Assembly (NCBI RefSeq): GCF_003111645.1
Contig: NZ_CP022187.1
Location: forward strand, 1,426,001 to 1,490,000
Source: Parazoarcus communis
GTDB taxonomy: Bacteria > Pseudomonadota > Gammaproteobacteria > Burkholderiales > Rhodocyclaceae
Direction of reading: 5' to 3'
DNA: 64,000 bases
Shown: one piece after another, positions 1 through 64,000 of the stretch
Layout of the letters: every line of letters begins with the position of its first letter
Position numbering within the stretch: position 1 is the stretch's first letter
Position numbers and translations under genes: made by a program
The notes under the pieces: model-generated
Seen by the model: only the letters and a program-made list of their open reading frames with translations
Told to the model about the DNA's origin: nothing
Databases searched by the model: none

Positions 1-2
1 TG

Positions 3-248
3 TTTCCGTTGCAGCGGCAGGCGACCCCGTGGTCCGAGTTTGCCGTGGTTGCCGACAGCTTCCACACCAAGCCACTGCGTCAGTTTCTGCAATTGAATGG
101 GCGCTACCAGGTGCTGGCGCTCAGCTTGCAACAGATGCAGCTTTTCGAAGGGGAGCGTCACGTGCTTGATGCCGTGACGCTGGCACCCGGCGCGCCGCAG
201 CCGATGAACGCGGCACCCCGAGCAGGCAAGGATTGGAGATACGAATGA
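3..248 (+). pseudogene. Truncated baeRF-domain (eRF1-like) protein, 3' remnant
   Basis: The reading frame is open from the left edge, so the N-terminus lies outside the window. The visible stretch contains ADSFHTKPLRQFLQ and then RYQVLALSLQQMQLFEG. These resemble the central part of bacterial baeRF (bacterial-archaeal eRF1-like) proteins, which normally run to roughly 350-400 residues. Here the frame stops about 80 residues in, and the last 20 residues no longer look like the family, so the C-terminal half is missing. The function of the family is poorly known; a link to ribosome or stress biology has been proposed. Family recall is from motif memory only. It could be a frameshift or a deletion remnant. 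Confidence 0.5.
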
Positions 249-628
249 AAGTGAATCCTCGATGACGCGTCGTTATCCAAAAATTGTCGTCAAAACCAGG
301 GGGCGTTTCCATCTCTTGGGACACGCTTGCCGGACACCTGATTCCCGGGCAAGCGGTGGCCCGCATAGAGGGGGCGTATTGAGGGTGCGCCCAGGTAGCA
401 GGCGCGATTGCAGTTGTTAGATCGGAAACCTGAGGCGCTTGGCAAGCGTACTTCCCATGGATGTATTGCGGATGAGCCTACTTAAAGTAGCCGGCTTCCA
501 TAAAACCCGGGGCGCTTCAAACGGCTCTTGCGCATGACTTCCTCTTTTCTCTGGGAGCCATCCTCTAAAGTTTCTCCTGGTCCGAAAACCCCGGAGCAGG
601 TCAACACCCCTCCGATTCATGACTTTTC
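249..628. other. Gene-free stretch before the Rieske operon
   Basis: About 380 bases with no convincing reading frame in any frame. The short frames present have no recognisable motifs and no ribosome binding site. The sequence is less GC-rich than the flanking genes. It leads into the promoter element of the Rieske operon. Confidence 0.6.
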
Positions 629-631
629 CTG

Positions 632-660
632 ATTAATCAGCACCCAAAGAATCGTTTGTT
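632..660 (+). promoter_or_regulatory. Shared 29-bp operator/promoter element, copy 1 (Rieske operon)
   Basis: The element begins ATTAATCAGC and ends AATCGTTTGTT. The same element, 24 of 29 bases identical, lies at 7661-7689 before the BCCT/DddP operon. Its left end overlaps the palindrome CTGATTAATCAG (629-640). The final TTTGTT (655-660) can serve as a -35 box, with CATAAT (679-684) as -10 after 18 bases; transcription would start near 691. A LysR-type activator site beside the -35 is the simplest reading, and the LysR gene at 6648-7544 is the obvious candidate. The repeat is seen; the regulator assignment is inferred. Confidence 0.65.
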
Positions 661-754
661 GTGCACTTGCGTGAATTTCATAATCCGCCTCAATCGCACT
701 GACCCAAACGCAGGCCAGTTGCGAAATTCCAACCAGGCAGACAGGAGACTCGCA

Positions 755-1963
755 ATGAACGCACCGACCGAAATCCGCAACTTCAAGGTTTTCGAACTCA
801 AGAACGTACTCAATTCGATTGAAGAAGCCGTTGGCCTTGGCAACGAGTTTTATACCGACGACAGCTATTTCAAGTTCGAGCGCGACCGCGTGCTTGCACA
901 GGGCTGGGCATGCATCGGTTTTGCGAGTGACGTCGGGACGAACAACTACGTCAAGCCGATCGAGTTCATGGGCTTGCCCCTTCTGATGATGCGAAATCGC
1001 GACGGTGCGCTGCAGGTATTCCACAACGTGTGCAGCCATCGTGGAATGAAGCTGGTGCATGAGGCAGGTGAAATTCAGGGCCTGATCCGTTGCGCCTACC
1101 ACTCCTGGACGTATGACCTCAACGGCGCACTGAAAGGTACGCCTCACGTTGGCGGGATCAACCAGCACAAGGATCCGCGCTTCGCCTGTGAAAAGCACGG
1201 TCTGAAGGCACTGCGCAGCCACGTCTGGATGGACATGGTGTTCGTCAATCTGTCCGGCACGGCACCGGCATTCGAAGACGCCATCCGGCCGCTCACGGAG
1301 CGTTGGGAGCAGTTCCTGGGCAAGGACGGCATGTCGCTGCTGCGCGCCCCGATCAGCGATGGTGCGATGAGCATCGAGGTGAATTGCAACTGGAAACTCG
1401 CGGTCGAGAACTATTGCGAGGCCTATCACCTCCCCTGGGTGCACCCGAGCCTCAACACCTACTCGCGCCTCGAAGATCACTACAACATCATGTTCGATGG
1501 CAACTTCGCAGGCCAGGGCAGCTACGCCTACAACCTCGCGGACATCGAAGGGACGTCGCTGCCGACCTTCCCTTCGTGGCCTGCGGACCGCATGCGCAAT
1601 GCAGAATACGTTGCGTTCTTCCCCAATGTGCTGCTCGGCATCCAGGCTGACCATGCCTTTGCCATGGTGCTTGAGCCGCTGGCCGCGAACAAGACCGTAG
1701 AGCACCTGCGCCTGTTCTACGTCGGCGACGAAGCTGCACGAAAGGACATCTATGCGGCCAGCCGTCACGCCATCCTCAGCGCCTGGCGAGTGGTGTTCTC
1801 GGAAGACATCGGTGCGGTCGAAGGCATGCAGGCCGGACGTCAGTCGCCGGGCTATCAGGGCGGTGTGTTCTCGCCCGAGATGGACGTACCAACGCACTAC
1901 TTCCATCAGTGGGCCGCGCGCCGGATTCTTTCCGCCAACGGTCAAGGGCAAGAGGCCGCGTGA
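755..1963 (+). CDS. Rieske non-heme iron oxygenase, large (alpha) subunit
   Basis: A 402-residue ring-hydroxylating/demethylating type oxygenase. The Rieske [2Fe-2S] ligands are C93, H95, C113 and H116 (CSHRG ... CAYHSW). The catalytic-domain iron ligands are H225 and H230 (NYCEAYHLPWVH), with D351 as the probable carboxylate. The overall pattern recalls single-component alpha subunits that demethylate quaternary amines (GbcA, CntA, stachydrine demethylase), but the substrate cannot be read from sequence. The start at 755 has AGGAG at 743-747; an upstream in-frame start at 656 lies inside the promoter and is rejected. It is first in a five-gene operon and its stop overlaps the next ATG (TGATG). 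No small beta subunit is present. The rubredoxin-type protein two genes downstream is a plausible electron donor. Confidence 0.9.
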   Translation: MNAPTEIRNFKVFELKNVLNSIEEAVGLGNEFYTDDSYFKFERDRVLAQGWACIGFASDVGTNNYVKPIEFMGLPLLMMRNRDGALQVFHNVCSHRGMKLVHEAGEIQGLIRCAYHSWTYDLNGALKGTPHVGGINQHKDPRFACEKHGLKALRSHVWMDMVFVNLSGTAPAFEDAIRPLTERWEQFLGKDGMSLLRAPISDGAMSIEVNCNWKLAVENYCEAYHLPWVHPSLNTYSRLEDHYNIMFDGNFAGQGSYAYNLADIEGTSLPTFPSWPADRMRNAEYVAFFPNVLLGIQADHAFAMVLEPLAANKTVEHLRLFYVGDEAARKDIYAASRHAILSAWRVVFSEDIGAVEGMQAGRQSPGYQGGVFSPEMDVPTHYFHQWAARRILSANGQGQEAA

Positions 1964-3411
1964 TGAAACACGCGATCGCCAGCCATTGGCAGAACTACAT
2001 CGACGGTCAATGGGTAGATGGTGAGCGTCAGCTTACTGTCTCCAACCCAGCGACCACCCAGCCACTTGCCAGCATCGCACTGGCGGGTATCGATGAGGCC
2101 GAAGCCGCGCTCGACGCGGCCACGCATTGCGCGCAGAACGGCTGGCTGACTTCGACACGCCCCGCGCAGCGGGTGCAGTGGTTGCTGCGTATCGCAGCCG
2201 AAATCCGAGCAGTCACTGATGAAGGCGCGTGGGTACTGTGCCAGGAGAACGGCAAGACCCTGCGCGATGCGCGCGACGAGTTCGTCGAGGCCGCACGCTA
2301 CTTCGAGTACTACGCCGGCATGGCCGACAAGATCGAAGGGATCTCCGTGCCCTTGGGTAACGGCTACGTCGACTTCACGAGCTACGAACCGATGGGGGTC
2401 TCGGTACAGATCGTGCCGTGGAACTTCCCGGTTTCCATCTGCGCCCGCTCGCTGGCCCCTGCCCTGGCGGCAGGGAATGCGGTGGTGGTGAAGTCGCCGG
2501 AGTTGTCGCCACTCGGAATGTGCGTGTTGTTTCGCGCCATCGAGCGTGCCGGCCTGCCGCGAGGCGCAGTCAACCTGTTGTGTGGGCTGGGCAGTGAGGT
2601 CGGCGCGCATCTGGTGAGCAGCCCCAAGGCAAACCAGATCGTGTTTACCGGCTCAGTCCCCACCGGGCAGTCGATTCTCGCCGCGGCAGCGCGCTGGGCA
2701 ACGCCGAGCGTCATGGAACTTGGCGGCAAGTCAGCTGCGTTGGTCTTTCCTGATGCCGACCGCGAACAACTGCTTGCCAGCGTGAAGAGTGGCATTTTCT
2801 TCAACGCCGGTCAGGTGTGCTCAGCGATGTCGCGCCTGCTGGTCCATCGCGACATCCATGACGAGATCGTGGCGGCAGTCGCTGAGATGGCTCAAGGGCT
2901 GGTTAGTGGCCCCGGAGAAGAAGATCCCGATCACACCCCCTTGATCAGCGCCGAGCAGCTGGCGAGGGTCCAGGCCATCTGCAACGACGCCATTGCCGAG
3001 GGTGCCGAAGCTGTTGTGGGCGGCGATCGTCAGAGTGATCGTGCTGGTCACTTCATGCAGCCGACGGTGTTTGCAGGCGTCACACCACAGATGAAGGTCG
3101 CACAGCAGGAGGTGTTTGGACCGGTGCTGGCAGTGATCCCGTTCGACTCCGAGGAGGAAGCCATCGAGATCGCAAATGGCACGCCGTTCGGACTGGTCTC
3201 GGGCGTGTTTACCCAGGACATCAACCGGGCCCTGCGACTGACGCGCCGCCTGCGAAGTGGTCAGGTGTTCGTCAACGAATGGTATGCGGGCGGAATCGAA
3301 ACACCGTTTGGCGGTGTCGGTCTGTCGGGATTTGGTCGCGAGAAAGGCCAGGAAGCCCTGTACAGCTACGTTCGCACGAAGAACGTGGCAATCCGCATCC
3401 AGCAGGACTGA
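1963..3411 (+). CDS. NAD(P)+-dependent aldehyde dehydrogenase
   Basis: A 482-residue ALDH-superfamily enzyme that would oxidise an aldehyde to the acid. Catalytic residues are visible: N154 in VPWNFP, E252 in MELGGKSA and the nucleophile C286 in [10 protein letters not shown]. Length is typical. The start ATG overlaps the Rieske stop codon by one base, so the two are translationally coupled. An aldehyde would be the product of an amine oxidase such as the one encoded at 4822-6138, so this enzyme probably acts one step later in the same pathway. It resembles betaine-aldehyde or aminobutyraldehyde dehydrogenases, but the exact substrate is unknown. Confidence 0.92.
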
Positions 3412-3421
3412 GGAGACAGCG

Positions 3422-4810
3422 ATGAAGAAATGGCTCTGCATCATCTGCGGATGGATCTACGACGAGGCCAAGGGCTGGCCGAAGGACGGAATCCTTGCGG
3501 GTACGCGCTGGGAGGATGTCCCCGAGGACTGGAAGTGCCCGGACTGCGGTGTTGGCAAGGCTGATTTCGAAATGATCGAGATCACCGCCCGTGTCGAACC
3601 CGTTCCCGTTGCAGTTCCTGCTTTCGCGACGGTGACGCCGATTCCGGTGCCGTCCCGCGGGCCGATCGTCATCATCGGCAGCGGACATGCAGGCTACAGC
3701 CTCGCAGCAGCAGTCCGCGAACAGAACGACAAGGTCGAAATTGTGGTCTTGACCCGGGAGTCGGGCCATCTCTATTCCAAGCCGGCGCTCTCCATCGCCA
3801 CTTCGCAGGGCCACAGCGCGGAAGAGCTGATGGACGAAGCACCATTCCAGATCGAAAAGCGCCTTAACATCCGCATTTACCCACACTGCGAAGTACGTCG
3901 CATCGATGCTGACGCACATGTTGTCGACACCAGCTTCGGCCCGATGCCTTATGGTCAGCTGGTGCTGGCGCTTGGCGCCAGCCCGATCCGCCTGGATGTG
4001 GCCGGACGCCGCGACGCCATGCTCAGCATCAACAATCTGGACGACTATGCCGCCTTTCAGCGCCAACTCCGCCATGGCGCCAAGGTCGCGATCATCGGCG
4101 ACGGATTGATCGGCTGCGAGTTCGCCAACGACCTTGCAAGCAGCGGCGCTGAAGTCAGCGTCATCGGCATCGGAAAATGGCCCCTCGAGCGAGCAATGCC
4201 CGAAGAAGCCGGACGGTGTTTGCAACAGGCACTGAGCGCACGAGGCGTGCGCTGGCACCTGCAGAACTCGGTGGTGTCCGTTGATGGAGACGAAGGCGCC
4301 TGGCGGATCACGCTCGCCAGCGGCGAACAGGTGGACGCCACTGCCATCATCTCCGCTGTGGGCCTTGCACCCAATGTAGACCTTGCAGCAGATTGCGGCA
4401 TCGATACAGCGCGCGGCATCCGTACCGACGCAAGGCTGCGAACCTCGCAGCCGGACATCTATGCGCTGGGCGACTGCATTGAAATCGACGGCCGCCCGGC
4501 CCCCTACCTCGCGCCGATCAACCTCGGAGTAAAGGCACTGTCCCAAACCTTGCTGGGTCGGCCAACCGAAGTTCAGTACCCGCCGATGCCGGTGATGGTA
4601 AAGACGCCGGCCACGCCAATCACCTTGTTGCTGCCACCCAGTGTTGTCGGCAAGTGGCACAGCACAGCGACCGAAAACGGCTTCTGCTGCGCTTATCACG
4701 ACGACTCCGGACGCATGTGTGGCTTCGCGTTGATCGGTGAAGCCGCGCAGGAAAAACGTCGTGTCTGGACGCAGGAATGCAGCCTGCGCATTACACAAGA
4801 AGCCGCCTGA
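3422..4810 (+). CDS. Rubredoxin / rubredoxin reductase fusion
   Basis: A 462-residue protein. Residues 1-52 are a rubredoxin with iron ligands C6, C9 (CIICG) and C39, C42 (CPDCG). A proline/valine-rich linker (about 55-77) follows. From about residue 78 there is a two-dinucleotide-fold FAD/NAD(P)H reductase, with [10 protein letters not shown] for [17 protein letters not shown] for NAD(P)H and a C-terminal ALGDC motif. In alkane or Rieske systems these two activities are usually separate proteins. Here one chain could pass electrons from NAD(P)H to rubredoxin and on to the Rieske oxygenase at 755. RBS GAGGAGA lies 7 bases upstream. The partner assignment is inference from the operon. Confidence 0.9.
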
Positions 4811-4821
4811 GCGAGCAGATC

Positions 4822-6138
4822 ATGAACCTTCCCAACGACGACAAAACTTGCGGCTGGTATGCAGCACTGCCCGCCCCCAAACCCGTGCGTACCCTGTCAG
4901 GGCAGCAAACGGCGGATTACGTGATTATCGGTGCGGGTTTTGCCGGGCTGGCGGCGGCTCGCCGCCTGGCCACGCTCGAGCCAGAAGCCCGCGTCATTCT
5001 GGTCGATGCACAGCGGGTCGCCGAGGGTGCCTCGGGTCGCAATTCCGGATTTGTAATCGACCTGCCGCACAAGTTCGCGCTTGAGCATCCGGACCCCGCA
5101 CACAAGCAGCGCCTTCTCGGCCTGAATCGTGCAGCAATCGCACAGCTCGAATCGCTGATCGCCGAACACGATATCGAATGCCAGTGGTCACACGCAGGAA
5201 AATATCAGGGTGCTGTTGGCGAGCGCGGGCTAGCCTATCTGGCACACTTCGAGAAACTGCTTTCCGGCCTCGGCGAACCCTTTCGCATGGTCGAGCGCGA
5301 TGAACTGCAAAGGGTGCTCGGCACAACGCATTACAGCCGCGCGATCTTTACCCCGGGTTGTTACCTGATGCAGCCTGCTGCACTCGTGCGGGGGCTGGGT
5401 GATTCCTTGCCGGAAAACGTAGAGCTGCTGGAAAACTCCCCCATCACGCGGCTTGAACGCGATGGCAAGGGCGGCTTCGTGCTGCTTGGCAATGCCGGGA
5501 CGATTCGCACGCCACGCCTGCTGCTCGGCACCAGCATCTTCACCCAGGAGTTCGGCTACCTGAAAAACCGTCTGTTGCCGGTCATGACCTTTGCCAGCTG
5601 GACCCGCCCGCTCAACGACGACGAATGCAAACGCTACACCGGCACCTTCAACTGGGGCCTGACCCCAGCGGACCACGCGGGCACGACGGTCAGAATGACT
5701 CAGGACAAGCGCTTGATCATTCGCAACACCTACAAGCACGTACCCAAGTACGGACGCAGCATTGATGACAAGGCCCGCTCGGACATTCGCAGCGATCATC
5801 GCAAGGCGCTCGTAAAGCGCTTTCCTGACCTTGCCGAAGTGCCCTTCACCCACACGTGGGGCGGGGTTTATGCGATTTCACGCAACTTCACCAACTTCTT
5901 TGGTCAGCTTGAAGAGGGCGTTTTCGCGTCAGCTTGCGACAACGGCGTGGGCGCGGCGTGGGGAACGATCTCCGGTACCCTGCTGGCAGATATGGCGGTC
6001 GGCGCGGACTCATCCCTGCTGCACGACATCCAGGCCGTGACGGGGATGCCCTCGCTGAACCCACCGGAGCCTTTCCTTGGATTCGGGGTGCGTTCTCGCA
6101 TCAAACTGGCAGCATGGAACAGCAGGAGTGAGCTATGA
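4822..6138 (+). CDS. FAD-dependent amine oxidoreductase (PuuB/DadA-like)
   Basis: A 438-residue DAO-family flavoprotein. The N-terminal dinucleotide fold is YVIIGAGFAGLAAARRL (from about residue 33), followed by the ASGRNSGF motif common in gamma-glutamylputrescine oxidase and related amine oxidases. The C-terminal FAD region includes GVFASACDNGVG. Such enzymes oxidise secondary or primary amines to an aldehyde or imine, which fits the aldehyde dehydrogenase upstream. The start at 4822 was chosen because it lies just after the stop of the rubredoxin fusion (4810); an earlier in-frame ATG at 4777 overlaps that gene. The stop overlaps the next start (ATGA). The substrate is unknown. Confidence 0.87.
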   Translation: MNLPNDDKTCGWYAALPAPKPVRTLSGQQTADYVIIGAGFAGLAAARRLATLEPEARVILVDAQRVAEGASGRNSGFVIDLPHKFALEHPDPAHKQRLLGLNRAAIAQLESLIAEHDIECQWSHAGKYQGAVGERGLAYLAHFEKLLSGLGEPFRMVERDELQRVLGTTHYSRAIFTPGCYLMQPAALVRGLGDSLPENVELLENSPITRLERDGKGGFVLLGNAGTIRTPRLLLGTSIFTQEFGYLKNRLLPVMTFASWTRPLNDDECKRYTGTFNWGLTPADHAGTTVRMTQDKRLIIRNTYKHVPKYGRSIDDKARSDIRSDHRKALVKRFPDLAEVPFTHTWGGVYAISRNFTNFFGQLEEGVFASACDNGVGAAWGTISGTLLADMAVGADSSLLHDIQAVTGMPSLNPPEPFLGFGVRSRIKLAAWNSRSEL

Positions 6139-6542
6139 CAGAACTTACGCAACCCCGTGTCGGCGTGCGTCTCGTCGACCACACCGACCTCGGCTTTGTG
6201 GTTCGTGGTGGCCCGCCAGGGGCTGCCTACGTGGCACGTGCGTTCAGCAATGAAGTGTCACCCAACCTGGGCGTCGGATTTGCGCGCTGGGAAGGTGCGG
6301 ACGTAAGCTGGACGACCCTTTACGAAGAGGTCATCTTCACCATCGAAGGGTGCCTCGAAGTCGAATCAGACGGTGTAAAGCACGCTGTAAAGCCAGGCCA
6401 GGTGCTGCTGATACCAAAGTGCACTGCCCTGAAGTACGGCGGTTTTGCACTTTTTGGATACGTGGTCTATCCCGGAAACTGGAAAGAGCTCTGCGACGAG
6501 GAATGCCCGGACGACCCCGCCACCTGCGAACGCAAACGCTGA
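6135..6542 (+). CDS. EutQ-like cupin-domain protein
   Basis: A 135-residue small beta-barrel (cupin) protein. The pattern of an acidic EEVIFTIEGCLEVESDG strand followed by KPGQVLLIPKCTALKY resembles the cupin of EutQ-type ethanolamine-utilisation proteins. It starts inside the stop of the upstream oxidase gene (ATGA), so it is the fifth and last gene of the operon. It may be a small enzyme or a binding protein for an intermediate. The C-terminus is Cys/Asp-rich. No role can be assigned from sequence. Confidence 0.75.
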   Translation: MTELTQPRVGVRLVDHTDLGFVVRGGPPGAAYVARAFSNEVSPNLGVGFARWEGADVSWTTLYEEVIFTIEGCLEVESDGVKHAVKPGQVLLIPKCTALKYGGFALFGYVVYPGNWKELCDEECPDDPATCERKR

Positions 6543-6647
6543 CTTGAACGCACGCTATTCAACAGCGTTTGAAGGCACAATTTCGCACCGGGCTTGTGTG
6601 CCCGGGAAAGGCCCTGACAGAGAGGCCCTGCCGGAACGTCAAGCACA

Positions 6648-7544
6648 ATGAAAATTCAGCCCCTTCCGCCTTTCAAGGCACTCATTGCGTTCGAGGCAAC
6701 AGCCCGCCTCGGCAGTTTCACGCGTGCAGCCTCGGAGCTCAACGTCACCCAGGGCGCGATCAGCAGACAGATCGCCGTACTTGAGGACATGCTGGGTGCC
6801 CACCTGCTCGACCGCACGACACGTTCGGTATGCCTTACCCCGACAGGAGAGCAGTACTTTCATTCAGCACGTGAAGCCTTGCTTGCGCTCGCGGACGCCA
6901 CTCACCAGATCAAGCGCTGGCACGGCGACCAGCAAGTCACCGTTGCAACCAGCACCGCGCTGGCTTCGATGTGGCTGCTGCCAAGGATTCCCGAGTTCAA
7001 CGAACTGCATGAGGGCATCGACCTCCGCATCGTTGCATATGATCACGTCAAGGATCATCAAAAGCTCGAGTGCGACCTCGCGGTTTATTACTGCAAGAGC
7101 CTGCCTGGCGGCATGAAAAGCACGCCTATCTGCAACGAAGCCATCTTTCCGATCTGCAGTCCGGCGTATCTTGCCCGACACCCGAATCTGTCTTCGCCGC
7201 AGGATCTGGCGAATTGCACGTGGTTGTGGCTGGATGAATCCGAGCGCGACTGGATCAGCTGGACACAATGGTTTCGCCAGCTCAATCTTCCGCTGGTCAC
7301 ACCGCGCAACAAGATCAACCTCAACAACTATTCCTTGGTCATACAGGCTGCACTCAGTGGCCAGGGCATTGCACTGGGCTGGCACAACCTTGTCGAGCAG
7401 TATCTCAACGCCGGCACCCTCGTCAAGCCGATAGCGGACGTGCTCGAAACAGATGCCCAATTCCTCGTCCTCGAGAAGCCCGGTCCGCATGAGCGCCGAA
7501 GGAGCGTCGCGTGCTTCAGGGAATGGCTGCTCTCTCTGAAATAG
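6648..7544 (+). CDS. LysR-family transcriptional regulator (GcvA-like)
   Basis: A 298-residue LTTR. The N-terminal winged helix is at residues 5-65 (FEATARLGSFTRAASELNVTQGAISRQ), followed by the linker helix and a periplasmic-binding-protein-like effector domain. The FPICSPAYLARHP segment is typical of the GcvA subgroup. It lies between the Rieske operon and the BCCT/DddP operon on the same strand. The shared 29-bp element in front of both operons makes it the best candidate for their common activator (inference). The Shine-Dalgarno is weak. A hairpin terminator at 7580-7614 follows the gene. Confidence 0.92.
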   Translation: MKIQPLPPFKALIAFEATARLGSFTRAASELNVTQGAISRQIAVLEDMLGAHLLDRTTRSVCLTPTGEQYFHSAREALLALADATHQIKRWHGDQQVTVATSTALASMWLLPRIPEFNELHEGIDLRIVAYDHVKDHQKLECDLAVYYCKSLPGGMKSTPICNEAIFPICSPAYLARHPNLSSPQDLANCTWLWLDESERDWISWTQWFRQLNLPLVTPRNKINLNNYSLVIQAALSGQGIALGWHNLVEQYLNAGTLVKPIADVLETDAQFLVLEKPGPHERRRSVACFREWLLSLK

Positions 7545-7579
7545 CGTCTGATCCGAAAGCGAATGACTGGTCTTGACTG

Positions 7580-7614
7580 CCCTGCCCCGCGAATCGCGGC
7601 TGCAGGGATTTTTT
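7580..7614 (+). terminator. Rho-independent terminator after the LysR gene
   Basis: An outer stem CCCTGC/GCAGGG encloses an inner CCGCG-AAT-CGCGG stem, followed by ATTTTTT. It separates the LysR gene from the BCCT operon promoter. Confidence 0.85.
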
Positions 7615-7660
7615 ATGTCGAAAGGCAAAGGCGCGGGGCTCAATGACATTACTGAAAGTC

Positions 7661-7689
7661 ATTAATCAGCCGCACAAAAATCGTTTGTT
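7661..7689 (+). promoter_or_regulatory. Shared 29-bp operator/promoter element, copy 2 (BCCT-DddP operon)
   Basis: Matches the element at 632-660 in 24 of 29 bases, with the same length and no gaps: ATTAATCAGC at the left and AATCGTTTGTT at the right. TTTGTT at 7684-7689 would be the -35 box, and AACAAT at 7708-7713 the -10 after 18 bases, the same spacing as in copy 1. Predicted transcription start is near 7720, about 100 bases before the BCCT start codon. Bases are seen; promoter function is inferred. Confidence 0.65.
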
Positions 7690-7725
7690 ACAGCGCGTCG
7701 ATTTCTTAACAATCGACTCACCCGA

Positions 7726-7739
7726 TTGATCCGGATCAA
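7726..7739 (+). promoter_or_regulatory. Perfect FNR/Dnr-type palindrome
   Basis: TTGATCCGGATCAA is an exact TTGAT-N4-ATCAA box. It lies just downstream of the start site predicted from the shared promoter element (about +6 to +20). That position suits repression under low oxygen better than activation. No good -10 is seen at the class II distance (near 7762-7767), which also argues against activation from a second promoter. Confidence 0.75.
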
Positions 7740-7820
7740 AAGAGATTCTGACGTCGGTCACTGCGGTTCAGCCAGCCTCACCGTGCTGAAGCCACACAAA
7801 AATAGAATGAGGAGACATCA

Positions 7821-9374
7821 ATGAGAGAGATGAGCACCACACTCCCGTTGCCTGGCGAAAGCAATGCCCGGCTAATGGGACTGGACTTCCACAAAGTCAT
7901 ATTCCCGGTTTCGGTTGCGTTCATCGTTGCGACCGTAGCCCTTGCACTGAACGACCCGGCTGCTTTCGGCGCCAACCTTGAGGCAACAAAGGGCTGGATT
8001 CTCAAGCATTGCGACTGGTTCATCATGATCATGGGCAACCTGTTTGTGCTGCTGTGTGTCGCCCTCGCCATCTCGCCGCTCGGAAAGATCCGCCTGGGAG
8101 GGAAGGATGCGCGACCCGAGTACGGCATGCTCTCATGGTTCTCGATGCTGTTCGCCGCCGGCATGGGCGTCGGACTGCTGTACTGGGGCGTGGCCGAACC
8201 GGTGGCCGCCTACACCGCGTGGTGGAAAACGCCGCTCAATATCGCTGCCAACACGCCTGAAGCCGTGCATGGGGCAATGGGCTCCACCCTGTTTCACTGG
8301 GGTCTGCACCCGTGGGCAATTTACCTCAGCACCGCACTGATCGTTGGCTACTTCTCGTACAACAAGGGCCTGCCGTTTTCGCTCAGCTCGGCCCTCAAGC
8401 CCCTGATTGGCAATGCTTACAAGGGACCGATTGGCCACGCGGTGGACGTCTTTACCGTTGTACTGACTACCTTTGGCCTGTCGACTTCGCTGGGTCTTGG
8501 CGCGATGCAGGCAACGGCCGGTATTCATCACGTGCTCGGAACCCCCAACGATTTCACCATGCAAGCCCTGTTCATTCTCGCCGTCTGCGGTATCGCCGCG
8601 GTATCAGTATGGCGCGGAATGGATTCAGGCGTAAAACTGCTGTCGAACATCAACATGGGCCTTGCGCTGCTGCTGCTGATCTTCGCCGTTTTCGGTGTCG
8701 GTGTCGGCGTCTTTCTGTCCGGCATGTTCAGCGCTTCGGCTGACTATGTAACGATGTTCGTGCCGCTGGCAAACTGGGTCGATCGGCCTGACACCGACTG
8801 GTTCCAGGGCTGGACGGTGTTCTATTGGGCCTGGTGGTGCACCTGGGGGCCGCTGGTTGGCGTCTTTGTTGCCAAGGTATCCAAAGGTCGCACCATCCGC
8901 CAGATGGTGGCCGTGGTGATGCTGGTACCGACCATCGTCGCACTGTTCTGGTTCACCGCATTCGGTGGTGGGGCCATTGCCCAGGTCGCTGCCGGAACGG
9001 GCGCGCTGGCAGAGGGGCTCAAGGATGTGAATATGGCCATCTTCCAGTTCCTTGAAGTCCTGCCGATGTCGGCGATCACATCGCTTCTGGTGGTCTTCCT
9101 GCTGGTGATCTTCATGGTGACCTCGGTGGACTCGGGTGCGCTGGTGGTCGATAACCTTGCGGCTGGCGGTATCCCCGAAACGCCAGTGCCGCAACGGGTA
9201 CTGTGGGTTGGCCTGATTGCTCTCGTCACCATGGTGCTGTTCGTCATTGGCGGGGATAGCGCGCTCAAGGGCGTGCAGGCCGGCGCAGTCGCGATGGGCC
9301 TGCCCTTCATGGCCCTGATGCTGGTGCTGATGATCGGTTTTGTGAAGGCCCTGCTCCAGGACTCGCACGCATGA
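7821..9374 (+). CDS. BCCT-family transporter (betaine/choline/carnitine/DMSP type)
   Basis: A 517-residue, 12-TM sodium- or proton-coupled importer of trimethylammonium or sulfonium compounds. Family signatures are GMGVGLLYWGVAEP and the aromatic substrate-box segment FYWAWWCTWGPLVGVFVAKVS. RBS GGAGAC lies 6 bases before the ATG; a second in-frame ATG is 9 bases on. The stop overlaps the start of the DddP-like gene (ATGA), so transporter and enzyme are coupled, which suggests that the enzyme acts on the imported substrate. No long C-terminal osmosensory tail is evident, which favours a catabolic over an osmoregulatory role. Confidence 0.93.
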   Translation: MREMSTTLPLPGESNARLMGLDFHKVIFPVSVAFIVATVALALNDPAAFGANLEATKGWILKHCDWFIMIMGNLFVLLCVALAISPLGKIRLGGKDARPEYGMLSWFSMLFAAGMGVGLLYWGVAEPVAAYTAWWKTPLNIAANTPEAVHGAMGSTLFHWGLHPWAIYLSTALIVGYFSYNKGLPFSLSSALKPLIGNAYKGPIGHAVDVFTVVLTTFGLSTSLGLGAMQATAGIHHVLGTPNDFTMQALFILAVCGIAAVSVWRGMDSGVKLLSNINMGLALLLLIFAVFGVGVGVFLSGMFSASADYVTMFVPLANWVDRPDTDWFQGWTVFYWAWWCTWGPLVGVFVAKVSKGRTIRQMVAVVMLVPTIVALFWFTAFGGGAIAQVAAGTGALAEGLKDVNMAIFQFLEVLPMSAITSLLVVFLLVIFMVTSVDSGALVVDNLAAGGIPETPVPQRVLWVGLIALVTMVLFVIGGDSALKGVQAGAVAMGLPFMALMLVLMIGFVKALLQDSHA

Positions 9375-10723
9375 GCACAGTCGCTTCGACTGTTCAGGAT
9401 TCGAGAATCGGTGCCGGGAGCCGGCGCCGGATCGGAGGGTCTGAACCAACGGATCGTCCGCGCGGCGACGCTGCTGGCGTACTCAATATGCACGCCCTTG
9501 GACCAGGCGCCGAAGCCGTCGGCGAGTGGGACAAGGCAGGGCTGGCAGCACCCGATCTTGCTGCAATGAGGCGATACCGGCTGGAGCGGGTGCGGCAGCA
9601 ACTACGCCAGGCTGACTACGCCGGCATCGTGCTCTACGACCCGGTTAACGTTCGCTATGCAACTGACAGCACCAACATGCAGGTGTGGCTGTTGCACAAC
9701 GCCAGTCGCTACGTATTCGTTCCCGCTGACGGCCCCGTGGTGCTGTGGGAATTCGACCACTGCGACTTCCTCAGCGGTCACACAGAATCGATAGACGAGA
9801 TCCGCCCCTGCGTACCGTGGTTCTACTTCTGTGCGGGTGATCGCATACCTGAGCAGGCCGAACGCTGGGCAGATGAAATCGCCGCACTGGTGCGTCAGCA
9901 CGGAGGCGGAAATACCCGGCTCGCGATTGATCACTGCAACCCGGAAGGCATTTCCGCCCTCGCCCGCAGGGGCGTTGGCGTGCATAACGGTGAGGCGATC
10001 ATGGAGCGCGCGCGAGAGATCAAGAGTGACGACGAGCTGCTTGCGATGCGTCGCGCCATCCATGCGTGCGAAACGGGCATGACGGTCATGCGCGAGCATC
10101 TGGGACCCGGAATCTCGGAGCAGCGGCTGTGGAGCTACCTTCATGCCGAGAACATCGCCAGGGGTGGCGAATGGATCGAGACCCGTCTGCTCGCTTCAGG
10201 TCCGCGCTGCAACCCCTGGTATCAGGAATGCAGCAGCCGCATCATCGAAAACGGCGATCTTGTCGCTTTCGACACCGATCTCGTCGGTGCCTATGGCATC
10301 TGCGTGGACACTTCGCGCACCTGGCTGTGCGGCGACATGGCGCCCACACCCGCGCAGCGCGACATCTACAGCCGAGCCTATGAGCAGATCCGCTTCAACA
10401 CCGAACTACTGCGTCCCGGCGTGAGCTACCACGACCTGACGCACAAGGCGATGCGCTATCCGGCCGAGGACTTTCGTCATTACACCTGCCTCTATCATGG
10501 GGTCGGCCTGTGTGACGAGGCACCCATCATCTACTTCCCCGAGGCCTGGCAGTCCTTTGGTTACGACGGCGTGCTCGAACCGGGCATGGTGCTGTGTGTC
10601 GAGAGCTTTCTGGGACGGACTGCAGGCGGCCCCGGCGTAAAGCTGGAGGAGCAGGTATTGATTACAGAAACCGGGCACGAGGTGCTTACCAGATATCCAT
10701 TCGAGGAGCAGTTGCTGCGGTAG
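9371..10723 (+). CDS. dddP: DddP-family DMSP lyase (M24 metallopeptidase fold)
   Basis: A 450-residue protein of the creatinase/M24 fold that closely matches DddP, which cleaves dimethylsulfoniopropionate to DMS and acrylate. Residues reported as essential in Ruegeria lacuscaerulensis DddP are all present with constant offset. The metal ligands map to D301, D303, D313, H376, E411 and E426; the catalytic pair maps to Y371 and D382 (YHGVGLCDEAP). GGEWIETRLLASGPR and FDTDLVGAYGICVD are also characteristic. The first 35 residues look unrelated to the family, but the ATGA overlap with the BCCT gene supports this start. A terminator follows. The family assignment rests on recalled reference sequence; activity on DMSP here is inferred, and another betaine-like substrate is possible. 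Confidence 0.8.
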   Translation: MSTVASTVQDSRIGAGSRRRIGGSEPTDRPRGDAAGVLNMHALGPGAEAVGEWDKAGLAAPDLAAMRRYRLERVRQQLRQADYAGIVLYDPVNVRYATDSTNMQVWLLHNASRYVFVPADGPVVLWEFDHCDFLSGHTESIDEIRPCVPWFYFCAGDRIPEQAERWADEIAALVRQHGGGNTRLAIDHCNPEGISALARRGVGVHNGEAIMERAREIKSDDELLAMRRAIHACETGMTVMREHLGPGISEQRLWSYLHAENIARGGEWIETRLLASGPRCNPWYQECSSRIIENGDLVAFDTDLVGAYGICVDTSRTWLCGDMAPTPAQRDIYSRAYEQIRFNTELLRPGVSYHDLTHKAMRYPAEDFRHYTCLYHGVGLCDEAPIIYFPEAWQSFGYDGVLEPGMVLCVESFLGRTAGGPGVKLEEQVLITETGHEVLTRYPFEEQLLR

Positions 10724-10798
10724 GCCTTTCCTGCACCAGGCTGAACAGCCCAGCCCGATGCCGAGGATGTTTCAAAGGCTGAATTCAACACGACCCTC

Positions 10799-10831
10799 AC
10801 GGGCGGTATCTGCGGATGCCGCCCGTTTTTT
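10799..10831 (+). terminator. Rho-independent terminator of the BCCT-dddP operon
   Basis: ACGGGCGG pairs with CCGCCCGT across a 12-base loop and is followed by a run of T. The next gene starts only 9 bases past the T run. Confidence 0.85.
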
Positions 10832-10839
10832 GGAACATC

Positions 10840-11253
10840 ATGAACCTCCCTGACGTGGTTGGACTCATCGGCGTCATCTGTTATCAAATTGCCTATGCAG
10901 GCCTGCAACTCGGTCGCTTCAGCCAGCGCGACGCAAGATACATAGGGCTCAATATTCTTGGCCCCGGCTGCCTGCTGTTCTCGCTCTTCTTCTATTTCAA
11001 CCTCGCATCCTTTGTCACCCAGGTACTGTGGATGTGCCTGACCATCCTCGGCCTTGCGAAGATCTGGGGGGAGCGCAGAAAGCCGGCCGCCGGCAGTCCG
11101 CCGAGCACGCTGGTCACCGTGCCTGCTGCGGGCGTGAGCGAGAACATTAGAGGAGTCCCCAGCACCCGCCCGTCAAGAAAACGGGCAAAACGAAAAACCG
11201 TTAGATCAAGGGGAAGACGTCAAATCTCCACCGCCCGTTCTCACACCAGATAA
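10840..11253 (+). CDS. Small membrane protein, CBU_0592-like domain
   Basis: 137 residues with three hydrophobic segments in the first 80 (VVGLIGVICYQIAYAGL, IGLNILGPGCLLFSLFFYF, FVTQVLWMCLTILGLAKIW), which resembles the CBU_0592-like small membrane family of unknown function. The last 50 residues form a very basic, low-complexity tail (RKRAKRKTVRSRGRR) unlike the family, perhaps a read-on extension. The ATG at 10840 lies 9 bases after the T run of the upstream terminator, and no good ribosome binding site is seen; an earlier ATG at 10816 is inside the terminator hairpin. Any promoter must therefore precede the hairpin. Confidence 0.6.
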   Translation: MNLPDVVGLIGVICYQIAYAGLQLGRFSQRDARYIGLNILGPGCLLFSLFFYFNLASFVTQVLWMCLTILGLAKIWGERRKPAAGSPPSTLVTVPAAGVSENIRGVPSTRPSRKRAKRKTVRSRGRRQISTARSHTR

Positions 11254-11301
11254 GCGCTGCGGTGTGGCTGCGAACCCCGGCCTTCCATCATAAGAAGAAA
11301 C

Positions 11302-13344
11302 CTAGGCGCGCCCTTCCGACGTATCCGGATTCGGCAGCTGCGGATAGCGCACGTAATCCACCAGATCCTGGATCTCCTTCGGCGGGGGCGGGGTCAGCAG
11401 GCTGACGATGACGATCACCGCAAAACCGAGCGGTACGCCGAAAACGCCGGCCGAGATCGGGTTGATCTCGAACCAGGCGTTGGCCATCGAGCCGCCGAAG
11501 AAGGGGTGGGTGCGGACGACGTAGTAGAGGGTGACGCCAAGCCCGATCAGCATGCCTGCAACCGCGCCGGGGCGGTTTGCGCGTTTCCAGAAGATGCCGA
11601 GCACCAAGGCGGGGAAGAAGGATGCGGCGCCAATCGAGAACGCGAGGCCGACCATGAACAGAATGTTGTCCGGGCGCAGCGACGCGACCCATGCGGCCAC
11701 GACAGCCACCACCAGCAACTGTGACTTGGAAATCACCAGCCGGCGGTGGGTGGAGGCGGCAGGGTTGATGACCTTGTAGTACAGGTCGTGCGACAGCGCG
11801 TTGGAGATGGTCAGCAGCAGGCCGTCGGCAGTCGATAGCGCGGCGGCGAGCCCGCCGGCGGCGACCAGACCGGTGACGACGTAGGGCAAGCCCGCGATCT
11901 CTGGGGTGGCGAGCATGATCACGTCGGTGTTCATCCTCAGCTCGGCGAGTTGCAGAATGCCGTCGCCGTTGATGTCTTCGATGTGCACCAGCCCCACCTT
12001 GCCCCAGGACGCAACCCAGTCGGGCAGGATGGAAAGGCTCGAGCCAATGAGGTTGTTGTACACCTCCCACTTGGCAAACACGGCATAGGCCGGGGCTGTG
12101 ACGTATAGCAGGAAGATGAAGAACAGCGACCAGAATACCGAGCGCCGCGCCTCCACCACGCCAGGCGTGGTGTAGTAGCGCATCAGGATGTGCGGCAACG
12201 CCGCCGTGCCGACCATGAGCACGAAGACAAGTGCGAGAAAGTTGTTGCGGGAGGCTGTCCGCTCCTGCGGCGTTCTGCCGGGGTGCGCATCTGCGTGGCG
12301 GGGTGGCGCACGCGAACGTTCGAGCGATTCCGCCTGTGCCTTGTTCCACTGCACCCGCGCCTCTTCGGGCGTTCGCGGCAGGTCGCGCAGCGAGCGCTCG
12401 GTTGCCGCAATCTCGCGTGCCGAGGCGTTCTCCAGCCGCATGATGTTGAGACGCTCGATCAGCGAACGGCGCTCGGCATCGAGCGAGCCGGGCAGGTCGG
12501 CAATCTTGCTCGCGTAGTCCTGCGATCGATAGCGATACTGCTTACGCGCCTCGACTTCGCCCGGATCGACGAGCAATTCGGCCTCACGCTCCGTCACCTG
12601 ACTGAGCACCGTCCCGTACATGATCTGCGGCACCGGAACCCCGGTGAGCTTGTAGGACAGAATGACCACGGGTACCAGGTAGGCAATGATGAGGATCACG
12701 TACTGTGCGACCTGGGTCCAGGTCACTGCCCGCATGCCGCCAAGGAAGGAACACACCAGAATGCCGGCGAGGCCGATGAACAGGCCGATCTCGAACTCGA
12801 CACTGACGAAGCGGCTGGTCACCAGCCCCACACCGTAGATCTGCGCCACAAGGTAGACGAAGCTCGCAAGCACGGTGGCGCCGAGCCCCACGAGGCGGGC
12901 GACGTTGCCCTGGTAGCGCGCGCCGAGGAAGTCGGGGATGGTGTATTGGCCGAACTTGCGCAGGTAGGGCGCAAGCAGCAGGGCCACCAGCACGAAGCCG
13001 CCGGTCCAGCCGGTGACGAAGGCCAGCCCTTCGAAGCCGGAAAAGTAGAGCGTGCCCGCCAGGCCGATATACGACGCGGCACTCATCCAGTCTGCTGCGG
13101 TCGCCATGCCATTGAACACGGCCGGCACGCGCCGCCCCGCGACGTAATACTCCGACACGTCGGTGGTACGGCTCATCACACCGATACTGGCGTAGATGGC
13201 GATAGTGACGAACAGGAAGACGTGACCGATCAGGTGTTGCGACAGGCCAAGCTGTTCGCCGATGGCGAGCATAACCACGAAGAACAGGAAGGTGCCCGTG
13301 TACCAGCCGTAATAGCGACGAAGCTGTCGGGAAAAGGCGCTCAA
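11302..13344 (-). CDS. Na+:solute symporter, acetate-permease-like (VC_2705 family)
   Basis: A 680-residue SSS-family symporter. Family features include EYYVAGRRVPAVFNGMATAADWMS near residue 65 and SFLGGMRAVTWTQVAQY. A charged, coiled-coil-like cytoplasmic insert of about 115 residues (roughly 255-370) interrupts the membrane region, as in the VC_2705 subgroup. A calcium-loop-like DINGDGILQLAEL lies near residue 470, followed by the GGLAAALSTADGLLLTISNALSHDLYY block. It is last in the minus-strand cluster containing acs and the CrbS-like sensor, so acetate or another short carboxylate is the likely cargo (inference). It begins 44 bases after the exonuclease-fusion gene. Confidence 0.88.
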   Translation of the reverse strand: MSAFSRQLRRYYGWYTGTFLFFVVMLAIGEQLGLSQHLIGHVFLFVTIAIYASIGVMSRTTDVSEYYVAGRRVPAVFNGMATAADWMSAASYIGLAGTLYFSGFEGLAFVTGWTGGFVLVALLLAPYLRKFGQYTIPDFLGARYQGNVARLVGLGATVLASFVYLVAQIYGVGLVTSRFVSVEFEIGLFIGLAGILVCSFLGGMRAVTWTQVAQYVILIIAYLVPVVILSYKLTGVPVPQIMYGTVLSQVTEREAELLVDPGEVEARKQYRYRSQDYASKIADLPGSLDAERRSLIERLNIMRLENASAREIAATERSLRDLPRTPEEARVQWNKAQAESLERSRAPPRHADAHPGRTPQERTASRNNFLALVFVLMVGTAALPHILMRYYTTPGVVEARRSVFWSLFFIFLLYVTAPAYAVFAKWEVYNNLIGSSLSILPDWVASWGKVGLVHIEDINGDGILQLAELRMNTDVIMLATPEIAGLPYVVTGLVAAGGLAAALSTADGLLLTISNALSHDLYYKVINPAASTHRRLVISKSQLLVVAVVAAWVASLRPDNILFMVGLAFSIGAASFFPALVLGIFWKRANRPGAVAGMLIGLGVTLYYVVRTHPFFGGSMANAWFEINPISAGVFGVPLGFAVIVIVSLLTPPPPKEIQDLVDYVRYPQLPNPDTSEGRA

Positions 13345-13387
13345 AACTGCCGCTCACCGACGATGTTGATGAATCCGGCGTCCGGCA

Positions 13388-15613
13388 TCAATACTTGATC
13401 CGCGCGTAGTAGGTTTTCTCCGCGGCTTCACGTGCTTCGCGCAAGGTCCGGATGCCCTTCTCCGCCAGCAGCGGAACGAGCTTGAGGAAGACCTCTGCAG
13501 TGACGATGGCATCGCCGAGTGCGGTGTGGCGCCCGATGATGGTGAGGCCAAGCCGGTCTGCAATCGCTTCGAGCCGGTGAGATTCCTGATTGGGGTGAAT
13601 CACCGCCGACAGCAGCAGGGTGTCGAGCACCGGCTGATCGAAACGCAAACCGGTGAGCTGTTCCTTGAGCTGCAGGAAGCGCATGTCGAAGGCGGCATTG
13701 TGGGCAATCAGCACCGTTTCTGCGGCAAAGGCATGGAAGGCCGGCAGCACCGACTCGACAGTGGGTTGCCCTCGCAGCATGTCCTCGGTGATGCCGTGGA
13801 TCTTGGCCGACTCGGCCGACAGGGGGCGGCACGGATCGATGAGCTGCTCGAACGATTCGCTGCGCAGCAGCTTGCCGTTGAGGACACGGGTTGCACCGAT
13901 CTGAATGATCTCGTCACCCTGAGAGGGGTTGAGGCCGGTAGTCTCGGTATCGAACACGGTGTAGGCCAGCTCTGAGAGCAAGCGGTCGTCGAGCGCATGC
14001 GATCTCTCGGACCACTTGAAGAGATCGAAATCGTAGTACTCGGGGCGACTCTCTCCGCGCAGGTAAGTCCCCGCCTCGACCACCTCCTGCGGCAGTGCAG
14101 CCGGGATGAGGAGACGGAAGAAGGCGCGATGGCGCACCTTCTCGCGCTCGAGCCACATCTCGCCATCGTGGCGCTCGATGACGTCACGCACCGTCAGCGG
14201 ACTGCTTTCGCCGGCGAACTGCATGGATTCGAGCTCCCAGCTCATCACCGTTTCGGTGCTCATCGCCTGGCCCGACCAGATGAGGTCGAGGTGGACATGA
14301 CGGCCCGCAGCAGTGAGGCGGAAGCGCACCTCGCGCACCTCGAATTCGTCGGACAGGCGGCTGGCAAGGTAGGTGAGCGCCTGCATCAGCGAGAAGCTGT
14401 CGACCTTGAGCCACAGCGATTCGTCGACTTCCTCGAGCTTGGTACGGAGACTGATCCGCTGTTCGATGTGACGCTGAACGGCCGCGATAAGGTCGGCACC
14501 GAGCATCTCTTCGAGCGGCCAGCGCGCCTTGAGCGAATCGGCAAATTCGTTCGCCGTCTGGTCGAGGCGCCGGCTCATGGCCTGGGTCTCGTCGCGGATG
14601 ACGGTGCGGAAGCGCTCGCGCAGCTCGCCCTGCAGATCGGGATACTCCAGCATCTCGGCGGCTGCGCGCACATTGGCCAGCGCAGCACGGTTGCCCTCGG
14701 TCAGGGTGTGCAGCATCTGGTCGCGTCGAGACTCGTTCTCGAAGTTGCGCGTGATGTTGTCGAGCATGAGGATGAAGCCGGTCAGGACGCGCTCTGCACC
14801 CTCGCCCTGCCCCGCGCCCTTGCTCTCGCCCTCGCCTTTGTTCTCGCCCTCGGTCTCGACGCGCTCGGTCGCCGACAGCACCGGTGCCATCTGCACCCGC
14901 AGCAACTGCCCGGCCTTCGTCGTAGTGACGAAGTTGGCGACCGGCTGCACGCCTTCGCGATGAAGGCGCTGGTTGATGGTTTCGAGCGCATGACTCACCA
15001 GGTTGCGCTCGAACACGCCATAGATGGAACGCCCGAGACCGATCAGCTCACCGCCACCGGCGACGCCGGGCGCGTCGGACATGGCGCGGAACTGGAGCCT
15101 CGCGCGGTTGTTGTAGAGCAGGATGCGGCCGTCGAGATTGCACACCACCACGCTCTGGGTGAGCTCCGACATCAGTGCGGCGAGGCGGTTCTTTTCCTGT
15201 TCGACCGAGGCCTTGGCGTTGCGGATCTGGGTTTCGACGTCCTTCGAGACGTTGTCGCGCTGCTGCGCGAGTTCATTGACCGCCACCGCCAGCGCCTGCA
15301 CTTCGGGTGGCCCCTCGGGCTCGACACGGAAACCGACGTTGGCGCCGAGCATCAGGCGCAGGTTCTCGGCCATGCGCAGCAAGCCCTGCACGTACTGGCG
15401 GAACAGGTTGCGCAGCACACCGATACCGACGCCGAAACCCATGATGGTCAGCAGCGACCCCAGCGGCAGGTGCGGCTGTATGACCTGGATGAGCAAATCG
15501 CGCTGACTGCCCTTGGTTTCAACCCACACCAGCACGGCGGTAAGGATGAAGGGGCCGGTCATCAGCAGACCGAGTACGATGACTGCCAGAACAAAGCGCA
15601 TGCGTGCCGACAT
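13388..15613 (-). CDS. Degenerate sensor-kinase / DEDDh 3'-5' exonuclease fusion
   Basis: 741 residues. Two N-terminal membrane segments (about 8-30 and 48-70) are followed by a HAMP-like region, a PAS-like domain with VVCNLDGRILLYNNRA (about 155-175) and an acidic Gly/Glu/Lys linker (about 250-275). Next come a coiled dimerisation helix and an ATPase-like region that lacks recognisable N, D and G boxes. Residues 553-741 are a DnaQ-type exonuclease with all five catalytic residues: D555 and E557 (FDTETTG), D643 (HNAAFDMRF), H696 and D701 (RHTALGDA). Related exonuclease genes occur beside acetate-sensor genes in Pseudomonas. The 3-base gap to the receiver gene makes one transcription unit. Whether it trims nucleic acid or another phosphodiester is unknown. 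Confidence 0.85.
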   Translation of the reverse strand: MSARMRFVLAVIVLGLLMTGPFILTAVLVWVETKGSQRDLLIQVIQPHLPLGSLLTIMGFGVGIGVLRNLFRQYVQGLLRMAENLRLMLGANVGFRVEPEGPPEVQALAVAVNELAQQRDNVSKDVETQIRNAKASVEQEKNRLAALMSELTQSVVVCNLDGRILLYNNRARLQFRAMSDAPGVAGGGELIGLGRSIYGVFERNLVSHALETINQRLHREGVQPVANFVTTTKAGQLLRVQMAPVLSATERVETEGENKGEGESKGAGQGEGAERVLTGFILMLDNITRNFENESRRDQMLHTLTEGNRAALANVRAAAEMLEYPDLQGELRERFRTVIRDETQAMSRRLDQTANEFADSLKARWPLEEMLGADLIAAVQRHIEQRISLRTKLEEVDESLWLKVDSFSLMQALTYLASRLSDEFEVREVRFRLTAAGRHVHLDLIWSGQAMSTETVMSWELESMQFAGESSPLTVRDVIERHDGEMWLEREKVRHRAFFRLLIPAALPQEVVEAGTYLRGESRPEYYDFDLFKWSERSHALDDRLLSELAYTVFDTETTGLNPSQGDEIIQIGATRVLNGKLLRSESFEQLIDPCRPLSAESAKIHGITEDMLRGQPTVESVLPAFHAFAAETVLIAHNAAFDMRFLQLKEQLTGLRFDQPVLDTLLLSAVIHPNQESHRLEAIADRLGLTIIGRHTALGDAIVTAEVFLKLVPLLAEKGIRTLREAREAAEKTYYARIKY

Positions 15614-15616
15614 CGT

Positions 15617-15985
15617 TCAGCTCTCCAACATGCTGCGCACGCGCTCCACGAGCTCCTTGGTGGAAAAAGGCTTGGTCATGTAGGCATCAGCCCCCAGCGC
15701 AAGCCCCTTGCTGACTTCGGTATCCCGCCCCTTCGCCGTCAGCATCAGGATGCGGATGGATTCCAGCTCCGGGTCCGCCTTGACCTCCTGGCACACCTCG
15801 AAGCCGCTCTTCTTGGGCATCATGACGTCGAGCAGCACAAGATCGGGCCGGTCGGAGCGGATGCGGTTCACCGCCTCCTCGCCGTCCGTTGCCACAGTGA
15901 CATCGAAGCCCTCCCGCTTCAGCAGGAATTCGAGCGAGATCACGATATTCGGCTCATCGTCCGCAATCAGTATTTTCTTGGCCAT
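15617..15985 (-). CDS. Stand-alone response-regulator receiver (CheY-like)
   Basis: A 122-residue single receiver domain. The acidic pocket D9/D10, phospho-acceptor D53 (LVLLDVMMP), T83 and K105 are all present. There is no output domain, so it must act by protein contact or pass the phosphate on. It sits between the CrbS-like kinase and the kinase-exonuclease fusion, and is the likely phosphorylation target of the former. In Vibrio and Pseudomonas the partner of CrbS is a DNA-binding LuxR-type protein (CrbR), so this arrangement is different. Confidence 0.92.
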   Translation of the reverse strand: MAKKILIADDEPNIVISLEFLLKREGFDVTVATDGEEAVNRIRSDRPDLVLLDVMMPKKSGFEVCQEVKADPELESIRILMLTAKGRDTEVSKGLALGADAYMTKPFSTKELVERVRSMLES

Positions 15986-16025
15986 GCATTCCCTCCCCTG
16001 ACGCCTATTTTATGCCATCCGTTCG

Positions 16026-18755
16026 TCAGCCCGGTGCAAGCGGCAGCACAAACGAAAATATTGCGCCTTCTCCCGGCTTTGAGCTGACCCAAAGCCGACC
16101 TCCAAAATGCTCCACGATCTGCCGGCTGATCGGCAGCCCCAGACCCGTACCCTGCGGCCGGGCCTTCGCGTCCCCACCCTGCCGGAACTTCTCGAACACC
16201 ACCGGCAGCAACTCGGGCGCGATTCCTCCTCCATTATCCGCCACGTCGACACGGATGCCTTCGTCGTCCACGAACAGCCTCACCTTGACGCGGCCGGTCT
16301 GCGCAGGCACGAACTTGGCCGCGTTCGACAACAGGTTGATCATGACCTGCAGCAGCCGGTCGTGATCGGCCTTCAGCGTCGGCACCGTGTCCGCCAGATC
16401 GGTTTCAACCACGGCGCCGCGGTCGCTGAACAGCTGTGCGGTTGCGTCCACCGCGTGTTCGACGAGTTCGCGCATGTCGATATCCGAATTGTGCCACTCG
16501 GCGTGGCCCGATTCGATCTTGGCCAGATCGAGCACCTGATTGACGAGGCGCGTCAGACGTTCGGTCTCGGAAACAATGATGCCGAGGAAACGTTTCCGGT
16601 TGGCGAGATCCGTCTTGGGATCGTCCAGCATCATCTCGGAAAGCGCCCTGATGGACGTCAATGGGGTACGCAACTCATGCGTCACCGAGGACATGAAATC
16701 GTCCTTGAGGCGGTCGAACTCCTTGAGCTGTTCATTGGCCGCGCGCAGTTCGGCTGTGGCGGCTTCAAGCGCGCGCGACTTCTCTTCCAGCTGATGCGAG
16801 TAGGCGCGGACCTGCGAGGCCTCATCGAGGATGTCCATCACCTCGTCCAGGCCCAGCGGCTCCTCCTGAACCACGGTGGACACCATCACGCGGGCTGACG
16901 CGCTGCCGATCGCTCCCGCCAGCAGGGATTCGGCAAAGTTGACCAGTTCGGGGTCGGCCTTGAGCTGGTCCGGACTGGAGAGCGAATGCGAGCGTGCGTA
17001 ACGCTTGAAGGCCTCTTCTGTGCGGTGCCGGCCAAGGAAACGCGCAACCAGCGGAATGAGTTCGCGCACCTCGGCACCGGTGCGCCAGAAGCTTGCCGGC
17101 GTACTCAGCCCGCGCCGGAACACGTCGACAAACAGCGTTGCCTGGCTGGCCTCGGCGCCCGTTGGCGAGCGCAGCAGCGACACCGCCACGTAGCAGCCGA
17201 CGTTGGCGAACAGGCTCAAGAACAGCGCATGGCTCAGGCTGTCGAGCTCGCTCAGACCAAACAGGTGCTCGGGGCGCAGGAGTGCGATACCGAACGGACC
17301 GTGCGAGAGCAGGCTCATGTCGAGCCAGCCCGACTTCGCGAACGAGGGCAGCAACAGGGTATAGCCCCACACCAGGAAGCCCGCGAGCAACCCGGCCAGC
17401 GCACCGTCGCGGGTGCCGCCGCGCCAGTACATGCCACCCAGCATGGCCGGGGCAAACTGCGCCACCGCCGCGAAGCTGATCAGCCCGATGCTCACCAGCG
17501 CATAGGCCTCACCCGCAAGCCTGAAGTAGAGATAGCCGAGCAACATCACGCCGACGATGGCCCCGCGCCGGATCATCAACAGCAGGCCGGTAAGATCGCG
17601 GCCATCGTTGCGTGCAACTTCGGTGCGGCGCAGCAGCAGCGGCATGACCAGATCGTTGCACACCATGGTCGACAGCGCGATGGTTTCGACGATCACCATG
17701 CCGGTCGCTGCAGACAGTCCGCCGATGAACACCAGCAGGGCCAGCTCGACCTGACCCGTCACCATCGGCAAGGTGAGCACGAAGGTGTCGGGGTCGACCA
17801 CGCCGCGACCGAAATGCAGCAGGCCACCGAGCGCGATCGGCATCACGAAGATGTTGATCGCCAGCAGGTAGGCCGGAAACATCCAGGTCGCCCGCCGCAG
17901 GTGCTGCTCGTTGACGTTCTCGACCACCACGATCTGAAACTGGCGCGGCAGGAAGATGATCGACAGCATGGCCAGCAGCATCAGCGAGAACCAGCCTCCG
18001 TAGCCGCCCTTGTCCACCCCGTCGAAACTCAGCAGCGACAGCAGTTCGGGGTGCGCCAGGGCGCGGGCGTAGATGTCGCCGATACCGTCAAACATGACGT
18101 AGGTGACGTACACGCCGACGGCGAGGAATGCGAGCAGTTTAACTACCGATTCGAAGGCGATTGCGGCCACCATGCCTTCATGGCGCTCGGTGGTGTCGAG
18201 GTGGCGGGTACCGAACAGCACCGTGAAGGCTGCCAGCGTGAGTGCGAGATAGAGGGTGCTGTCATCCAGCCAGCCGCCCAGGTGCAAGGGCCGGAAGTTG
18301 CTGTCGTGATCGCCGGTGAGCAGGGCGTACCCGCTCGAAATCGCTTTCAGCTGCAGTGCGATGTAGGGCACGGTACCGACCACTGCGATCACCGTCACGA
18401 GCCCCCCGAGCAGGTGACTCTTGCCGTAGCGCGAGGCCACGAAGTCGGCAATCGATGTAATCCGGTGGGTCTTGGCGATGCGGATCATCTTCAGCACCAC
18501 CAGCCACGACAGCGCCAGCCCGAGCGTGGGGCCAAGGTAGATGGGCAGAAACCAGATCCCGCCCGAGGCGGCCCGACCCACGCTGCCGAAATAGGTCCAC
18601 GCGGTGCAGTACACCGCTAGCGACAGCGAATACACCCACGGGTTGGAAATGACCGAGCGCCCCTGGTCGGCCCGGCGGTCGCCAAAGTAGGCCACCGCAA
18701 ACAGCACCAGCAGATAGGCGACGGATGCGCCGATGATGACGCTGCCCGAAAGCAT
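16026..18755 (-). CDS. crbS: CrbS-like sensor: SSS transporter domain fused to histidine kinase
   Basis: 909 residues. The first 500 or so form a sodium/solute-symporter module with about 13 membrane segments (IADFVASRYGKSHLLGGLV, FLPRQFQIVVVENVNEQHL). A STAC-type linker (about 500-580) and a coiled coil follow. Then comes a full kinase: H693 in SSVTHELRTPLTS, the N box NLLSNAAKF near 810, and the G boxes DNGGGI and GTGLGLPIS. CrbS proteins respond to acetate or related flux and switch on acs. The start was set at 18755 (MLSGSV), 13 bases after the small membrane-protein stop, with GGGG before it; a longer in-frame start would overlap that gene. Confidence 0.9.
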   Translation of the reverse strand: MLSGSVIIGASVAYLLVLFAVAYFGDRRADQGRSVISNPWVYSLSLAVYCTAWTYFGSVGRAASGGIWFLPIYLGPTLGLALSWLVVLKMIRIAKTHRITSIADFVASRYGKSHLLGGLVTVIAVVGTVPYIALQLKAISSGYALLTGDHDSNFRPLHLGGWLDDSTLYLALTLAAFTVLFGTRHLDTTERHEGMVAAIAFESVVKLLAFLAVGVYVTYVMFDGIGDIYARALAHPELLSLLSFDGVDKGGYGGWFSLMLLAMLSIIFLPRQFQIVVVENVNEQHLRRATWMFPAYLLAINIFVMPIALGGLLHFGRGVVDPDTFVLTLPMVTGQVELALLVFIGGLSAATGMVIVETIALSTMVCNDLVMPLLLRRTEVARNDGRDLTGLLLMIRRGAIVGVMLLGYLYFRLAGEAYALVSIGLISFAAVAQFAPAMLGGMYWRGGTRDGALAGLLAGFLVWGYTLLLPSFAKSGWLDMSLLSHGPFGIALLRPEHLFGLSELDSLSHALFLSLFANVGCYVAVSLLRSPTGAEASQATLFVDVFRRGLSTPASFWRTGAEVRELIPLVARFLGRHRTEEAFKRYARSHSLSSPDQLKADPELVNFAESLLAGAIGSASARVMVSTVVQEEPLGLDEVMDILDEASQVRAYSHQLEEKSRALEAATAELRAANEQLKEFDRLKDDFMSSVTHELRTPLTSIRALSEMMLDDPKTDLANRKRFLGIIVSETERLTRLVNQVLDLAKIESGHAEWHNSDIDMRELVEHAVDATAQLFSDRGAVVETDLADTVPTLKADHDRLLQVMINLLSNAAKFVPAQTGRVKVRLFVDDEGIRVDVADNGGGIAPELLPVVFEKFRQGGDAKARPQGTGLGLPISRQIVEHFGGRLWVSSKPGEGAIFSFVLPLAPG

Positions 18756-18768
18756 CAGTGACGCCCCG

Positions 18769-18969
18769 TCATCGGGAGCCCCGCTCCGCAATCCAGCCCA
18801 TGAGCACAATCAGACCCGCCCATGCGACGAAAAGGGACACGTGCAGCAGTGGCAGACCGAACACCAGAACGGGTCGGTCGAACAATGACATCAGCGGAAA
18901 ATTGAACAGCAGAACGCCGACCAGAAAAACGGCGACCAGACGTTGCCCGGCAAGACCCTTGCGCATCAT
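18769..18969 (-). CDS. Small membrane protein upstream of the CrbS-like sensor
   Basis: 66 residues from the first of two adjacent ATGs (18969, or 18966). Two hydrophobic helices (LVAVFLVGVLLFNFPLMSLF and VSLFVAWAGLIVLMGWIAE) are separated by a short loop with the motif DRPVLVFGLPLLH. It is located between acs and the sensor gene on the same strand. Its size and position recall the DUF4212 partner of VC_2705-type symporters, but the sequence does not look like DUF4212. It may assist the sensor or the symporter. Function unknown. Confidence 0.7.
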   Translation of the reverse strand: MMRKGLAGQRLVAVFLVGVLLFNFPLMSLFDRPVLVFGLPLLHVSLFVAWAGLIVLMGWIAERGSR

Positions 18970-19173
18970 GTACCCCAATGATGACGGCGTTGCCCTGAGT
19001 ATAGCGGAGCCGCGCTCCCGCTCTTGACGGCGGGATTCGCGGCTCACGACAAATATGGGGACGCATCTAGCGTGCGCCTTCCCTCTCCTCAACCGGGTCC
19101 GACTGCGTGGCCGGACCTTCTCCTGTCGACTGTTGCAGGTACCGGCGGCAGTGCCACCGGTACCGGAGGGTCA

Positions 19174-21138
19174 TCAGCCCTTGAGCTGTTCCAGGATCCC
19201 CGGGTTCTCGAGCGTCGAGGTGTCCTGCGTGATCTCTTCGCCCTTGGCGAGCTGGCGCAGCAGGCGACGCATGATCTTGCCGGAACGGGTCTTGGGCAGG
19301 TTCTCACCGAAGCGGATGTCCTTCGGCTTGGCGATCGGCCCGATCTCGTGACCAACCCAGGTCTGCAGTTCCTTGATGACGGCCTTGGCTTCTTCGCCGG
19401 TCGGACGCGAGCCCTTGAGCACCACGAAGGCCACGATCGCCTCGCCGGTGAGGTCGTCCGGACGGCCAACGACTGCAGCCTCGGCAACCTTCTCGTGTGC
19501 CACCAGCGCGGATTCGATTTCCATCGTGCCCATGCGGTGACCGGAGACGTTCAGCACGTCATCGATACGACCGGTGATGGTGAAGTAACCGGTGTCCTTG
19601 TCGCGGATCGCGCCGTCGCCTGCCAGATACAGTTTGCCCTGGAAGTCGGCCGGGTAGTAGGACTTGACGAAGCGGTCGGGGTCGTTCCAGATCGTGCGGA
19701 TCATCGCCGGCCACGGACGCTTGACCACCAGGATACCGCCCTGACCCCACGGCACTTCGGTGCCAGTCTCGTCGACCACGGCAACCTGCACGCCGGGGAA
19801 GGGCAGCGTGCAAGAACCCGGCACCAGCGGCGTAGCGCCCGGCATCGGCGTGATCATGTGTGCGCCGGTCTCAGTCTGCCAGAAGGTATCGACGATCGGG
19901 CAACGGCTGCCACCGACATTCTCGTAGTACCACTCCCATGCCGACGGGTTGATCGGCTCGCCGACGGACCCCAGGATGCGCAGGCTGGACAGATCGTACT
20001 TGGTCGGATGAACCGTCGGGTTGTTGTCGGCGGCCTTGATCAGCGAACGAATTGCGGTCGGCGCGGTGTAAAACACCGAAACCTTATGATCCTGGATCAT
20101 TCTCCAGAAACGACCAGCATCGGGGTAGGTCGGTACGCCTTCGAACACGATCTCGGTCGTGCCGCAAGCGAGCGGGCCGTAGGTGATGTAGGTGTGGCCG
20201 GTAACCCAGCCGATGTCGGCGGTGCACCAGAAGACATCGTCAGGCTTGATATCGAAGGTGTACTTCATGCTCAGGATGGCCTGCAGCAGGTAACCGCCAG
20301 TAGAGTGCTGGACGCCCTTCGGCTTGCCGGTGGAACCCGACGTATAAAGAATGAACAGCGGATGCTCTGCGCTGACCCATTCCGGCTCGCACACATCGGA
20401 CTGGTCGGCAACTGCGTCGTCAAACCAGACATCGCGGCCAGCCTTCATTTCAGTCGCGGCACCGGTGCGCTTGGCAACAATGACGTTCTTGATCGTGTCG
20501 CAGCCATTGAGTGACAGCGCCTCGTCGGCAATCGGCTTCAGCGGCATGGCCTTGCCACCACGGTGCTGACCGTCGGCGGTAATCAGTGCAACTGCGCCGG
20601 CATCTTCGATGCGGTCACGCAGCGCCTGGGCGGAGAATCCACCGAACACGATGGAGTGGGTCGCGCCGATACGGGCACAGCCCTGCATCGCAACCACGCC
20701 CTCGATCGACATCGGCATGTAAATGACGACGCGATCGCCCTTCTTGACGCCCATGCCGCGCAGTGCGTTGGCAAACTTGCTGACGCGTGACAGCAGTTCC
20801 TTGTAGGTGACTTTGGTGACCTCACCACTGTCAGCTTCGAAAATGATCGCTACCTTGTCACCAAGGCCGGCATTGACCTGGCGATCGAGACAGTTGTACG
20901 AGACGTTGAGCTCGCCATCCGCAAACCACTTGAAAAAAGGTGAATTGCTTTCGTCCAGAACCTGGGTGAAGGGCTTCTTCCACTCGAGCAGTTCGCGAGC
21001 ATTACGCGCCCAGTAACCTTCGTAGTCGTCCTCAGCTTCCTTGCACAAAGCACGGTAAGCATCCATACCGGAGACAGCTGCGTTTTTCTTGAATTCTTCA
21101 GTGGGGTTATAGATGCGTACTTGTTGTTCATTCGACAT
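19174..21138 (-). CDS. acs: Acetyl-CoA synthetase (AMP-forming)
   Basis: A 654-residue Acs that converts acetate, ATP and CoA to acetyl-CoA. The adenylation loop [19 protein letters not shown], the acceptor motif [12 protein letters not shown] and the acetylatable lysine near 621 ([11 protein letters not shown]) are all present. Length is the usual 650. RBS GGAGAGG lies just before the start codon. It is upstream of the CrbS-like sensor cluster on the same strand, separated by about 200 bases, and is the expected target of that sensor. A small inverted repeat (19141-19161) follows it but has no T run. Confidence 0.96.
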
Positions 21139-21364
21139 GCTGACCTCTCCTCAACTAATCAAAGAATTGAAGCTGACCCTGACGGCACGGCTGGTTATAT
21201 CCAGCCTCTGATTCGTTTTCATTCCCGCCGTGGAATGGACGGCATTTAATAACACCTATCTTACACAGGACTTACACTACTGTGCGAACCCCCCGTCATT
21301 CCAGCGAGTGCTAGAATTTCGGGCTGCAACATCCCCTTCGCTCAAGCCACTCCGGAGATCAAGC

Positions 21365-22897
21365 ATGACCGTAATTCGCGAAGAAGACCTCATCCAGTCC
21401 GTCGCGGATGCTTTCCAGTACATCAGCTACTACCATCCGCTCGATTACATCAAGGCGCTCGGCGAGGCCTATGAGCGCGAGGAAAGCCCCGCAGCCAAGG
21501 ACGCAATCGCCCAGATTCTGACCAACTCGCGCATGTGCGCCGAGGGCCACCGCCCCCTCTGTCAGGACACCGGTATTGCGGTGGTCTTCCTGAAGGTGGG
21601 CATGGACGTGCGCTGGGACGCCAAGATGAGCGTCCAGGACATGGTCAACGAAGGCGTTCGTCGCGCCTACAATCATCCCGACAACAAGCTGCGCGCCTCG
21701 GTGCTGCTTGATCCGGCCGGAAAGCGCCAGAACAGCAAGGACAACACCCCGGCGGTCGTTCACTACGAAATCGTCCCCGGCGACCACGTGGAAGTCATCT
21801 GTGCGGCCAAGGGCGGTGGCTCCGAGAACAAATCCAAGATGGTCATGCTGAACCCCTCCGACTCGATTGTCGACTGGGTCATCAAGACTTTGCCGACCAT
21901 GGGCGCCGGCTGGTGTCCGCCGGGCATCCTCGGCATCGGTATCGGCGGCACGCCCGAGAAGGCGATGCTGCTGGCCAAGGAATCGCTGATGGCGCCGGTC
22001 GACATTCACGAACTGCGGGACAAGGCCGCCAGCGGCGCAGCCCTGAGCCGCGTCGAAGAGCTGCGTCTCGAGCTCATGGAGAAGGTCAACGCGCTTGGCA
22101 TCGGTGCCCAGGGCCTGGGCGGCCTGACGACGGTGCTCGACGTCAAGATCATGGACTACCCGACCCACGCCGCCTCGCTGCCGGTCGCCATGATTCCGAA
22201 CTGTGCTGCAACGCGTCACGTGCATTTCCACCTCGACGGCAACGGCCCGGCCAAGCTCGAAACCCCGAAGCTGGAAGACTGGCCGCAGGTCACCTGGAAG
22301 GCTGATACCAACGTCGCCACGCGGGTGAACCTCGACACCCTGACCAAGGAAGAAGTCGCGTCGTGGAAGCCGGGCCAGACCCTGCTCCTGAACGGCAAGA
22401 TGCTGACCGGTCGTGATGCAGCGCACAAGCGCATCCAGGACATGCTGGCCAAGGGCGAGAAGCTGCCTGTGGACTTCACCAACCGCGTCATCTACTACGT
22501 TGGCCCGGTCGACCCTGTGCGTGACGAAGTCGTCGGCCCCGCAGGCCCAACCACCGCCACCCGCATGGACAAGTTCACCCGCATGATGCTGGAACAGACC
22601 GGCCTCATCTCGATGATCGGCAAGTCCGAGCGCGGCCCGACGGCGATTGACGCGATCCGCGACAACAAGTCGGCCTACCTGATGGCGGTCGGCGGTTCGG
22701 CCTACCTGGTATCGAAGGCGATCAAGGAAGCCAAGGTTGTCGGCTTTGCCGACCTCGGCATGGAAGCCATCTACGAATTCACCGTGCAGGACATGCCGGT
22801 GACCGTGGCGGTCGACTCGAGCGGCACCAGCGTGCATAACACCGGCCCGAAGGAATGGCAGGCGCGGATCGGCAAGATTCCGGTTGCCATCGCCTGA
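21365..22897 (+). CDS. fumA: Fumarate hydratase, class I (Fe-S)
   Basis: A 510-residue, oxygen-sensitive [4Fe-4S] fumarase interconverting fumarate and malate. Recognisable segments are HRPLCQDTGIAVVF, AKGGGSENKSKMVML, the cysteine-bearing MIPNCAATRHVHF and the C-terminal RMDKFTRMMLEQTGLISMIGKSERG. The start at 21365 follows GGAGA; an earlier in-frame ATG at 21230 lacks a ribosome site. It is divergent from acs across about 225 bases and ends in a strong terminator. Confidence 0.95.
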   Translation: MTVIREEDLIQSVADAFQYISYYHPLDYIKALGEAYEREESPAAKDAIAQILTNSRMCAEGHRPLCQDTGIAVVFLKVGMDVRWDAKMSVQDMVNEGVRRAYNHPDNKLRASVLLDPAGKRQNSKDNTPAVVHYEIVPGDHVEVICAAKGGGSENKSKMVMLNPSDSIVDWVIKTLPTMGAGWCPPGILGIGIGGTPEKAMLLAKESLMAPVDIHELRDKAASGAALSRVEELRLELMEKVNALGIGAQGLGGLTTVLDVKIMDYPTHAASLPVAMIPNCAATRHVHFHLDGNGPAKLETPKLEDWPQVTWKADTNVATRVNLDTLTKEEVASWKPGQTLLLNGKMLTGRDAAHKRIQDMLAKGEKLPVDFTNRVIYYVGPVDPVRDEVVGPAGPTTATRMDKFTRMMLEQTGLISMIGKSERGPTAIDAIRDNKSAYLMAVGGSAYLVSKAIKEAKVVGFADLGMEAIYEFTVQDMPVTVAVDSSGTSVHNTGPKEWQARIGKIPVAIA

Positions 22898-22915
22898 TCC
22901 TGCTGTTGCACAGCA

Positions 22916-22938
22916 AAAAGCCCGGCCAGAAATGGTCG
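22916..22938 (+). terminator. Rho-independent terminator after fumA
   Basis: AAAGCCCGGCCA-GAAA-TGGTCGGGCTTTTTT: a strong GC stem with a GAAA tetraloop and a T run. The flanking A and T runs would let it work in both directions, which also suits the convergent small gene at 22999-23274. Confidence 0.92.
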
Positions 22939-22998
22939 GGCTTTTTTACGTCTGTCTGCTCGCGACTGTCTGCTCGGAGCAGCCAAACGCGAAACGAA

Positions 22999-23274
22999 TC
23001 AGTGCAGCGTCGCGTCCGGTTCGGCACAGACCGGGGCATCAGCGGTCCTGTCCCACAGATACTTGTCGCCAAGCGCCATCAGGCGGCGCAGTGCGGAGGG
23101 CGTGACCAGACAGCGCTCGAAGCAGTCGATGCTCGGGTCAAACGTGCCCAGCACCACCCCAAGCGACATCAGCTCTTCACGATCGGATGCGATCGCAAAA
23201 ATGTCGACCAGCATTGCGCGGTCGTCTTCGCTCGCCCGCGACGGGGATGACAAAAAAGGGGACATCAGATTCAC
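22999..23274 (-). CDS. Small hypothetical protein, divergent from norCB
   Basis: A 91-residue soluble protein from a GTG start (GGAG 7 bases upstream); an ATG three codons later is an alternative. It has no membrane segment. It contains a mostly helical acidic core (EDDRAMLVDIFAIASDREEL) and two cysteines in DCFERCLV. No family is recognised. It is convergent with fumA and divergent from norC, with the Dnr box at 23407-23420 in the shared upstream region, so it may be co-regulated with NO reduction. Codon choice looks coding but the call is moderate. Confidence 0.5.
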   Translation of the reverse strand: MNLMSPFLSSPSRASEDDRAMLVDIFAIASDREELMSLGVVLGTFDPSIDCFERCLVTPSALRRLMALGDKYLWDRTADAPVCAEPDATLH

Positions 23275-23406
23275 GATGGAACTCCTGCGCTTGCCAGAAC
23301 ACGCCAATACGACGCCATATGTTGAAAGCATCCCATATTGCGAGGGCGTAAACAAGGAACAAAGTCACACCGAATGCGCCCTGCCGGAATCACCACCTGT
23401 CCGTTC

Positions 23407-23420
23407 TTGATTCAGATCAT
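23407..23420 (+). promoter_or_regulatory. Dnr/FNR box upstream of norCB
   Basis: TTGATTCAGATCAT matches TTGAT-N4-ATCAA with one mismatch. It lies 92 bases before the norC start codon. It could serve norC and possibly the divergent small gene. Confidence 0.8.
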
Positions 23421-23512
23421 GGAGCACCGGCCCCTGGAAAACCAGAATCCGTTCCACCCAATGGTCACCTTTCATCTTCCGGACATAACGAGACAATCAT
23501 GAGGAGCACTCC

Positions 23513-25364
<1,852 letters not shown>

Positions 25365-25413
25365 AACAGGATGTCTCTCCGATGTCGTCCGGCCTGACCG
25401 GACGAGGAGTTGA

Positions 25414-25439
25414 GGGGTGGCGCAAGCCACCCTTTTTTT
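25414..25439 (+). terminator. Rho-independent terminator after norB
   Basis: GGGTGGC-GCAA-GCCACCC followed by seven T. Confidence 0.93.
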
Positions 25440-25529
25440 GTTCACTTCAAGCGTAGGCGGCATACCCGAGGCGCTGCACACCGGAGGCAGAGACCTGCCC
25501 CGACGTGTGGGATGGGCTCCGTTTTTTGC

Positions 25530-25558
25530 TTGCTGGAAAGCATTCTAAAAACTATACT
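25530..25558 (+). promoter_or_regulatory. Sigma-70-like promoter of the MarR/exporter pair
   Basis: TTGCTG (25530-25535) and TATACT (25553-25558) are 17 bases apart. An inverted repeat TGCTT-N6-AAGCA overlaps the -35 and could be the MarR operator (inference). Transcription would start near 25565. Confidence 0.65.
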
Positions 25559-25598
25559 GCGCAGCATGAACCCAAGATGCCGAACCCGTTGCGAAGAC

Positions 25599-26069
25599 AT
25601 GCTGCGCATGACTGCCGAGAGCTTTCCCGAGATCCACTCCCCCGGCATGCGCTTTATCGCCCGCGTTTTTCGTCTGCGTGACCTGATCTTCGAGAATGCA
25701 CAGCGCGAGATGAGCCGCTTCGAGCTCTCGCCGGTCGAGTACTCGGTGCTCGCCACCCTGCGCAAGACCCCCTCACCGCACGCACTCCGCCCCTCGGACA
25801 TCTACAAAGGCATGCTGATCACCTCGGGCGGCCTCACCAAGGTGCTCAAAGGCCTTGAGCAACGCGGCCTGCTGCTGCGTGAGGACGACGACACCGACCG
25901 CCGCGGTTCGCGCGTCCGCCTGACACCGGCGGGTATCGAACTCATCGAAGTCGCAATGAAAACGGTCATCGGCAGCGACATCGCCATGCTCCAGCGGGTC
26001 GCCAGCCCGGAACAACTCGACGCGCTCGCAGAAGCGCTGCAACCCTTCACAGAGAACCTCGACCTATGA
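25599..26069 (+). CDS. MarR-family transcriptional regulator
   Basis: A 156-residue winged-helix protein. The core is FELSPVEYSVLATLRK, then the recognition region LITSGGLTKVLKGLEQRGLL and the wing DDDTDRRGSRVRLTPAG. An upstream in-frame ATG at 25566 is possible but sits at the predicted transcription start, so 25599 is preferred; 25608 is also possible. It is followed after about 45 bases by an efflux gene, the usual MarR/exporter pairing in which the regulator represses both until a toxic ligand binds. The pair is located between norCB and norEFQD without an evident denitrification role. Confidence 0.88.
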   Translation: MLRMTAESFPEIHSPGMRFIARVFRLRDLIFENAQREMSRFELSPVEYSVLATLRKTPSPHALRPSDIYKGMLITSGGLTKVLKGLEQRGLLLREDDDTDRRGSRVRLTPAGIELIEVAMKTVIGSDIAMLQRVASPEQLDALAEALQPFTENLDL

Positions 26070-26115
26070 CAAATGAGAACTCTGAACCCGCCCACCTCGG
26101 GGCCAGGAGGCGCAA

Positions 26116-27327
26116 TTGAACCGCGCCGATCGCAGCCCGATGGGCTTTACCGAGTTTGTCGGCTTCATTGCTGCCTGCATGGCGCTCAATGCACTCGCCA
26201 TCGACGTGATGCTGCCCGCGCTGCCCATGCTTCACGCCGACTTCAGCCTGACCGATCCGAACCAGGCCCAGGCCGTGATCGGGGTGTATCTGCTGGGCAT
26301 GGGCGCATCGCAGCTTGTGTATGGCCCCTTGTCCGACCGCTATGGCCGTCGCCCCGTGCTCATTGGCGGCCTGATCGTGTTTGCGGTGGCCGGGATGCTT
26401 TCGTCCCTGACCGACAGTTTCGCCACCCTGCTTGCGGCCCGCCTGCTGCAGGGTGTCGGCGCAGGTGCGCCGCGCGTCATCGCAGTGTCGCTGGCCCGTG
26501 ACAAGTATTCCGGCGCCCAGATGGGCAAGGTCATGTCACTGGCGATGATGGTCTTCATGGCCGTGCCGATTCTCGCGCCTTCGATGGGGCAGCTGATCCT
26601 GCTGGTCGCGCCCTGGCGCTGGGCCTTTGGCGCACTGGTCATTGCCGGCGCCGCCGTCCTGACCTGGACCCTGCTGCGGCTGCAGGAATCCCTGCCCGAG
26701 GAGCACAGGCGTGCCATCTCGCCGCGCGCAATCTTTGGCGCCTACCGCATCACCCTCACCACGCGGACCTCGGTGGGCTACATGCTGGCGCTCGGGCTGG
26801 TCGTGGGCGGGCACATGAGCTTCATCACCTCGGCGCAACAGATCTTTGTCGATGTGTTCGATGTCGGGCGCAGCTTCACCCTGCTGTTTGCCGCAGTCGC
26901 GGTAGCGATGGCGGTGGCGGCGTTCACCAATTCGAGGCTGGTGCACCGCTTCGGCATGCGCCGACTGTCACTGACAGGTCTGGTGACGCTCATCGTGTTG
27001 AACGTGATCCACCTCGGACTCGCACTGAGCGGCAATGAAACCCTGCTTGCCTTCATGCTGCTGCAGGGCGGCAGCGTGTTCGTGTTCGGTTTTCTGGCCT
27101 CCAACCTGAACACCCTGGCGATGGAGCCGCTTGGCCATGTCGCCGGCACCGCATCGTCGATGATCGGCTTTTTCAGCACGGTGACGGGCGCGCTCATCGG
27201 CCTCATGGTGGGACATCTGTTCAATGGCAGCGTATCGCCCCTGGTCGGCGCCTACGTGGTGCTCGGGTCGCTGGCGCTGGCGACGGTGTATTACACGGAA
27301 CGACCGGCCCCGGCCCTCGCGGCCTGA
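26116..27327 (+). CDS. Bcr/CflA-family MFS drug exporter
   Basis: A 403-residue, 12-TM major facilitator. The motif-A segment GPLSDRYGRRPVLIGG, the upstream ALAIDVMLPALP and the motif-C-like segment near 135-160 place it in the Bcr/CflA (bicyclomycin/chloramphenicol exporter) group. It begins with TTG, supported by AGGAGG 5 bases upstream and the lack of a nearer ATG. It is probably controlled by the MarR gene just upstream. The real substrate is unknown. Confidence 0.88.
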   Translation: MNRADRSPMGFTEFVGFIAACMALNALAIDVMLPALPMLHADFSLTDPNQAQAVIGVYLLGMGASQLVYGPLSDRYGRRPVLIGGLIVFAVAGMLSSLTDSFATLLAARLLQGVGAGAPRVIAVSLARDKYSGAQMGKVMSLAMMVFMAVPILAPSMGQLILLVAPWRWAFGALVIAGAAVLTWTLLRLQESLPEEHRRAISPRAIFGAYRITLTTRTSVGYMLALGLVVGGHMSFITSAQQIFVDVFDVGRSFTLLFAAVAVAMAVAAFTNSRLVHRFGMRRLSLTGLVTLIVLNVIHLGLALSGNETLLAFMLLQGGSVFVFGFLASNLNTLAMEPLGHVAGTASSMIGFFSTVTGALIGLMVGHLFNGSVSPLVGAYVVLGSLALATVYYTERPAPALAA

Positions 27328-27454
27328 GGACCACACCGCTCCGTTTCAGAATCGATCCGGAAGCCCCCCGCCCGCAAGGGTGGCGGGGCTTCTGCCATTT
27401 CGCCTCAGCGGAGGGGCGGCGCCTGCTCACGCGTGGTCGAGCGCCGGGTGCAAC

Positions 27455-27468
27455 TTGTCCGGAATCAA
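27455..27468 (+). promoter_or_regulatory. Dnr/FNR box upstream of norE
   Basis: TTGTCCGGAATCAA fits TTGAT-N4-ATCAA with two mismatches in the left half. A -10-like TAGACT lies at 27491-27496. With the box centred at -41.5, transcription would begin at about 27503, next to the norE ATG at 27504. Confidence 0.7.
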
Positions 27469-27503
27469 GGCCGGCGACTCCATGCTTTCCTAGACTGCCG
27501 GCT

Positions 27504-28109
27504 ATGAACACGCCCGGTCTCGCTTCCACCCTGCCCGATCACGGCCCGGTCGCCGAACAACGACTTGCCGGCGATCTGGCGATCTGGATCTTCATCCTCG
27601 CCGAACTGCTGGCCTTCGGTGTGTTCTTCGCCGCCTACGCCTTCACGCGTGCCAACCACATCGAACTGTTCGATGCCGAGCAGCAGGCGCTGCACCGTGG
27701 GGCCGGCGCGCTCAACACCGTGGTGCTGCTGACCGCGAGCTACTTCGTGGTACGCGCGGTGCAGGCGGCCGAACAGCGGGCTTCAGCGCTGTCCGCACGC
27801 TGGCTGCTGGGCGCAATCGCCTGCGGCAGTGGCTTCGTCATCGTCAAGCTGACCGAATACTCGGCTGCGTTCGAACAGGGCATCAGCCTGTCGAGCAGTC
27901 CATTTCACATGTTCTACCTGTCACTCACCTTCTTCCACTTCATGCACGTCATCCTCGGCATGGTGATTCTTGCCGCGCTGTGGCAGGGCGCGCGCAGGGG
28001 TCGCTACCAGCCTGGCGACATGAACGGTCTCGAAACCGGCGCGGCCTACTGGCACATGGTGGATCTGGTGTGGCTCATCCTGTTCCCGCTCGTCTATGTC
28101 ATCCACTGA
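27504..28109 (+). CDS. norE: NorE, cytochrome c oxidase subunit III-like accessory protein
   Basis: A 201-residue, five-helix membrane protein of the COX3 family. Signatures are GDLAIWIFILAELLAFGVFF and the FHMFYLSLTFFHFMHVILGM segment. NorE is not a core Nor subunit but improves NO reductase activity in other denitrifiers. No Shine-Dalgarno precedes the ATG, and the predicted transcription start is one base upstream, so the mRNA may be leaderless. It overlaps norF by 14 bases and heads the norEFQ-...-norD-dnr operon. Confidence 0.9.
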   Translation: MNTPGLASTLPDHGPVAEQRLAGDLAIWIFILAELLAFGVFFAAYAFTRANHIELFDAEQQALHRGAGALNTVVLLTASYFVVRAVQAAEQRASALSARWLLGAIACGSGFVIVKLTEYSAAFEQGISLSSSPFHMFYLSLTFFHFMHVILGMVILAALWQGARRGRYQPGDMNGLETGAAYWHMVDLVWLILFPLVYVIH

Positions 28110-28395
28110 AAACCGCCCGGCCGTCATGCACGGCACACCGCGTCGCGCCACCCTGCTGTGGGCGGCGCTGACCGTCGCCACCCTGCTTACCTGGTGGGTC
28201 GGCGAAGGCGGTGCCGCCGGCCCTGCCATCGTGGCCCTGCTGGCAGCGATCTCGATCATCAAGGGCAGCATCGTCATCCTCGACTTCATGGCCTTGCGCC
28301 ATGCGCCGCTGATGTGGCGCCTGATCACCCTCGGCTGGATCACCCTCGTCTGGGTTCTGATCGGCCTCGCCTACTGGAAGGGATTTTACCAATGA
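28096..28395 (+). CDS. norF: NorF, COX4-like small membrane protein
   Basis: 99 residues with three hydrophobic helices (ATLLWAALTVATLLTWWV, IVALLAAISIIKGSIVILDF, LITLGWITLVWVLIGLAYW), matching the prokaryotic cytochrome c oxidase subunit IV-like family found as NorF. It is translationally coupled to norE (14-base overlap) and to norQ (ATGA). An assembly or stability role for cNor is expected from relatives. Confidence 0.87.
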   Translation: MSSTENRPAVMHGTPRRATLLWAALTVATLLTWWVGEGGAAGPAIVALLAAISIIKGSIVILDFMALRHAPLMWRLITLGWITLVWVLIGLAYWKGFYQ

Positions 28396-29192
28396 AGCTC
28401 GAAACGCCGAATCTCGACAACCCGTTCTATCAGCCGGCAGGCAACGAGGTGGATGTCTTCGAGCAGGCCTGGAAGAACCGCCTGCCGCTGCTGATCAAGG
28501 GCCCGACCGGTTGCGGCAAGACCCGCTTCGTCGCGCATATGGCGGCACGCCTTGGCTTGCCGCTCTACACCGTGGCCTGCCACGACGACCTCACCGCCGC
28601 CGACCTGGTCGGCCGCCACCTGATCGGCGATGGCAAGACCGTCTGGTGCGACGGCCCGCTGACCCGCTCGGTGCGTGAAGGCGGCATCTGCTATCTGGAC
28701 GAGGTGGTCGAGGCGCGCAAGGACACCACCGTGGTGCTGCATCCGCTTGCCGACGACCGCCGCATCCTGCCGATCGACCGCACCGGCGAACTGCTGCAGG
28801 CGCCACCCTCCTTCATGCTGGTGGTGTCCTACAACCCCGGCTATCAGAACCTGCTCAAGGGCATGAAGCCCTCCACCCGCCAGCGCTTCGTCAGCCTGCG
28901 CTTCGACTTCCCCGCGCCGGCGCAGGAAGAAGCCATCCTGATCGGTGAAACCGCCTGCGCCCCCGATCTCGCCCGGCGTCTGGTCGGCATTGCCGGTGCC
29001 CTGCGCGCACTCAAGGATCGCGACCTCGAGGAGGCCGCGAGCACCCGTCTGCTGATCTATGCTGCGCTGCTGATCAAGGAGGGGATGGATCCGGTTGCCG
29101 CCTGCCGCTCAGCCATCGTCGAGAGCCTCACCGACGACGTCGAAACCGTTGAAGCGCTGATGGAAGTGGTTGCCGCCACTTTCGGCCGCTGA
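28392..29192 (+). CDS. norQ: NorQ, MoxR-type AAA+ ATPase
   Basis: A 266-residue CbbQ/NorQ ATPase that works with NorD to mature NO reductase, probably by inserting the non-heme iron. The Walker A GPTGCGKT is at residues 37-44 and the Walker B-like ICYLDEV near 100. The sensor region VVSYNPGYQNLLKGMKPSTRQRF is characteristic of the family. The start at 28392 overlaps the norF stop; earlier in-frame starts lie inside norF. Confidence 0.95.
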   Translation: MKLETPNLDNPFYQPAGNEVDVFEQAWKNRLPLLIKGPTGCGKTRFVAHMAARLGLPLYTVACHDDLTAADLVGRHLIGDGKTVWCDGPLTRSVREGGICYLDEVVEARKDTTVVLHPLADDRRILPIDRTGELLQAPPSFMLVVSYNPGYQNLLKGMKPSTRQRFVSLRFDFPAPAQEEAILIGETACAPDLARRLVGIAGALRALKDRDLEEAASTRLLIYAALLIKEGMDPVAACRSAIVESLTDDVETVEALMEVVAATFGR

Positions 29193-29216
29193 TCGCGGCC
29201 GCGGGCGGAACAGCAC

Positions 29217-29624
29217 ATGGCCATCGAACGCAGTGATCCGCTCAAGAATCTGATGCCGGGACCGCCCATCGCGGTCGCCGCCGAGGCCTTGTTCATCATC
29301 AACCTGATGCTGCTGCCGGGCATCGCCTTCATTGCGCTGGTGGTGATGTGGGTGATGCATGGCAAGCACCCCGACCCACTGGTGCGCAACCACCTGCGTC
29401 AGACGGTGGTGACCTGTCTGTGGGGGGGCAGTCTGCTGGTGTCGATCAGCGTGGGCATCTTCCTGCTGGGTGGCTTCGACAACCCGTGGTCGTGGGTGAT
29501 CGGGGTGCTGTACTTCACGCTCTTTCACGCCGGGCTGATCCTGCTGGGCGTGATGGGCCTGGTCCGCGCAATCAATGGCCGCACCTGGCGTTACCCGGTG
29601 TTCGGCCCCCGCCGCGATGACTGA
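29217..29624 (+). CDS. DUF4870-like membrane protein in the nor operon
   Basis: 135 residues with three hydrophobic helices. HPDPLVRNHLRQTVVTCLWGG and the C-terminal MGLVRAINGRTWRYPVFGP recall DUF4870/Tic20-like proteins. It starts 24 bases after norQ and overlaps the polyferredoxin gene by 8 bases. It probably contributes to Nor assembly, but there is no direct sequence evidence for any activity. Confidence 0.75.
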   Translation: MAIERSDPLKNLMPGPPIAVAAEALFIINLMLLPGIAFIALVVMWVMHGKHPDPLVRNHLRQTVVTCLWGGSLLVSISVGIFLLGGFDNPWSWVIGVLYFTLFHAGLILLGVMGLVRAINGRTWRYPVFGPRRDD

Positions 29625-30651
29625 GGCTGCAGTGACGTCTGCCGCATCTGCCCACGCCAAGGGCAAGGCTGCGCGCGTCATCCCGATTGCGGTCGAGGGG
29701 CGCACGCCGCCGCGCGCGCTGCAGCGCCGGCGTCTGCTGTTTCAGGTGGGCTTTTTCCTGCTTTTCATCCTGGCACCGGTGTTCGATCTGTTCCGCTACG
29801 ATCTCGACGCCGGTCACGCCTGGCTGCTCGGCTTCGAATGGCGTCTCGGGCTCGACGACTTCCTGGCCGGGCGCATCGGTGCGCTCGAAGCCGGAGCCAA
29901 CGTCCTGCTGCGTCTGTTCGTGCCGATTCTTGTCGGTGCGGGCGCCTTCCTCTATGTCGCGTGGCGCTGGGGGCGGCTTTACTGCGGCTGGCTGTGCCCG
30001 CACTTCTCGGTGGTCGAGACCATCAACACGCTGATGCTGCGCGCCTCGGGAAAGCCCAGCGTATGGGAAAAGGCGCCCATCACACCGTGGTTGCCCGCTG
30101 GCGGCAAACGCAAACCGGATGCGCGCTGGTGGGGCCTGGTCGTACCCGCGGCAGTCGCCTTCGCGTTCACCTGGGCCGTGGTCTTCCTGACCTATCTGCT
30201 GCCGCCGGGCGAGGTGTATGGAAACCTCATCCACGGCACGCTCACGCGAAACCAGACGATCTTCATCCTTGCCACCACCACGGTGCTGTCGATGGAGTTT
30301 CTGTTCGCACGCCATCTGTTCTGCCGCTACGCCTGCGCGGTCGGGCTGTTTCAGAGTCTGGCATGGATGAGCAACCCGAAGGCAATGGTGGTCGGTTTCC
30401 TGCGCGCACGGGCAAGCGACTGCAGCACCTGCCTGCCCGAAAAGCAGTCGGCCTGCGATGCGGTATGCCCGATGCGGCTCACTCCTCGCAACATCAAGCG
30501 CCACATGTTTACCTGCACCCAGTGTGCGCAATGCGTCGATGCCTGCGGCGAAACCCAGGCCGACAACCCGGACGGTCCCTTGCTGCACTGGGTCAGTGAC
30601 GAGGCCGCGAGGCAGAACGAAGCCGGTTTTCGCGCCGGCAGGGAGCGCTAG
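29617..30651 (+). CDS. CcoG/NapH-like membrane polyferredoxin
   Basis: 344 residues, with four or five helices and cytoplasmic iron-sulfur sites. RLYCGWLCPHFSVVE is the CcoG/RdxA-type motif in the membrane region. C-terminal clusters are CSTCLPEKQSACDAVCP and CTQCAQCVDACGE, enough cysteines for two [4Fe-4S] centres. CcoG handles copper for cbb3 oxidase; a relative placed between norQ and norD suggests electron delivery or metal reduction during NO reductase assembly (inference). The start at 29617 overlaps the preceding stop region. The gene is 3 bases before norD. Confidence 0.85.
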   Translation: MTEAAVTSAASAHAKGKAARVIPIAVEGRTPPRALQRRRLLFQVGFFLLFILAPVFDLFRYDLDAGHAWLLGFEWRLGLDDFLAGRIGALEAGANVLLRLFVPILVGAGAFLYVAWRWGRLYCGWLCPHFSVVETINTLMLRASGKPSVWEKAPITPWLPAGGKRKPDARWWGLVVPAAVAFAFTWAVVFLTYLLPPGEVYGNLIHGTLTRNQTIFILATTTVLSMEFLFARHLFCRYACAVGLFQSLAWMSNPKAMVVGFLRARASDCSTCLPEKQSACDAVCPMRLTPRNIKRHMFTCTQCAQCVDACGETQADNPDGPLLHWVSDEAARQNEAGFRAGRER

Positions 30652-30654
30652 GCC

Positions 30655-32577
30655 ATGGAAGAAGTCGTCGGCAAACTCTGGCACCGGCTCGTGACCCGCG
30701 CCGCCGGCGGCAGTTTCCCGGAAGCCGCGGTGACCCTCAAGGAAACCGGGCGCTCGGTGGGCGTGCTGTTTCGCGCGCTCGGCGGCGACGGTGGCCTGCG
30801 CGTTGCAGCATCTGCCGCGGATACGCACGGCGCACGCCGCAGCTGGCTGGCGCGCCTTGCGGGCAGTGGCGAGAAACTGGCGCGCGCGAGCATGGACGAA
30901 AACACCCTGCGCCTGCCGCCGCAGATCGACGCCTTTGCCGACCGCGACCTGAACCGTGAGCTCTACCTGTGGCTGTCGGCACTTGCCGCCGCCCACGCCG
31001 AAATGGCGCAGATGCCGCCCGACGATGCGGGAAGCACCGGCCACAGTCACGCCGGGCACAGTCAGGAAACGCGCGAGTTGCTGCTCAACCAGCGCGCCGT
31101 GCGGCACACGCTGGCACGCTGGCCGGGCCTCGTTCCGCGCTACCGGCGCCTGGCCGCGGCCACGCTTGCGCAGCGCCCCGACCCGGCAAAGCTGCCGCCA
31201 TCCGAGGGCGAACGCGAGCGCGCGCTGCGCCGCGCCATCGACGACCCAGGCAGCGTGAGCGCGCTGCCGCCGGTTGAGGCCGATGCACCTTCGGCACAAC
31301 CGGTGCTGCTGTGGCTGACGCTGCCGGCCGCACGGGCGCCCGAGCCCGCGCGCAGTGCCGGCCAGGACGGCAAACAGGGCGAGACTCCACTGGGCGGATC
31401 GGGCAAGCCCGACGAGACCGAGCACACTGCGCACAAGGCCGAACGGGTCGATGCACCGCCCGAGAAGCACGGCCTGCTGATGTTCTTCCGCGCCGAAAGC
31501 CTGCTGTCGGTTGCGGAATTCATCAAGGTCAATCGCAGCGAAGACGACGACCCCGATCCAAATGCGGCCGCCGCTGCCGCCAATCTCGATCAGCTGTCGC
31601 TGACGCGCGACGGCGAACGCACCGCATCGAAAGTGCGATTCGACCTCGATCTGCCCTCTGCAGCCGAGGACGACGTCGTGCTCGGCGCAGGCATCCCCTT
31701 GCCGGAATGGGATTACCGCAAGAGCCGTCTGCTGGAGGATCACGTGCGCCTGCTGGAGATGGCCGCCGCTGCCGACGATCCGCGCGCGGCCCCGGTGCCG
31801 CTGCCCGATCGCCTGCGCCGCACCGCACGCCGGCTGCACCAGCAGTTCTCGATGCTGCAGCCCGGACGGCGCTGGATCAAGGGCCAGGTTGACGGCAGCG
31901 AACTCGACATCGACGCCGTCGTGCGCTCATCCACCGACCGCGCCTGCGGCAGACAGGGCAGCGACCAGCTGTGGCTAACGCTGGAAAAACGCGAGCGCGA
32001 CCTGGCCTGTCTGGCGCTTGCAGACCTGTCGCTCTCCACCGACACCTGGATCTCAAGCGAAGCCCGCGTCATCGACGTCATCCGCGACAGTCTGCTGCTG
32101 TTCGGCGAGGCCTTGTCGGCCACCGGCGACCGCTTTGCGCTGTGCGGCTTCTCCTCGGTGAAGCGCAACAACGTGCGCTTCCACCACCTGAAGCGTTTTG
32201 ACGACCGCTTCGACGACCGCATCCGCGGCCGCATCTCCGCCATCAAGCCCGGCTATTACACCCGGCTCGGTGCCGCCATCCGCCATGCGACCAGCCTGCT
32301 CGACGGCCAGCGTGCCAGCCGCCGCATCCTGCTCATCCTGTCGGACGGCAAGCCCAACGACCTCGATCTGTACGACGGTCGCTACGGCATCGAAGACACG
32401 CGGATGGCGGTGATCGAGGCCCGCCTGCGCGGCGTGGTGCCGTTCTGCGTCACCATCGACCGCGAGGGTGCGGCCTACCTGCCCCACCTGTTCGGCCCCG
32501 CCGGCTTCGCGGTGATCCGCAAGCCGGAAGAACTCCCGGCCCGCCTGCCGATGTTCTACGCCCAGCTCACGAGGTAA
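30655..32577 (+). CDS. norD: NorD, von Willebrand A-domain maturation factor
   Basis: A 640-residue partner of NorQ. The C-terminal vWA domain carries the metal-site motif DLSLSTD (near 460) and ILSDGKPNDLDLYDGRYGIEDTR. The middle is charged and low in complexity (roughly 230-320, with SEDDDPDPNAAAAAANLD), and the N-terminal third is helical. NorQ/NorD pairs remodel NorB to insert FeB. The gene is within the norEFQ operon and is followed 5 bases later by the Dnr gene. Confidence 0.95.
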   Translation: MEEVVGKLWHRLVTRAAGGSFPEAAVTLKETGRSVGVLFRALGGDGGLRVAASAADTHGARRSWLARLAGSGEKLARASMDENTLRLPPQIDAFADRDLNRELYLWLSALAAAHAEMAQMPPDDAGSTGHSHAGHSQETRELLLNQRAVRHTLARWPGLVPRYRRLAAATLAQRPDPAKLPPSEGERERALRRAIDDPGSVSALPPVEADAPSAQPVLLWLTLPAARAPEPARSAGQDGKQGETPLGGSGKPDETEHTAHKAERVDAPPEKHGLLMFFRAESLLSVAEFIKVNRSEDDDPDPNAAAAAANLDQLSLTRDGERTASKVRFDLDLPSAAEDDVVLGAGIPLPEWDYRKSRLLEDHVRLLEMAAAADDPRAAPVPLPDRLRRTARRLHQQFSMLQPGRRWIKGQVDGSELDIDAVVRSSTDRACGRQGSDQLWLTLEKRERDLACLALADLSLSTDTWISSEARVIDVIRDSLLLFGEALSATGDRFALCGFSSVKRNNVRFHHLKRFDDRFDDRIRGRISAIKPGYYTRLGAAIRHATSLLDGQRASRRILLILSDGKPNDLDLYDGRYGIEDTRMAVIEARLRGVVPFCVTIDREGAAYLPHLFGPAGFAVIRKPEELPARLPMFYAQLTR

Positions 32578-32582
32578 TTGTG

Positions 32583-33350
32583 ATGAACCGCTGTGACGAA
32601 TTCTGCCATGCCGCGATGCAGGACACGGACACCTCGGAACCGGCCGCGCCCGGCGAAAACACGCGCGTCGCCCAGTTGCTCGCCAGTGCCAGCCTGTTTG
32701 CCGGCCTGACCCCAGCCGAGATCGCGCCCTTTGCCCGTGGCGCACGCGAGACCTCGGTCGCCAAGGGTGACATCCTGTTTCACCGCGGCGACGCCTGCAC
32801 CGGCTTCCACCTGATCCTCAGTGGCCAGATCAAGCTCGCCTTCATCTCCGCCGAGGGCAACGAGAAGGTGGTCGAGATCCTGAGCCGGGGCCAGAGCTTC
32901 GGCGAGGCCGTGATGTTCATGGACAAGCCCTACGTGGTGATGGCGCAGGCGCTGACCGACTGCTCGCTGCTGCACATCGCCAAACAGGTGGTATTCGACG
33001 AAATGGGGCGCGACCCGATCTTCTGCCGCAAGATCATCGCCGGCCTGTCACGGCGACTGCATCAGCTGATGAGCGACGTCGAGAGCTACTCGCTGCGCTC
33101 GGGGCGCGACCGCATCATCGGCTACCTCTTGCGCGAGGAAGGCCTGGGCAGTGACGACGACGTCCTCACCACCGGGCCGGTGTCGATCCGGCTGCCGACC
33201 AGCAAGGGCATCATCGCCTCGCGCCTGAACCTGACCCAGGAGCACTTCTCGCGCATTCTCCACGAGCTGATCGAGTCCGGCCTGATCCAGGTTCAGGGCC
33301 GCAACATCCACGTACCGGACCTCGGCCGGCTGCGTGCGACCTTGAGCTAG
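32583..33350 (+). CDS. dnr: Crp/Fnr-family regulator, Dnr/Nnr type
   Basis: 255 residues. The cyclic-nucleotide-fold sensor is at about 30-150 (LFAGLTPAEIAPFARG, HLILSGQIKLAFIS) and a C-terminal helix-turn-helix lies in SKGIIASRLNLTQEHFSRILHEL. The N-terminal four-cysteine set of FNR is absent (only C4 and C8 near the start), so an NO-sensing Dnr role is preferred. ATG 32583 is taken; the GTG at 32580 is a close alternative. It is co-transcribed behind norD and is the likely activator of the TTGAT-N4-ATCAA boxes in this window. Its stop codon overlaps the stop of the convergent exporter gene. Confidence 0.9.
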   Translation: MNRCDEFCHAAMQDTDTSEPAAPGENTRVAQLLASASLFAGLTPAEIAPFARGARETSVAKGDILFHRGDACTGFHLILSGQIKLAFISAEGNEKVVEILSRGQSFGEAVMFMDKPYVVMAQALTDCSLLHIAKQVVFDEMGRDPIFCRKIIAGLSRRLHQLMSDVESYSLRSGRDRIIGYLLREEGLGSDDDVLTTGPVSIRLPTSKGIIASRLNLTQEHFSRILHELIESGLIQVQGRNIHVPDLGRLRATLS

Positions 33351-34576
33351 CGCCGCTCGATGTCGGGCAGCAGGACCGTCAGCAAGCCGATCAGCGGCAG
33401 AAAGGCACACACCTGATAGACGGTCGCGATGTCGGTCGCATCCGCCAGCCGGCCGAGCAGCGCCGCGCCAATGCCGGCAAGCCCGAACGCGATGCCGAAG
33501 AACAGTCCCGATATCGCCCCCACCTTGCCCGGCACGAGCTCCTGCGCGTAGACCAGGATGGCCGAGAATGCCGAGGACAGGATGAGTCCGATCACCACCG
33601 ACAGCACCACGGTCCACATCAGGCCGACGTGCGGCAGCATCAGCGCAAACGGCGCCACGCCCAGGATCGATGCCCAGATCACGCGCTTGCGTCCGATGCG
33701 ATCGCCGACCGGGCCGCCCGCCACCGTGCCCGCGGCAACCGCCAGCAGGAATCCGAACAGGTACATCTGCGCCGTCTGCAGCGGCAGTGCGAACTTCTCC
33801 ATCAGGTAGAAGGTGTAGTAGTTCTGCAGGCTCGCCATGTAGAAAAACTTGGAGAACATCAGCGCCCCCAGCACGGCGAGCGAAACGATGACCTGACGGC
33901 GAGTCAGATTGTTGCCGGGGTGCGCCTTCATGCGCTTGCGGAATCCCGCAACGTGCACTGCGGCCCAGCGCGCTACCTGCGACAGCACCACCACGCCGGT
34001 CAGCGCCGCAAGCGAGAACCAGGCTGCGCTGCCCTGCCCGAAGGGAACGATGATCAGGGCCGCGAGCAGCGGCCCAAGCGCCGTTCCCAGGTTGCCGCCG
34101 ATCTGGAACAAGGACTGCGACAGCCCCGGCCGCGCGCCTGCGGCCATGCGCGCCACCCGCGAGGACTCGGGGTGAAAGATCGACGAGCCGATGCCCACCA
34201 TGGAAGCGGCAAGCAGTACCGCCCCGAAATTCGACGCCTGCGACAGCAGCAACAAGCCCACCAGGGTGAAGCAGCCGCTCATCGGCAACAGCCAGGGTTT
34301 CGGCCTGTGGTCGGTATACAAACCGATCAGCGGTTGCAGCATCGACGCGGTGAACTGGAACGCCAGGGTGATCATGCCGATCTGCGCAAACGAAAAGCCC
34401 AGGCCTTGCTTGAGCATGGGATAGATGGCGAGCAGCACCGACTGCATCATGTCGTTGAGCAGATGCGAGAAGCTGATCGCAGCGATCACCACGAAGGTGG
34501 TGTTGCTCAGCGCATCGTGCACAGGCCCCGGCGCTGCATCGGCAAGCGCAGCGTCGGCGGCGAGAGTCTTTTCCAT
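33347..34576 (-). CDS. Fsr-like MFS transporter (fosmidomycin-resistance family)
   Basis: A 409-residue, 12-TM facilitator. FSHLLNDMMQSVLLAIYPMLK, GIGSSIFHPESSRVAR and GGPVGDRIGRKRVIWASILG are characteristic of the Fsr family. It is divergent from nothing close by and convergent with dnr, the two stop codons sharing the palindrome CTAG. No Dnr box is apparent upstream. The natural substrate is unknown; resistance to fosmidomycin is the best-known activity of a relative. Confidence 0.88.
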   Translation of the reverse strand: MEKTLAADAALADAAPGPVHDALSNTTFVVIAAISFSHLLNDMMQSVLLAIYPMLKQGLGFSFAQIGMITLAFQFTASMLQPLIGLYTDHRPKPWLLPMSGCFTLVGLLLLSQASNFGAVLLAASMVGIGSSIFHPESSRVARMAAGARPGLSQSLFQIGGNLGTALGPLLAALIIVPFGQGSAAWFSLAALTGVVVLSQVARWAAVHVAGFRKRMKAHPGNNLTRRQVIVSLAVLGALMFSKFFYMASLQNYYTFYLMEKFALPLQTAQMYLFGFLLAVAAGTVAGGPVGDRIGRKRVIWASILGVAPFALMLPHVGLMWTVVLSVVIGLILSSAFSAILVYAQELVPGKVGAISGLFFGIAFGLAGIGAALLGRLADATDIATVYQVCAFLPLIGLLTVLLPDIERR

Positions 34577-34718
34577 GAAACGGTCCGCGGTATTGTTCGG
34601 GCATGCAGTTTAAGACGAATATGCTGCGCATACCCGCATTCGATACTGCACACACGCAGTGCCGCCCTGCCGCACGCGTTCACGCGATGCCCGAGGGTGC
34701 GCCTGCCGCATCGGCACG

Positions 34719-36293
34719 CTAGTGGCTGGTGCCCTCGTCGCGGCTGATCTTGTTCCACACGTTGTACTTGCCCACCGGCTTCTTCATCGGCAGCCGCTTC
34801 ACCTCGTCGAGCGTGAGCGCGTCGAGCACGACGATGGCGCCGTCCTGCTCCCACAGGCTGGCCAGTGCGTAACGACCATCCCGGGTGAATTCGATGTGGG
34901 CAAGGGTCTGACCCGGTTCGGCGGTGATCTCCTTCACCACTTCCAGCGTCTGCTTGTCGATCACCTGCAGGATGTGGCTCGCCTCGCGGCTCATCATCGA
35001 ATCGACAAAGGCGTAGCGGCTGTTCTCATGGCTGCGCAGGAAGAATCCCGGGCCGCGGGTCGGGATGCGGCGGACGACCTCCCAGGTCTTCATGTCGATC
35101 ACCGTAACCTCGCCCGACTTGAGGTTGGTGCTCGCCATCACCGTGCGCTCGATGCCGCTGGCGTCGTGCCATGCCCAGGTGATGCCCGACCCGAGGTGCG
35201 GCATGCCGTCCAGCGGCAGACTGGCCACCTTGCGCCGTGCATCCAGATTCACCACCTGCCCCTCGCCCTTGCGCGAGGCACCCATCACCTGACGGTAATC
35301 CTGATCGAAGTAGAAGTCGTCGAGTACATCCTCCAGCGGTGTGCGACGGGCGTTGAGGAAGCCGGGCTTGGCCACGCCCTCCTTCATGCGGTAGTCGTGC
35401 ACATAGCCGTCGTAGATGGGCTCGGCGTTCTCGTCGTAGCTGATCTCCCACAGTTCGGGAATGTCCTTCATTGCAGCGACAAAGCTCTTGCGCGGTGCGG
35501 CGTCATAGACTGCCGAGACACGCGAGCTGCGACTGCCGTCGAGCGTCGTCGCATCCATCACCTTGACCAGATTGAGCTCGGCGTCGAACAGCACCAGATC
35601 CTGCGGCAGGTAGTTGGCCGCGATCACGAAGCGCCCGTCGGACGACACCGCCACGTTGCGGGTGTTGATGCCCGCGCGCACTTCGGCGATGACTTTCAGA
35701 TTCCACAGATCGAACTTGGTGATCCAGCCATCCCGCGAGGCGAAGAACACATAACGCCCGTCGGCAGTGAACTTCGGTCCGCCATGCAGGGCGAAGCGGG
35801 ACTGGAAGCGGTAGATGGGTTCGAGCCTGTCGCCGTCGAGAACCGACACGTGATGGTCGCCGGTTTCCACCACCAGAAAGAGGTTGAGCGAATCGGCGCT
35901 GAACACCGGCGTCGGCGACAGCGTCGCGGGGTCGGTGTGCTGGATGCGCGAGGCGCGGATGTCGGACTCGGTCCATTTGGGCGCCGGCGTGACCGGCGTG
36001 TAGATCCATTCGGCAAGGGCGGCGATCTCGTCCTTGCTCAGGAGCTCGGCAAACGCGGGCATCTGGGTGGCTGCGCGCCCGCCTGTGATGACCTTGACCG
36101 CCTCCCCCTTGCGCAGCCGGGCGAGATTGTCGGGCAGCAGCGCCGGGCCCATGCTGCCCAGACGATCCGCCGCATGACAGGCCGCGCAATGCTGTTGGTA
36201 GTTCCGGGCGGTGGCCGGCGCCCCCTCATCGGCCCAGGCCGGCAGTGCCAGTGCGATCAGCACGGCTGCAATCGATGTCGGCAGGCGCATCAT
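34719..36293 (-). CDS. nirN: NirN, dihydro-heme d1 dehydrogenase (c/d1 cytochrome)
   Basis: 524 residues. A signal peptide (about 1-21, ending ALPAWA) is followed by a class I cytochrome c domain with heme site CAACH near residue 34, then an eight-bladed d1-type propeller related to NirS. NirN performs the last oxidation that makes heme d1 and hands it to NirS. The start at 36293 overlaps the nirJ stop (ATGA). It is separated from the main nir operon by about 17 kb. Confidence 0.93.
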   Translation of the reverse strand: MMRLPTSIAAVLIALALPAWADEGAPATARNYQQHCAACHAADRLGSMGPALLPDNLARLRKGEAVKVITGGRAATQMPAFAELLSKDEIAALAEWIYTPVTPAPKWTESDIRASRIQHTDPATLSPTPVFSADSLNLFLVVETGDHHVSVLDGDRLEPIYRFQSRFALHGGPKFTADGRYVFFASRDGWITKFDLWNLKVIAEVRAGINTRNVAVSSDGRFVIAANYLPQDLVLFDAELNLVKVMDATTLDGSRSSRVSAVYDAAPRKSFVAAMKDIPELWEISYDENAEPIYDGYVHDYRMKEGVAKPGFLNARRTPLEDVLDDFYFDQDYRQVMGASRKGEGQVVNLDARRKVASLPLDGMPHLGSGITWAWHDASGIERTVMASTNLKSGEVTVIDMKTWEVVRRIPTRGPGFFLRSHENSRYAFVDSMMSREASHILQVIDKQTLEVVKEITAEPGQTLAHIEFTRDGRYALASLWEQDGAIVVLDALTLDEVKRLPMKKPVGKYNVWNKISRDEGTSH

Positions 36294-37498
36294 GAGCCCA
36301 CCTTCTCGATCCGCGTCCATGGCGTGTTGAGCACACGCACGGAGCCGTAGTCCGCCGCATCCACGCCGATCTCCGCATCGCTCAGATAGCACGCGGGGTC
36401 TTCCGCCCACGGGTTGCCGGTGATCTGTTCCGCACGCACGCGCGAACTGCCATTGCAGATGTCGAGATACCTGCAGGCTCCGCACCGCCCCTCGAGCTTG
36501 CGCGGATGCGGTTTGAGCCCGACCAGCAACGGATTCGACAGATCGTTCCAGATCTCGCCAAAGGCCCGCTCCCGCACATTGCCCAGGGGGATGTGCCACC
36601 ACATGGTGTCCGGGTGAACCACGCCGAGATTGTCGATGTTCGCGACATTCACGCCGCTGGCGTTGCCGCCCCACTGGCGCAGCTTGCCCTCGATGTGTTC
36701 GGCATGCTGCGGAAAGCGGCGCCGCACCCAGTGCAGCAGGAACACGCCATCGGCGTCGTTGTTTCCGGTCACGAAGTCCTTCTCGATGCCGCGCTGGTGA
36801 AGTTCGAGACAGGTTTCGAACAGAAGCTCCATGGCGTCGCGGGTGGTACGGTGCTGGGCGTCGTCGCCACGGTGCTTGTTGCCGCGTCCGGCGTAATTGA
36901 GGTGGGAGAAGTAGAACTTGTCGATCGCCTCCTCCTCCACCAGTCGCAGCAGTCCGTGCAGGTCGTGGGCGTTGTCCTCGGTCATGGTGTAGCGCACGCC
37001 GACCTTGATCCCGCGCTCAACGCACAGACGGATGCCCGCAATCGAAGCATCGAATGCGCCGGCCTTGCGCCGGAAGCGGTCATGGGTGTCGGCAATGCCG
37101 TCGAGACTGACGCCGACGTAGTCGAAACCGATGTCGTCGATCGCGTCGATATTGCCTTCGTTGATCAGCGTGCCATTGGACGACAGGGCAACATAGAAAC
37201 CCATCTCCTTGGCACGACGGGCAATGTCGAAGATGTCCGCTCGCAGCAGCGGCTCACCGCCCGACAGGATCAGCACCGGCACCCGCGCCGCCTTGAGGTC
37301 GCCCATCACCCGGAACACCTCACCGGTAGACAACTCCCCGGCGAAGTCCGTATCCGCAGAAATCGAGTAACAGTGCTTGCAGGTCAGGTTGCAGCGCCGG
37401 ATCAGGTTCCAGATGACGACCGGCCCTGGCGGATTGCGCCGGGGCGCAACCGGGGTGGGATGATCAAGCTCGCGGATGAACTGGGATATGCGGAACAT
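36290..37498 (-). CDS. nirJ: NirJ, radical SAM heme d1 biosynthesis enzyme
   Basis: 402 residues. The radical SAM cluster motif is CNLTCKHC (near 36-43), and SPASM-like C-terminal cysteines occur in CGACRYLDICNGSSR and further on. LILSGGEPLLR supplies the SAM-binding GGE. NirJ removes propionates and introduces the oxo groups of heme d1. It is preceded by its own Dnr-like box 55 bases upstream and overlaps nirN. In many relatives nirJ follows nirH directly; here it lies about 17 kb downstream of nirH on the same strand. Confidence 0.95.
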   Translation of the reverse strand: MFRISQFIRELDHPTPVAPRRNPPGPVVIWNLIRRCNLTCKHCYSISADTDFAGELSTGEVFRVMGDLKAARVPVLILSGGEPLLRADIFDIARRAKEMGFYVALSSNGTLINEGNIDAIDDIGFDYVGVSLDGIADTHDRFRRKAGAFDASIAGIRLCVERGIKVGVRYTMTEDNAHDLHGLLRLVEEEAIDKFYFSHLNYAGRGNKHRGDDAQHRTTRDAMELLFETCLELHQRGIEKDFVTGNNDADGVFLLHWVRRRFPQHAEHIEGKLRQWGGNASGVNVANIDNLGVVHPDTMWWHIPLGNVRERAFGEIWNDLSNPLLVGLKPHPRKLEGRCGACRYLDICNGSSRVRAEQITGNPWAEDPACYLSDAEIGVDAADYGSVRVLNTPWTRIEKVGS

Positions 37499-37552
37499 GA
37501 CGGTCTGGCCTCCTGGTTCCCCGGATTACACCGCACCACGACATGACAATAA

Positions 37553-37566
37553 ATGATGCGGGTCAA
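37553..37566 (-). promoter_or_regulatory. Dnr/FNR box upstream of nirJN
   Basis: On the minus strand TTGACCCGCATCAT, two mismatches from TTGAT-N4-ATCAA. It lies 55 bases before the nirJ start codon. Confidence 0.65.
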
Positions 37567-37716
37567 GCAAGGGGCCCGATCCCCTTTCGCCGCACGTTTT
37601 TTGCATTGCACCAAAATCAGGCAACTCGCGCCGCCCGCGCCCCAATCAGGGGAGAAAAAGCGCTTCAGAACCGGGCGATGAAGGCAGGAACCGAGGATTC
37701 ATGGGCTTTTCCATGC

Positions 37717-37731
37717 TGGCACGCTACATGC
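37717..37731 (+). promoter_or_regulatory. Sigma-54 (-24/-12) promoter of the nitrite/formate channel
   Basis: TGGCACGCTACATGC has GG and GC elements with the correct 10-base gap. Transcription would start near 37743, immediately before the first hexaloop hairpin. Sigma-54 control points to the nitrogen-regulation system (NtrC), whose binding site is not clearly visible. Confidence 0.75.
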
Positions 37732-37746
37732 TTTTCATAGATCAAC

Positions 37747-37826
37747 TCGGGCCAACGGCGGCCTGAGGCATGTGCAACAGGGCATCAACCTGAATCAGCG
37801 CAGCAAATGGACAACGGCGTCCATTT
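37747..37826 (+). ncRNA. ANTAR-target dual-hexaloop leader RNA
   Basis: Two hairpins with identical hexaloops AACGGC, which have the required A1 and G4. P1 is at 37747-37766 (stem TCGGGCC/GGCCTGA) and P2 at 37805-37826 (stem AAATGGAC/GTCCATTT). The 3' arm of P2 overlaps the 5' arm of the terminator at 37816-37867. This is the layout of ANTAR antitermination (NasR, NasT, EutV): the bound protein stabilises P2 and stops the terminator from forming. No ANTAR protein gene lies in the window. Confidence 0.85.
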
Positions 37827-37867
37827 CCATCCTTCGTTTCCGAGGGCGTGGAGATGGACGCCTTTTT
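37816..37867 (+). terminator. Leader attenuator terminator
   Basis: A 13-bp stem, GGCGTCCATTTCC with GGAGATGGACGCC (one G-T pair), plus an inner CCTTCG/CGAGGG stem, followed by TTTTT. It is mutually exclusive with hexaloop hairpin P2. Confidence 0.9.
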
Positions 37868-37908
37868 GCGTTCACACGGCTTGCTCACCACTCACCCAGG
37901 GGAAAATC

Positions 37909-38721
37909 ATGTCATATATCGCGCCCGCAGAATTCGTCACCAAGATGGTTGACGCAGGAGAGTCGAAGATCTTCATGTCGACTCGCGACACACTGGTCCG
38001 CGCCTACATGGCCGGCGCCATTCTTGCGCTGGCCGCGGCCTTCGCGGTCACCATCACCGTGCAGACGGGAAATGCGCTTGCCGGCGCCATGCTGTTCCCG
38101 GTTGGCTTCTGCCTGTTGTATCTGCTGGGCTTCGATCTGCTCACCGGCGTGTTCACGCTGTGCCCGCTCGCCCTCATCGACAAACGCCCTGGCGTCACCG
38201 TCAATGGCGTGTTGCGCAACTGGGGCCTGGTATTCGTCGGCAACTTCGCCGGCGCACTGACCGTCGCGGTGATGATGGCGATCATCTTCACCTTCGGCTT
38301 CTCCGAAGCACCCAACATTGTCGGCCAGAAGATCGGCCATATCGGCGAAGGCCGCACCGTCGGATATGCCGAGCACGGGGCAGCGGGCATGCTGACGCTG
38401 TTCATCCGCGGCGTGCTGTGCAACTGGATGGTATCGACCGGCGTTGTCGCCGCGATGATGTCGACCAGCGTATCGGGCAAGGTCATCGGCATGTGGATGC
38501 CGATCATGCTGTTCTTCTACATGGGCTTCGAGCATTCGATCGTAAACATGTTCCTGTTCCCGTCCGGCCTGATGCTCGGCGGCAACTTCTCGATCTACGA
38601 CTACCTGGTGTGGAACGAAATCCCGACCGTCGTCGGCAACCTGGTCGGCGGCCTCGCCTTCGTCGGGCTCACGCTCTACTCCACCCACGTGCGCACCGCC
38701 CCCAAGCGCAGCGCTGCCTGA
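37909..38721 (+). CDS. Formate/nitrite transporter family channel (FocA/NirC type)
   Basis: 270 residues with six membrane helices. AYMAGAILALAAAFAVTITVQ, NFAGALTVAVMMAI and GFEHSIVNMFLFPSGL are FNT-family features. GGGGA lies before the ATG at 37909; an earlier in-frame start is inside the leader terminator and is rejected. The sigma-54 promoter and ANTAR leader indicate control by nitrogen status and nitrate/nitrite, so an assimilatory nitrite channel is the likely role despite the denitrification neighbours. Assimilatory nirBD or nasA genes are not in this window. Confidence 0.92.
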   Translation: MSYIAPAEFVTKMVDAGESKIFMSTRDTLVRAYMAGAILALAAAFAVTITVQTGNALAGAMLFPVGFCLLYLLGFDLLTGVFTLCPLALIDKRPGVTVNGVLRNWGLVFVGNFAGALTVAVMMAIIFTFGFSEAPNIVGQKIGHIGEGRTVGYAEHGAAGMLTLFIRGVLCNWMVSTGVVAAMMSTSVSGKVIGMWMPIMLFFYMGFEHSIVNMFLFPSGLMLGGNFSIYDYLVWNEIPTVVGNLVGGLAFVGLTLYSTHVRTAPKRSAA

Positions 38722-38738
38722 ACCATCATCCGGCACAC

Positions 38739-38761
38739 GGGCCCCGCAGTTCGCGGGGCCC
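38739..38761 (+). promoter_or_regulatory. Perfect 9-bp hairpin between the channel and kinase genes
   Basis: GGGCCCCGC-AGTTC-GCGGGGCCC, followed by TTG with no T run. It lies 13 bases before the kinase start codon and may lower readthrough or mask the ribosome site of the kinase gene. Confidence 0.6.
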
Positions 38762-38774
38762 TTGCCCATCACAG

Positions 38775-40511
38775 ATGTCGAGCACACTCTCGCTGAGCAC
38801 CGGCCAGTACTCCGACAAGGGGCGCAAGGGAATCAACCAGGATTTTCATGGCCTGAGCATCCCTGACGGTCCCCTGCTGAACACGAAGGGCATCGCCATC
38901 GCCCTGGCTGACGGCATCAGCAGCAGCGATGTCAGCCACGTCGCCAGCGCAGCCGCGGTCCGGAGCTTTCTTGACGATTACTACTGTACCTCGGAAGCAT
39001 GGACGGTCAGGACCGCTGCACAGCGCGTGCTCGAAGCGACCAACTCCTGGCTGTACGCGCAGACCCGCCAGAGCCCCTACCGTTACGACGGCGACCGTGG
39101 TTATGTGTGCACGCTCAGCGCCCTGATCATCAAGTCCGCAACGGCCCACATCTTCCATATCGGCGACAGCCGGATCTACCGCCTGCGGGACTCGAATCTC
39201 GAACAACTCACCGACGACCATCGGATCGTCGTGTCGCACGACACACACTACCTCGCCCGCGCCCTCGGGATTTCCGCACAACTGGATATCGACTATCAGC
39301 GCCTGGCAGTGAAAGAGGGCGACATCTTCGTTCTGGCCACCGACGGAGTGTACGAATTCGCCTCGCCCCGGTTCATCGTCGACGCCATCAGCGAAGCCGC
39401 GATGGATATCGACGCAGCGGCGCGATGCATCGCTGAAGAAGCCTTCAACCGCGGCAGCACGGACAACCTGACGATACAGATCGCACGCGTCGACACCGTG
39501 CCCGACGGGACAGCGGCCGAACACAGGCAGCAATGGCTTGACCTGCCACCCGCCCCCATCCTCCAGCCGCGCATGCTGTTCGACGGCTACCGGATCATTC
39601 GCGAAATACACGGCAACAGCCGCAGCCACATCTACCTCGCCGAGGACGGCGACAGCGCCGCACGGGTGGCGATCAAGATCCCTTCGGTCGATCTGCGGGG
39701 CGACCCCGCCTATCTGGAGAGATTCATGCTGGAAGAATGGATCGCGCGCCGCATCAACAGCGCGCACGTCCTCAAACCCAGCACGCTGAAGCGGCAGCGC
39801 ACCGCGCTCTATGTCGTCACCGAGTTCATCGAAGGCCAGACGCTGGCGCAATGGATGATCGACAACCCGGCGCCACCGATCGAAACCGTGCGCAACATCG
39901 TCGAACAGATCGCGAAAGGCCTGCTCGCCTTCCATCGCATGGAGATGCTGCACCAGGATCTGCGCCCGAACAACATCATGATCGACAAGGCCGGCACGGT
40001 GAAGATCATCGATTTCGGTGCGACGCGCGTGGCCGGCCTGATCGAATCGGAAACGACGACGCTGCAGCCACACATTCTCGGCACCGCCCAGTACACCGCG
40101 CCGGAATACTTTCTCGGCGAAGCAGGTACGCCCTGCGCTGACCTGTTCTCACTTGGCGTGATCACTTACCAGATGCTGAGCGACCGCCTGCCCTACGGCG
40201 CCGAGGTGGCAAAAACCCGCAGCAAGGCCGCGCAGCGAAAGCTGAAGTACGCCTCGGTGCTGGACGACTACCGCGAGAATCCTGCCTGGATTGACCCCGT
40301 CCTCGCCAAGGCCGTTCACCCGGACCCGAACAAGCGCTACCAGGAACTTTCCGAATTCATCTACGACCTCAGGCACCCCAACAACACGCTGCTGGGCAAG
40401 GGGCCGCCGCCGCTCATCGAACGCAATCCGCTGGTGTTCTGGCAAGCCCTGTCGTTCTGTCTGAGCCTGCTCGTGCTGCTGCTGTTGAGCACCAGTTCGC
40501 TGGTGAAATAG
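38775..40511 (+). CDS. PP2C phosphatase / Ser-Thr protein kinase fusion
   Basis: 578 residues. Residues 1-240 are a PP2C phosphatase with metal aspartates in ALADGIS, HIGDSRIYRL, LATDGVYEF and STDNLTIQI. From about 265 there is a Hanks-type kinase: VAIKIP (lysine), HQDLRPNNIM (catalytic Asp), DFGATRV and an APEYFLGE activation end. The glycine loop is poor (IHGNSRSHIYLAED). A C-terminal helix (FWQALSFCLSLLVLLLLST) anchors it. Related fusions sit beside nitrate/nitrite assimilation genes in Pseudomonas. It follows the channel gene by 53 bases. Both writer and eraser activities in one chain suggest tuning of a nitrogen-uptake protein (inference). Confidence 0.9.
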   Translation: MSSTLSLSTGQYSDKGRKGINQDFHGLSIPDGPLLNTKGIAIALADGISSSDVSHVASAAAVRSFLDDYYCTSEAWTVRTAAQRVLEATNSWLYAQTRQSPYRYDGDRGYVCTLSALIIKSATAHIFHIGDSRIYRLRDSNLEQLTDDHRIVVSHDTHYLARALGISAQLDIDYQRLAVKEGDIFVLATDGVYEFASPRFIVDAISEAAMDIDAAARCIAEEAFNRGSTDNLTIQIARVDTVPDGTAAEHRQQWLDLPPAPILQPRMLFDGYRIIREIHGNSRSHIYLAEDGDSAARVAIKIPSVDLRGDPAYLERFMLEEWIARRINSAHVLKPSTLKRQRTALYVVTEFIEGQTLAQWMIDNPAPPIETVRNIVEQIAKGLLAFHRMEMLHQDLRPNNIMIDKAGTVKIIDFGATRVAGLIESETTTLQPHILGTAQYTAPEYFLGEAGTPCADLFSLGVITYQMLSDRLPYGAEVAKTRSKAAQRKLKYASVLDDYRENPAWIDPVLAKAVHPDPNKRYQELSEFIYDLRHPNNTLLGKGPPPLIERNPLVFWQALSFCLSLLVLLLLSTSSLVK

Positions 40512-40517
40512 GCGAGC

Positions 40518-41129
40518 TCAGGCAGACAGGATCAGCCACGCAGCGATGCTCCACAGCATCAGCGCCACGCCGCCATCGAGAACCTGCCATGCGCGCGGGC
40601 GCCTGAACACCGGGGCCAGCAACCTTGCGCCGTAGCCCAGCAGCACGAACCAGCACACCGAACCGGCAATCGCACCCGCAGTGAACAACGGACGCAATTC
40701 CGCCGCCTGGCTGTTGCCAATTGAACCCAGCAACACCACGGTATCGAGATAGGCATGCGGATTGAGCAGACTGAAGCCGGCAGCCGTCAGCAGTGCCTGG
40801 CGCCAGGTCAGGCGGCGACGCTGACCGGCGTCCGCCTGCAGGCTGCCACCCGCAAGTGCCGAGCGCAGCGAACGCAGCCCGTACCAGCCGAGGAAAGCCG
40901 CGCCGCCGTAGCGGGCTGCCTCCATCCAGTCGGGATTGGCCGAGAACACTGCACCCAGCCCGTTCATGCCGAGCAGAATCAGGCTGACGTCACACAGGAC
41001 CGACACCACGACCGTGAGCAGCACATGTTCGCCACGCAGCCCCTGACGCAGCACATGTGCGTTCTGTGCGCCGATGGCCATGATGAGTCCGAGGGTCAGC
41101 ATAAACCCGTTCAGAAAGCCGGCATTCAT
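40518..41129 (-). CDS. argO: LysE/ArgO-family amino-acid exporter
   Basis: 203 residues with six helices. FMLTLGLIMAIGAQNAHVLRQG is the ArgO/LysE signature, and NPHAYLDTVVLLGSIG is the second conserved block. It exports arginine or lysine and analogues such as canavanine. The start at 41129 was chosen by homology to the family N-terminus. It is divergent from an ArgP-type regulator, the standard arrangement. Its 3' end is 4 bases from the end of the kinase gene, on the opposite strand. Confidence 0.92.
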   Translation of the reverse strand: MNAGFLNGFMLTLGLIMAIGAQNAHVLRQGLRGEHVLLTVVVSVLCDVSLILLGMNGLGAVFSANPDWMEAARYGGAAFLGWYGLRSLRSALAGGSLQADAGQRRRLTWRQALLTAAGFSLLNPHAYLDTVVLLGSIGNSQAAELRPLFTAGAIAGSVCWFVLLGYGARLLAPVFRRPRAWQVLDGGVALMLWSIAAWLILSA

Positions 41130-41223
41130 GATCAAGCTCCAGTGAATCCCAGGCCGCCTGTGCCACGTCGCCGGATCGGTCTGGGTGCATGAAATGTAGA
41201 TGCACCCGGACCATAAAATAAGT

Positions 41224-41243
41224 AATATCGTTAAATATCGTTT
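41224..41243 (+). promoter_or_regulatory. Direct repeat in the argO/argP intergenic region
   Basis: AATATCGTTA and AATATCGTTT follow each other, one helical turn apart, in an AT-rich 130-base gap. A likely ArgP operator (inferred). Confidence 0.5.
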
Positions 41244-41259
41244 TATATGATTTTTTCTA

Positions 41260-42174
41260 ATGTTAGACCTGCGTCTGCAAGCTTTCGAGGCGGTACTCAA
41301 GGAAGGTGGCTTCGAGCGCGCTGCGCGCCATCTCAACCTGACCCAGTCTGCGGTTTCGCAACGGGTGAAGCTGCTCGAGGCAGAGCTCGGGCAGGCGCTG
41401 CTGGTGCGCAGCAAGCCTGTGCAGCCGACCCCGGCCGGCCGCCGCCTGCTGCCCTATCTGACCCAGCTCAGGCTGGTCGAGGCCGAAGCCCAGCGTGCCT
41501 TGCACCCGGGCGCCAAGGGGCAGCCACTGCGCCTGCCGATCGGGATCAATGCGGACAGCCTGGCGACCTGGTTCCTGCCCGCGGTCGAACACGTGGTGCG
41601 GGAAGAACGCCTGGTGCTCGACTGCGTGGTCGATGACCAGGACCACACACACGCACTGCTGGCAAACGGCGACGTACTCGGTTGTGTGAGCACCCGCGCC
41701 GACCCGATGCGCGGTTGCGCAGTGATGCGACTCGGCGTGATGCGCTACCTGTGCGTCGCCTCACCCGAGTTTCGCGCCAGACACTTTCCTTCGGGCCTCA
41801 CCCGGGCTGCACTCGGGCGCGCACCGGCCATCGTCTATGGCCGCAACGACGACATGCACGATCTCTTCCTGCGCAACCAGTTCGGTCTCGACGCCGGCCA
41901 CTATCCCTACCACGTCGTCCCCTCATCCGAGGGTTTCCTCGCGTTTGCGAAGAACGCGCTGGGCTACGGCTTCGTGCCTGAGATTCAGGTCGTCGATGCG
42001 CTTGCAGCAGGCAGCCTCGTCGATCTCGCGCCCACGCAGCAGGAGACCGTCGAGCTGTACTGGCACCACTGGCAGGTTCAGTCCTCGGTGATGGCGCAGT
42101 TCTCGCGGGATCTCGTCACCGGTGCCGCACGCGCGCTGGAGCTGCCGTCCGTCGATGACACGGCGGCACGCTGA
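41260..42174 (+). CDS. argP: ArgP/LysG-type LysR regulator
   Basis: 304 residues. The N-terminal helix-turn-helix is RLQAFEAVLKEGGFERAARHLNLTQSAVSQRVK, followed by the effector domain. The family features LPIGINADSLATWFLPA and PSSEGFLAFAKNALGYGFVPE match ArgP (IciA/LysG). It activates argO in response to arginine or lysine in relatives. It is divergent from argO with the AT-rich repeat between them. Confidence 0.92.
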   Translation: MLDLRLQAFEAVLKEGGFERAARHLNLTQSAVSQRVKLLEAELGQALLVRSKPVQPTPAGRRLLPYLTQLRLVEAEAQRALHPGAKGQPLRLPIGINADSLATWFLPAVEHVVREERLVLDCVVDDQDHTHALLANGDVLGCVSTRADPMRGCAVMRLGVMRYLCVASPEFRARHFPSGLTRAALGRAPAIVYGRNDDMHDLFLRNQFGLDAGHYPYHVVPSSEGFLAFAKNALGYGFVPEIQVVDALAAGSLVDLAPTQQETVELYWHHWQVQSSVMAQFSRDLVTGAARALELPSVDDTAAR

Positions 42175-42208
42175 TCGCAGTGGCAGTCGCAGTCGCAGCC
42201 GGCACGGC

Positions 42209-43189
42209 CTAGGTCCTCGCCCGGTTTGCGAGGGTTACGCCGATCGCCGCCAGCGCACCACCGACCACCATGGATATCAGGATCGTCTCGCCCAGCACCA
42301 GGGCCCCCAGAATGACCCCGAAAGCGGGCACCAGATTGGTAAAGACCGCCGCACGGGACGCGCCGATGGCCTTGATCCCTTCGTAATACCAGACGAAACC
42401 CACCACCGTGCCGAACACCCCAAGGTAGGCCATTGCGCCCCACACCTCCCATCCGAAGGCGTGCCATTCACTCGCCCTGAACTCCCACGCGGCGCCAATC
42501 GACAGAAAGGCCAGCCCCCACATCGCCGCATACGTCGTCGCCGCAACCGGGCTCAGATCCTTGAGCGCCTTGCGCCCGATCAGCGTGTATGCGGCCCAGT
42601 TCATCACCGCGATGAACATGAGCGTTTCACCCGTTCCGATCGAACGTCCCAGATCGTATGCCACGGTCAGCAGCTCGCCGCGGGTAATGACGACTGCGGC
42701 GCCCACAAAAGCGATGCCGAAGCCGAGCCATTTGACGCGGCCCAGGCGCTCGTGAAACAGGAGACTGGCAAACACGGCGGTCGCAATCGGGTTCAGCGCG
42801 ACCAGCAAGGCCGTCCGCCCCGCCGGCATGTGTGAAAGCGCCGCCAGAAAGCAGACATTGTAAAGAAAGATCCCGGTGAACCCGAGTGCAGCGGTCACCA
42901 CGATCTGCGACCCGCGCAGCCGGGGCAGACCACCCTCGAGCTTCCACGCCACGAGCAGCAACAACACCACCGCAATCGCAAACCGCCCCGTTGCCGCCGC
43001 CATCAGCGGCATCTCCTGGGCAAGCACCCGCCCCGCGATGAAGGTGCCGCCCCAGAACAGCGCCACCATGACCAGCTTGACATACACCCACAGGCTGACG
43101 CCTTCAGCAAGCCCTGGGGCAGGCAGTTCGGGCGTGGACTCGATGGCGATTGCCGGCAGCGGCGAAGGACATGACACGTCGGTCTTCAT
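42209..43189 (-). CDS. EamA/DMT-family exporter
   Basis: 326 residues with ten predicted helices in two EamA repeats. MVALFWGGTFIAGRVLAQEM begins the first, and NWAAYTLIGRKALKDLSPV the second. A hydrophilic 35-residue N-terminal tail precedes the first helix. It is probably a metabolite or amino-acid exporter. It is convergent with argP. Confidence 0.87.
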   Translation of the reverse strand: MKTDVSCPSPLPAIAIESTPELPAPGLAEGVSLWVYVKLVMVALFWGGTFIAGRVLAQEMPLMAAATGRFAIAVVLLLLVAWKLEGGLPRLRGSQIVVTAALGFTGIFLYNVCFLAALSHMPAGRTALLVALNPIATAVFASLLFHERLGRVKWLGFGIAFVGAAVVITRGELLTVAYDLGRSIGTGETLMFIAVMNWAAYTLIGRKALKDLSPVAATTYAAMWGLAFLSIGAAWEFRASEWHAFGWEVWGAMAYLGVFGTVVGFVWYYEGIKAIGASRAAVFTNLVPAFGVILGALVLGETILISMVVGGALAAIGVTLANRART

Positions 43190-43579
43190 GATCGTACGGT
43201 AGTGAATGGAGTCGGAAGCACATTGGCCGGATCGACATCCTATTACTTATCCGGACGCTTGAATGAATGCGCTCTTGCTCATCCCGCAGCGGATCATCCC
43301 CGAGTGACCCCGAGTAACCTTTACCCAGCTGAACATTCTTGTGGAGGTGGCGGATTCCGGCTGCGCATCCATTGGCGCGGAAGAGTGCGGTAAGCCTGGC
43401 CGTTCGCAGTCTCGATCAGGCAACGCCGGCCATGACAGCTTTCGTCGAGACCGGCAGGGATCTGGCGGCGAGATGGGTCAGCTGCCGCAGGGAGGGGCAA
43501 CTGCCGCAGGCAGGGGCCAGGTGACGCGGGCAGTGCGCAACTGCGCGCACATCACCCGCATCCGGCAGCAGGGCGTCCT
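43190..43579. other. Gene-free stretch between two EamA genes
   Basis: 390 bases without a credible gene. It holds a short direct repeat, CCCCGAGTGA/CCCCGAGTAA, near 43300. It also holds a 19-base tandem duplication (43482-43500 and 43501-43519, 17 of 19 identical) that starts CTGCCGCAGG. Confidence 0.55.
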
Positions 43580-44506
43580 TCAGGAACGGAGCTGGACGTA
43601 CTTCAGCACTCTGGCGCCGAACATCACCACGAACAGCGAGAGCCCGATGAAGGCCACGCCGACCGCCTGCCACAGGCCGATCGTCTCGCCAAAGGTCAGC
43701 ATGCCGGCCACGAGGCCGATCACCGGGACACCGAGGCTGAAAGGTGCGACGCGATTGGCCGGATGACGCTTCAGGAGGTGGGTCCATAGCCCGTATGCGG
43801 TGATGGTGGCGAGCCAGCCCAGGTAGGCCACGCCGAGCCAGCCGGTCACGGAGGCATTGGTCCAGTTCGACTGCGCCTCGGCGGGGTCGAATGCCCAGCT
43901 CATCATCACGAACGGAATGATCGGCGTCAGGCTCGACCAGACGACGAACTGGAACGGGTTGTAGCCCGGGCTGCTGCGCTGCAGGTTGCGGGCAACGATG
44001 TTCGACACGCCCCACATCGCGGCAGCGCTCAGCGTCAGCACGAAGCCGCTGATGGTCATCTGCGTGGCCGTCACATCATGCGCGGCGAGGAAGCTCATCG
44101 CGAAACACAGCAGCCCCAGACCAGCGAAGACCAGACCACCGGTGATCTGGCGCGTCAGCCGCTCCTTGAGCAGGAAGTAGCCGATGATGGTGGTAAAGAA
44201 CACCTGCGTCTGCATCAGCACCGACGCCAGGGCCGAGCTCATCCCGAGCTCAAAGCCGAGGAACAGCAGTCCGAACTGCCCGACGCCCTGAGCCAGACCG
44301 TAAGCGGCAAGCCAGCGCCACGGCACCTTGGGCCGGGGGACGAAGAAGATGAGCGGCACGAGTGCAAACACATAACGTGCAGCTCCGAGCTGCCACGGAG
44401 TGAAGTCACGCAATGCCAGTTTCATGGCAACGAAATTGAGGCCCCAGATCACCACCACCGCGAGTGCCGCCGCCAGATCGCGACCGCTGAGTGCTTGATT
44501 GTTCAT
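43580..44506 (-). CDS. EamA/DMT-family exporter (RhaT/YedA-like)
   Basis: 308 residues, ten helices. The first repeat starts AVVVIWGLNFVAMKLALRD and the second LSAAAMWGVSNIVARNL, each with the conserved W-G-N type motif. Related proteins export cysteine/O-acetylserine or other amino acids. It lies on the same strand as the EamA gene at 42209 but 390 bases away, and the two are only distantly similar, so this is not a recent duplication. Confidence 0.88.
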   Translation of the reverse strand: MNNQALSGRDLAAALAVVVIWGLNFVAMKLALRDFTPWQLGAARYVFALVPLIFFVPRPKVPWRWLAAYGLAQGVGQFGLLFLGFELGMSSALASVLMQTQVFFTTIIGYFLLKERLTRQITGGLVFAGLGLLCFAMSFLAAHDVTATQMTISGFVLTLSAAAMWGVSNIVARNLQRSSPGYNPFQFVVWSSLTPIIPFVMMSWAFDPAEAQSNWTNASVTGWLGVAYLGWLATITAYGLWTHLLKRHPANRVAPFSLGVPVIGLVAGMLTFGETIGLWQAVGVAFIGLSLFVVMFGARVLKYVQLRS

Positions 44507-45012
44507 GCCAGCCTCAAGGCGCGCGGGCCAGCCGGATTCAGCGGAAGACAGGCGTCGTGCATACGCCAGGTGCCGTGCCAGCTCCGGGCGGGCTTGTAAC
44601 CCAAACGAAAGCAGTCATCGAGCGGGGGTTCGACGCAGGTCATCGAGATTCCTTCAGAATATGCCGGGTCGGCAACGAGGAGCCGCAGGAAGCAGCAATC
44701 TCATCGTGATGACATGGATATTAGGCACACCGAAGGAAAACGGCTGGATCCACAGCGCAGGGAATATGGGGCCAGCGGGCACTCAGAACGGGCCCGGCCA
44801 GCCTCTGCGGCGCTGAAGACGGGAGGCGCCTGGCACGATGCCCCGTCGCCCGAGCCGCGGACACACGTTGATGCTGCCGGATACGGCCGCCAAGACAGCA
44901 GGCATTGTCGGCGGGTGCTGCACAGGTCCGGCCGGCGCCGGATCCGATGTCGAACGGATGCGGGAACCGCTCAAGAGCCGGCGTGATGCGGTCCGATTGA
45001 AACGCTGCAGCC
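44507..45012. other. Gene-free stretch
   Basis: About 500 bases between an EamA gene and a chemoreceptor gene. No reading frame here shows a recognisable domain, ribosome site or membrane pattern; those present look like chance openings in GC-rich DNA. Confidence 0.5.
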
Positions 45013-46644
45013 CTACGCTGTCCTGAACCGACTGACTTGTTCTCGCAGCATGTGTGCCAGTTCGACCAGCTCCTGCGCACGCTCACTGGAATTCGCCGTC
45101 GACAGGTGAACCTCTTCGGTATCCTGGGCAATCTGCTCAATACGCTGTGCAATATCGGTGCTGGCTGCGCTTTGTTCCTGCAACGCAAGCTTGATTGAAT
45201 CGACAGCATCGCGAACCGAGCTTGTGGCTTGATTGAGACCCAGCACCGACGATTGAACCTCCTCAGTGTATTGGGCGCCCTCGAGTGCCAGGCGTTGAGT
45301 GAGTGACAGATTCTCCTGCGCCACTTTAGTGCTGTTCTGTACGCCAGTGATCATCGTCGAAATTTCGAGCGTAGAGGCGGTTGTCCGTTCAGCAAGCTTC
45401 CTGACCTCATCTGCTACAACTGCAAAGCCCCGGCCCTGCTCACCTGCGCGCGCGGCCTCAATAGCCGCGTTGAGTGCGAGAAGATTCGTTTGATCAGCAA
45501 TGTCCCGAATCGTCCTGGCAATGCCATTGATGCCGTCAACCTTCGAGCTCAGCTCGTCCATCATGGCCGACGACTGGATCATGCTGTTGGCCACCCTGCT
45601 TATTGTGCCAGTGGTCGCAGTAACCCCGTTAAGGCCTTCGCGGACTTTCTCTTCAGCATCCAGCGATAGCGTAGCGGCCTGGGCCGCATGCTCTGACATG
45701 ACCCCAATACTGACCGTCAGTTGCTCAACGGCGGCCGCAATCGCCGAGGTTGCCGAGCTCTGTTCCTCTGTTCTCAGCGAGATGTTCGTTGAATTGCTCC
45801 GAAGACTATCGCTGGTTTTCAGCACCGCTTCCGAGCTGAGGACAATCTTGTTGATCAGCTCACGCAAGTGCGTCTGCATTGCGTGCGCTGCTGCCAGAAT
45901 GCTTTTCGGGTCTGCGCTGCCAAGCTCGATCTCATGTGTAAGGTCACCTCCGGCAATGCGACTTAAAGCCGTGGCGGTGAACTCAGGCTCCGCGCCAACC
46001 TGACGAAAAACACCGCGCCCTACAAAGATCGTGAACAGGACCACTAACACCAGAACAAGACCGCTTACTGCGATGGCGCTCGTTATTGACGCGTTGAGGA
46101 CGGAAACCAGTTCAATCCGTTTCAGCTCAGCCTGCTTCTCGCTTTGCTTTACCTGGTCCAGCAATAACGCTCGAACAGCGCGCCACGCCGGCGTCTCCCT
46201 GGGCGAAAGGAAGGCGATAGCCTCGCTGACCTGACCGCCCTTGGCCAACTCAAGAACCTCGAACTGCAAGGGCCGCCACTCCGCGATGCGCGCTTCAAGC
46301 TCATCCGCTTTGCTGGCTTCCGTGGTTTCCTTTCTCATGAGTTCGAGCAAACGTACGATCTCCGTGTTGAAGATTTCGCCCGCATTGCTGTAGTTGTCAT
46401 ACCCCTTCTTGTTGGCCGGGTCGAGAATGATGTTCCTTAGCGCCTGCCCCATCTGCAAGCCGTTCGCGTAGGTGACGGTGGCACTGCGATTCAGCGCGAC
46501 AGACTGATCGACAAACTCCAGGAGGTGTGCCTTGCTTCGCTGCGAATACCAGAGCGTTGCGCCTGCCAGTACGACCACGCCGAGAAAGCTGACCAGTCCA
46601 AGCAGCAGAAGACGAGCTTTCAACGATTGAAAATTGTTCAGCAT
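45013..46644 (-). CDS. Methyl-accepting chemotaxis protein
   Basis: 543 residues. Membrane segments lie at about 11-31 and 189-211, enclosing a periplasmic helical sensor of about 155 residues (4HB-like) that could bind a small ligand. A HAMP segment follows (about 212-265), then the cytoplasmic coiled coil with the hairpin [39 protein letters not shown] split over the tip. No C-terminal CheR-binding pentapeptide is seen. Ligand unknown. Confidence 0.95.
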
Positions 46645-47207
46645 TCTATGTTCCTGTCAGCTTCGCAGCACTACTGTGCCGTAACTTTGCGCCTTGAAGA
46701 CCAGCGCCGGATCTGCGTGAGGACAGCTTCCAGCCATTCGACTGCAGATTGCGTTTGGCCTTGACTACGTAAACGGCAGACTTCCCCAGAACTGAATATT
46801 GATTGTGCAGAAAAATGAGCCTAGAGCGCTTCCTGCGTGTGGGGTAAACCTCGCCATTGCCCGTATTGGGAACTGAAGCGTCCCGCCAACGCCTGCTTCG
46901 ACGATTTCATGCAAAAGCCATATTACCTACGGGCTCGCGATCGAATACTGGGTCCTCCGTGGATCAGACTTCCGCTGATCGCAGATGACCAGACCGTGAC
47001 CTCGCGGGGGTGGCACCGTACGTCAGCACGGCACCAGTCCGAGATGGCTTTGCGGGATCCTCCGCTACGGATTCCCGAATTGGCTAAGACTGAAACGCAA
47101 TGGATACTCCAACAAGCAATCTTGAACGTTCTTTCCTTCAACTTTATGCCTTTCGCAACGAGGCTTCATTGTTACTTGGAGACAGTTCGAGCTGACTGAT
47201 CGGCTGA
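46645..47207. other. Intergenic/remnant DNA left of the decayed porin
   Basis: About 560 bases of lower GC content. A 120-codon frame at 46837-47199 has no family resemblance and is not accepted as a gene. A stop codon at 47205-47207 ends the open frame on the left side of the porin, so a deletion or rearrangement junction is likely close to here. Confidence 0.5.
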
Positions 47208-48293
47208 GGGTCCGCGACCTGTCTGAATATCGATTCGCGTCTCGGCGTACAGATCGATTATTCGCCTACGCCTCAGTTCGAGCTTGTAGGTCAGATCGTT
47301 GCGGCCCGTCGCTCTTCCTGCGCGCCCCTTGGCGACAACATCGAGTGGGCATTCGCAGCCTATCGTCCGCAACCCGATGTGCTCGTGCGTATCGGACGGG
47401 TGAATATCGATTCATTCCTGTTGTCGGATTATCGCAATGTCGGTTTTGCCTACCGTTTCGTGCGTCCTCCGGTTGAATTCTACGGGTCGCTCCCGGTATC
47501 GCTCGACGGCATCGATGTCAGCCGGGATCTGCGGTTTGACAACAGTCGCTGGCGGCTCAAGGCGTTCGCAGGAAGATCCGTGAGCGGTGGCCTCGCCGTC
47601 GACGGCCGCGTCGGGGCAAACCCGGTGTTTGGTGTCACGGTGTCACGTGAGTCGGACGGTTTGACCGTGCGGCTAGGCTTCGCCCGTACCGGTTTTTCCA
47701 GCAATGCGCCGGAACTCCGGCCTCTGATTGATGGCCTGGATGCGATGACAGCCGTACCTGTACCAGAGGTCGCGGCCCAGGCGCGCGAGCTGGCCGCCAG
47801 TCTCGACAACAAGGGCGATCACACGATCTACCAGTCCCTTGGCCTGAACTACGAGGTGCGGGACTGGCAGTGGACACTGGAACTCACCAAGGTTTCCGGT
47901 CATCCGACGTCACGGTTTGTCGCGGGTTATGCCGGTGTCGGACGCCGATTCGGGTCGGTCACACTATCGGGTGGGGTCAGTCGTATCCGTACCCCCGGCT
48001 TGCCGGTGGCAACGCCCGACTGGGCCTCGGCCCTGACGCCGGTCCTCGACCCTGCGGCTGCACAGCAGGCCCAGATTCTGGCGTCGTCTGCGGCCTATGC
48101 CCGCAATGCCTCGGGAGCAAACCAGCAACCCCTGTCACTGGGGCTGCGCTGGGATCCGGACCCGCAAATGTCGCTCAAGGTGCAGTGGGATCACGTCCGG
48201 ATCGATGCAAACGGCGGCAGGTTATGGTCAAACGCAACGCTGGATTCCGGCCACGCCAACGTGATGAGCGTAGCACTGGACTTCATCTTCTGA
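47208..48293 (+). pseudogene. Porin-like outer-membrane protein lacking its N-terminus
   Basis: The frame codes from just after the TGA at 47205 to the stop at 48293, with no start codon near the left end. Coding character is clear well before the first usable start (a GTG at 47379): DSRLGVQIDYSPTPQFELVG and then EWAFAAYRPQPDVLVRIGRV, YRFVRPPVEFYG. The alternating strands and final phenylalanine (VALDFIF) are those of an outer-membrane barrel. The signal peptide and the first strands are missing. Relatives sit upstream of a small PstS-like gene and a GGDEF gene, as here. Probably inactive. Confidence 0.7.
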
Positions 48294-48301
48294 AGTCGCC
48301 C

Positions 48302-48736
48302 ATGTGCAGACTTGTCCTCTCTCTACTGTTCGCTGCCACGATCTTGCAGGCCGTGCATTCACGAGCCGACTTCTTTCTGATTGTGCAAAGCAGCAATCCA
48401 GTACATGCATTGACGCTGAAAGAGGCAGTCGACCTGTTCATGGGGCGCAGCCGGGCGTTTCCGAACGGGGGCTTTGCACTTGTCTTCGATCTGCCGCGCG
48501 ACGATCCGAAACGTGCCGCGTTCTATCGTGCCCTGACCAGCTGGGAGCCTGCGCAGGTTAACAGCTATTGGTCGCGCCTGATGTTCTCCGGGCAAAGCAT
48601 GCCGCCGCAACCCCTGCCCAACGAAGAAGCCGTGATTGACATCGTAAAACGCAATCCCAGCGCATTGGGCTGGGTGACCCGGGAGCCCGCACACAAGGAC
48701 GTACGCACGGTACTGATATTGAAGGGACCGTCCTGA
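48302..48736 (+). CDS. Small PstS-like periplasmic substrate-binding protein
   Basis: 144 residues. A signal peptide (about 1-22, MCRLVLSLLFAATILQAV) precedes a short phosphate-binding-protein-like domain: LTLKEAVDLFMGRSRAFPNG, FYRALTSWEPAQVNSYWSRL, and a final IVKRNPSALGWV. This is the usual length for the solitary PstS-like proteins that accompany porin and sensor genes. It overlaps the GGDEF gene (TGATG). It appears intact although both neighbours are damaged. Confidence 0.75.
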   Translation: MCRLVLSLLFAATILQAVHSRADFFLIVQSSNPVHALTLKEAVDLFMGRSRAFPNGGFALVFDLPRDDPKRAAFYRALTSWEPAQVNSYWSRLMFSGQSMPPQPLPNEEAVIDIVKRNPSALGWVTREPAHKDVRTVLILKGPS

Positions 48737-49843
48737 TGAGAGGGGACGACGCGATCAACCGGACCGGCGGGCTGCAGGCGCGTCTCATGCAGACAATCGT
48801 GCTTGGCGCTGTCGTCTTTTCGGTTGCTGCGGGCGCACTGGCCTTCGTCCTTGGACACCAGCGCGCGGTCCGCACCAGCATTTCCACCCTTTCGGATCTG
48901 GCACAGGCAGTCGAGAAAACGGTTGCGATCGGAGCCTATGCCGGCGACGCTTTTGTTGCGTGAAGTCGCCGACGGGCTGATGCGCAACCCTCTGGTGGCC
49001 TCGGTCGAGGTTCGCTCGGCACGCGGCGAGACCTTGGTCCGGCTGCCCGATGGCCCGCCCCCTGAAGTGTCTGACGACATCGAGCCCATGCATGCCGAAC
49101 GCCTTTTGAGTTCGCCGTTCGACGAGAGTGAATCGGTCGGCGTGTTTGTAATTCGGGCCAACCAGACGCGGGTCAATGGCATTGCCCGACAAGAGGCCTT
49201 GTTGCTGGCAGCCATGATGATCGGCCAGGCCGTGCTGCTTGCACTGCTGCTGTGCGGCGCAGTGGCGGTACTCATATCGCAACCCATCATCAAGCTGGCG
49301 CGGAACATGCGCGCGATGACGCCCGGTTCCACAGAGCGTCTGTACACCCCTGCCCGCCACCGCCGCGATGAGATCGGCTCCTTGATTGGCGGCGCCGTCG
49401 CGGATGGCTCCGCTTTGAGCGTGCTGTGCATCGATCTCGACGGCTTCAAGCAAGTCAATGATGAGCACGGCCATGAAGCCGGCGACCAAGTGCTGAAGGT
49501 CTGCGCCGAACGCATGAACGCAGTGGTCCGGCGCTCCACCGATCTGGCCGGGCGGCTCGGCGGGGACGAGTTCTTGGTGGCCTTGCGCGATGTCGGCCCC
49601 CTGGAGCTGACGCTGAGCGCAACCGTGGCCAATCTGCTGTCCGTGTTGTGCGAACCCGTCATCCTGAGCGGCGGGACGGCAGTGCGCGTCGGTGCCAGTA
49701 TCGGGATTGCCTGTGCGCCACGTGATGGTACCGACCGGGCCACGCTGTTCGAACTGGCGGACGCGAACATGTACGAGGTCAAGCGGACCGGAAAGAACAA
49801 TTTCGCGATGGCCGTCGCGCCCGAGCCCTGCGATCGGCATTGA
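48736..49843 (+). pseudogene. Decayed sensor diguanylate cyclase (GGDEF)
   Basis: The start at 48736 overlaps the PstS-like stop. The first frame encodes a membrane helix (IVLGAVVFSVAAGALAFVLG) and stops at 48963. The protein continues in another frame from about 48950 (LLREVADGLMRNPLVASVEV), so there is a frameshift. Further on, a HAMP-like region (RRDEIGSLIGG) runs straight into VLCIDLDGFKQVNDEHGHEAGD. The N-terminal part of the GGDEF domain and everything usually before it are missing. The GGDEF signature (RLGGDEFLVAL) is intact. Frameshift plus internal deletion indicate loss of function. Confidence 0.75.
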
Positions 49844-49881
49844 TTGACCGGAGTTGATTGGCCGGAGTTGATTGACCGGAG
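49840..49881 (+). repeat. Three tandem 14-bp repeats
   Basis: TTGATTGACCGGAG, TTGATTGGCCGGAG, TTGATTGACCGGAG in direct succession, starting at the last codons of the GGDEF remnant. Likely slippage; no function evident. Confidence 0.9.
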
Positions 49882-50003
49882 TCAGGTTCCCCTGCGCCGG
49901 CGCAGTGCGATGAGAAACGGCAGGCTGAACGGAGCCATATCCCGTCCAGCGCGAAAGCGCGCGGCCAAACCGGCGCTTTCGGCTGAAAGCCGCTTGATCT
50001 CCA

Positions 50004-52019
50004 TCAGTCGGTTTGCGACGCTGATGACGTGCTCCCGCCATTTCGCACTAACGAAGCTGCAAGGGCGATCAATGCGATCAGTCCGGCAAGCCTTGCCCAC
50101 CCGCTGATCTGGGTCTCGACCACCACGCTGTTGCCGGCGGTCGCAGCATAGACTCTTCGCGGCGCCACCGGATCGACCGCGAGCACGGTGATCGGGGGCA
50201 GATCCGCACCGCTGTTGATGATCCGCCAGTGCAGACCGGCATCATCCGAGCGGAAGATGCGTCCCGACCGCCCGCCTGCATATAGCGTCGCCGGGGCCTG
50301 CGGGTCGAATGCGATGGTCTGGATGAAGGGATCGATGAGGCCCTCATTGAGCGGCAGCCAGTGCAACCCCCCGTCCGAAGACCGATGAACACCGCCGCCG
50401 TTGCTTGCCGCGTAGATGACCGCAGGACTGAGCGGATCGATTGCCAGCGCCTGTATATCGAGCTGCCGCAAGCCGATATTGACCGCCAACCAGACCGCCC
50501 CACCCGCAGCGCGCTTGAAGATGCCTTTGCTGGTGCCGACATAGACGGTATCGAGGTGCTGAGGATCGAACACGATGTGTCTGATGATCGCGCCGCCGAT
50601 CTCACCCACGACGCGCCAGTGCTCACCGCCATCCTGTGTGCCGAACAACTCACCGCTGGCACCACCTGCAAGCATGACGCCCTCGTGCCGGGGATGAACT
50701 GCCAGCGAAAACAGGCCGGACCCCACGCCCTGACCCACGACATGCCAGTTTCTGCCTCGGTCGCGGGACATGAAAACACGCCCTCCACCGCTCACTGCAT
50801 GAACCCTGAAATGGTCCACCGGATCGGCGACGATTGCAGACACCCAGGGGTCGGCAATCCCCTGCCCCGCCTCCCACGAGCGCCCCCCATCCAGAGATCT
50901 GAAGGCGCCAGAATACCGGCTGCCGACGTGTATGACGGCGGGCTCGCCTGCCTTGAGCCCCTGATCGATGAGCAGTGTTTCGACCTGCAGATTGTGCAGC
51001 CCGCGATTGGCGCTGCGCCACCCGTCGCCCCCATCCGACGACATCCGCACACCGGCAAACCGCGTCCCCGCAAAGACATGTGCTGGCAAGCGCTCGTCGA
51101 TGGCGAGCGTTTCGACCTCCGAGCCACGCGTCCATGCCGCCACGGCGTGCCAGGTGTGTGCGCCGTTGCCTGAGCTGAACACCTCGCCCGATTGCGTTTG
51201 CGCGTAGAAAGCCCCGCTGGGCGCTCGCGCCAGGCCGGTCACCATGGAATCGTCGAGCCCCTCGTTTGCAGCAGTCCAGGTACGGCCGTCATCACGGGAC
51301 ACGACGACGCCTTCGCCCGGCAGCGCCACAAGAATTGCATCGCTGCCGGCGTCGACAAGCACGTCCTGCACAAACCAACCCGGCATGCCGATTTCCACCC
51401 AGTGCGCGGCGCCGGCCTGCTTGCGGTAGAGGCCACCCATCGTGCCCGCATAGACGGTACCCTGCACCCGCGTATCGGTGGACAGCGCATTCACAAACGC
51501 ATCATTCAGCCCCTCGGAATCGGCTCGCCAGCTTTCACAGGCATCGTCCGAGCGGTATACGCCGCCCCCGAAGCTCGCAACCATCAGCCCGGAAGGGTTC
51601 GCAGGGTCGACGATGATGGCGCGCAGCGCGAGCGTGTCCAGACCTGCATTGCACGGCTGCCAGGTTCGACCGCGGTCTGCGCTGCGGAACACACCTTTTG
51701 CGTCGGTCGCCGCAAAAAGTCGCGAAGGCGTGAGTGGCCCCACGGCGATGTCCACCACGGTCGCACCCGCCAGCCCGGCACTGGCCCGCTGCCAGCGCTT
51801 GGCCGCATCGAGCGAGCGGAATACCCCGCCTTCCCGCGTTCCCGCGTACATCACCCGCGCATCAAGACGATCGAAAGCGATGGTCCGCACCGTCCCCCCC
51901 TCGGGGCCGATCGACTTCCAGCCGCCATCCCACCTTGCACTGCAGAACAGGAACGCAAGCACCACCCACGCGCCAGATACGAGCACACCACCCCACGCCA
52001 CCTCAGAGCGCAAGCTCAT
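50004..52019 (-). CDS. Membrane-anchored BNR/Asp-box beta-propeller protein
   Basis: 671 residues. An N-terminal helix (WGGVLVSGAWVVLAFLFCSA) acts as anchor or signal. Then come a dozen or so Asp-box repeats with the pattern S-x-D-x-G-x-x-W, such as SRDDGRTW, SLDGGRSW, SRDRGRNW and SSDGGLHW. A hydrophobic C-terminal segment (LAGLIALIALAASL) follows. Sialidase catalytic arginines and a RIP motif are not evident, so it is more like the YCF48/sortilin type scaffold than an enzyme. It overlaps the upstream gene by 17 bases and is last in the four-gene minus-strand operon with three mutually related proteins. Probably exposed to the periplasm or cell surface; role unknown. Confidence 0.82.
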   Translation of the reverse strand: MSLRSEVAWGGVLVSGAWVVLAFLFCSARWDGGWKSIGPEGGTVRTIAFDRLDARVMYAGTREGGVFRSLDAAKRWQRASAGLAGATVVDIAVGPLTPSRLFAATDAKGVFRSADRGRTWQPCNAGLDTLALRAIIVDPANPSGLMVASFGGGVYRSDDACESWRADSEGLNDAFVNALSTDTRVQGTVYAGTMGGLYRKQAGAAHWVEIGMPGWFVQDVLVDAGSDAILVALPGEGVVVSRDDGRTWTAANEGLDDSMVTGLARAPSGAFYAQTQSGEVFSSGNGAHTWHAVAAWTRGSEVETLAIDERLPAHVFAGTRFAGVRMSSDGGDGWRSANRGLHNLQVETLLIDQGLKAGEPAVIHVGSRYSGAFRSLDGGRSWEAGQGIADPWVSAIVADPVDHFRVHAVSGGGRVFMSRDRGRNWHVVGQGVGSGLFSLAVHPRHEGVMLAGGASGELFGTQDGGEHWRVVGEIGGAIIRHIVFDPQHLDTVYVGTSKGIFKRAAGGAVWLAVNIGLRQLDIQALAIDPLSPAVIYAASNGGGVHRSSDGGLHWLPLNEGLIDPFIQTIAFDPQAPATLYAGGRSGRIFRSDDAGLHWRIINSGADLPPITVLAVDPVAPRRVYAATAGNSVVVETQISGWARLAGLIALIALAASLVRNGGSTSSASQTD

Positions 52020-52767
52020 GGACGAACACGGCAACGTTGTCTGCGAGACTTGCCCGGATCCGCTGCGCAACAGGTGCATGCGCGCTCAGATCGAGTGAGC
52101 AACGGTAAATGCTTGCGCCAAGCTTGGTCGTGCGCCGATCGAACACCTGGTTCATCAGGTGGGCGACCCGCAAGGAGGTATGGAAGTTGATGCACATCAG
52201 CGTGGTTTCGATCCGCTTGCCGAGCTGGACACAGGTCCCGATATGAAAGCACCCCGCACCCGCCGAATGACTGCTCTCGTCAAATACGGGCGGCATGCCA
52301 CGCTGCGCGGCAGCAAGCGCGCTGCGCGCAAGGCTGCGCTCGACACCGCTCGCATTCGCATGCAACAGCGCCAGCCCAAGCTCGCCGATGGTAAAGCGCT
52401 CGAGCGCCGGCGGGTCGCAGTCGCGCGCCTCCACCGTCCATCCGACGTTATCCATGATGATCATATGGAAGCGGTGCCAGCGATCGAAATCGCGCTCGCG
52501 ATCGAAGCGTGCGTCTGCCCCCAATTGCGCAAAGAGCAGTGCATCCAGCACATCGGCCCGTGCGGCATGAGCAACTCCGGCAACGAAGGACACAAGGCTG
52601 CCCTTTGCAACATAAGCACTTTGCTGCCCATCGCTTGTCGCGGTCGATAACCCCCGCATCGCAGGGCGAAGCGGTCCGGCGAAGGCGCGGCCTGCATGCA
52701 CCAGCCCGGGCGCGGGAAGGGGCAGGTTCTCGACGAAGGCAATCTGTTCCGGGGAGTCGGTCCGCAA
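52003..52767 (-). CDS. Uncharacterised protein, paralogue family member 3
   Basis: 254 residues, no clear signal peptide or membrane helix. It shares with the 262-residue protein at 53462-54250 a KG-x5-F ... AQL-x2-D stretch, then RWHRFHMIIMDNVGWTV (compare AWFANYSKVMSNLGWVM) and a similar end (VAVFVHELAL, compare VSAYVEDLDL). It therefore appears to be a distant paralogue. It contains several cysteines and histidines (GAGCFHIGTC) absent from the paralogue. No known family recognised. It overlaps the BNR gene by 17 bases and follows the 207-residue gene by 52. Confidence 0.7.
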   Translation of the reverse strand: MRTDSPEQIAFVENLPLPAPGLVHAGRAFAGPLRPAMRGLSTATSDGQQSAYVAKGSLVSFVAGVAHAARADVLDALLFAQLGADARFDRERDFDRWHRFHMIIMDNVGWTVEARDCDPPALERFTIGELGLALLHANASGVERSLARSALAAAQRGMPPVFDESSHSAGAGCFHIGTCVQLGKRIETTLMCINFHTSLRVAHLMNQVFDRRTTKLGASIYRCSLDLSAHAPVAQRIRASLADNVAVFVHELAL

Positions 52768-52819
52768 CGGTTTTCACTCCAGTCGTTCGCACACGCCGGG
52801 CCGGGTGCGTGTGGGTCGG

Positions 52820-53443
52820 TCAGGGACGGTTCCCGGCTTCCTCCTGTTCCAGAAACCGGCGCAACAGCACCGGCCGTGCGGTCTCGAAGATCGCCATGTT
52901 GAGCCTCGCTGCCCAGATGGCGAGCCGGAACGCATGACGGGGCGGGGCTTCAGGCACGGCGGCTGTTGGCAGTTCGACCAGTTCCGCAGGGAGCGCAACG
53001 AGCAAGATCGATGTCAGCAGCGGCACTCCATTCGCGTCCTGCTCGACAAGCCCGGCCCAGCGTGGCCGGCGTGGCCATTCACCCGCAACCTGCAGCTTTC
53101 CGATCAGTCCGCGCGTCATCGGATGTTCGCCAAGCGCCTGCTTCAGGATGCGCTTTGCCGCCCCCTCCTGCGTTTCGTCCGGCACTTCGTACGCGGTGTT
53201 CCAGGCACGCTCCACCATGACCCAACCCAGTTTCGCAAGCGTCTTCTCGCAGGTATCCAGCCAGTCATCGGGCTGCGCTTCGATGGACACGCCGACATGG
53301 GCCGCATGTGCCTCGGCCGCCCAGGTCGTCAGCGTCACCGCATCGCGGGCCGCATCGGCGACATCCTGACCAAAGGCGAAGATCAGGTTATCGGAGACGC
53401 GGTACGCCCTCTGAGACTCAAGGTAACGCTCCGTGGCCGTCAC
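52820..53443 (-). CDS. Uncharacterised protein, paralogue family member 2
   Basis: 207 residues, soluble-looking and mainly helical. The region NLIFAFGQDVADAARDAV ... DDWLDTCEKTLAKLGWVMVERAW matches the central part of its neighbours, including the invariant-looking tryptophan followed about 13 residues later by LGWV. Its C-terminal third differs and lacks the beta-rich end of the other two. It lies 18 bases downstream of the 262-residue gene. Not recognised as a known family. Confidence 0.68.
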   Translation of the reverse strand: MTATERYLESQRAYRVSDNLIFAFGQDVADAARDAVTLTTWAAEAHAAHVGVSIEAQPDDWLDTCEKTLAKLGWVMVERAWNTAYEVPDETQEGAAKRILKQALGEHPMTRGLIGKLQVAGEWPRRPRWAGLVEQDANGVPLLTSILLVALPAELVELPTAAVPEAPPRHAFRLAIWAARLNMAIFETARPVLLRRFLEQEEAGNRP

Positions 53444-53461
53444 GCCTTCCCGCCCGCTATC

Positions 53462-54250
53462 CTAGAAACCAAGATCGAGATCTTCGACGTAGGCCGAGAC
53501 ATGGTCGCGCATCTTCTTCTCCAGCGTGGCACGCGCACCTTTGGCGTAGTAATCCTGGTTGAAGGTCGCGACCTTCTGATCCTTGTAGATCGAGACGTCA
53601 GAGCTCTTCCAGTTGAACCACAGCACCGTGGTGTCACGCGTCTTGAAGTCCAGCGCAAACGCGCCGAAGGCCAGCGACAGCGACTCGTTCTCCTTGCTCG
53701 CCACGCCGAGGAGAAACTTCCCGGCCTTGTCGCTCATGGTGGAGTTGTTGAACAGCTTGATACGGTTCCCGTCCCGCGGCAGCTTGCCGATGGCATCAAT
53801 CGCAGCCTTCGCGATCGCCGCCCCGTTCTGCGATGCCACAGCCGTCAGCACCTCGATGATCACGGCATCCACCGACAGCCCCTGCGAGGCCGCCTTGTAC
53901 TTCTCCCAGCTGAACGACATCACCCAGCCGAGGTTGGACATCACCTTGGAATAGTTCGCGAACCATGCCTGCATGCTTTCGAACGACTGATTGTCGGGCA
54001 CCACGATGTCGGAATTGAGCTGTGCCGCCAGCGTGGTGTATTCGATGTCCTGCTTGTCCTGCCCGGAGAGATTCCCCGAGAACGCAGTCACCTGCCCCTT
54101 GATGAGGGCTGCAGTGGGTTTGTCTGTTTCAGCGGTCAGGGGCGCGCCAAGAATGGCTGCACGTTTGGACTGACGTCCGAGCATTCTTGCGTCGGCTTCA
54201 ATGTCCGGAATCTGAAGGGACATCACGTACTGGTCGGAATCCTGTGTCAT
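53462..54250 (-). CDS. Uncharacterised protein, paralogue family member 1
   Basis: 262 residues without signal peptide. It is first in the four-gene minus-strand operon, with GGAGAG 6 bases before the ATG. The helical middle (MQAWFANYSKVMSNLGWVMSFSW) is followed by a section with alternating strands (LSLAFGAFALDFKTRD, TTVLWFNWKSSDVSIYKDQ) and ends KKMRDHVSAYVEDLDLGF. The helical half plus beta half recalls some secreted pore-forming or surface proteins only in general shape; no family match is claimed. It is homologous to the product at 52003-52767 and more distantly to that at 52820-53443. Confidence 0.72.
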   Translation of the reverse strand: MTQDSDQYVMSLQIPDIEADARMLGRQSKRAAILGAPLTAETDKPTAALIKGQVTAFSGNLSGQDKQDIEYTTLAAQLNSDIVVPDNQSFESMQAWFANYSKVMSNLGWVMSFSWEKYKAASQGLSVDAVIIEVLTAVASQNGAAIAKAAIDAIGKLPRDGNRIKLFNNSTMSDKAGKFLLGVASKENESLSLAFGAFALDFKTRDTTVLWFNWKSSDVSIYKDQKVATFNQDYYAKGARATLEKKMRDHVSAYVEDLDLGF

Positions 54251-54452
54251 CTGGCTCTCCGTTATGTGATTCAGGGGCTGATCGACAATGTTCGACGTAA
54301 CGCGCTCAACAGCGGAGGTCGACAGCGGCGTCCTGTCAGTCTAGTTCAATCACCGGGCATTGAAAGTCCGAGGGGAGATGCGCCTGCGATGTGCCTGCGA
54401 TGTGCAGGCGGACCAAGGCCGCCATGCCGTGCGTCATCCGCCCCACCGGCCG

Positions 54453-54971
54453 CTAGCTCAGCCTGATGCCGGTCTTCTTGAGAATCGCCGTGGAAAAAAG
54501 GACATCGCGCGCGCGACACGCGCCGGGAAAGCGGGTCTGGATCAGCGCCGCCACTTCGTCGACACGCTCGAGAGCAGCCTCGCGGCTGCCTGCGTGGACC
54601 ATCGCAAACAGGTTGTACGGCCAGTCGGGCAACTGGCGCGGCCGGCGGTAGCAATGGGTGATGAAACCGAGCGCCCCCACCAGCTCGCCGACTTCATCCA
54701 CCAGCGCGTCGTCGATATCCCATACGGTCATGCCGTTTGCGGTATAGCCGATGGCGTAGTGATTGGGCACTGCGCCGATACGCCTGATCGCACCGCTGGA
54801 CAGCATCGCCGCGAGACGTTCGCGCACCACGGCTTCGGTGCAGCCAAGCTGGCTGGCGAGCTCGGCATAGGGACGCGGCACCAGCGGCAAGCCCTGCTGG
54901 GTGGCGAGTACCAGGCGACGATCCAGTTCGTCGCCTCCCGCATCGACACCGCTCACCGATTCGTTCGTCAT
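54453..54971 (-). CDS. nirH: NirH, siroheme decarboxylase subunit
   Basis: 172 residues, AsnC/Lrp-like fold: a winged-helix region (PYAELASQLGCTEAVVRERLAAML) and a ferredoxin-like domain with HCYRRPRQLPDWPYNLFAM. Together with NirDL and NirG it decarboxylates siroheme to didecarboxysiroheme in heme d1 synthesis. The start ATG at 54971 overlaps the nirG stop; longer frames run into nirG. It is the last gene of this operon segment. Confidence 0.93.
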   Translation of the reverse strand: MTNESVSGVDAGGDELDRRLVLATQQGLPLVPRPYAELASQLGCTEAVVRERLAAMLSSGAIRRIGAVPNHYAIGYTANGMTVWDIDDALVDEVGELVGALGFITHCYRRPRQLPDWPYNLFAMVHAGSREAALERVDEVAALIQTRFPGACRARDVLFSTAILKKTGIRLS

Positions 54972-55465
54972 CAGGCCTCCAGCCTCATTTCGACGAAGTA
55001 CTCCCTTTCCTTGGGAAACAGATGTACCGGCAAGCCGGTAAGCGTCTCGATGCGCGCCGCCGCATCCGCGATGCCCTCGGGGCTTGCGGTTGCAAGCACG
55101 AACCACATGTTGAAGGCATGCGTGCGGCGGTAGTTGTGCGCCACGGCCGGCAGGGAATTGACGGCGTCCACCACCCGCTCCCAGTCGGCCTCGGGCACTG
55201 ACATCGCCGCCAGACAGAAGGCACCGCCCATGCGCTCAATCTGGAACATCGGCCCGAAGCGGGTCAGTACGCGGTCGTCGAGCAGACTGCTCAGACGCGC
55301 GATCACTTCGTCCTCGCTCAGGCCAAGCATCGTCCCGATGGCTGCATAGGGTTGTTCCACAAGGGGAAACTCGCCCTGCAGTGCATTGATCAGGCGGCGG
55401 TCGACGGCGTCGGGCTCACGACTGGCAGCGATACCGCGTGCGCCTCGTGCCGTGTGTTCAGCCAT
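54971..55465 (-). CDS. nirG: NirG, siroheme decarboxylase subunit
   Basis: 164 residues of the same AsnC-like family (PYAAIGTMLGLSEDEVIARLSSLLDD, and the catalytic-site-like HNYRRTHAFNMWFVLA). The start at 55465 overlaps the nirDL stop by 8 bases, and its own stop overlaps nirH. Acts in the NirDLGH complex on siroheme in the cytoplasm. Confidence 0.93.
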   Translation of the reverse strand: MAEHTARGARGIAASREPDAVDRRLINALQGEFPLVEQPYAAIGTMLGLSEDEVIARLSSLLDDRVLTRFGPMFQIERMGGAFCLAAMSVPEADWERVVDAVNSLPAVAHNYRRTHAFNMWFVLATASPEGIADAAARIETLTGLPVHLFPKEREYFVEMRLEA

Positions 55466-56495
55466 GACCGCTCTCCGGTCCCAGCGGCAGGTAGTGCGCG
55501 CCGCTCTGCTTGAAGCGCCGTCCGCTGAACAGCACCGCATGCGGAAAGTGATCGAGCCCGAGCGAGCGGGCGATCTCGTCCCGCTGCGCAAGCACGGTTT
55601 CACGGACGCTGCCGTGAATCATGCAGAACAGGTTGTATGGCCAGTGCGGAAGGGACCGTGCGCGCCGATAGCACAGCGTCACGCCGGGATAGCGTGCGAG
55701 CTGCCTGCCCAGCGTGCTGGCCAGTTCGTCCGGCACATCCCACACACACATGGCGTTGGCCTTGATGCCGAGTTCATGGTGACGAACCACCACGCCGAAG
55801 CGCCGGATCAGCCCGTCCTCGAGCGCACGCGACACGATCTCGATCACCATGTTCTCGTTCAGACCGACCCGCTGGCCGACGCCAGCCCACGGCGCGGGCA
55901 TGATGGGCAAGCCGCGCTGCAGGGCGGCGAACAGGCTGCGTTCCATCTCCGGCAGGGCACATGCCGTCGCAGTGCTGCCCGACACACGGGACTCGCATTC
56001 GGCCCGGTCTGCCGCACAGCGTCCGGAAAGATCGAAACCGAGATCGATATGGAATTCTTCTTCCAGCGGCAGGATGAGGGCATGGCAGCCGGTATCGGCC
56101 TCGATGGAACAGACCATGCGCCGCAAGGCCTTATCGTCGGCAGCGGACGCGACGAACCACAGATTGAAGGCGTGCTCGCGCTCATAGTTGTGATTGACGC
56201 CAGGCTCGGCGCTTACGCGTGCAGCGACGTCGTCCAGGCGTTCCGGTGGCACCGCCAGCGCCACCAGCGCGCCCGCCCCCAGGCGACGCGGTGCGAACAC
56301 CGCGCCCACCCGGCTCACCACACCGGACGTCACCCAGTCGAGATAGCGTTCGATGACCGCCTGCTCGCTCAGACCGACGCGGTCGCCGATCACGGCAAAG
56401 GGACACGGCACGAGCGGAAAGCCGCGCTGCCAGTCGTTGAGCAGACGAAACTCGGCACTGTCGATGTCGAGCAGCAAGGGATGGATGCGTGCCAT
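55458..56495 (-). CDS. nirDL: NirDL fusion, siroheme decarboxylase
   Basis: 345 residues made of two AsnC-like halves. The N-half (about 1-155, NirD-like) contains NHNYEREHAFNLWFVAS. The C-half (about 180-335, NirL-like) contains LCYRRARSLPHWPYNLFCMIHG. In Pseudomonas these are two genes; a single fused gene is common in Betaproteobacteria. The first half supplies H-N-Y-x-R and the second C-Y-R-R at the equivalent site. It lies 3 bases after nirF. Confidence 0.93.
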   Translation of the reverse strand: MARIHPLLLDIDSAEFRLLNDWQRGFPLVPCPFAVIGDRVGLSEQAVIERYLDWVTSGVVSRVGAVFAPRRLGAGALVALAVPPERLDDVAARVSAEPGVNHNYEREHAFNLWFVASAADDKALRRMVCSIEADTGCHALILPLEEEFHIDLGFDLSGRCAADRAECESRVSGSTATACALPEMERSLFAALQRGLPIMPAPWAGVGQRVGLNENMVIEIVSRALEDGLIRRFGVVVRHHELGIKANAMCVWDVPDELASTLGRQLARYPGVTLCYRRARSLPHWPYNLFCMIHGSVRETVLAQRDEIARSLGLDHFPHAVLFSGRRFKQSGAHYLPLGPESGHG

Positions 56496-56498
56496 GGC

Positions 56499-57707
56499 TC
56501 AGAACCCGGTACGTGCCGCGCGGCTGGTAAAGAAGATGCCGCTCGGACTGGCTGCCGCAATGCTGTGAAGCGGCTTGTGGCTGGCCGTGTCGTAGATGAA
56601 CACCCGGTTGTCGTCCCGCGACGACAGCCATACGACCTCGCCGCGGGGCGCGAACTCCATGTGCAGAATGGCGCGTCCCGGCTGCAGCGTATCGACCACA
56701 TCCTGGCTCAGGGTGTCGATGACCTGTACCCAGCCGTTCTCGGGAAAGGCGAAGTTGACCCACACCTCACGCCCGTCCGGCCGCGCCATCACGAACACCG
56801 GCTGGCTCTTCACCGCAATCCGCCCCACTTCCTGCCAGGTGGTGGTGTCCACCACCAGCACTTCATGACGGCCGATGGCGGGCAGGTAGGCACGCCCGCC
56901 CGCAATCGCCCAGCCGCGAAGGTGCGGCATCTTGTACACCGGCAATGGTGCGTCGCCCTTGCCGTAGCCGGCGAGAATCTTGCGCACGCCCTGCTGCGGT
57001 TGCCACAGGTCGAGCATGGCCAGCCCGTCCTCACCGAACAGGCCCGCGATGTAGTAGCGCCCGTCGGGTGTCACCAGCGCATCGTAGGGCTGACGACCGG
57101 CGGGGAAGCGCTGCGTTGTCGGGTGTGCCGGATCGGAGAGGTCGGTCACGCGGATCTCGTCCGCATCGAACAGGGAATACACGAAGCGGTTGCCCGGCAG
57201 ATCTGCCAGACCAACCACCTTGGAGCGCTGACCGTCGCTGCCGTAGCTCGCCGGCACGTCGGCGACCAGCTCGAGGGTTTCGGCATCGAAGGCCTTGATG
57301 CCGCCAGGCATGTAGTTCTGCGCCACCACGATGCGGCCATCCTGCGAAATCGCGCCGCCAATCGCGTTGCCCGCCTGCATGATCCGCCGGACGATGCGCC
57401 CGGTCAGCAGGTCGACCTTGCTCAGGCCTCCATCGCGCCCGAACACGAAGGCATAGCGCGCGTCGCGCGAGAACACCACCGAGGCGTGCGACAGGTCACC
57501 CAGCCCTTCAACCTGAGCGAGCACGGCGCGCGCACTGGTATCGACAATTTTCACGCGTCCGTCGGCACGCTCGATCAGCACGCCAAGATCGCCGGTACCG
57601 CGCAGTACCGGCGCGGCCGTGGTGCAGGCCGACAGCAGGAGCACCATCACCGGCAACAGAATGCCCCATAGCAGCGGCGGGGAAAGGCGAACGTTTTCCT
57701 TCGACAT
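56499..57707 (-). CDS. nirF: NirF, heme d1 biosynthesis lipoprotein
   Basis: 402 residues. A lipoprotein signal (LLLSACTT, lipidated C28) targets it to the periplasmic face. An eight-bladed propeller related to the d1 domain follows, without a heme c site. NirF converts a late heme d1 precursor and interacts with NirN and NirS. It is second in the nirC-F-DL-G-H operon, 20 bases after nirC. Confidence 0.94.
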   Translation of the reverse strand: MSKENVRLSPPLLWGILLPVMVLLLSACTTAAPVLRGTGDLGVLIERADGRVKIVDTSARAVLAQVEGLGDLSHASVVFSRDARYAFVFGRDGGLSKVDLLTGRIVRRIMQAGNAIGGAISQDGRIVVAQNYMPGGIKAFDAETLELVADVPASYGSDGQRSKVVGLADLPGNRFVYSLFDADEIRVTDLSDPAHPTTQRFPAGRQPYDALVTPDGRYYIAGLFGEDGLAMLDLWQPQQGVRKILAGYGKGDAPLPVYKMPHLRGWAIAGGRAYLPAIGRHEVLVVDTTTWQEVGRIAVKSQPVFVMARPDGREVWVNFAFPENGWVQVIDTLSQDVVDTLQPGRAILHMEFAPRGEVVWLSSRDDNRVFIYDTASHKPLHSIAAASPSGIFFTSRAARTGF

Positions 57708-57727
57708 GTAGCGACTCCTGCTTCTTT

Positions 57728-58102
57728 CTAGCGTTCTGCGCGCTGCAACGCCAGCCCGCGATCGGCCGGAAAACCGTGCATCAGCTGATCAATGATCCAG
57801 CGCGCTTCGAGTTCGGAGAGAATGCCGCGAAACGGCGGCATCGGCGTGCCGGGACGCCCGTACATGACGGTTGCCACCAGTCCGTCGACCGGTTTGTCGG
57901 CAAGTGCAGCGGGGGTCAGCGCGGGCCCGAGCCCACCGCCAAGCGTCAGCCCATGACAGGAGCCGCAGTCCTGGCGAACCATGTGCACCAGCACGCGTTC
58001 GCGTTCGGCCGCAAGCGGCGGCGTGGCCGAAGCGAACACGGACATCAGGGTGAGCCCGACAAGAACGAGAACATGCATCAACAGTGCTGGCGGCTTCATC
58101 AT
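57728..58102 (-). CDS. nirC: NirC, small periplasmic cytochrome c55x
   Basis: 124 residues from the first of two adjacent ATGs. A signal peptide (LLMHVLVLVGLTLMSVFASA) precedes a single heme c site (CGSCHG) and a distal methionine region (GRPGTPMPPFRG). It is an electron carrier linked to heme d1 synthesis or to NirS itself. This is the denitrification NirC, unrelated to the nitrite channel of the same name. It has its own Dnr box. Confidence 0.92.
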   Translation of the reverse strand: MMKPPALLMHVLVLVGLTLMSVFASATPPLAAERERVLVHMVRQDCGSCHGLTLGGGLGPALTPAALADKPVDGLVATVMYGRPGTPMPPFRGILSELEARWIIDQLMHGFPADRGLALQRAER

Positions 58103-58158
58103 GCTATCCGTATGCGCTTCATCTGGGATCAGCATGACGCCTGAGCACCATGCCTGCC

Positions 58159-58172
58159 TTGACCCGAATCAA
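58159..58172 (-). promoter_or_regulatory. Dnr/FNR box upstream of nirC
   Basis: The + strand reads TTGACCCGAATCAA, one mismatch from TTGAT-N4-ATCAA. It lies 57 bases before the nirC start and downstream of the nirS terminator, so the nirC operon can be switched on independently of nirS. Confidence 0.75.
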
Positions 58173-58223
58173 CCGTGCCCTTCGGCAGCCGGGGGCCAGC
58201 CCCGACCGTGGGCCGCAGACACG

Positions 58224-58259
58224 AAAAAGCCAGGACAATCGCTGACGAGAGTCCTGGCC
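58224..58259 (-). terminator. Rho-independent terminator after nirS
   Basis: On the minus strand GCCAGGAC pairs with GTCCTGGC across 14 bases, followed by TTTTT. It separates nirS from nirC. Confidence 0.88.
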
Positions 58260-58296
58260 GTCTGAGCAGCGCGACCGGCGTCGCGCCTTCAATGCA

Positions 58297-60112
<1,816 letters not shown>

Positions 60113-60184
60113 TTTTCCATGCTGCACTTAGGGATAAAGTCCAGTCATCCTAAAACTAGCAGATATTGACTGGGAATAAAGACC

Positions 60185-61063
60185 ATGACCCAAAGCACCC
60201 TGCTTCGCCCTGCGTCCTCCTCGCTCATCCACCTCAACCGGGGATCTGCTGGCTCCTTCGCAAGTCCGGCGGCACCGCGCCAACCCGGGCACGCCGGCAC
60301 CGCAACCGGCTCGGTCGCCCTCGTGGGCGCCGGCCCGGGCGACCCCGAACTGCTCACCATGAAGGCGGCCCGGCGCATCGCCGAAGCCGATGTCATCGTC
60401 CATGACCAGCTCGTGGGCGAAGGCATTCTGGATCTGGCACGCACCGACGCACGGCGCATCTATGCGGGCAAGAAAGCCGGCAGGCATGCACTGCCCCAGG
60501 ACGAGATCAACCTGCTGCTGGTGGAACTCGCGCTTCAGGGGCTCAGGGTCGTTCGTCTCAAGGGCGGAGATCCCTTCATTTTCGGACGCGGCGGGGAGGA
60601 GATGCAGGCACTGATCGCCAGCGGCATCGCCTGTGAGGTTGTGCCCGGTGTCACCGCTGCAGCAGGCATGGCGGCAAGCACCGGCATTCCGCTGACGCAC
60701 CGTGACCATGCACAGACCGTGGTGTTTGCCACCGGCCACCTGAAGGAAGGCAGCGTCGATCTCGACTGGGACGCGCTGGCCAGACCCCATCAGACCATCG
60801 TCATCTACATGGGCCTGGGTGCGCTTGACATCATCTGTCGCGAGCTGGTGGCGCACGGTCTGTGGCGAACCACGCCAGCCGCGGTCGTGCATGCCGCGAC
60901 GACGCCGCAGCAGCGCATCGTCACCAGCACCCTGATGTCGCTCCCATTCGAGGTGCGTGCCGCGAAGCTGCAGACGCCCAGCCTGATCATCGTGGGGACC
61001 GTGGTGGAGTTGCACCCATTGCTGACGCAAGCAGCCGAGCAAACCGCAGCACTTGCGCTCTGA
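60185..61063 (+). CDS. nirE: NirE, uroporphyrinogen-III C-methyltransferase
   Basis: 292 residues. SAM-dependent methylation of uroporphyrinogen III to precorrin-2, the entry step to siroheme and heme d1. The motifs VGAGPGDPELLTMKAARRI, RLKGGDPFIFGRGGEE and VVPGVTAAAGMAA are complete. A poorly conserved N-terminal extension of about 40 residues precedes them. It is a SUMT-only protein, with no CysG dehydrogenase/chelatase part. Divergent from nirS, and so a denitrification-dedicated copy. Confidence 0.94.
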   Translation: MTQSTLLRPASSSLIHLNRGSAGSFASPAAPRQPGHAGTATGSVALVGAGPGDPELLTMKAARRIAEADVIVHDQLVGEGILDLARTDARRIYAGKKAGRHALPQDEINLLLVELALQGLRVVRLKGGDPFIFGRGGEEMQALIASGIACEVVPGVTAAAGMAASTGIPLTHRDHAQTVVFATGHLKEGSVDLDWDALARPHQTIVIYMGLGALDIICRELVAHGLWRTTPAAVVHAATTPQQRIVTSTLMSLPFEVRAAKLQTPSLIIVGTVVELHPLLTQAAEQTAALAL

Positions 61064-61174
61064 CCAACAAGGTCAGTCACCCCCGGAGTTGCGAAGCTGC
61101 GGGCTTGCGGGTGCCATAAACTGGGGCGGACCCTGCATCGGTTGTAGAATCCTGCCCTTGTCCCGCATCCCATC

Positions 61175-62254
61175 ATGGCAGGCTCGAACGTGGCGTCATC
61201 CCGCTCCAACCCGTTTCGCATCGCGATCAATGGTTACGGTCGCATCGGCCGTTGCTTTCTGCGCGCCCTTCACGAATCGTCGATCAGCGACCGCTTCAAG
61301 GTCGTTGCCATCAACGAGCCTGCCGATCTGGCCAGCATCGCCTACCTCACCCGCTTCGACTCCACCCACGGCCGCTTTCCCGGCCGGGTCGTCGCCGATG
61401 ACGACGCCCTGCTGATCGGCGATCAGATGATTGCGGTCACCCACGCCACCACACCGGAAGGCGTGGACTGGGCAGGCCTGGATCTCGATCTGGTGGTCGA
61501 GTGTTCGGGCCAGTACAGCGACCGCGCCGCACTGCAGCGCTTTCTCGATTCCGGTTGCCGGCGCGTACTGCTTTCACACCCGGGCAACAGTGCCGCGGAT
61601 GTGGACGCCACGATCGTGCACGGCATCAACGATGAGACGCTCACCGGCACCGAACGTCTGGTCTCGAATGCGTCGTGCACCACCAACGCGGTCGTCCCGG
61701 TGCTCGATCTGCTGCATCGCGAGCTCGGGATCGAGCAGGTACTGCTCACCACCCTGCATTCGGCGATGAACGATCAGCCGCTGATCGACGGTTATCACGA
61801 CACCGACCTTCGCCGCACGCGCTCGGCAATGCAGTCGATCATTCCGGTCTCGACCGGTCTGGCGCGCGGGGTGGAACGGCTGCTTCCGGCGCTGACCGGC
61901 CGCGTGCACGCCAAGGCGATCCGGGTGCCGACGCACAACGTGTCGGCCATCGACATGGTGCTCACCCTCGAGCGCGACGCGTCAGCAGCGCACATCAACA
62001 CCTTGCTGCAGCAGGCTGCCGCAGGCCCGTTTGCCGGCCTGATCGCCTGGTCGGACGAGACCCACGCCTCGATCGACTTCAATCACGATGCGCACTCGGC
62101 CATCGTCGATGGCAGCCAGACCCGTTCCTGTGGTCCGCGCATGGTTAACCTGCTGGTGTGGTTCGACAACGAATGGGGGTTCGCCAACCGCATGCTCGAT
62201 GTGAGCCGTCACTGGCTGAGCCTGAGCGACCACACGGCTGCCGCCGATGCCTAG
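61175..62254 (+). CDS. epd: Erythrose-4-phosphate dehydrogenase-like (GAPDH family)
   Basis: 359 residues. NAD-binding fold INGYGRIGRCFLRAL, catalytic C168 in SNASCTTN and H195 in TLHSAMND. FDSTHGRFPG, DLRRTRSAMQSIIPV and FNHDAHSAIVDGSQTR fit Epd better than glycolytic GAPDH. Epd makes 4-phosphoerythronate for pyridoxal-phosphate synthesis. The ribosome site is weak. It is located 112 bases after nirE and overlaps the methyltransferase gene by 8 bases. Why it neighbours heme d1 genes is unclear. Confidence 0.85.
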   Translation: MAGSNVASSRSNPFRIAINGYGRIGRCFLRALHESSISDRFKVVAINEPADLASIAYLTRFDSTHGRFPGRVVADDDALLIGDQMIAVTHATTPEGVDWAGLDLDLVVECSGQYSDRAALQRFLDSGCRRVLLSHPGNSAADVDATIVHGINDETLTGTERLVSNASCTTNAVVPVLDLLHRELGIEQVLLTTLHSAMNDQPLIDGYHDTDLRRTRSAMQSIIPVSTGLARGVERLLPALTGRVHAKAIRVPTHNVSAIDMVLTLERDASAAHINTLLQQAAAGPFAGLIAWSDETHASIDFNHDAHSAIVDGSQTRSCGPRMVNLLVWFDNEWGFANRMLDVSRHWLSLSDHTAAADA

Positions 62255-63125
62255 TCCTGCCCTGCTGCTCAATCTGGCGCTCGACCTGTTTTCAGGCCAG
62301 CGCCAGCCGCGCGTCACGGAACCCGAGCTGGTGATGGACGACCCCGCCAGTGCCGAAGCCTTCATGCTGGCGGGGCGCGAAGACGGCATCCTGGCCCACA
62401 CCTACCTTTACCATGCGATCCAGGCCAGCGTGGTCATCGCCGCCGGCACCACCGTACTCGACCTTGGTTGCGGCCCGGCAAACCAGCTGGCCTTCATTGC
62501 CCGACTCAACCCCGACGCCCGCTTCATCGGTCTCGATGCGTCCGATGCGATGCTCGACCTGGGACGCGAAACACTGGCACGCAACGCCATCACCAATACC
62601 CGGCTGTGCGCCGGCGACATGACCGCCCTGCGCGGATTCGACGATGGCTCGGTGGATGCGGTGATCTCCACCATGTCGCTGCACCATCTGGGCAGTCTGG
62701 AAGCGCTGTCAAAGACCCTGTGCGAGGCACGGCGTGTCCTGAGGCCCGGCGGCGGCATCTATCTGGTGGATTTCGGCCGTCTGCGGCGACAGGCTTCGCA
62801 GGCCTTCTTTGCCACCGAAAATGCGGCGAGGCAGCCCAGGCTGTTTACCGAGGATTACTACAACTCCTTGCGCGCCGCCTTCAGCCTCGACGAGCTGCGT
62901 GCCGCAGCCGCGGTATTCGGCGCTGCGACACGCATTCACCGAACCTTCCTGGTGCCCTTCCTGGTTGCCATCCGCAGCACCGCTTCGCAGCCCCTCAGAC
63001 CCGCCACAGTGGCCGCAGCACGTGCAATCCATGCCGCGCTAAGCCCGCGCCAGCAATACGAGCTGCGCGACCTCTCACGCTTCTTCGCGCACGGTGGTTT
63101 TCCGCTCGCATTCAAACCCTGGTGA
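62247..63125 (+). CDS. Class I SAM-dependent methyltransferase
   Basis: 292 residues. The Rossmann SAM motif I is VLDLGCGPANQLAFIA (near 70-85), followed by FIGLDASDAMLDLGRE and a post-motif loop STMSLHHLGS, as in small-molecule or quinone/porphyrin methyltransferases. The C-terminal 100 residues are helical and not family-typical. It overlaps epd by 8 bases, so it is co-translated. The substrate is unknown; a tetrapyrrole link is only positional. Confidence 0.82.
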   Translation: MPSPALLLNLALDLFSGQRQPRVTEPELVMDDPASAEAFMLAGREDGILAHTYLYHAIQASVVIAAGTTVLDLGCGPANQLAFIARLNPDARFIGLDASDAMLDLGRETLARNAITNTRLCAGDMTALRGFDDGSVDAVISTMSLHHLGSLEALSKTLCEARRVLRPGGGIYLVDFGRLRRQASQAFFATENAARQPRLFTEDYYNSLRAAFSLDELRAAAAVFGAATRIHRTFLVPFLVAIRSTASQPLRPATVAAARAIHAALSPRQQYELRDLSRFFAHGGFPLAFKPW

Positions 63126-63209
63126 GCTGCGCGGGCACCCGGCCCGCAGCAGCGCGCCAGCGCACCCGGTGAATCGCTGGCACATGCGCCAGCGAGGGCG
63201 TCCGGGCAA

Positions 63210-64000
63210 TCAGCCGATCTTGAAGCGGCTCACCGAGGCATGCAGGCCGCTGGAGAGTCTCTGCATGTTGCGCGCAGCCTCTGCGGTGTTGTGCACCGCG
63301 CGCGTGCCCTCTTCCGACATCTGGGCGATCTGCTCGATGTTGCGCGCGATCTCGCTGGAAACCGTGCCCTGTTCGCGAATCGCATCGGAGATGCTGTTCA
63401 CCACTTCCATGACGCGCTGCGCGCCGTCCCGGATCTCGGTGATCGACGCGCCCGCCTGACTCGCCAGCGCCACGCCCGCGCCCGCCTGCCGGACACCGGC
63501 TTCCATGCTCGACACTGCGTTGCGCGTGCCATTCTGGATCTTGTCCACCATGCCGGCGATTTCGGTCGTCGACAGGCTCGTGCGCTCCGCCAGCTTGCGC
63601 ACCTCGTCGGCCACCACCGCGAAACCACGTCCCTGCTCGCCCGCACGTGCAGCCTCGATCGCCGCGTTGAGCGCCAGCAGATTGGTCTGGTCGGCGATCT
63701 CGCGAATCGTATTGACGATGGACGTGATCTGGTTCGACTGTTCGCCCAGGTCCTGGATGATTGCCGACGAGGATTTGACCGCATCGGAAATGTTGCGCAT
63801 CTCGGTCGCAGCGCTCTGAATGACGCCCGTACCCTTGGCCGACAGCTCGCCCGAATGAACCGTGATCGCGTGCGCCTCATGCGCGTTCTCGGCCACCTGG
63901 TCGATACTGACCGTCATCTCCTCGACGGCCGCAGCCATCGACGATGCAGCCTCGCTCTGATGGCTCGACTGGATGGCCACCTCTTCCGACGCGGTCAGCA
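63210..64000 (-). CDS. Methyl-accepting chemotaxis protein, C-terminal part
   Basis: The frame is open to the right edge, so the sensor and membrane parts lie outside the window. The visible 262 residues are the signalling coiled coil with the tip [20 protein letters not shown] and [17 protein letters not shown]. It ends SVSRFKIG without a CheR-docking pentapeptide. It differs from the receptor at 45013-46644 outside the tip region. Confidence 0.93.
   Translation of the reverse strand, partial: LTASEEVAIQSSHQSEAASSMAAAVEEMTVSIDQVAENAHEAHAITVHSGELSAKGTGVIQSAATEMRNISDAVKSSSAIIQDLGEQSNQITSIVNTIREIADQTNLLALNAAIEAARAGEQGRGFAVVADEVRKLAERTSLSTTEIAGMVDKIQNGTRNAVSSMEAGVRQAGAGVALASQAGASITEIRDGAQRVMEVVNSISDAIREQGTVSSEIARNIEQIAQMSEEGTRAVHNTAEAARNMQRLSSGLHASVSRFKIG

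Follow-up and report, generated by a model that had tools for sequence, protein, structure and literature searches.

A DddP-like M24 enzyme placed apart from the DddP branch, encoded with a BCCT transporter in a putative betaine catabolism operon of Parazoarcus communis

DddP is regarded as the most abundant DMSP lyase. Passages of PMC5395565 place its Km for DMSP in the millimolar range (14–17 mM), describe its catalytic Asp as standing in the place of a peptidase His and name C–N bond hydrolysis as typical of M24 enzymes. The M24 protein encoded in the window (the whole 64-kb stretch of DNA analysed) shares with RlDddP (4RZY) and RdDddP (4B28) the fold, the dimetal ligands and the equivalents of Y366, D377 and W95, at 48% and 45% identity, respectively, but differs in having Ser for Gly282, Ala for Trp379 and Tyr for Phe278, and it scores under the DddP equivalog cut-off and lies outside the DddP branch. 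M24 proteins annotated as 'Xaa-Pro peptidase family' and encoded beside MttB and DMGDH-like genes belong to the same family and share the neighbourhood theme of the window; we found no description of a link between DddP-like proteins and MttB in the open-access literature. Such M24 genes occur in Mesorhizobium, Roseibium, SUP05-type organisms and Acidimicrobiia and, by annotation, on S. meliloti pSymA. The window M24 is 53–61% identical to the Mesorhizobium group, where the demethylation genes are MttB and DAO-GcvT, whereas the window has a Rieske system and a DAO.

The pair of BCCT and M24 genes reported in the initial annotation is present, and the two open reading frames have the ATGA at 9371–9374 in common. 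That annotation missed five further same-strand genes and a LysR gene upstream of the BCCT gene (655–7544), which are part of one conserved cluster. The operon comprises:

755–1963, plus strand: Rieske oxygenase alpha subunit (Pfam Rieske and Ring_hydroxyl_A); the frame is open from 656, with the likely ATG at 755 behind AGGAG
1909–3411, plus strand: aldehyde dehydrogenase, most similar to betaine-aldehyde and aminobutyraldehyde dehydrogenases and under the cut-offs for those
3422–4810, plus strand: rubredoxin fused to an NADH:rubredoxin-type reductase (Pfam Rubredoxin, Pyr_redox_2 and Rbx_binding); the frame runs from GTG 3257, with the likely start at ATG 3422
4777–6138, plus strand: FAD-dependent amine oxidase (DAO), nearest to NCBIfam pipecolate oxidase AmaA, under cut-off, and with no PDB match at E 1e-8
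6135–6542, plus strand: EutQ-type cupin (Pfam EutQ, 62 bits)
6648–7544, plus strand: LysR regulator of the GcvA / choline-sulfate type, by profile match
7821–9374, plus strand: BCCT transporter, 517 aa (TIGR00842, 418.6 bits against a cut-off of 407.55)
9371–10723, plus strand: M24 enzyme of 450 aa, DddP-like but apart from the DddP branch, by profile, tree, alignment and fold

The entire operon is kept in a second genome of the genus (G001) and in Denitromonas, and so is the contact between the two genes, with the BCCT match ending and the M24 match starting at 10112 in G001 (L033) and at 9001 in Denitromonas ohlonensis (L053). The latter is the closest named relative, at 82% in M24 among the best 80 of 592 relatives, in agreement with the Rhodocyclales-type host proposed initially. 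The denitrifying lifestyle proposed for that host is weakly supported, as the genome does hold a NosZ-like gene but one that scores 480 bits, under the model cut-off of 625.

The Rieske protein is like the group V enzymes CntA and GbcA in nearest-match rank and in its bridging Glu (ENYCEAYH) but is distant from both; its nearest NCBIfam model is GbcA, for which it reaches 119 bits with the cut-off at 670, and its nearest PDB entry is carnitine monooxygenase at 115 bits. Missing from it is the Cys-x-x-Cys pair (ENYCEAYHLPWVH), which PMC10952381, in its passage on the motif, describes for CntA and Stc2 and as a feature of 'some Group V' Rieske oxygenases. The TIGR00842 score bears out the BCCT family assignment. 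Against carriers in the PDB the transporter scores 345 bits for the trimethylamine transporter, 303 for choline, 267 for BetP and 174 for DddT; judged by these matches, carriers of trimethylamine, choline and betaine stand closer to it than DddT does. Its score with the glycine betaine-specific model NF047988 is 429 bits, under the cut-off of 650.

The eight residues that had been quoted as the DddP set at an offset of +5/+6 all align with RlDddP in a 98-row alignment: D295, D297 and D307 with window D301, D303 and D313 (+6), and Y366, H371, D377, E406 and E421 with Y371, H376, D382, E411 and E426 (+5). W95 aligns with W106. This correspondence is not due to chance, because RlDddP is the best PDB match of the protein (E 1e-127). 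The predicted structure also agrees with the DddP fold, with an rmsd of 1.6 Å to RlDddP at 48% identity, and creatinase and ectoine hydrolase are among its structural neighbours. However, these residues are not diagnostic of a DMSP lyase because they are equally conserved outside the DddP branch: the six metal ligands (D295, D297, D307, H371, E406 and E421), all aligned in the window protein, are invariant across a 55-sequence alignment covering the inside and outside of that branch, and the Y366, D377 and onium-binding Trp columns are conserved in 79/79 rows of the DddP-branch, window and Mesorhizobium groups. Other columns separate the groups. That of RlDddP G282 is Gly in 42/42 rows of the DddP branch, whereas 36/37 rows in the window and Mesorhizobium groups have Ser there (S288 in the window); that of W379 is Trp in 18/18 core rows and A384 in the window, and that of F278 is Phe in 18/18 core rows and 21/24 other DddP-branch rows and Y284 in the window. 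The Phe published as replacing a peptidase His in DddP is probably F278, and the window protein has Tyr 284 where this mark is expected.

With the NCBIfam DddP equivalog NF043017 the window M24 scores 506 bits and misses the cut-off of 600. Across 398 genomes, 18 places lie above the cut-off (635–903 bits) and the other 35 matches reach at most 483, so that the window falls between them with the top score under the cut-off. A search of genome contigs supplied the best 80 of 592 relatives. A set of 206 sequences was reduced at 88% identity to 126 for a first tree, after which the groups were defined; 98 of these entered a second tree, with long-branch rows (L203, L020 and L048) and rows close to others removed by hand. 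In these trees, drawn from the midpoint with no outgroup root, RlDddP and RdDddP sit in a 42-row branch (support 99) and the window protein in another, 24-row branch (support 99); forcing it into the DddP branch gave an AU p of 0.03, a modest margin for groups that were defined after the first tree. Placement outside the DddP clade had been named beforehand as the refuting outcome, and it is what the tree gives: the protein does not join the two DddPs of solved structure, which are the proven DddPs and clade references among the tree's rows; Oceanimonas DddP2 and the fungal DddPs are not among them.

Gene neighbourhoods were labelled by the presence of MttB, DMGDH-like, BHMT, sarcosine-oxidase or Rieske genes no more than 8 kb away and scored only with at least 4 kb on both sides. 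Such demethylation genes stand alongside 21/27 scored representatives of the window (11/16) and Mesorhizobium (10/11) groups versus 3/29 in the DddP branch (2/13 and 1/16 in its two groups). The contrast has a Fisher p of 4e-7, with kinship ignored, and the test is descriptive because the label families came from prior inspection of the same loci. On the tree the label, set by hand with the window and L202 taken as positive, changes 14 times. None of 15 DddP-core loci from the G genomes (L172–L186) has demethylation genes. Within the DddP branch such neighbours occur in three scored rows (L129, L045 and L140) and in three left unscored for short flanks, L038 with MttB near, L046 with DMGDH near and L135 with a Rieske operon across the record's start. 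The window is likewise unscored in its own group, together with L065, which has sarcosine-oxidase-like genes, L054, L055 and L037. The scoring table predates loci L200–L204, so that S. meliloti L202 counts as 'none' in it despite an annotated MttB and an 806-aa FAD oxidoreductase. The name 'DddP-type DMSP lyase' is therefore doubtful for the window M24, given the missed cut-off, the place outside the branch, and an operon and most scored relatives that point to quaternary-amine demethylation.

A plasmid of Pseudomonas sp. MPC6 carries an operon of the same set (Rieske, ALDH, reductase, DAO, EutQ, M24 and BCCT), at 67% identity in the Rieske protein, 79% in the oxidase and 73% in the BCCT. Unlike the window operon it includes an MFS gene and has LysR in a separate position, and a dddDTBC-like cluster lies next to it. 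Its M24, 52% identical to that of the window, is from a different DddP-like clade, so that two DddP-like clades serve one operon type. On Oceanisphaera pA a DddP-branch gene lies 1.3 kb from a BCCT gene and the same operon type. The operon was also found without M24 in the Cupriavidus and A. baumannii stretches examined, and 0/11 class-level Rieske loci examined have an M24 gene; M24 is thus an add-on to the operon, a point against the betaine reading given below.

We favour, with a probability of roughly 55%, the reading that the M24 protein, DddP-like but from a clade of its own, acts with the BCCT transporter in an operon for quaternary-ammonium betaine catabolism. The likeliest substrate would be a quaternary-ammonium betaine, imported by the BCCT protein; the Rieske oxygenase, with electrons via the rubredoxin-reductase, and the FAD oxidase would strip off methyl groups or the amine, an aldehyde product would be oxidised by the aldehyde dehydrogenase, and LysR would regulate the operon. 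For the M24 protein a DddP-like elimination is a tentative proposal from its residues, favoured because it keeps the di-metal site, the W106/Y371 pair and D382. The metals would grip the carboxylate, the pair would hold the positively charged head, and catalytic D382 would abstract the alpha proton so that the onium group leaves, as a tertiary amine in place of dimethyl sulfide. Beta-alanine betaine is our guess at an example substrate. The qualifier 'or a similar sulfonium/betaine compound' in the initial proposal of DMSP uptake and cleavage thus holds up, with better support for its betaine half than for its sulfonium half.

The strongest alternative, though an unlikely one, is a divergent DddP subgroup that is a genuine DMSP lyase, with BCCT importing DMSP, M24 yielding DMS and acrylate and an AcuI encoded elsewhere handling the acrylate. 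The conserved metal, catalytic and Trp/Tyr residues, the fold and the top sub-cut-off score argue for it; against it stand the clade, the score gap and the pocket changes. G491 encodes a DddP above the cut-off with a BCCT gene at a distance of 112 bp, and BCCT adjacency was for that reason dropped as a betaine sign; among the listed carriers the window BCCT scores lowest with DddT. The roles of DddT, DddB, DddC and DddD are general background that goes beyond the text of PMC8163506. The DddP-branch gene at the operon of Oceanisphaera pA and the dddDTBC-like cluster of MPC6 would both fit DMSP, but none of the genes in the window operon points specifically to sulfur or acrylate, and the cupin, considered as a cupin DMSP lyase, matches EutQ instead. 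As first noted, no acuI is visible nearby, a search of the 64-kb window for the AcuI family giving no match. One AcuI above the NCBIfam cut-off is encoded elsewhere in the genome (3,367,323; 593 bits), but this says little on DMSP because G002–G004 of the same genus carry AcuI and are without M24 at E 1e-60, and AcuI was dropped as uninformative.

A hydrolase like the M24 relatives creatinase, ectoine hydrolase and prolidase, cutting a C–N bond in a betaine conjugate and feeding the demethylation genes, is less probable still. It would agree with the chemistry typical of the family and with the structural neighbours, and an MttB, DMGDH or sarcosine-oxidase context would suit an enzyme that sets free glycine betaine or sarcosine units; yet the match to ectoine hydrolase DoeA (NF038259) is weak, at 40 bits against a cut-off of 575, and the catalytic Asp that replaces the peptidase His is kept as D382. 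It is very improbable that the M24 gene is a mere passenger that contributes nothing to the pathway encoded next to it: kindred operons without M24 do exist, but the BCCT overlap is kept in three genomes, M24s of three tree groups are found at such operons and many M24 relatives are tied to demethylation genes.

Extending the betaine reading, DddP-like M24s could at root be amine-releasing lyases that cleave N-betaines together with MttB or Rieske systems, DddP being a sulfonium-specialised branch; we offer this tentatively. If true, many 'dddP' genes from sediments, Mesorhizobium, Actinobacteria, Anaerolineae and Betaproteobacteria would yield no DMS. Passages of survey reports assign DddP to Mesorhizobium and Pseudomonas, on average 37.8% of bacteria, in Yellow/Bohai Sea sediment (PMC7039863) and to groups with Beta-/Gammaproteobacteria, Actinobacteria and Anaerolineae (PMC7494906; PMC13360808). 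In our tree none of the Mesorhizobium, acidimicrobial, anaerolineal and window homologues joins the two solved DddPs in their branch, and many lie beside quaternary-amine demethylation genes; dddP counts in surveys may hence be inflated, a hypothesis drawn from the tree's own homologues. The finding is also relevant to the millimolar Km that DddP has for DMSP, and the native substrate of the family becomes directly testable with a single purified protein.

Two further betaine pathways were considered. The homarine operon was weighed for its grouping of Rieske, reductase, oxidase and LysR genes, and the literature gave no usable criterion; proline betaine (stachydrine) was set aside, the window cluster being without proline genes. 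An R. etli pC locus near putA, which combines Rieske, reductase, M24, proline racemase and betaine/proline ABC genes, does fit stachydrine.

The initial annotation had coupled a DddP-type lyase gene (a DddP-like gene encoding 450 residues, hereafter M24) to a BCCT transporter gene, and the ATGA overlap that it described is present, with both genes on the + strand.

7821-9374, + strand, BCCT gene, its 3' end overlapping the M24 gene by ATGA
9371-10723, + strand, M24 gene, its start overlapping the BCCT gene by ATGA
upstream of this pair, same strand, genes for a Rieske oxygenase, an aldehyde dehydrogenase (ALDH), a rubredoxin-reductase fusion, a DAO-family FAD oxidase, a EutQ cupin and a GcvA-type LysR

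The host genome is a single contig of 4.57 Mb, of which the window covers 1,426,001-1,490,000. The full operon, gene order unchanged, is found in G001, a genome of the same genus (97-99% identity), and in Denitromonas ohlonensis (70-89% identity over the eight named genes). At E 1e-60 the M24 gene is rare near the host, occurring in 2/41 near genomes, both of the host's own genus, and in 20/369 genomes sampled from the class. Immediately 3' of M24, 10816-11253 encodes a CBU_0592-family membrane protein (91 bits, cut-off 25), also present in G001 (97%) and Denitromonas (65%). The - strand past M24 (11302-21138) encodes a sodium:solute symporter, an exonuclease-domain protein, a response regulator, a histidine kinase and an acetyl-CoA-synthetase-like protein. 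In a Paracoccus yeei plasmid (L141), DddP likewise has an exonuclease and a response regulator in its vicinity, which may be coincidence.

The top PDB match of the M24 protein is RlDddP (E 1e-127), a DMSP lyase of solved structure. Foldseek searches with its AlphaFold2 model (pLDDT 87, pTM 0.85; residues 1-41 disordered) ranked the four DddP entries first and prolidases next, and the model matches 4s01 with TM 0.88/0.91, an rmsd of 1.6 Å and 48% identity. Across 398 genomes of the phylum, the NCBIfam DddP model (cut-off 600 bits) found 18 places in 17 genomes above its cut-off (635-903 bits) and 36 below it, the highest of these being the window protein at 506 bits and the next 483. One relative (L190, genome G419) contains one in-frame TGA, read through in the search, and scores 439 bits.

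Placement within the DddP clade was not recovered in either of our trees (FastTree, 126 rows; IQ-TREE, 98 rows). RlDddP and RdDddP, the sole DddPs of proven function or solved structure in the sampling, share one branch (45 rows, support 100, and 42 rows, support 99, respectively), and the window protein lies in another (28 rows, support 99, and 24 rows, support 99) that in both trees also contains Chloroflexi, gammaproteobacterial and acidimicrobial homologues. A Mesorhizobium/Roseibium/Kiloniella group stands apart from both branches in both trees. Constraining the window and Denitromonas proteins into the DddP branch was 76 lnL units worse (AU p 0.030), a modest test of a grouping seen beforehand. 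The window protein shares 45-49% identity with the DddP core, 46-54% with the remaining rows of the DddP branch and 53-61% with the Mesorhizobium group. Oceanimonas DddP2 is described as functional and divergent in PMC6309047. In earlier surveys (PMC7494906, PMC7039863 and PMC13360808) Betaproteobacteria, Actinobacteria, Mesorhizobium and Anaerolineae already appear as sources of DddP homologues, and thus a DddP homologue in a betaproteobacterium is not new.

The active-site layout of the M24 protein is DddP-like, yet the protein neither scores as a DddP with the NCBIfam model nor groups with RlDddP and RdDddP. All eight DddP residues listed in the initial annotation were found by alignment. 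No row among the 79 from the DddP-branch, window and Mesorhizobium groups departs from D301, D303, Y371, H376, D382 or W106, and a 55-sequence alignment keeps the full eight together with W106 invariant; in the more distant group (19 rows) Y371 is kept in 18, D382 in 15 and W106 in 13. Because they are invariant across groups in and out of the DddP branch, the eight residues and W106 mark a wider family, not the DMSP lyase. The DddP metal site and proposals for Y366 and D377 (Y371 and D382 here) are covered in PMC4108388. Several alignment columns separate the groups. The column of RlDddP G282 is Gly in 42/42 DddP-branch rows and Ser in 36/37 window and Mesorhizobium rows; that of W379 is Trp in 18/18 core rows, either Trp or Tyr in the 24 remaining DddP-branch rows and Ala in the window; and that of F278 is Phe in 18/18 core rows, Tyr in the window and Phe in 9/22 window-group rows. 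As the NPWFQECG stretch contains both G282 and F278, and W379 follows the catalytic Asp by two residues, a pocket altered relative to DddP is plausible from the sequence.

M24 genes are repeatedly found alongside genes for quaternary-amine demethylation, and these are of unrelated types (MttB or Rieske). In many relatives, genes for an MttB-family methyltransferase and a DAO-GcvT (dimethylglycine-dehydrogenase-like, DMGDH) protein precede M24 on the same strand, with 55-100 bp between the DMGDH and M24 matches, for example, at L056, L059, L064, L096 and L100. Betaine-homocysteine methyltransferase often joins these loci (above cut-off in L060), as do fatty-acid-desaturase-family and phosphonate-binding-type protein genes. 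Among tree representatives with at least 4 kb of flank on each side, demethylation-type matches (at least 150 bits, within 8 kb of M24) occur in 11/16 window-group, 10/11 Mesorhizobium-group, 5/18 distant-group, 2/13 outer DddP-branch and 1/16 core DddP loci. Window and Mesorhizobium groups together give 21/27 versus 3/29 for the DddP branch (Fisher p 4e-7, kinship uncorrected, label families picked after inspection of the loci). The contrast, though strong, has exceptions: within the DddP branch such genes lie near L129, L045 and L140 (Loktanella), and also near the unscored L038, L046 and L135. Distant-group examples include a Parasedimentitalea plasmid (DMGDH-size FAD gene, M24, MttB, LysR, sarcosine oxidase), S. 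meliloti R28 pSymA (L202; MttB, FAD gene, M24, betaine ABC genes) and Paraburkholderia and R. etli plasmids (Rieske, reductase, M24). At L202 (7842-9826) M24 abuts an isochorismatase-family gene; betaine ABC genes and an enolase-superfamily gene come next, and genes for MttB and a large FAD oxidoreductase lie close by. On Loktanella salsilacus plas2 (L140, 7911-15067) a DddP 82% identical to RlDddP adjoins LysR, Rieske, 2Fe-2S reductase and NADH:flavin oxidoreductase genes, a gene set resembling the stachydrine type. Our search of open-access papers found no link between DddP-like proteins, MttB and betaine.

M24, usually together with BCCT, is an add-on module to the Rieske operon. Pseudomonas sp. 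MPC6 has the same operon, with Rieske, ALDH, DAO, cupin and BCCT proteins 67-79% identical to those of the window, but its M24 is of a different clade (52% identical). In Oceanisphaera sp. IT1-181 pA a DddP-branch gene (112,044-113,390), a BCCT gene (297-2015; 38% identical to the window's BCCT) and a Rieske operon (2349-8120) span the start of the circular record. M24 genes from three tree groups therefore occur at Rieske-type operons, and M24 is absent from the stretches examined at the Rieske operon of Cupriavidus pauculus and A. baumannii, at 3/3 Roseobacter plasmid loci and at 11/11 class-level loci of more distant Rieske homologues. Adjoining the MPC6 operon are genes for a BCCT, an iron alcohol dehydrogenase, a methylmalonate-semialdehyde dehydrogenase and a protein of 838 residues that carries two CoA-transferase III domains, a composition matching that of a dddDTBC cluster in PMC8163506. 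On this conjugative MPC6 plasmid (L240, 12360-36818) the dddDTBC-like cluster and the Rieske/M24 operon thus adjoin one another, with three BCCT genes in all, as an osmolyte-catabolism island.

We infer that the M24 enzyme probably acts on an N-betaine (probability about 0.55). According to PMC5395565, which also gives a DddP Km of 14-17 mM, the Trp/Tyr pair holds the sulfonium in DddP; the same pair would bind an ammonium head just as well. A DddP-like elimination would tentatively be the favoured chemistry. DMSP, one of the substrates considered in the initial annotation, is less likely: fold and active-site residues agree with it, but those residues are shared beyond the DddP branch, outside which the protein falls. 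For an N-betaine substrate, beta-alanine betaine is our guess at an example, prompted by the semialdehyde-dehydrogenase theme in MPC6 and at the A. baumannii locus, which carries a methylmalonate-semialdehyde dehydrogenase gene and two BCCTs.
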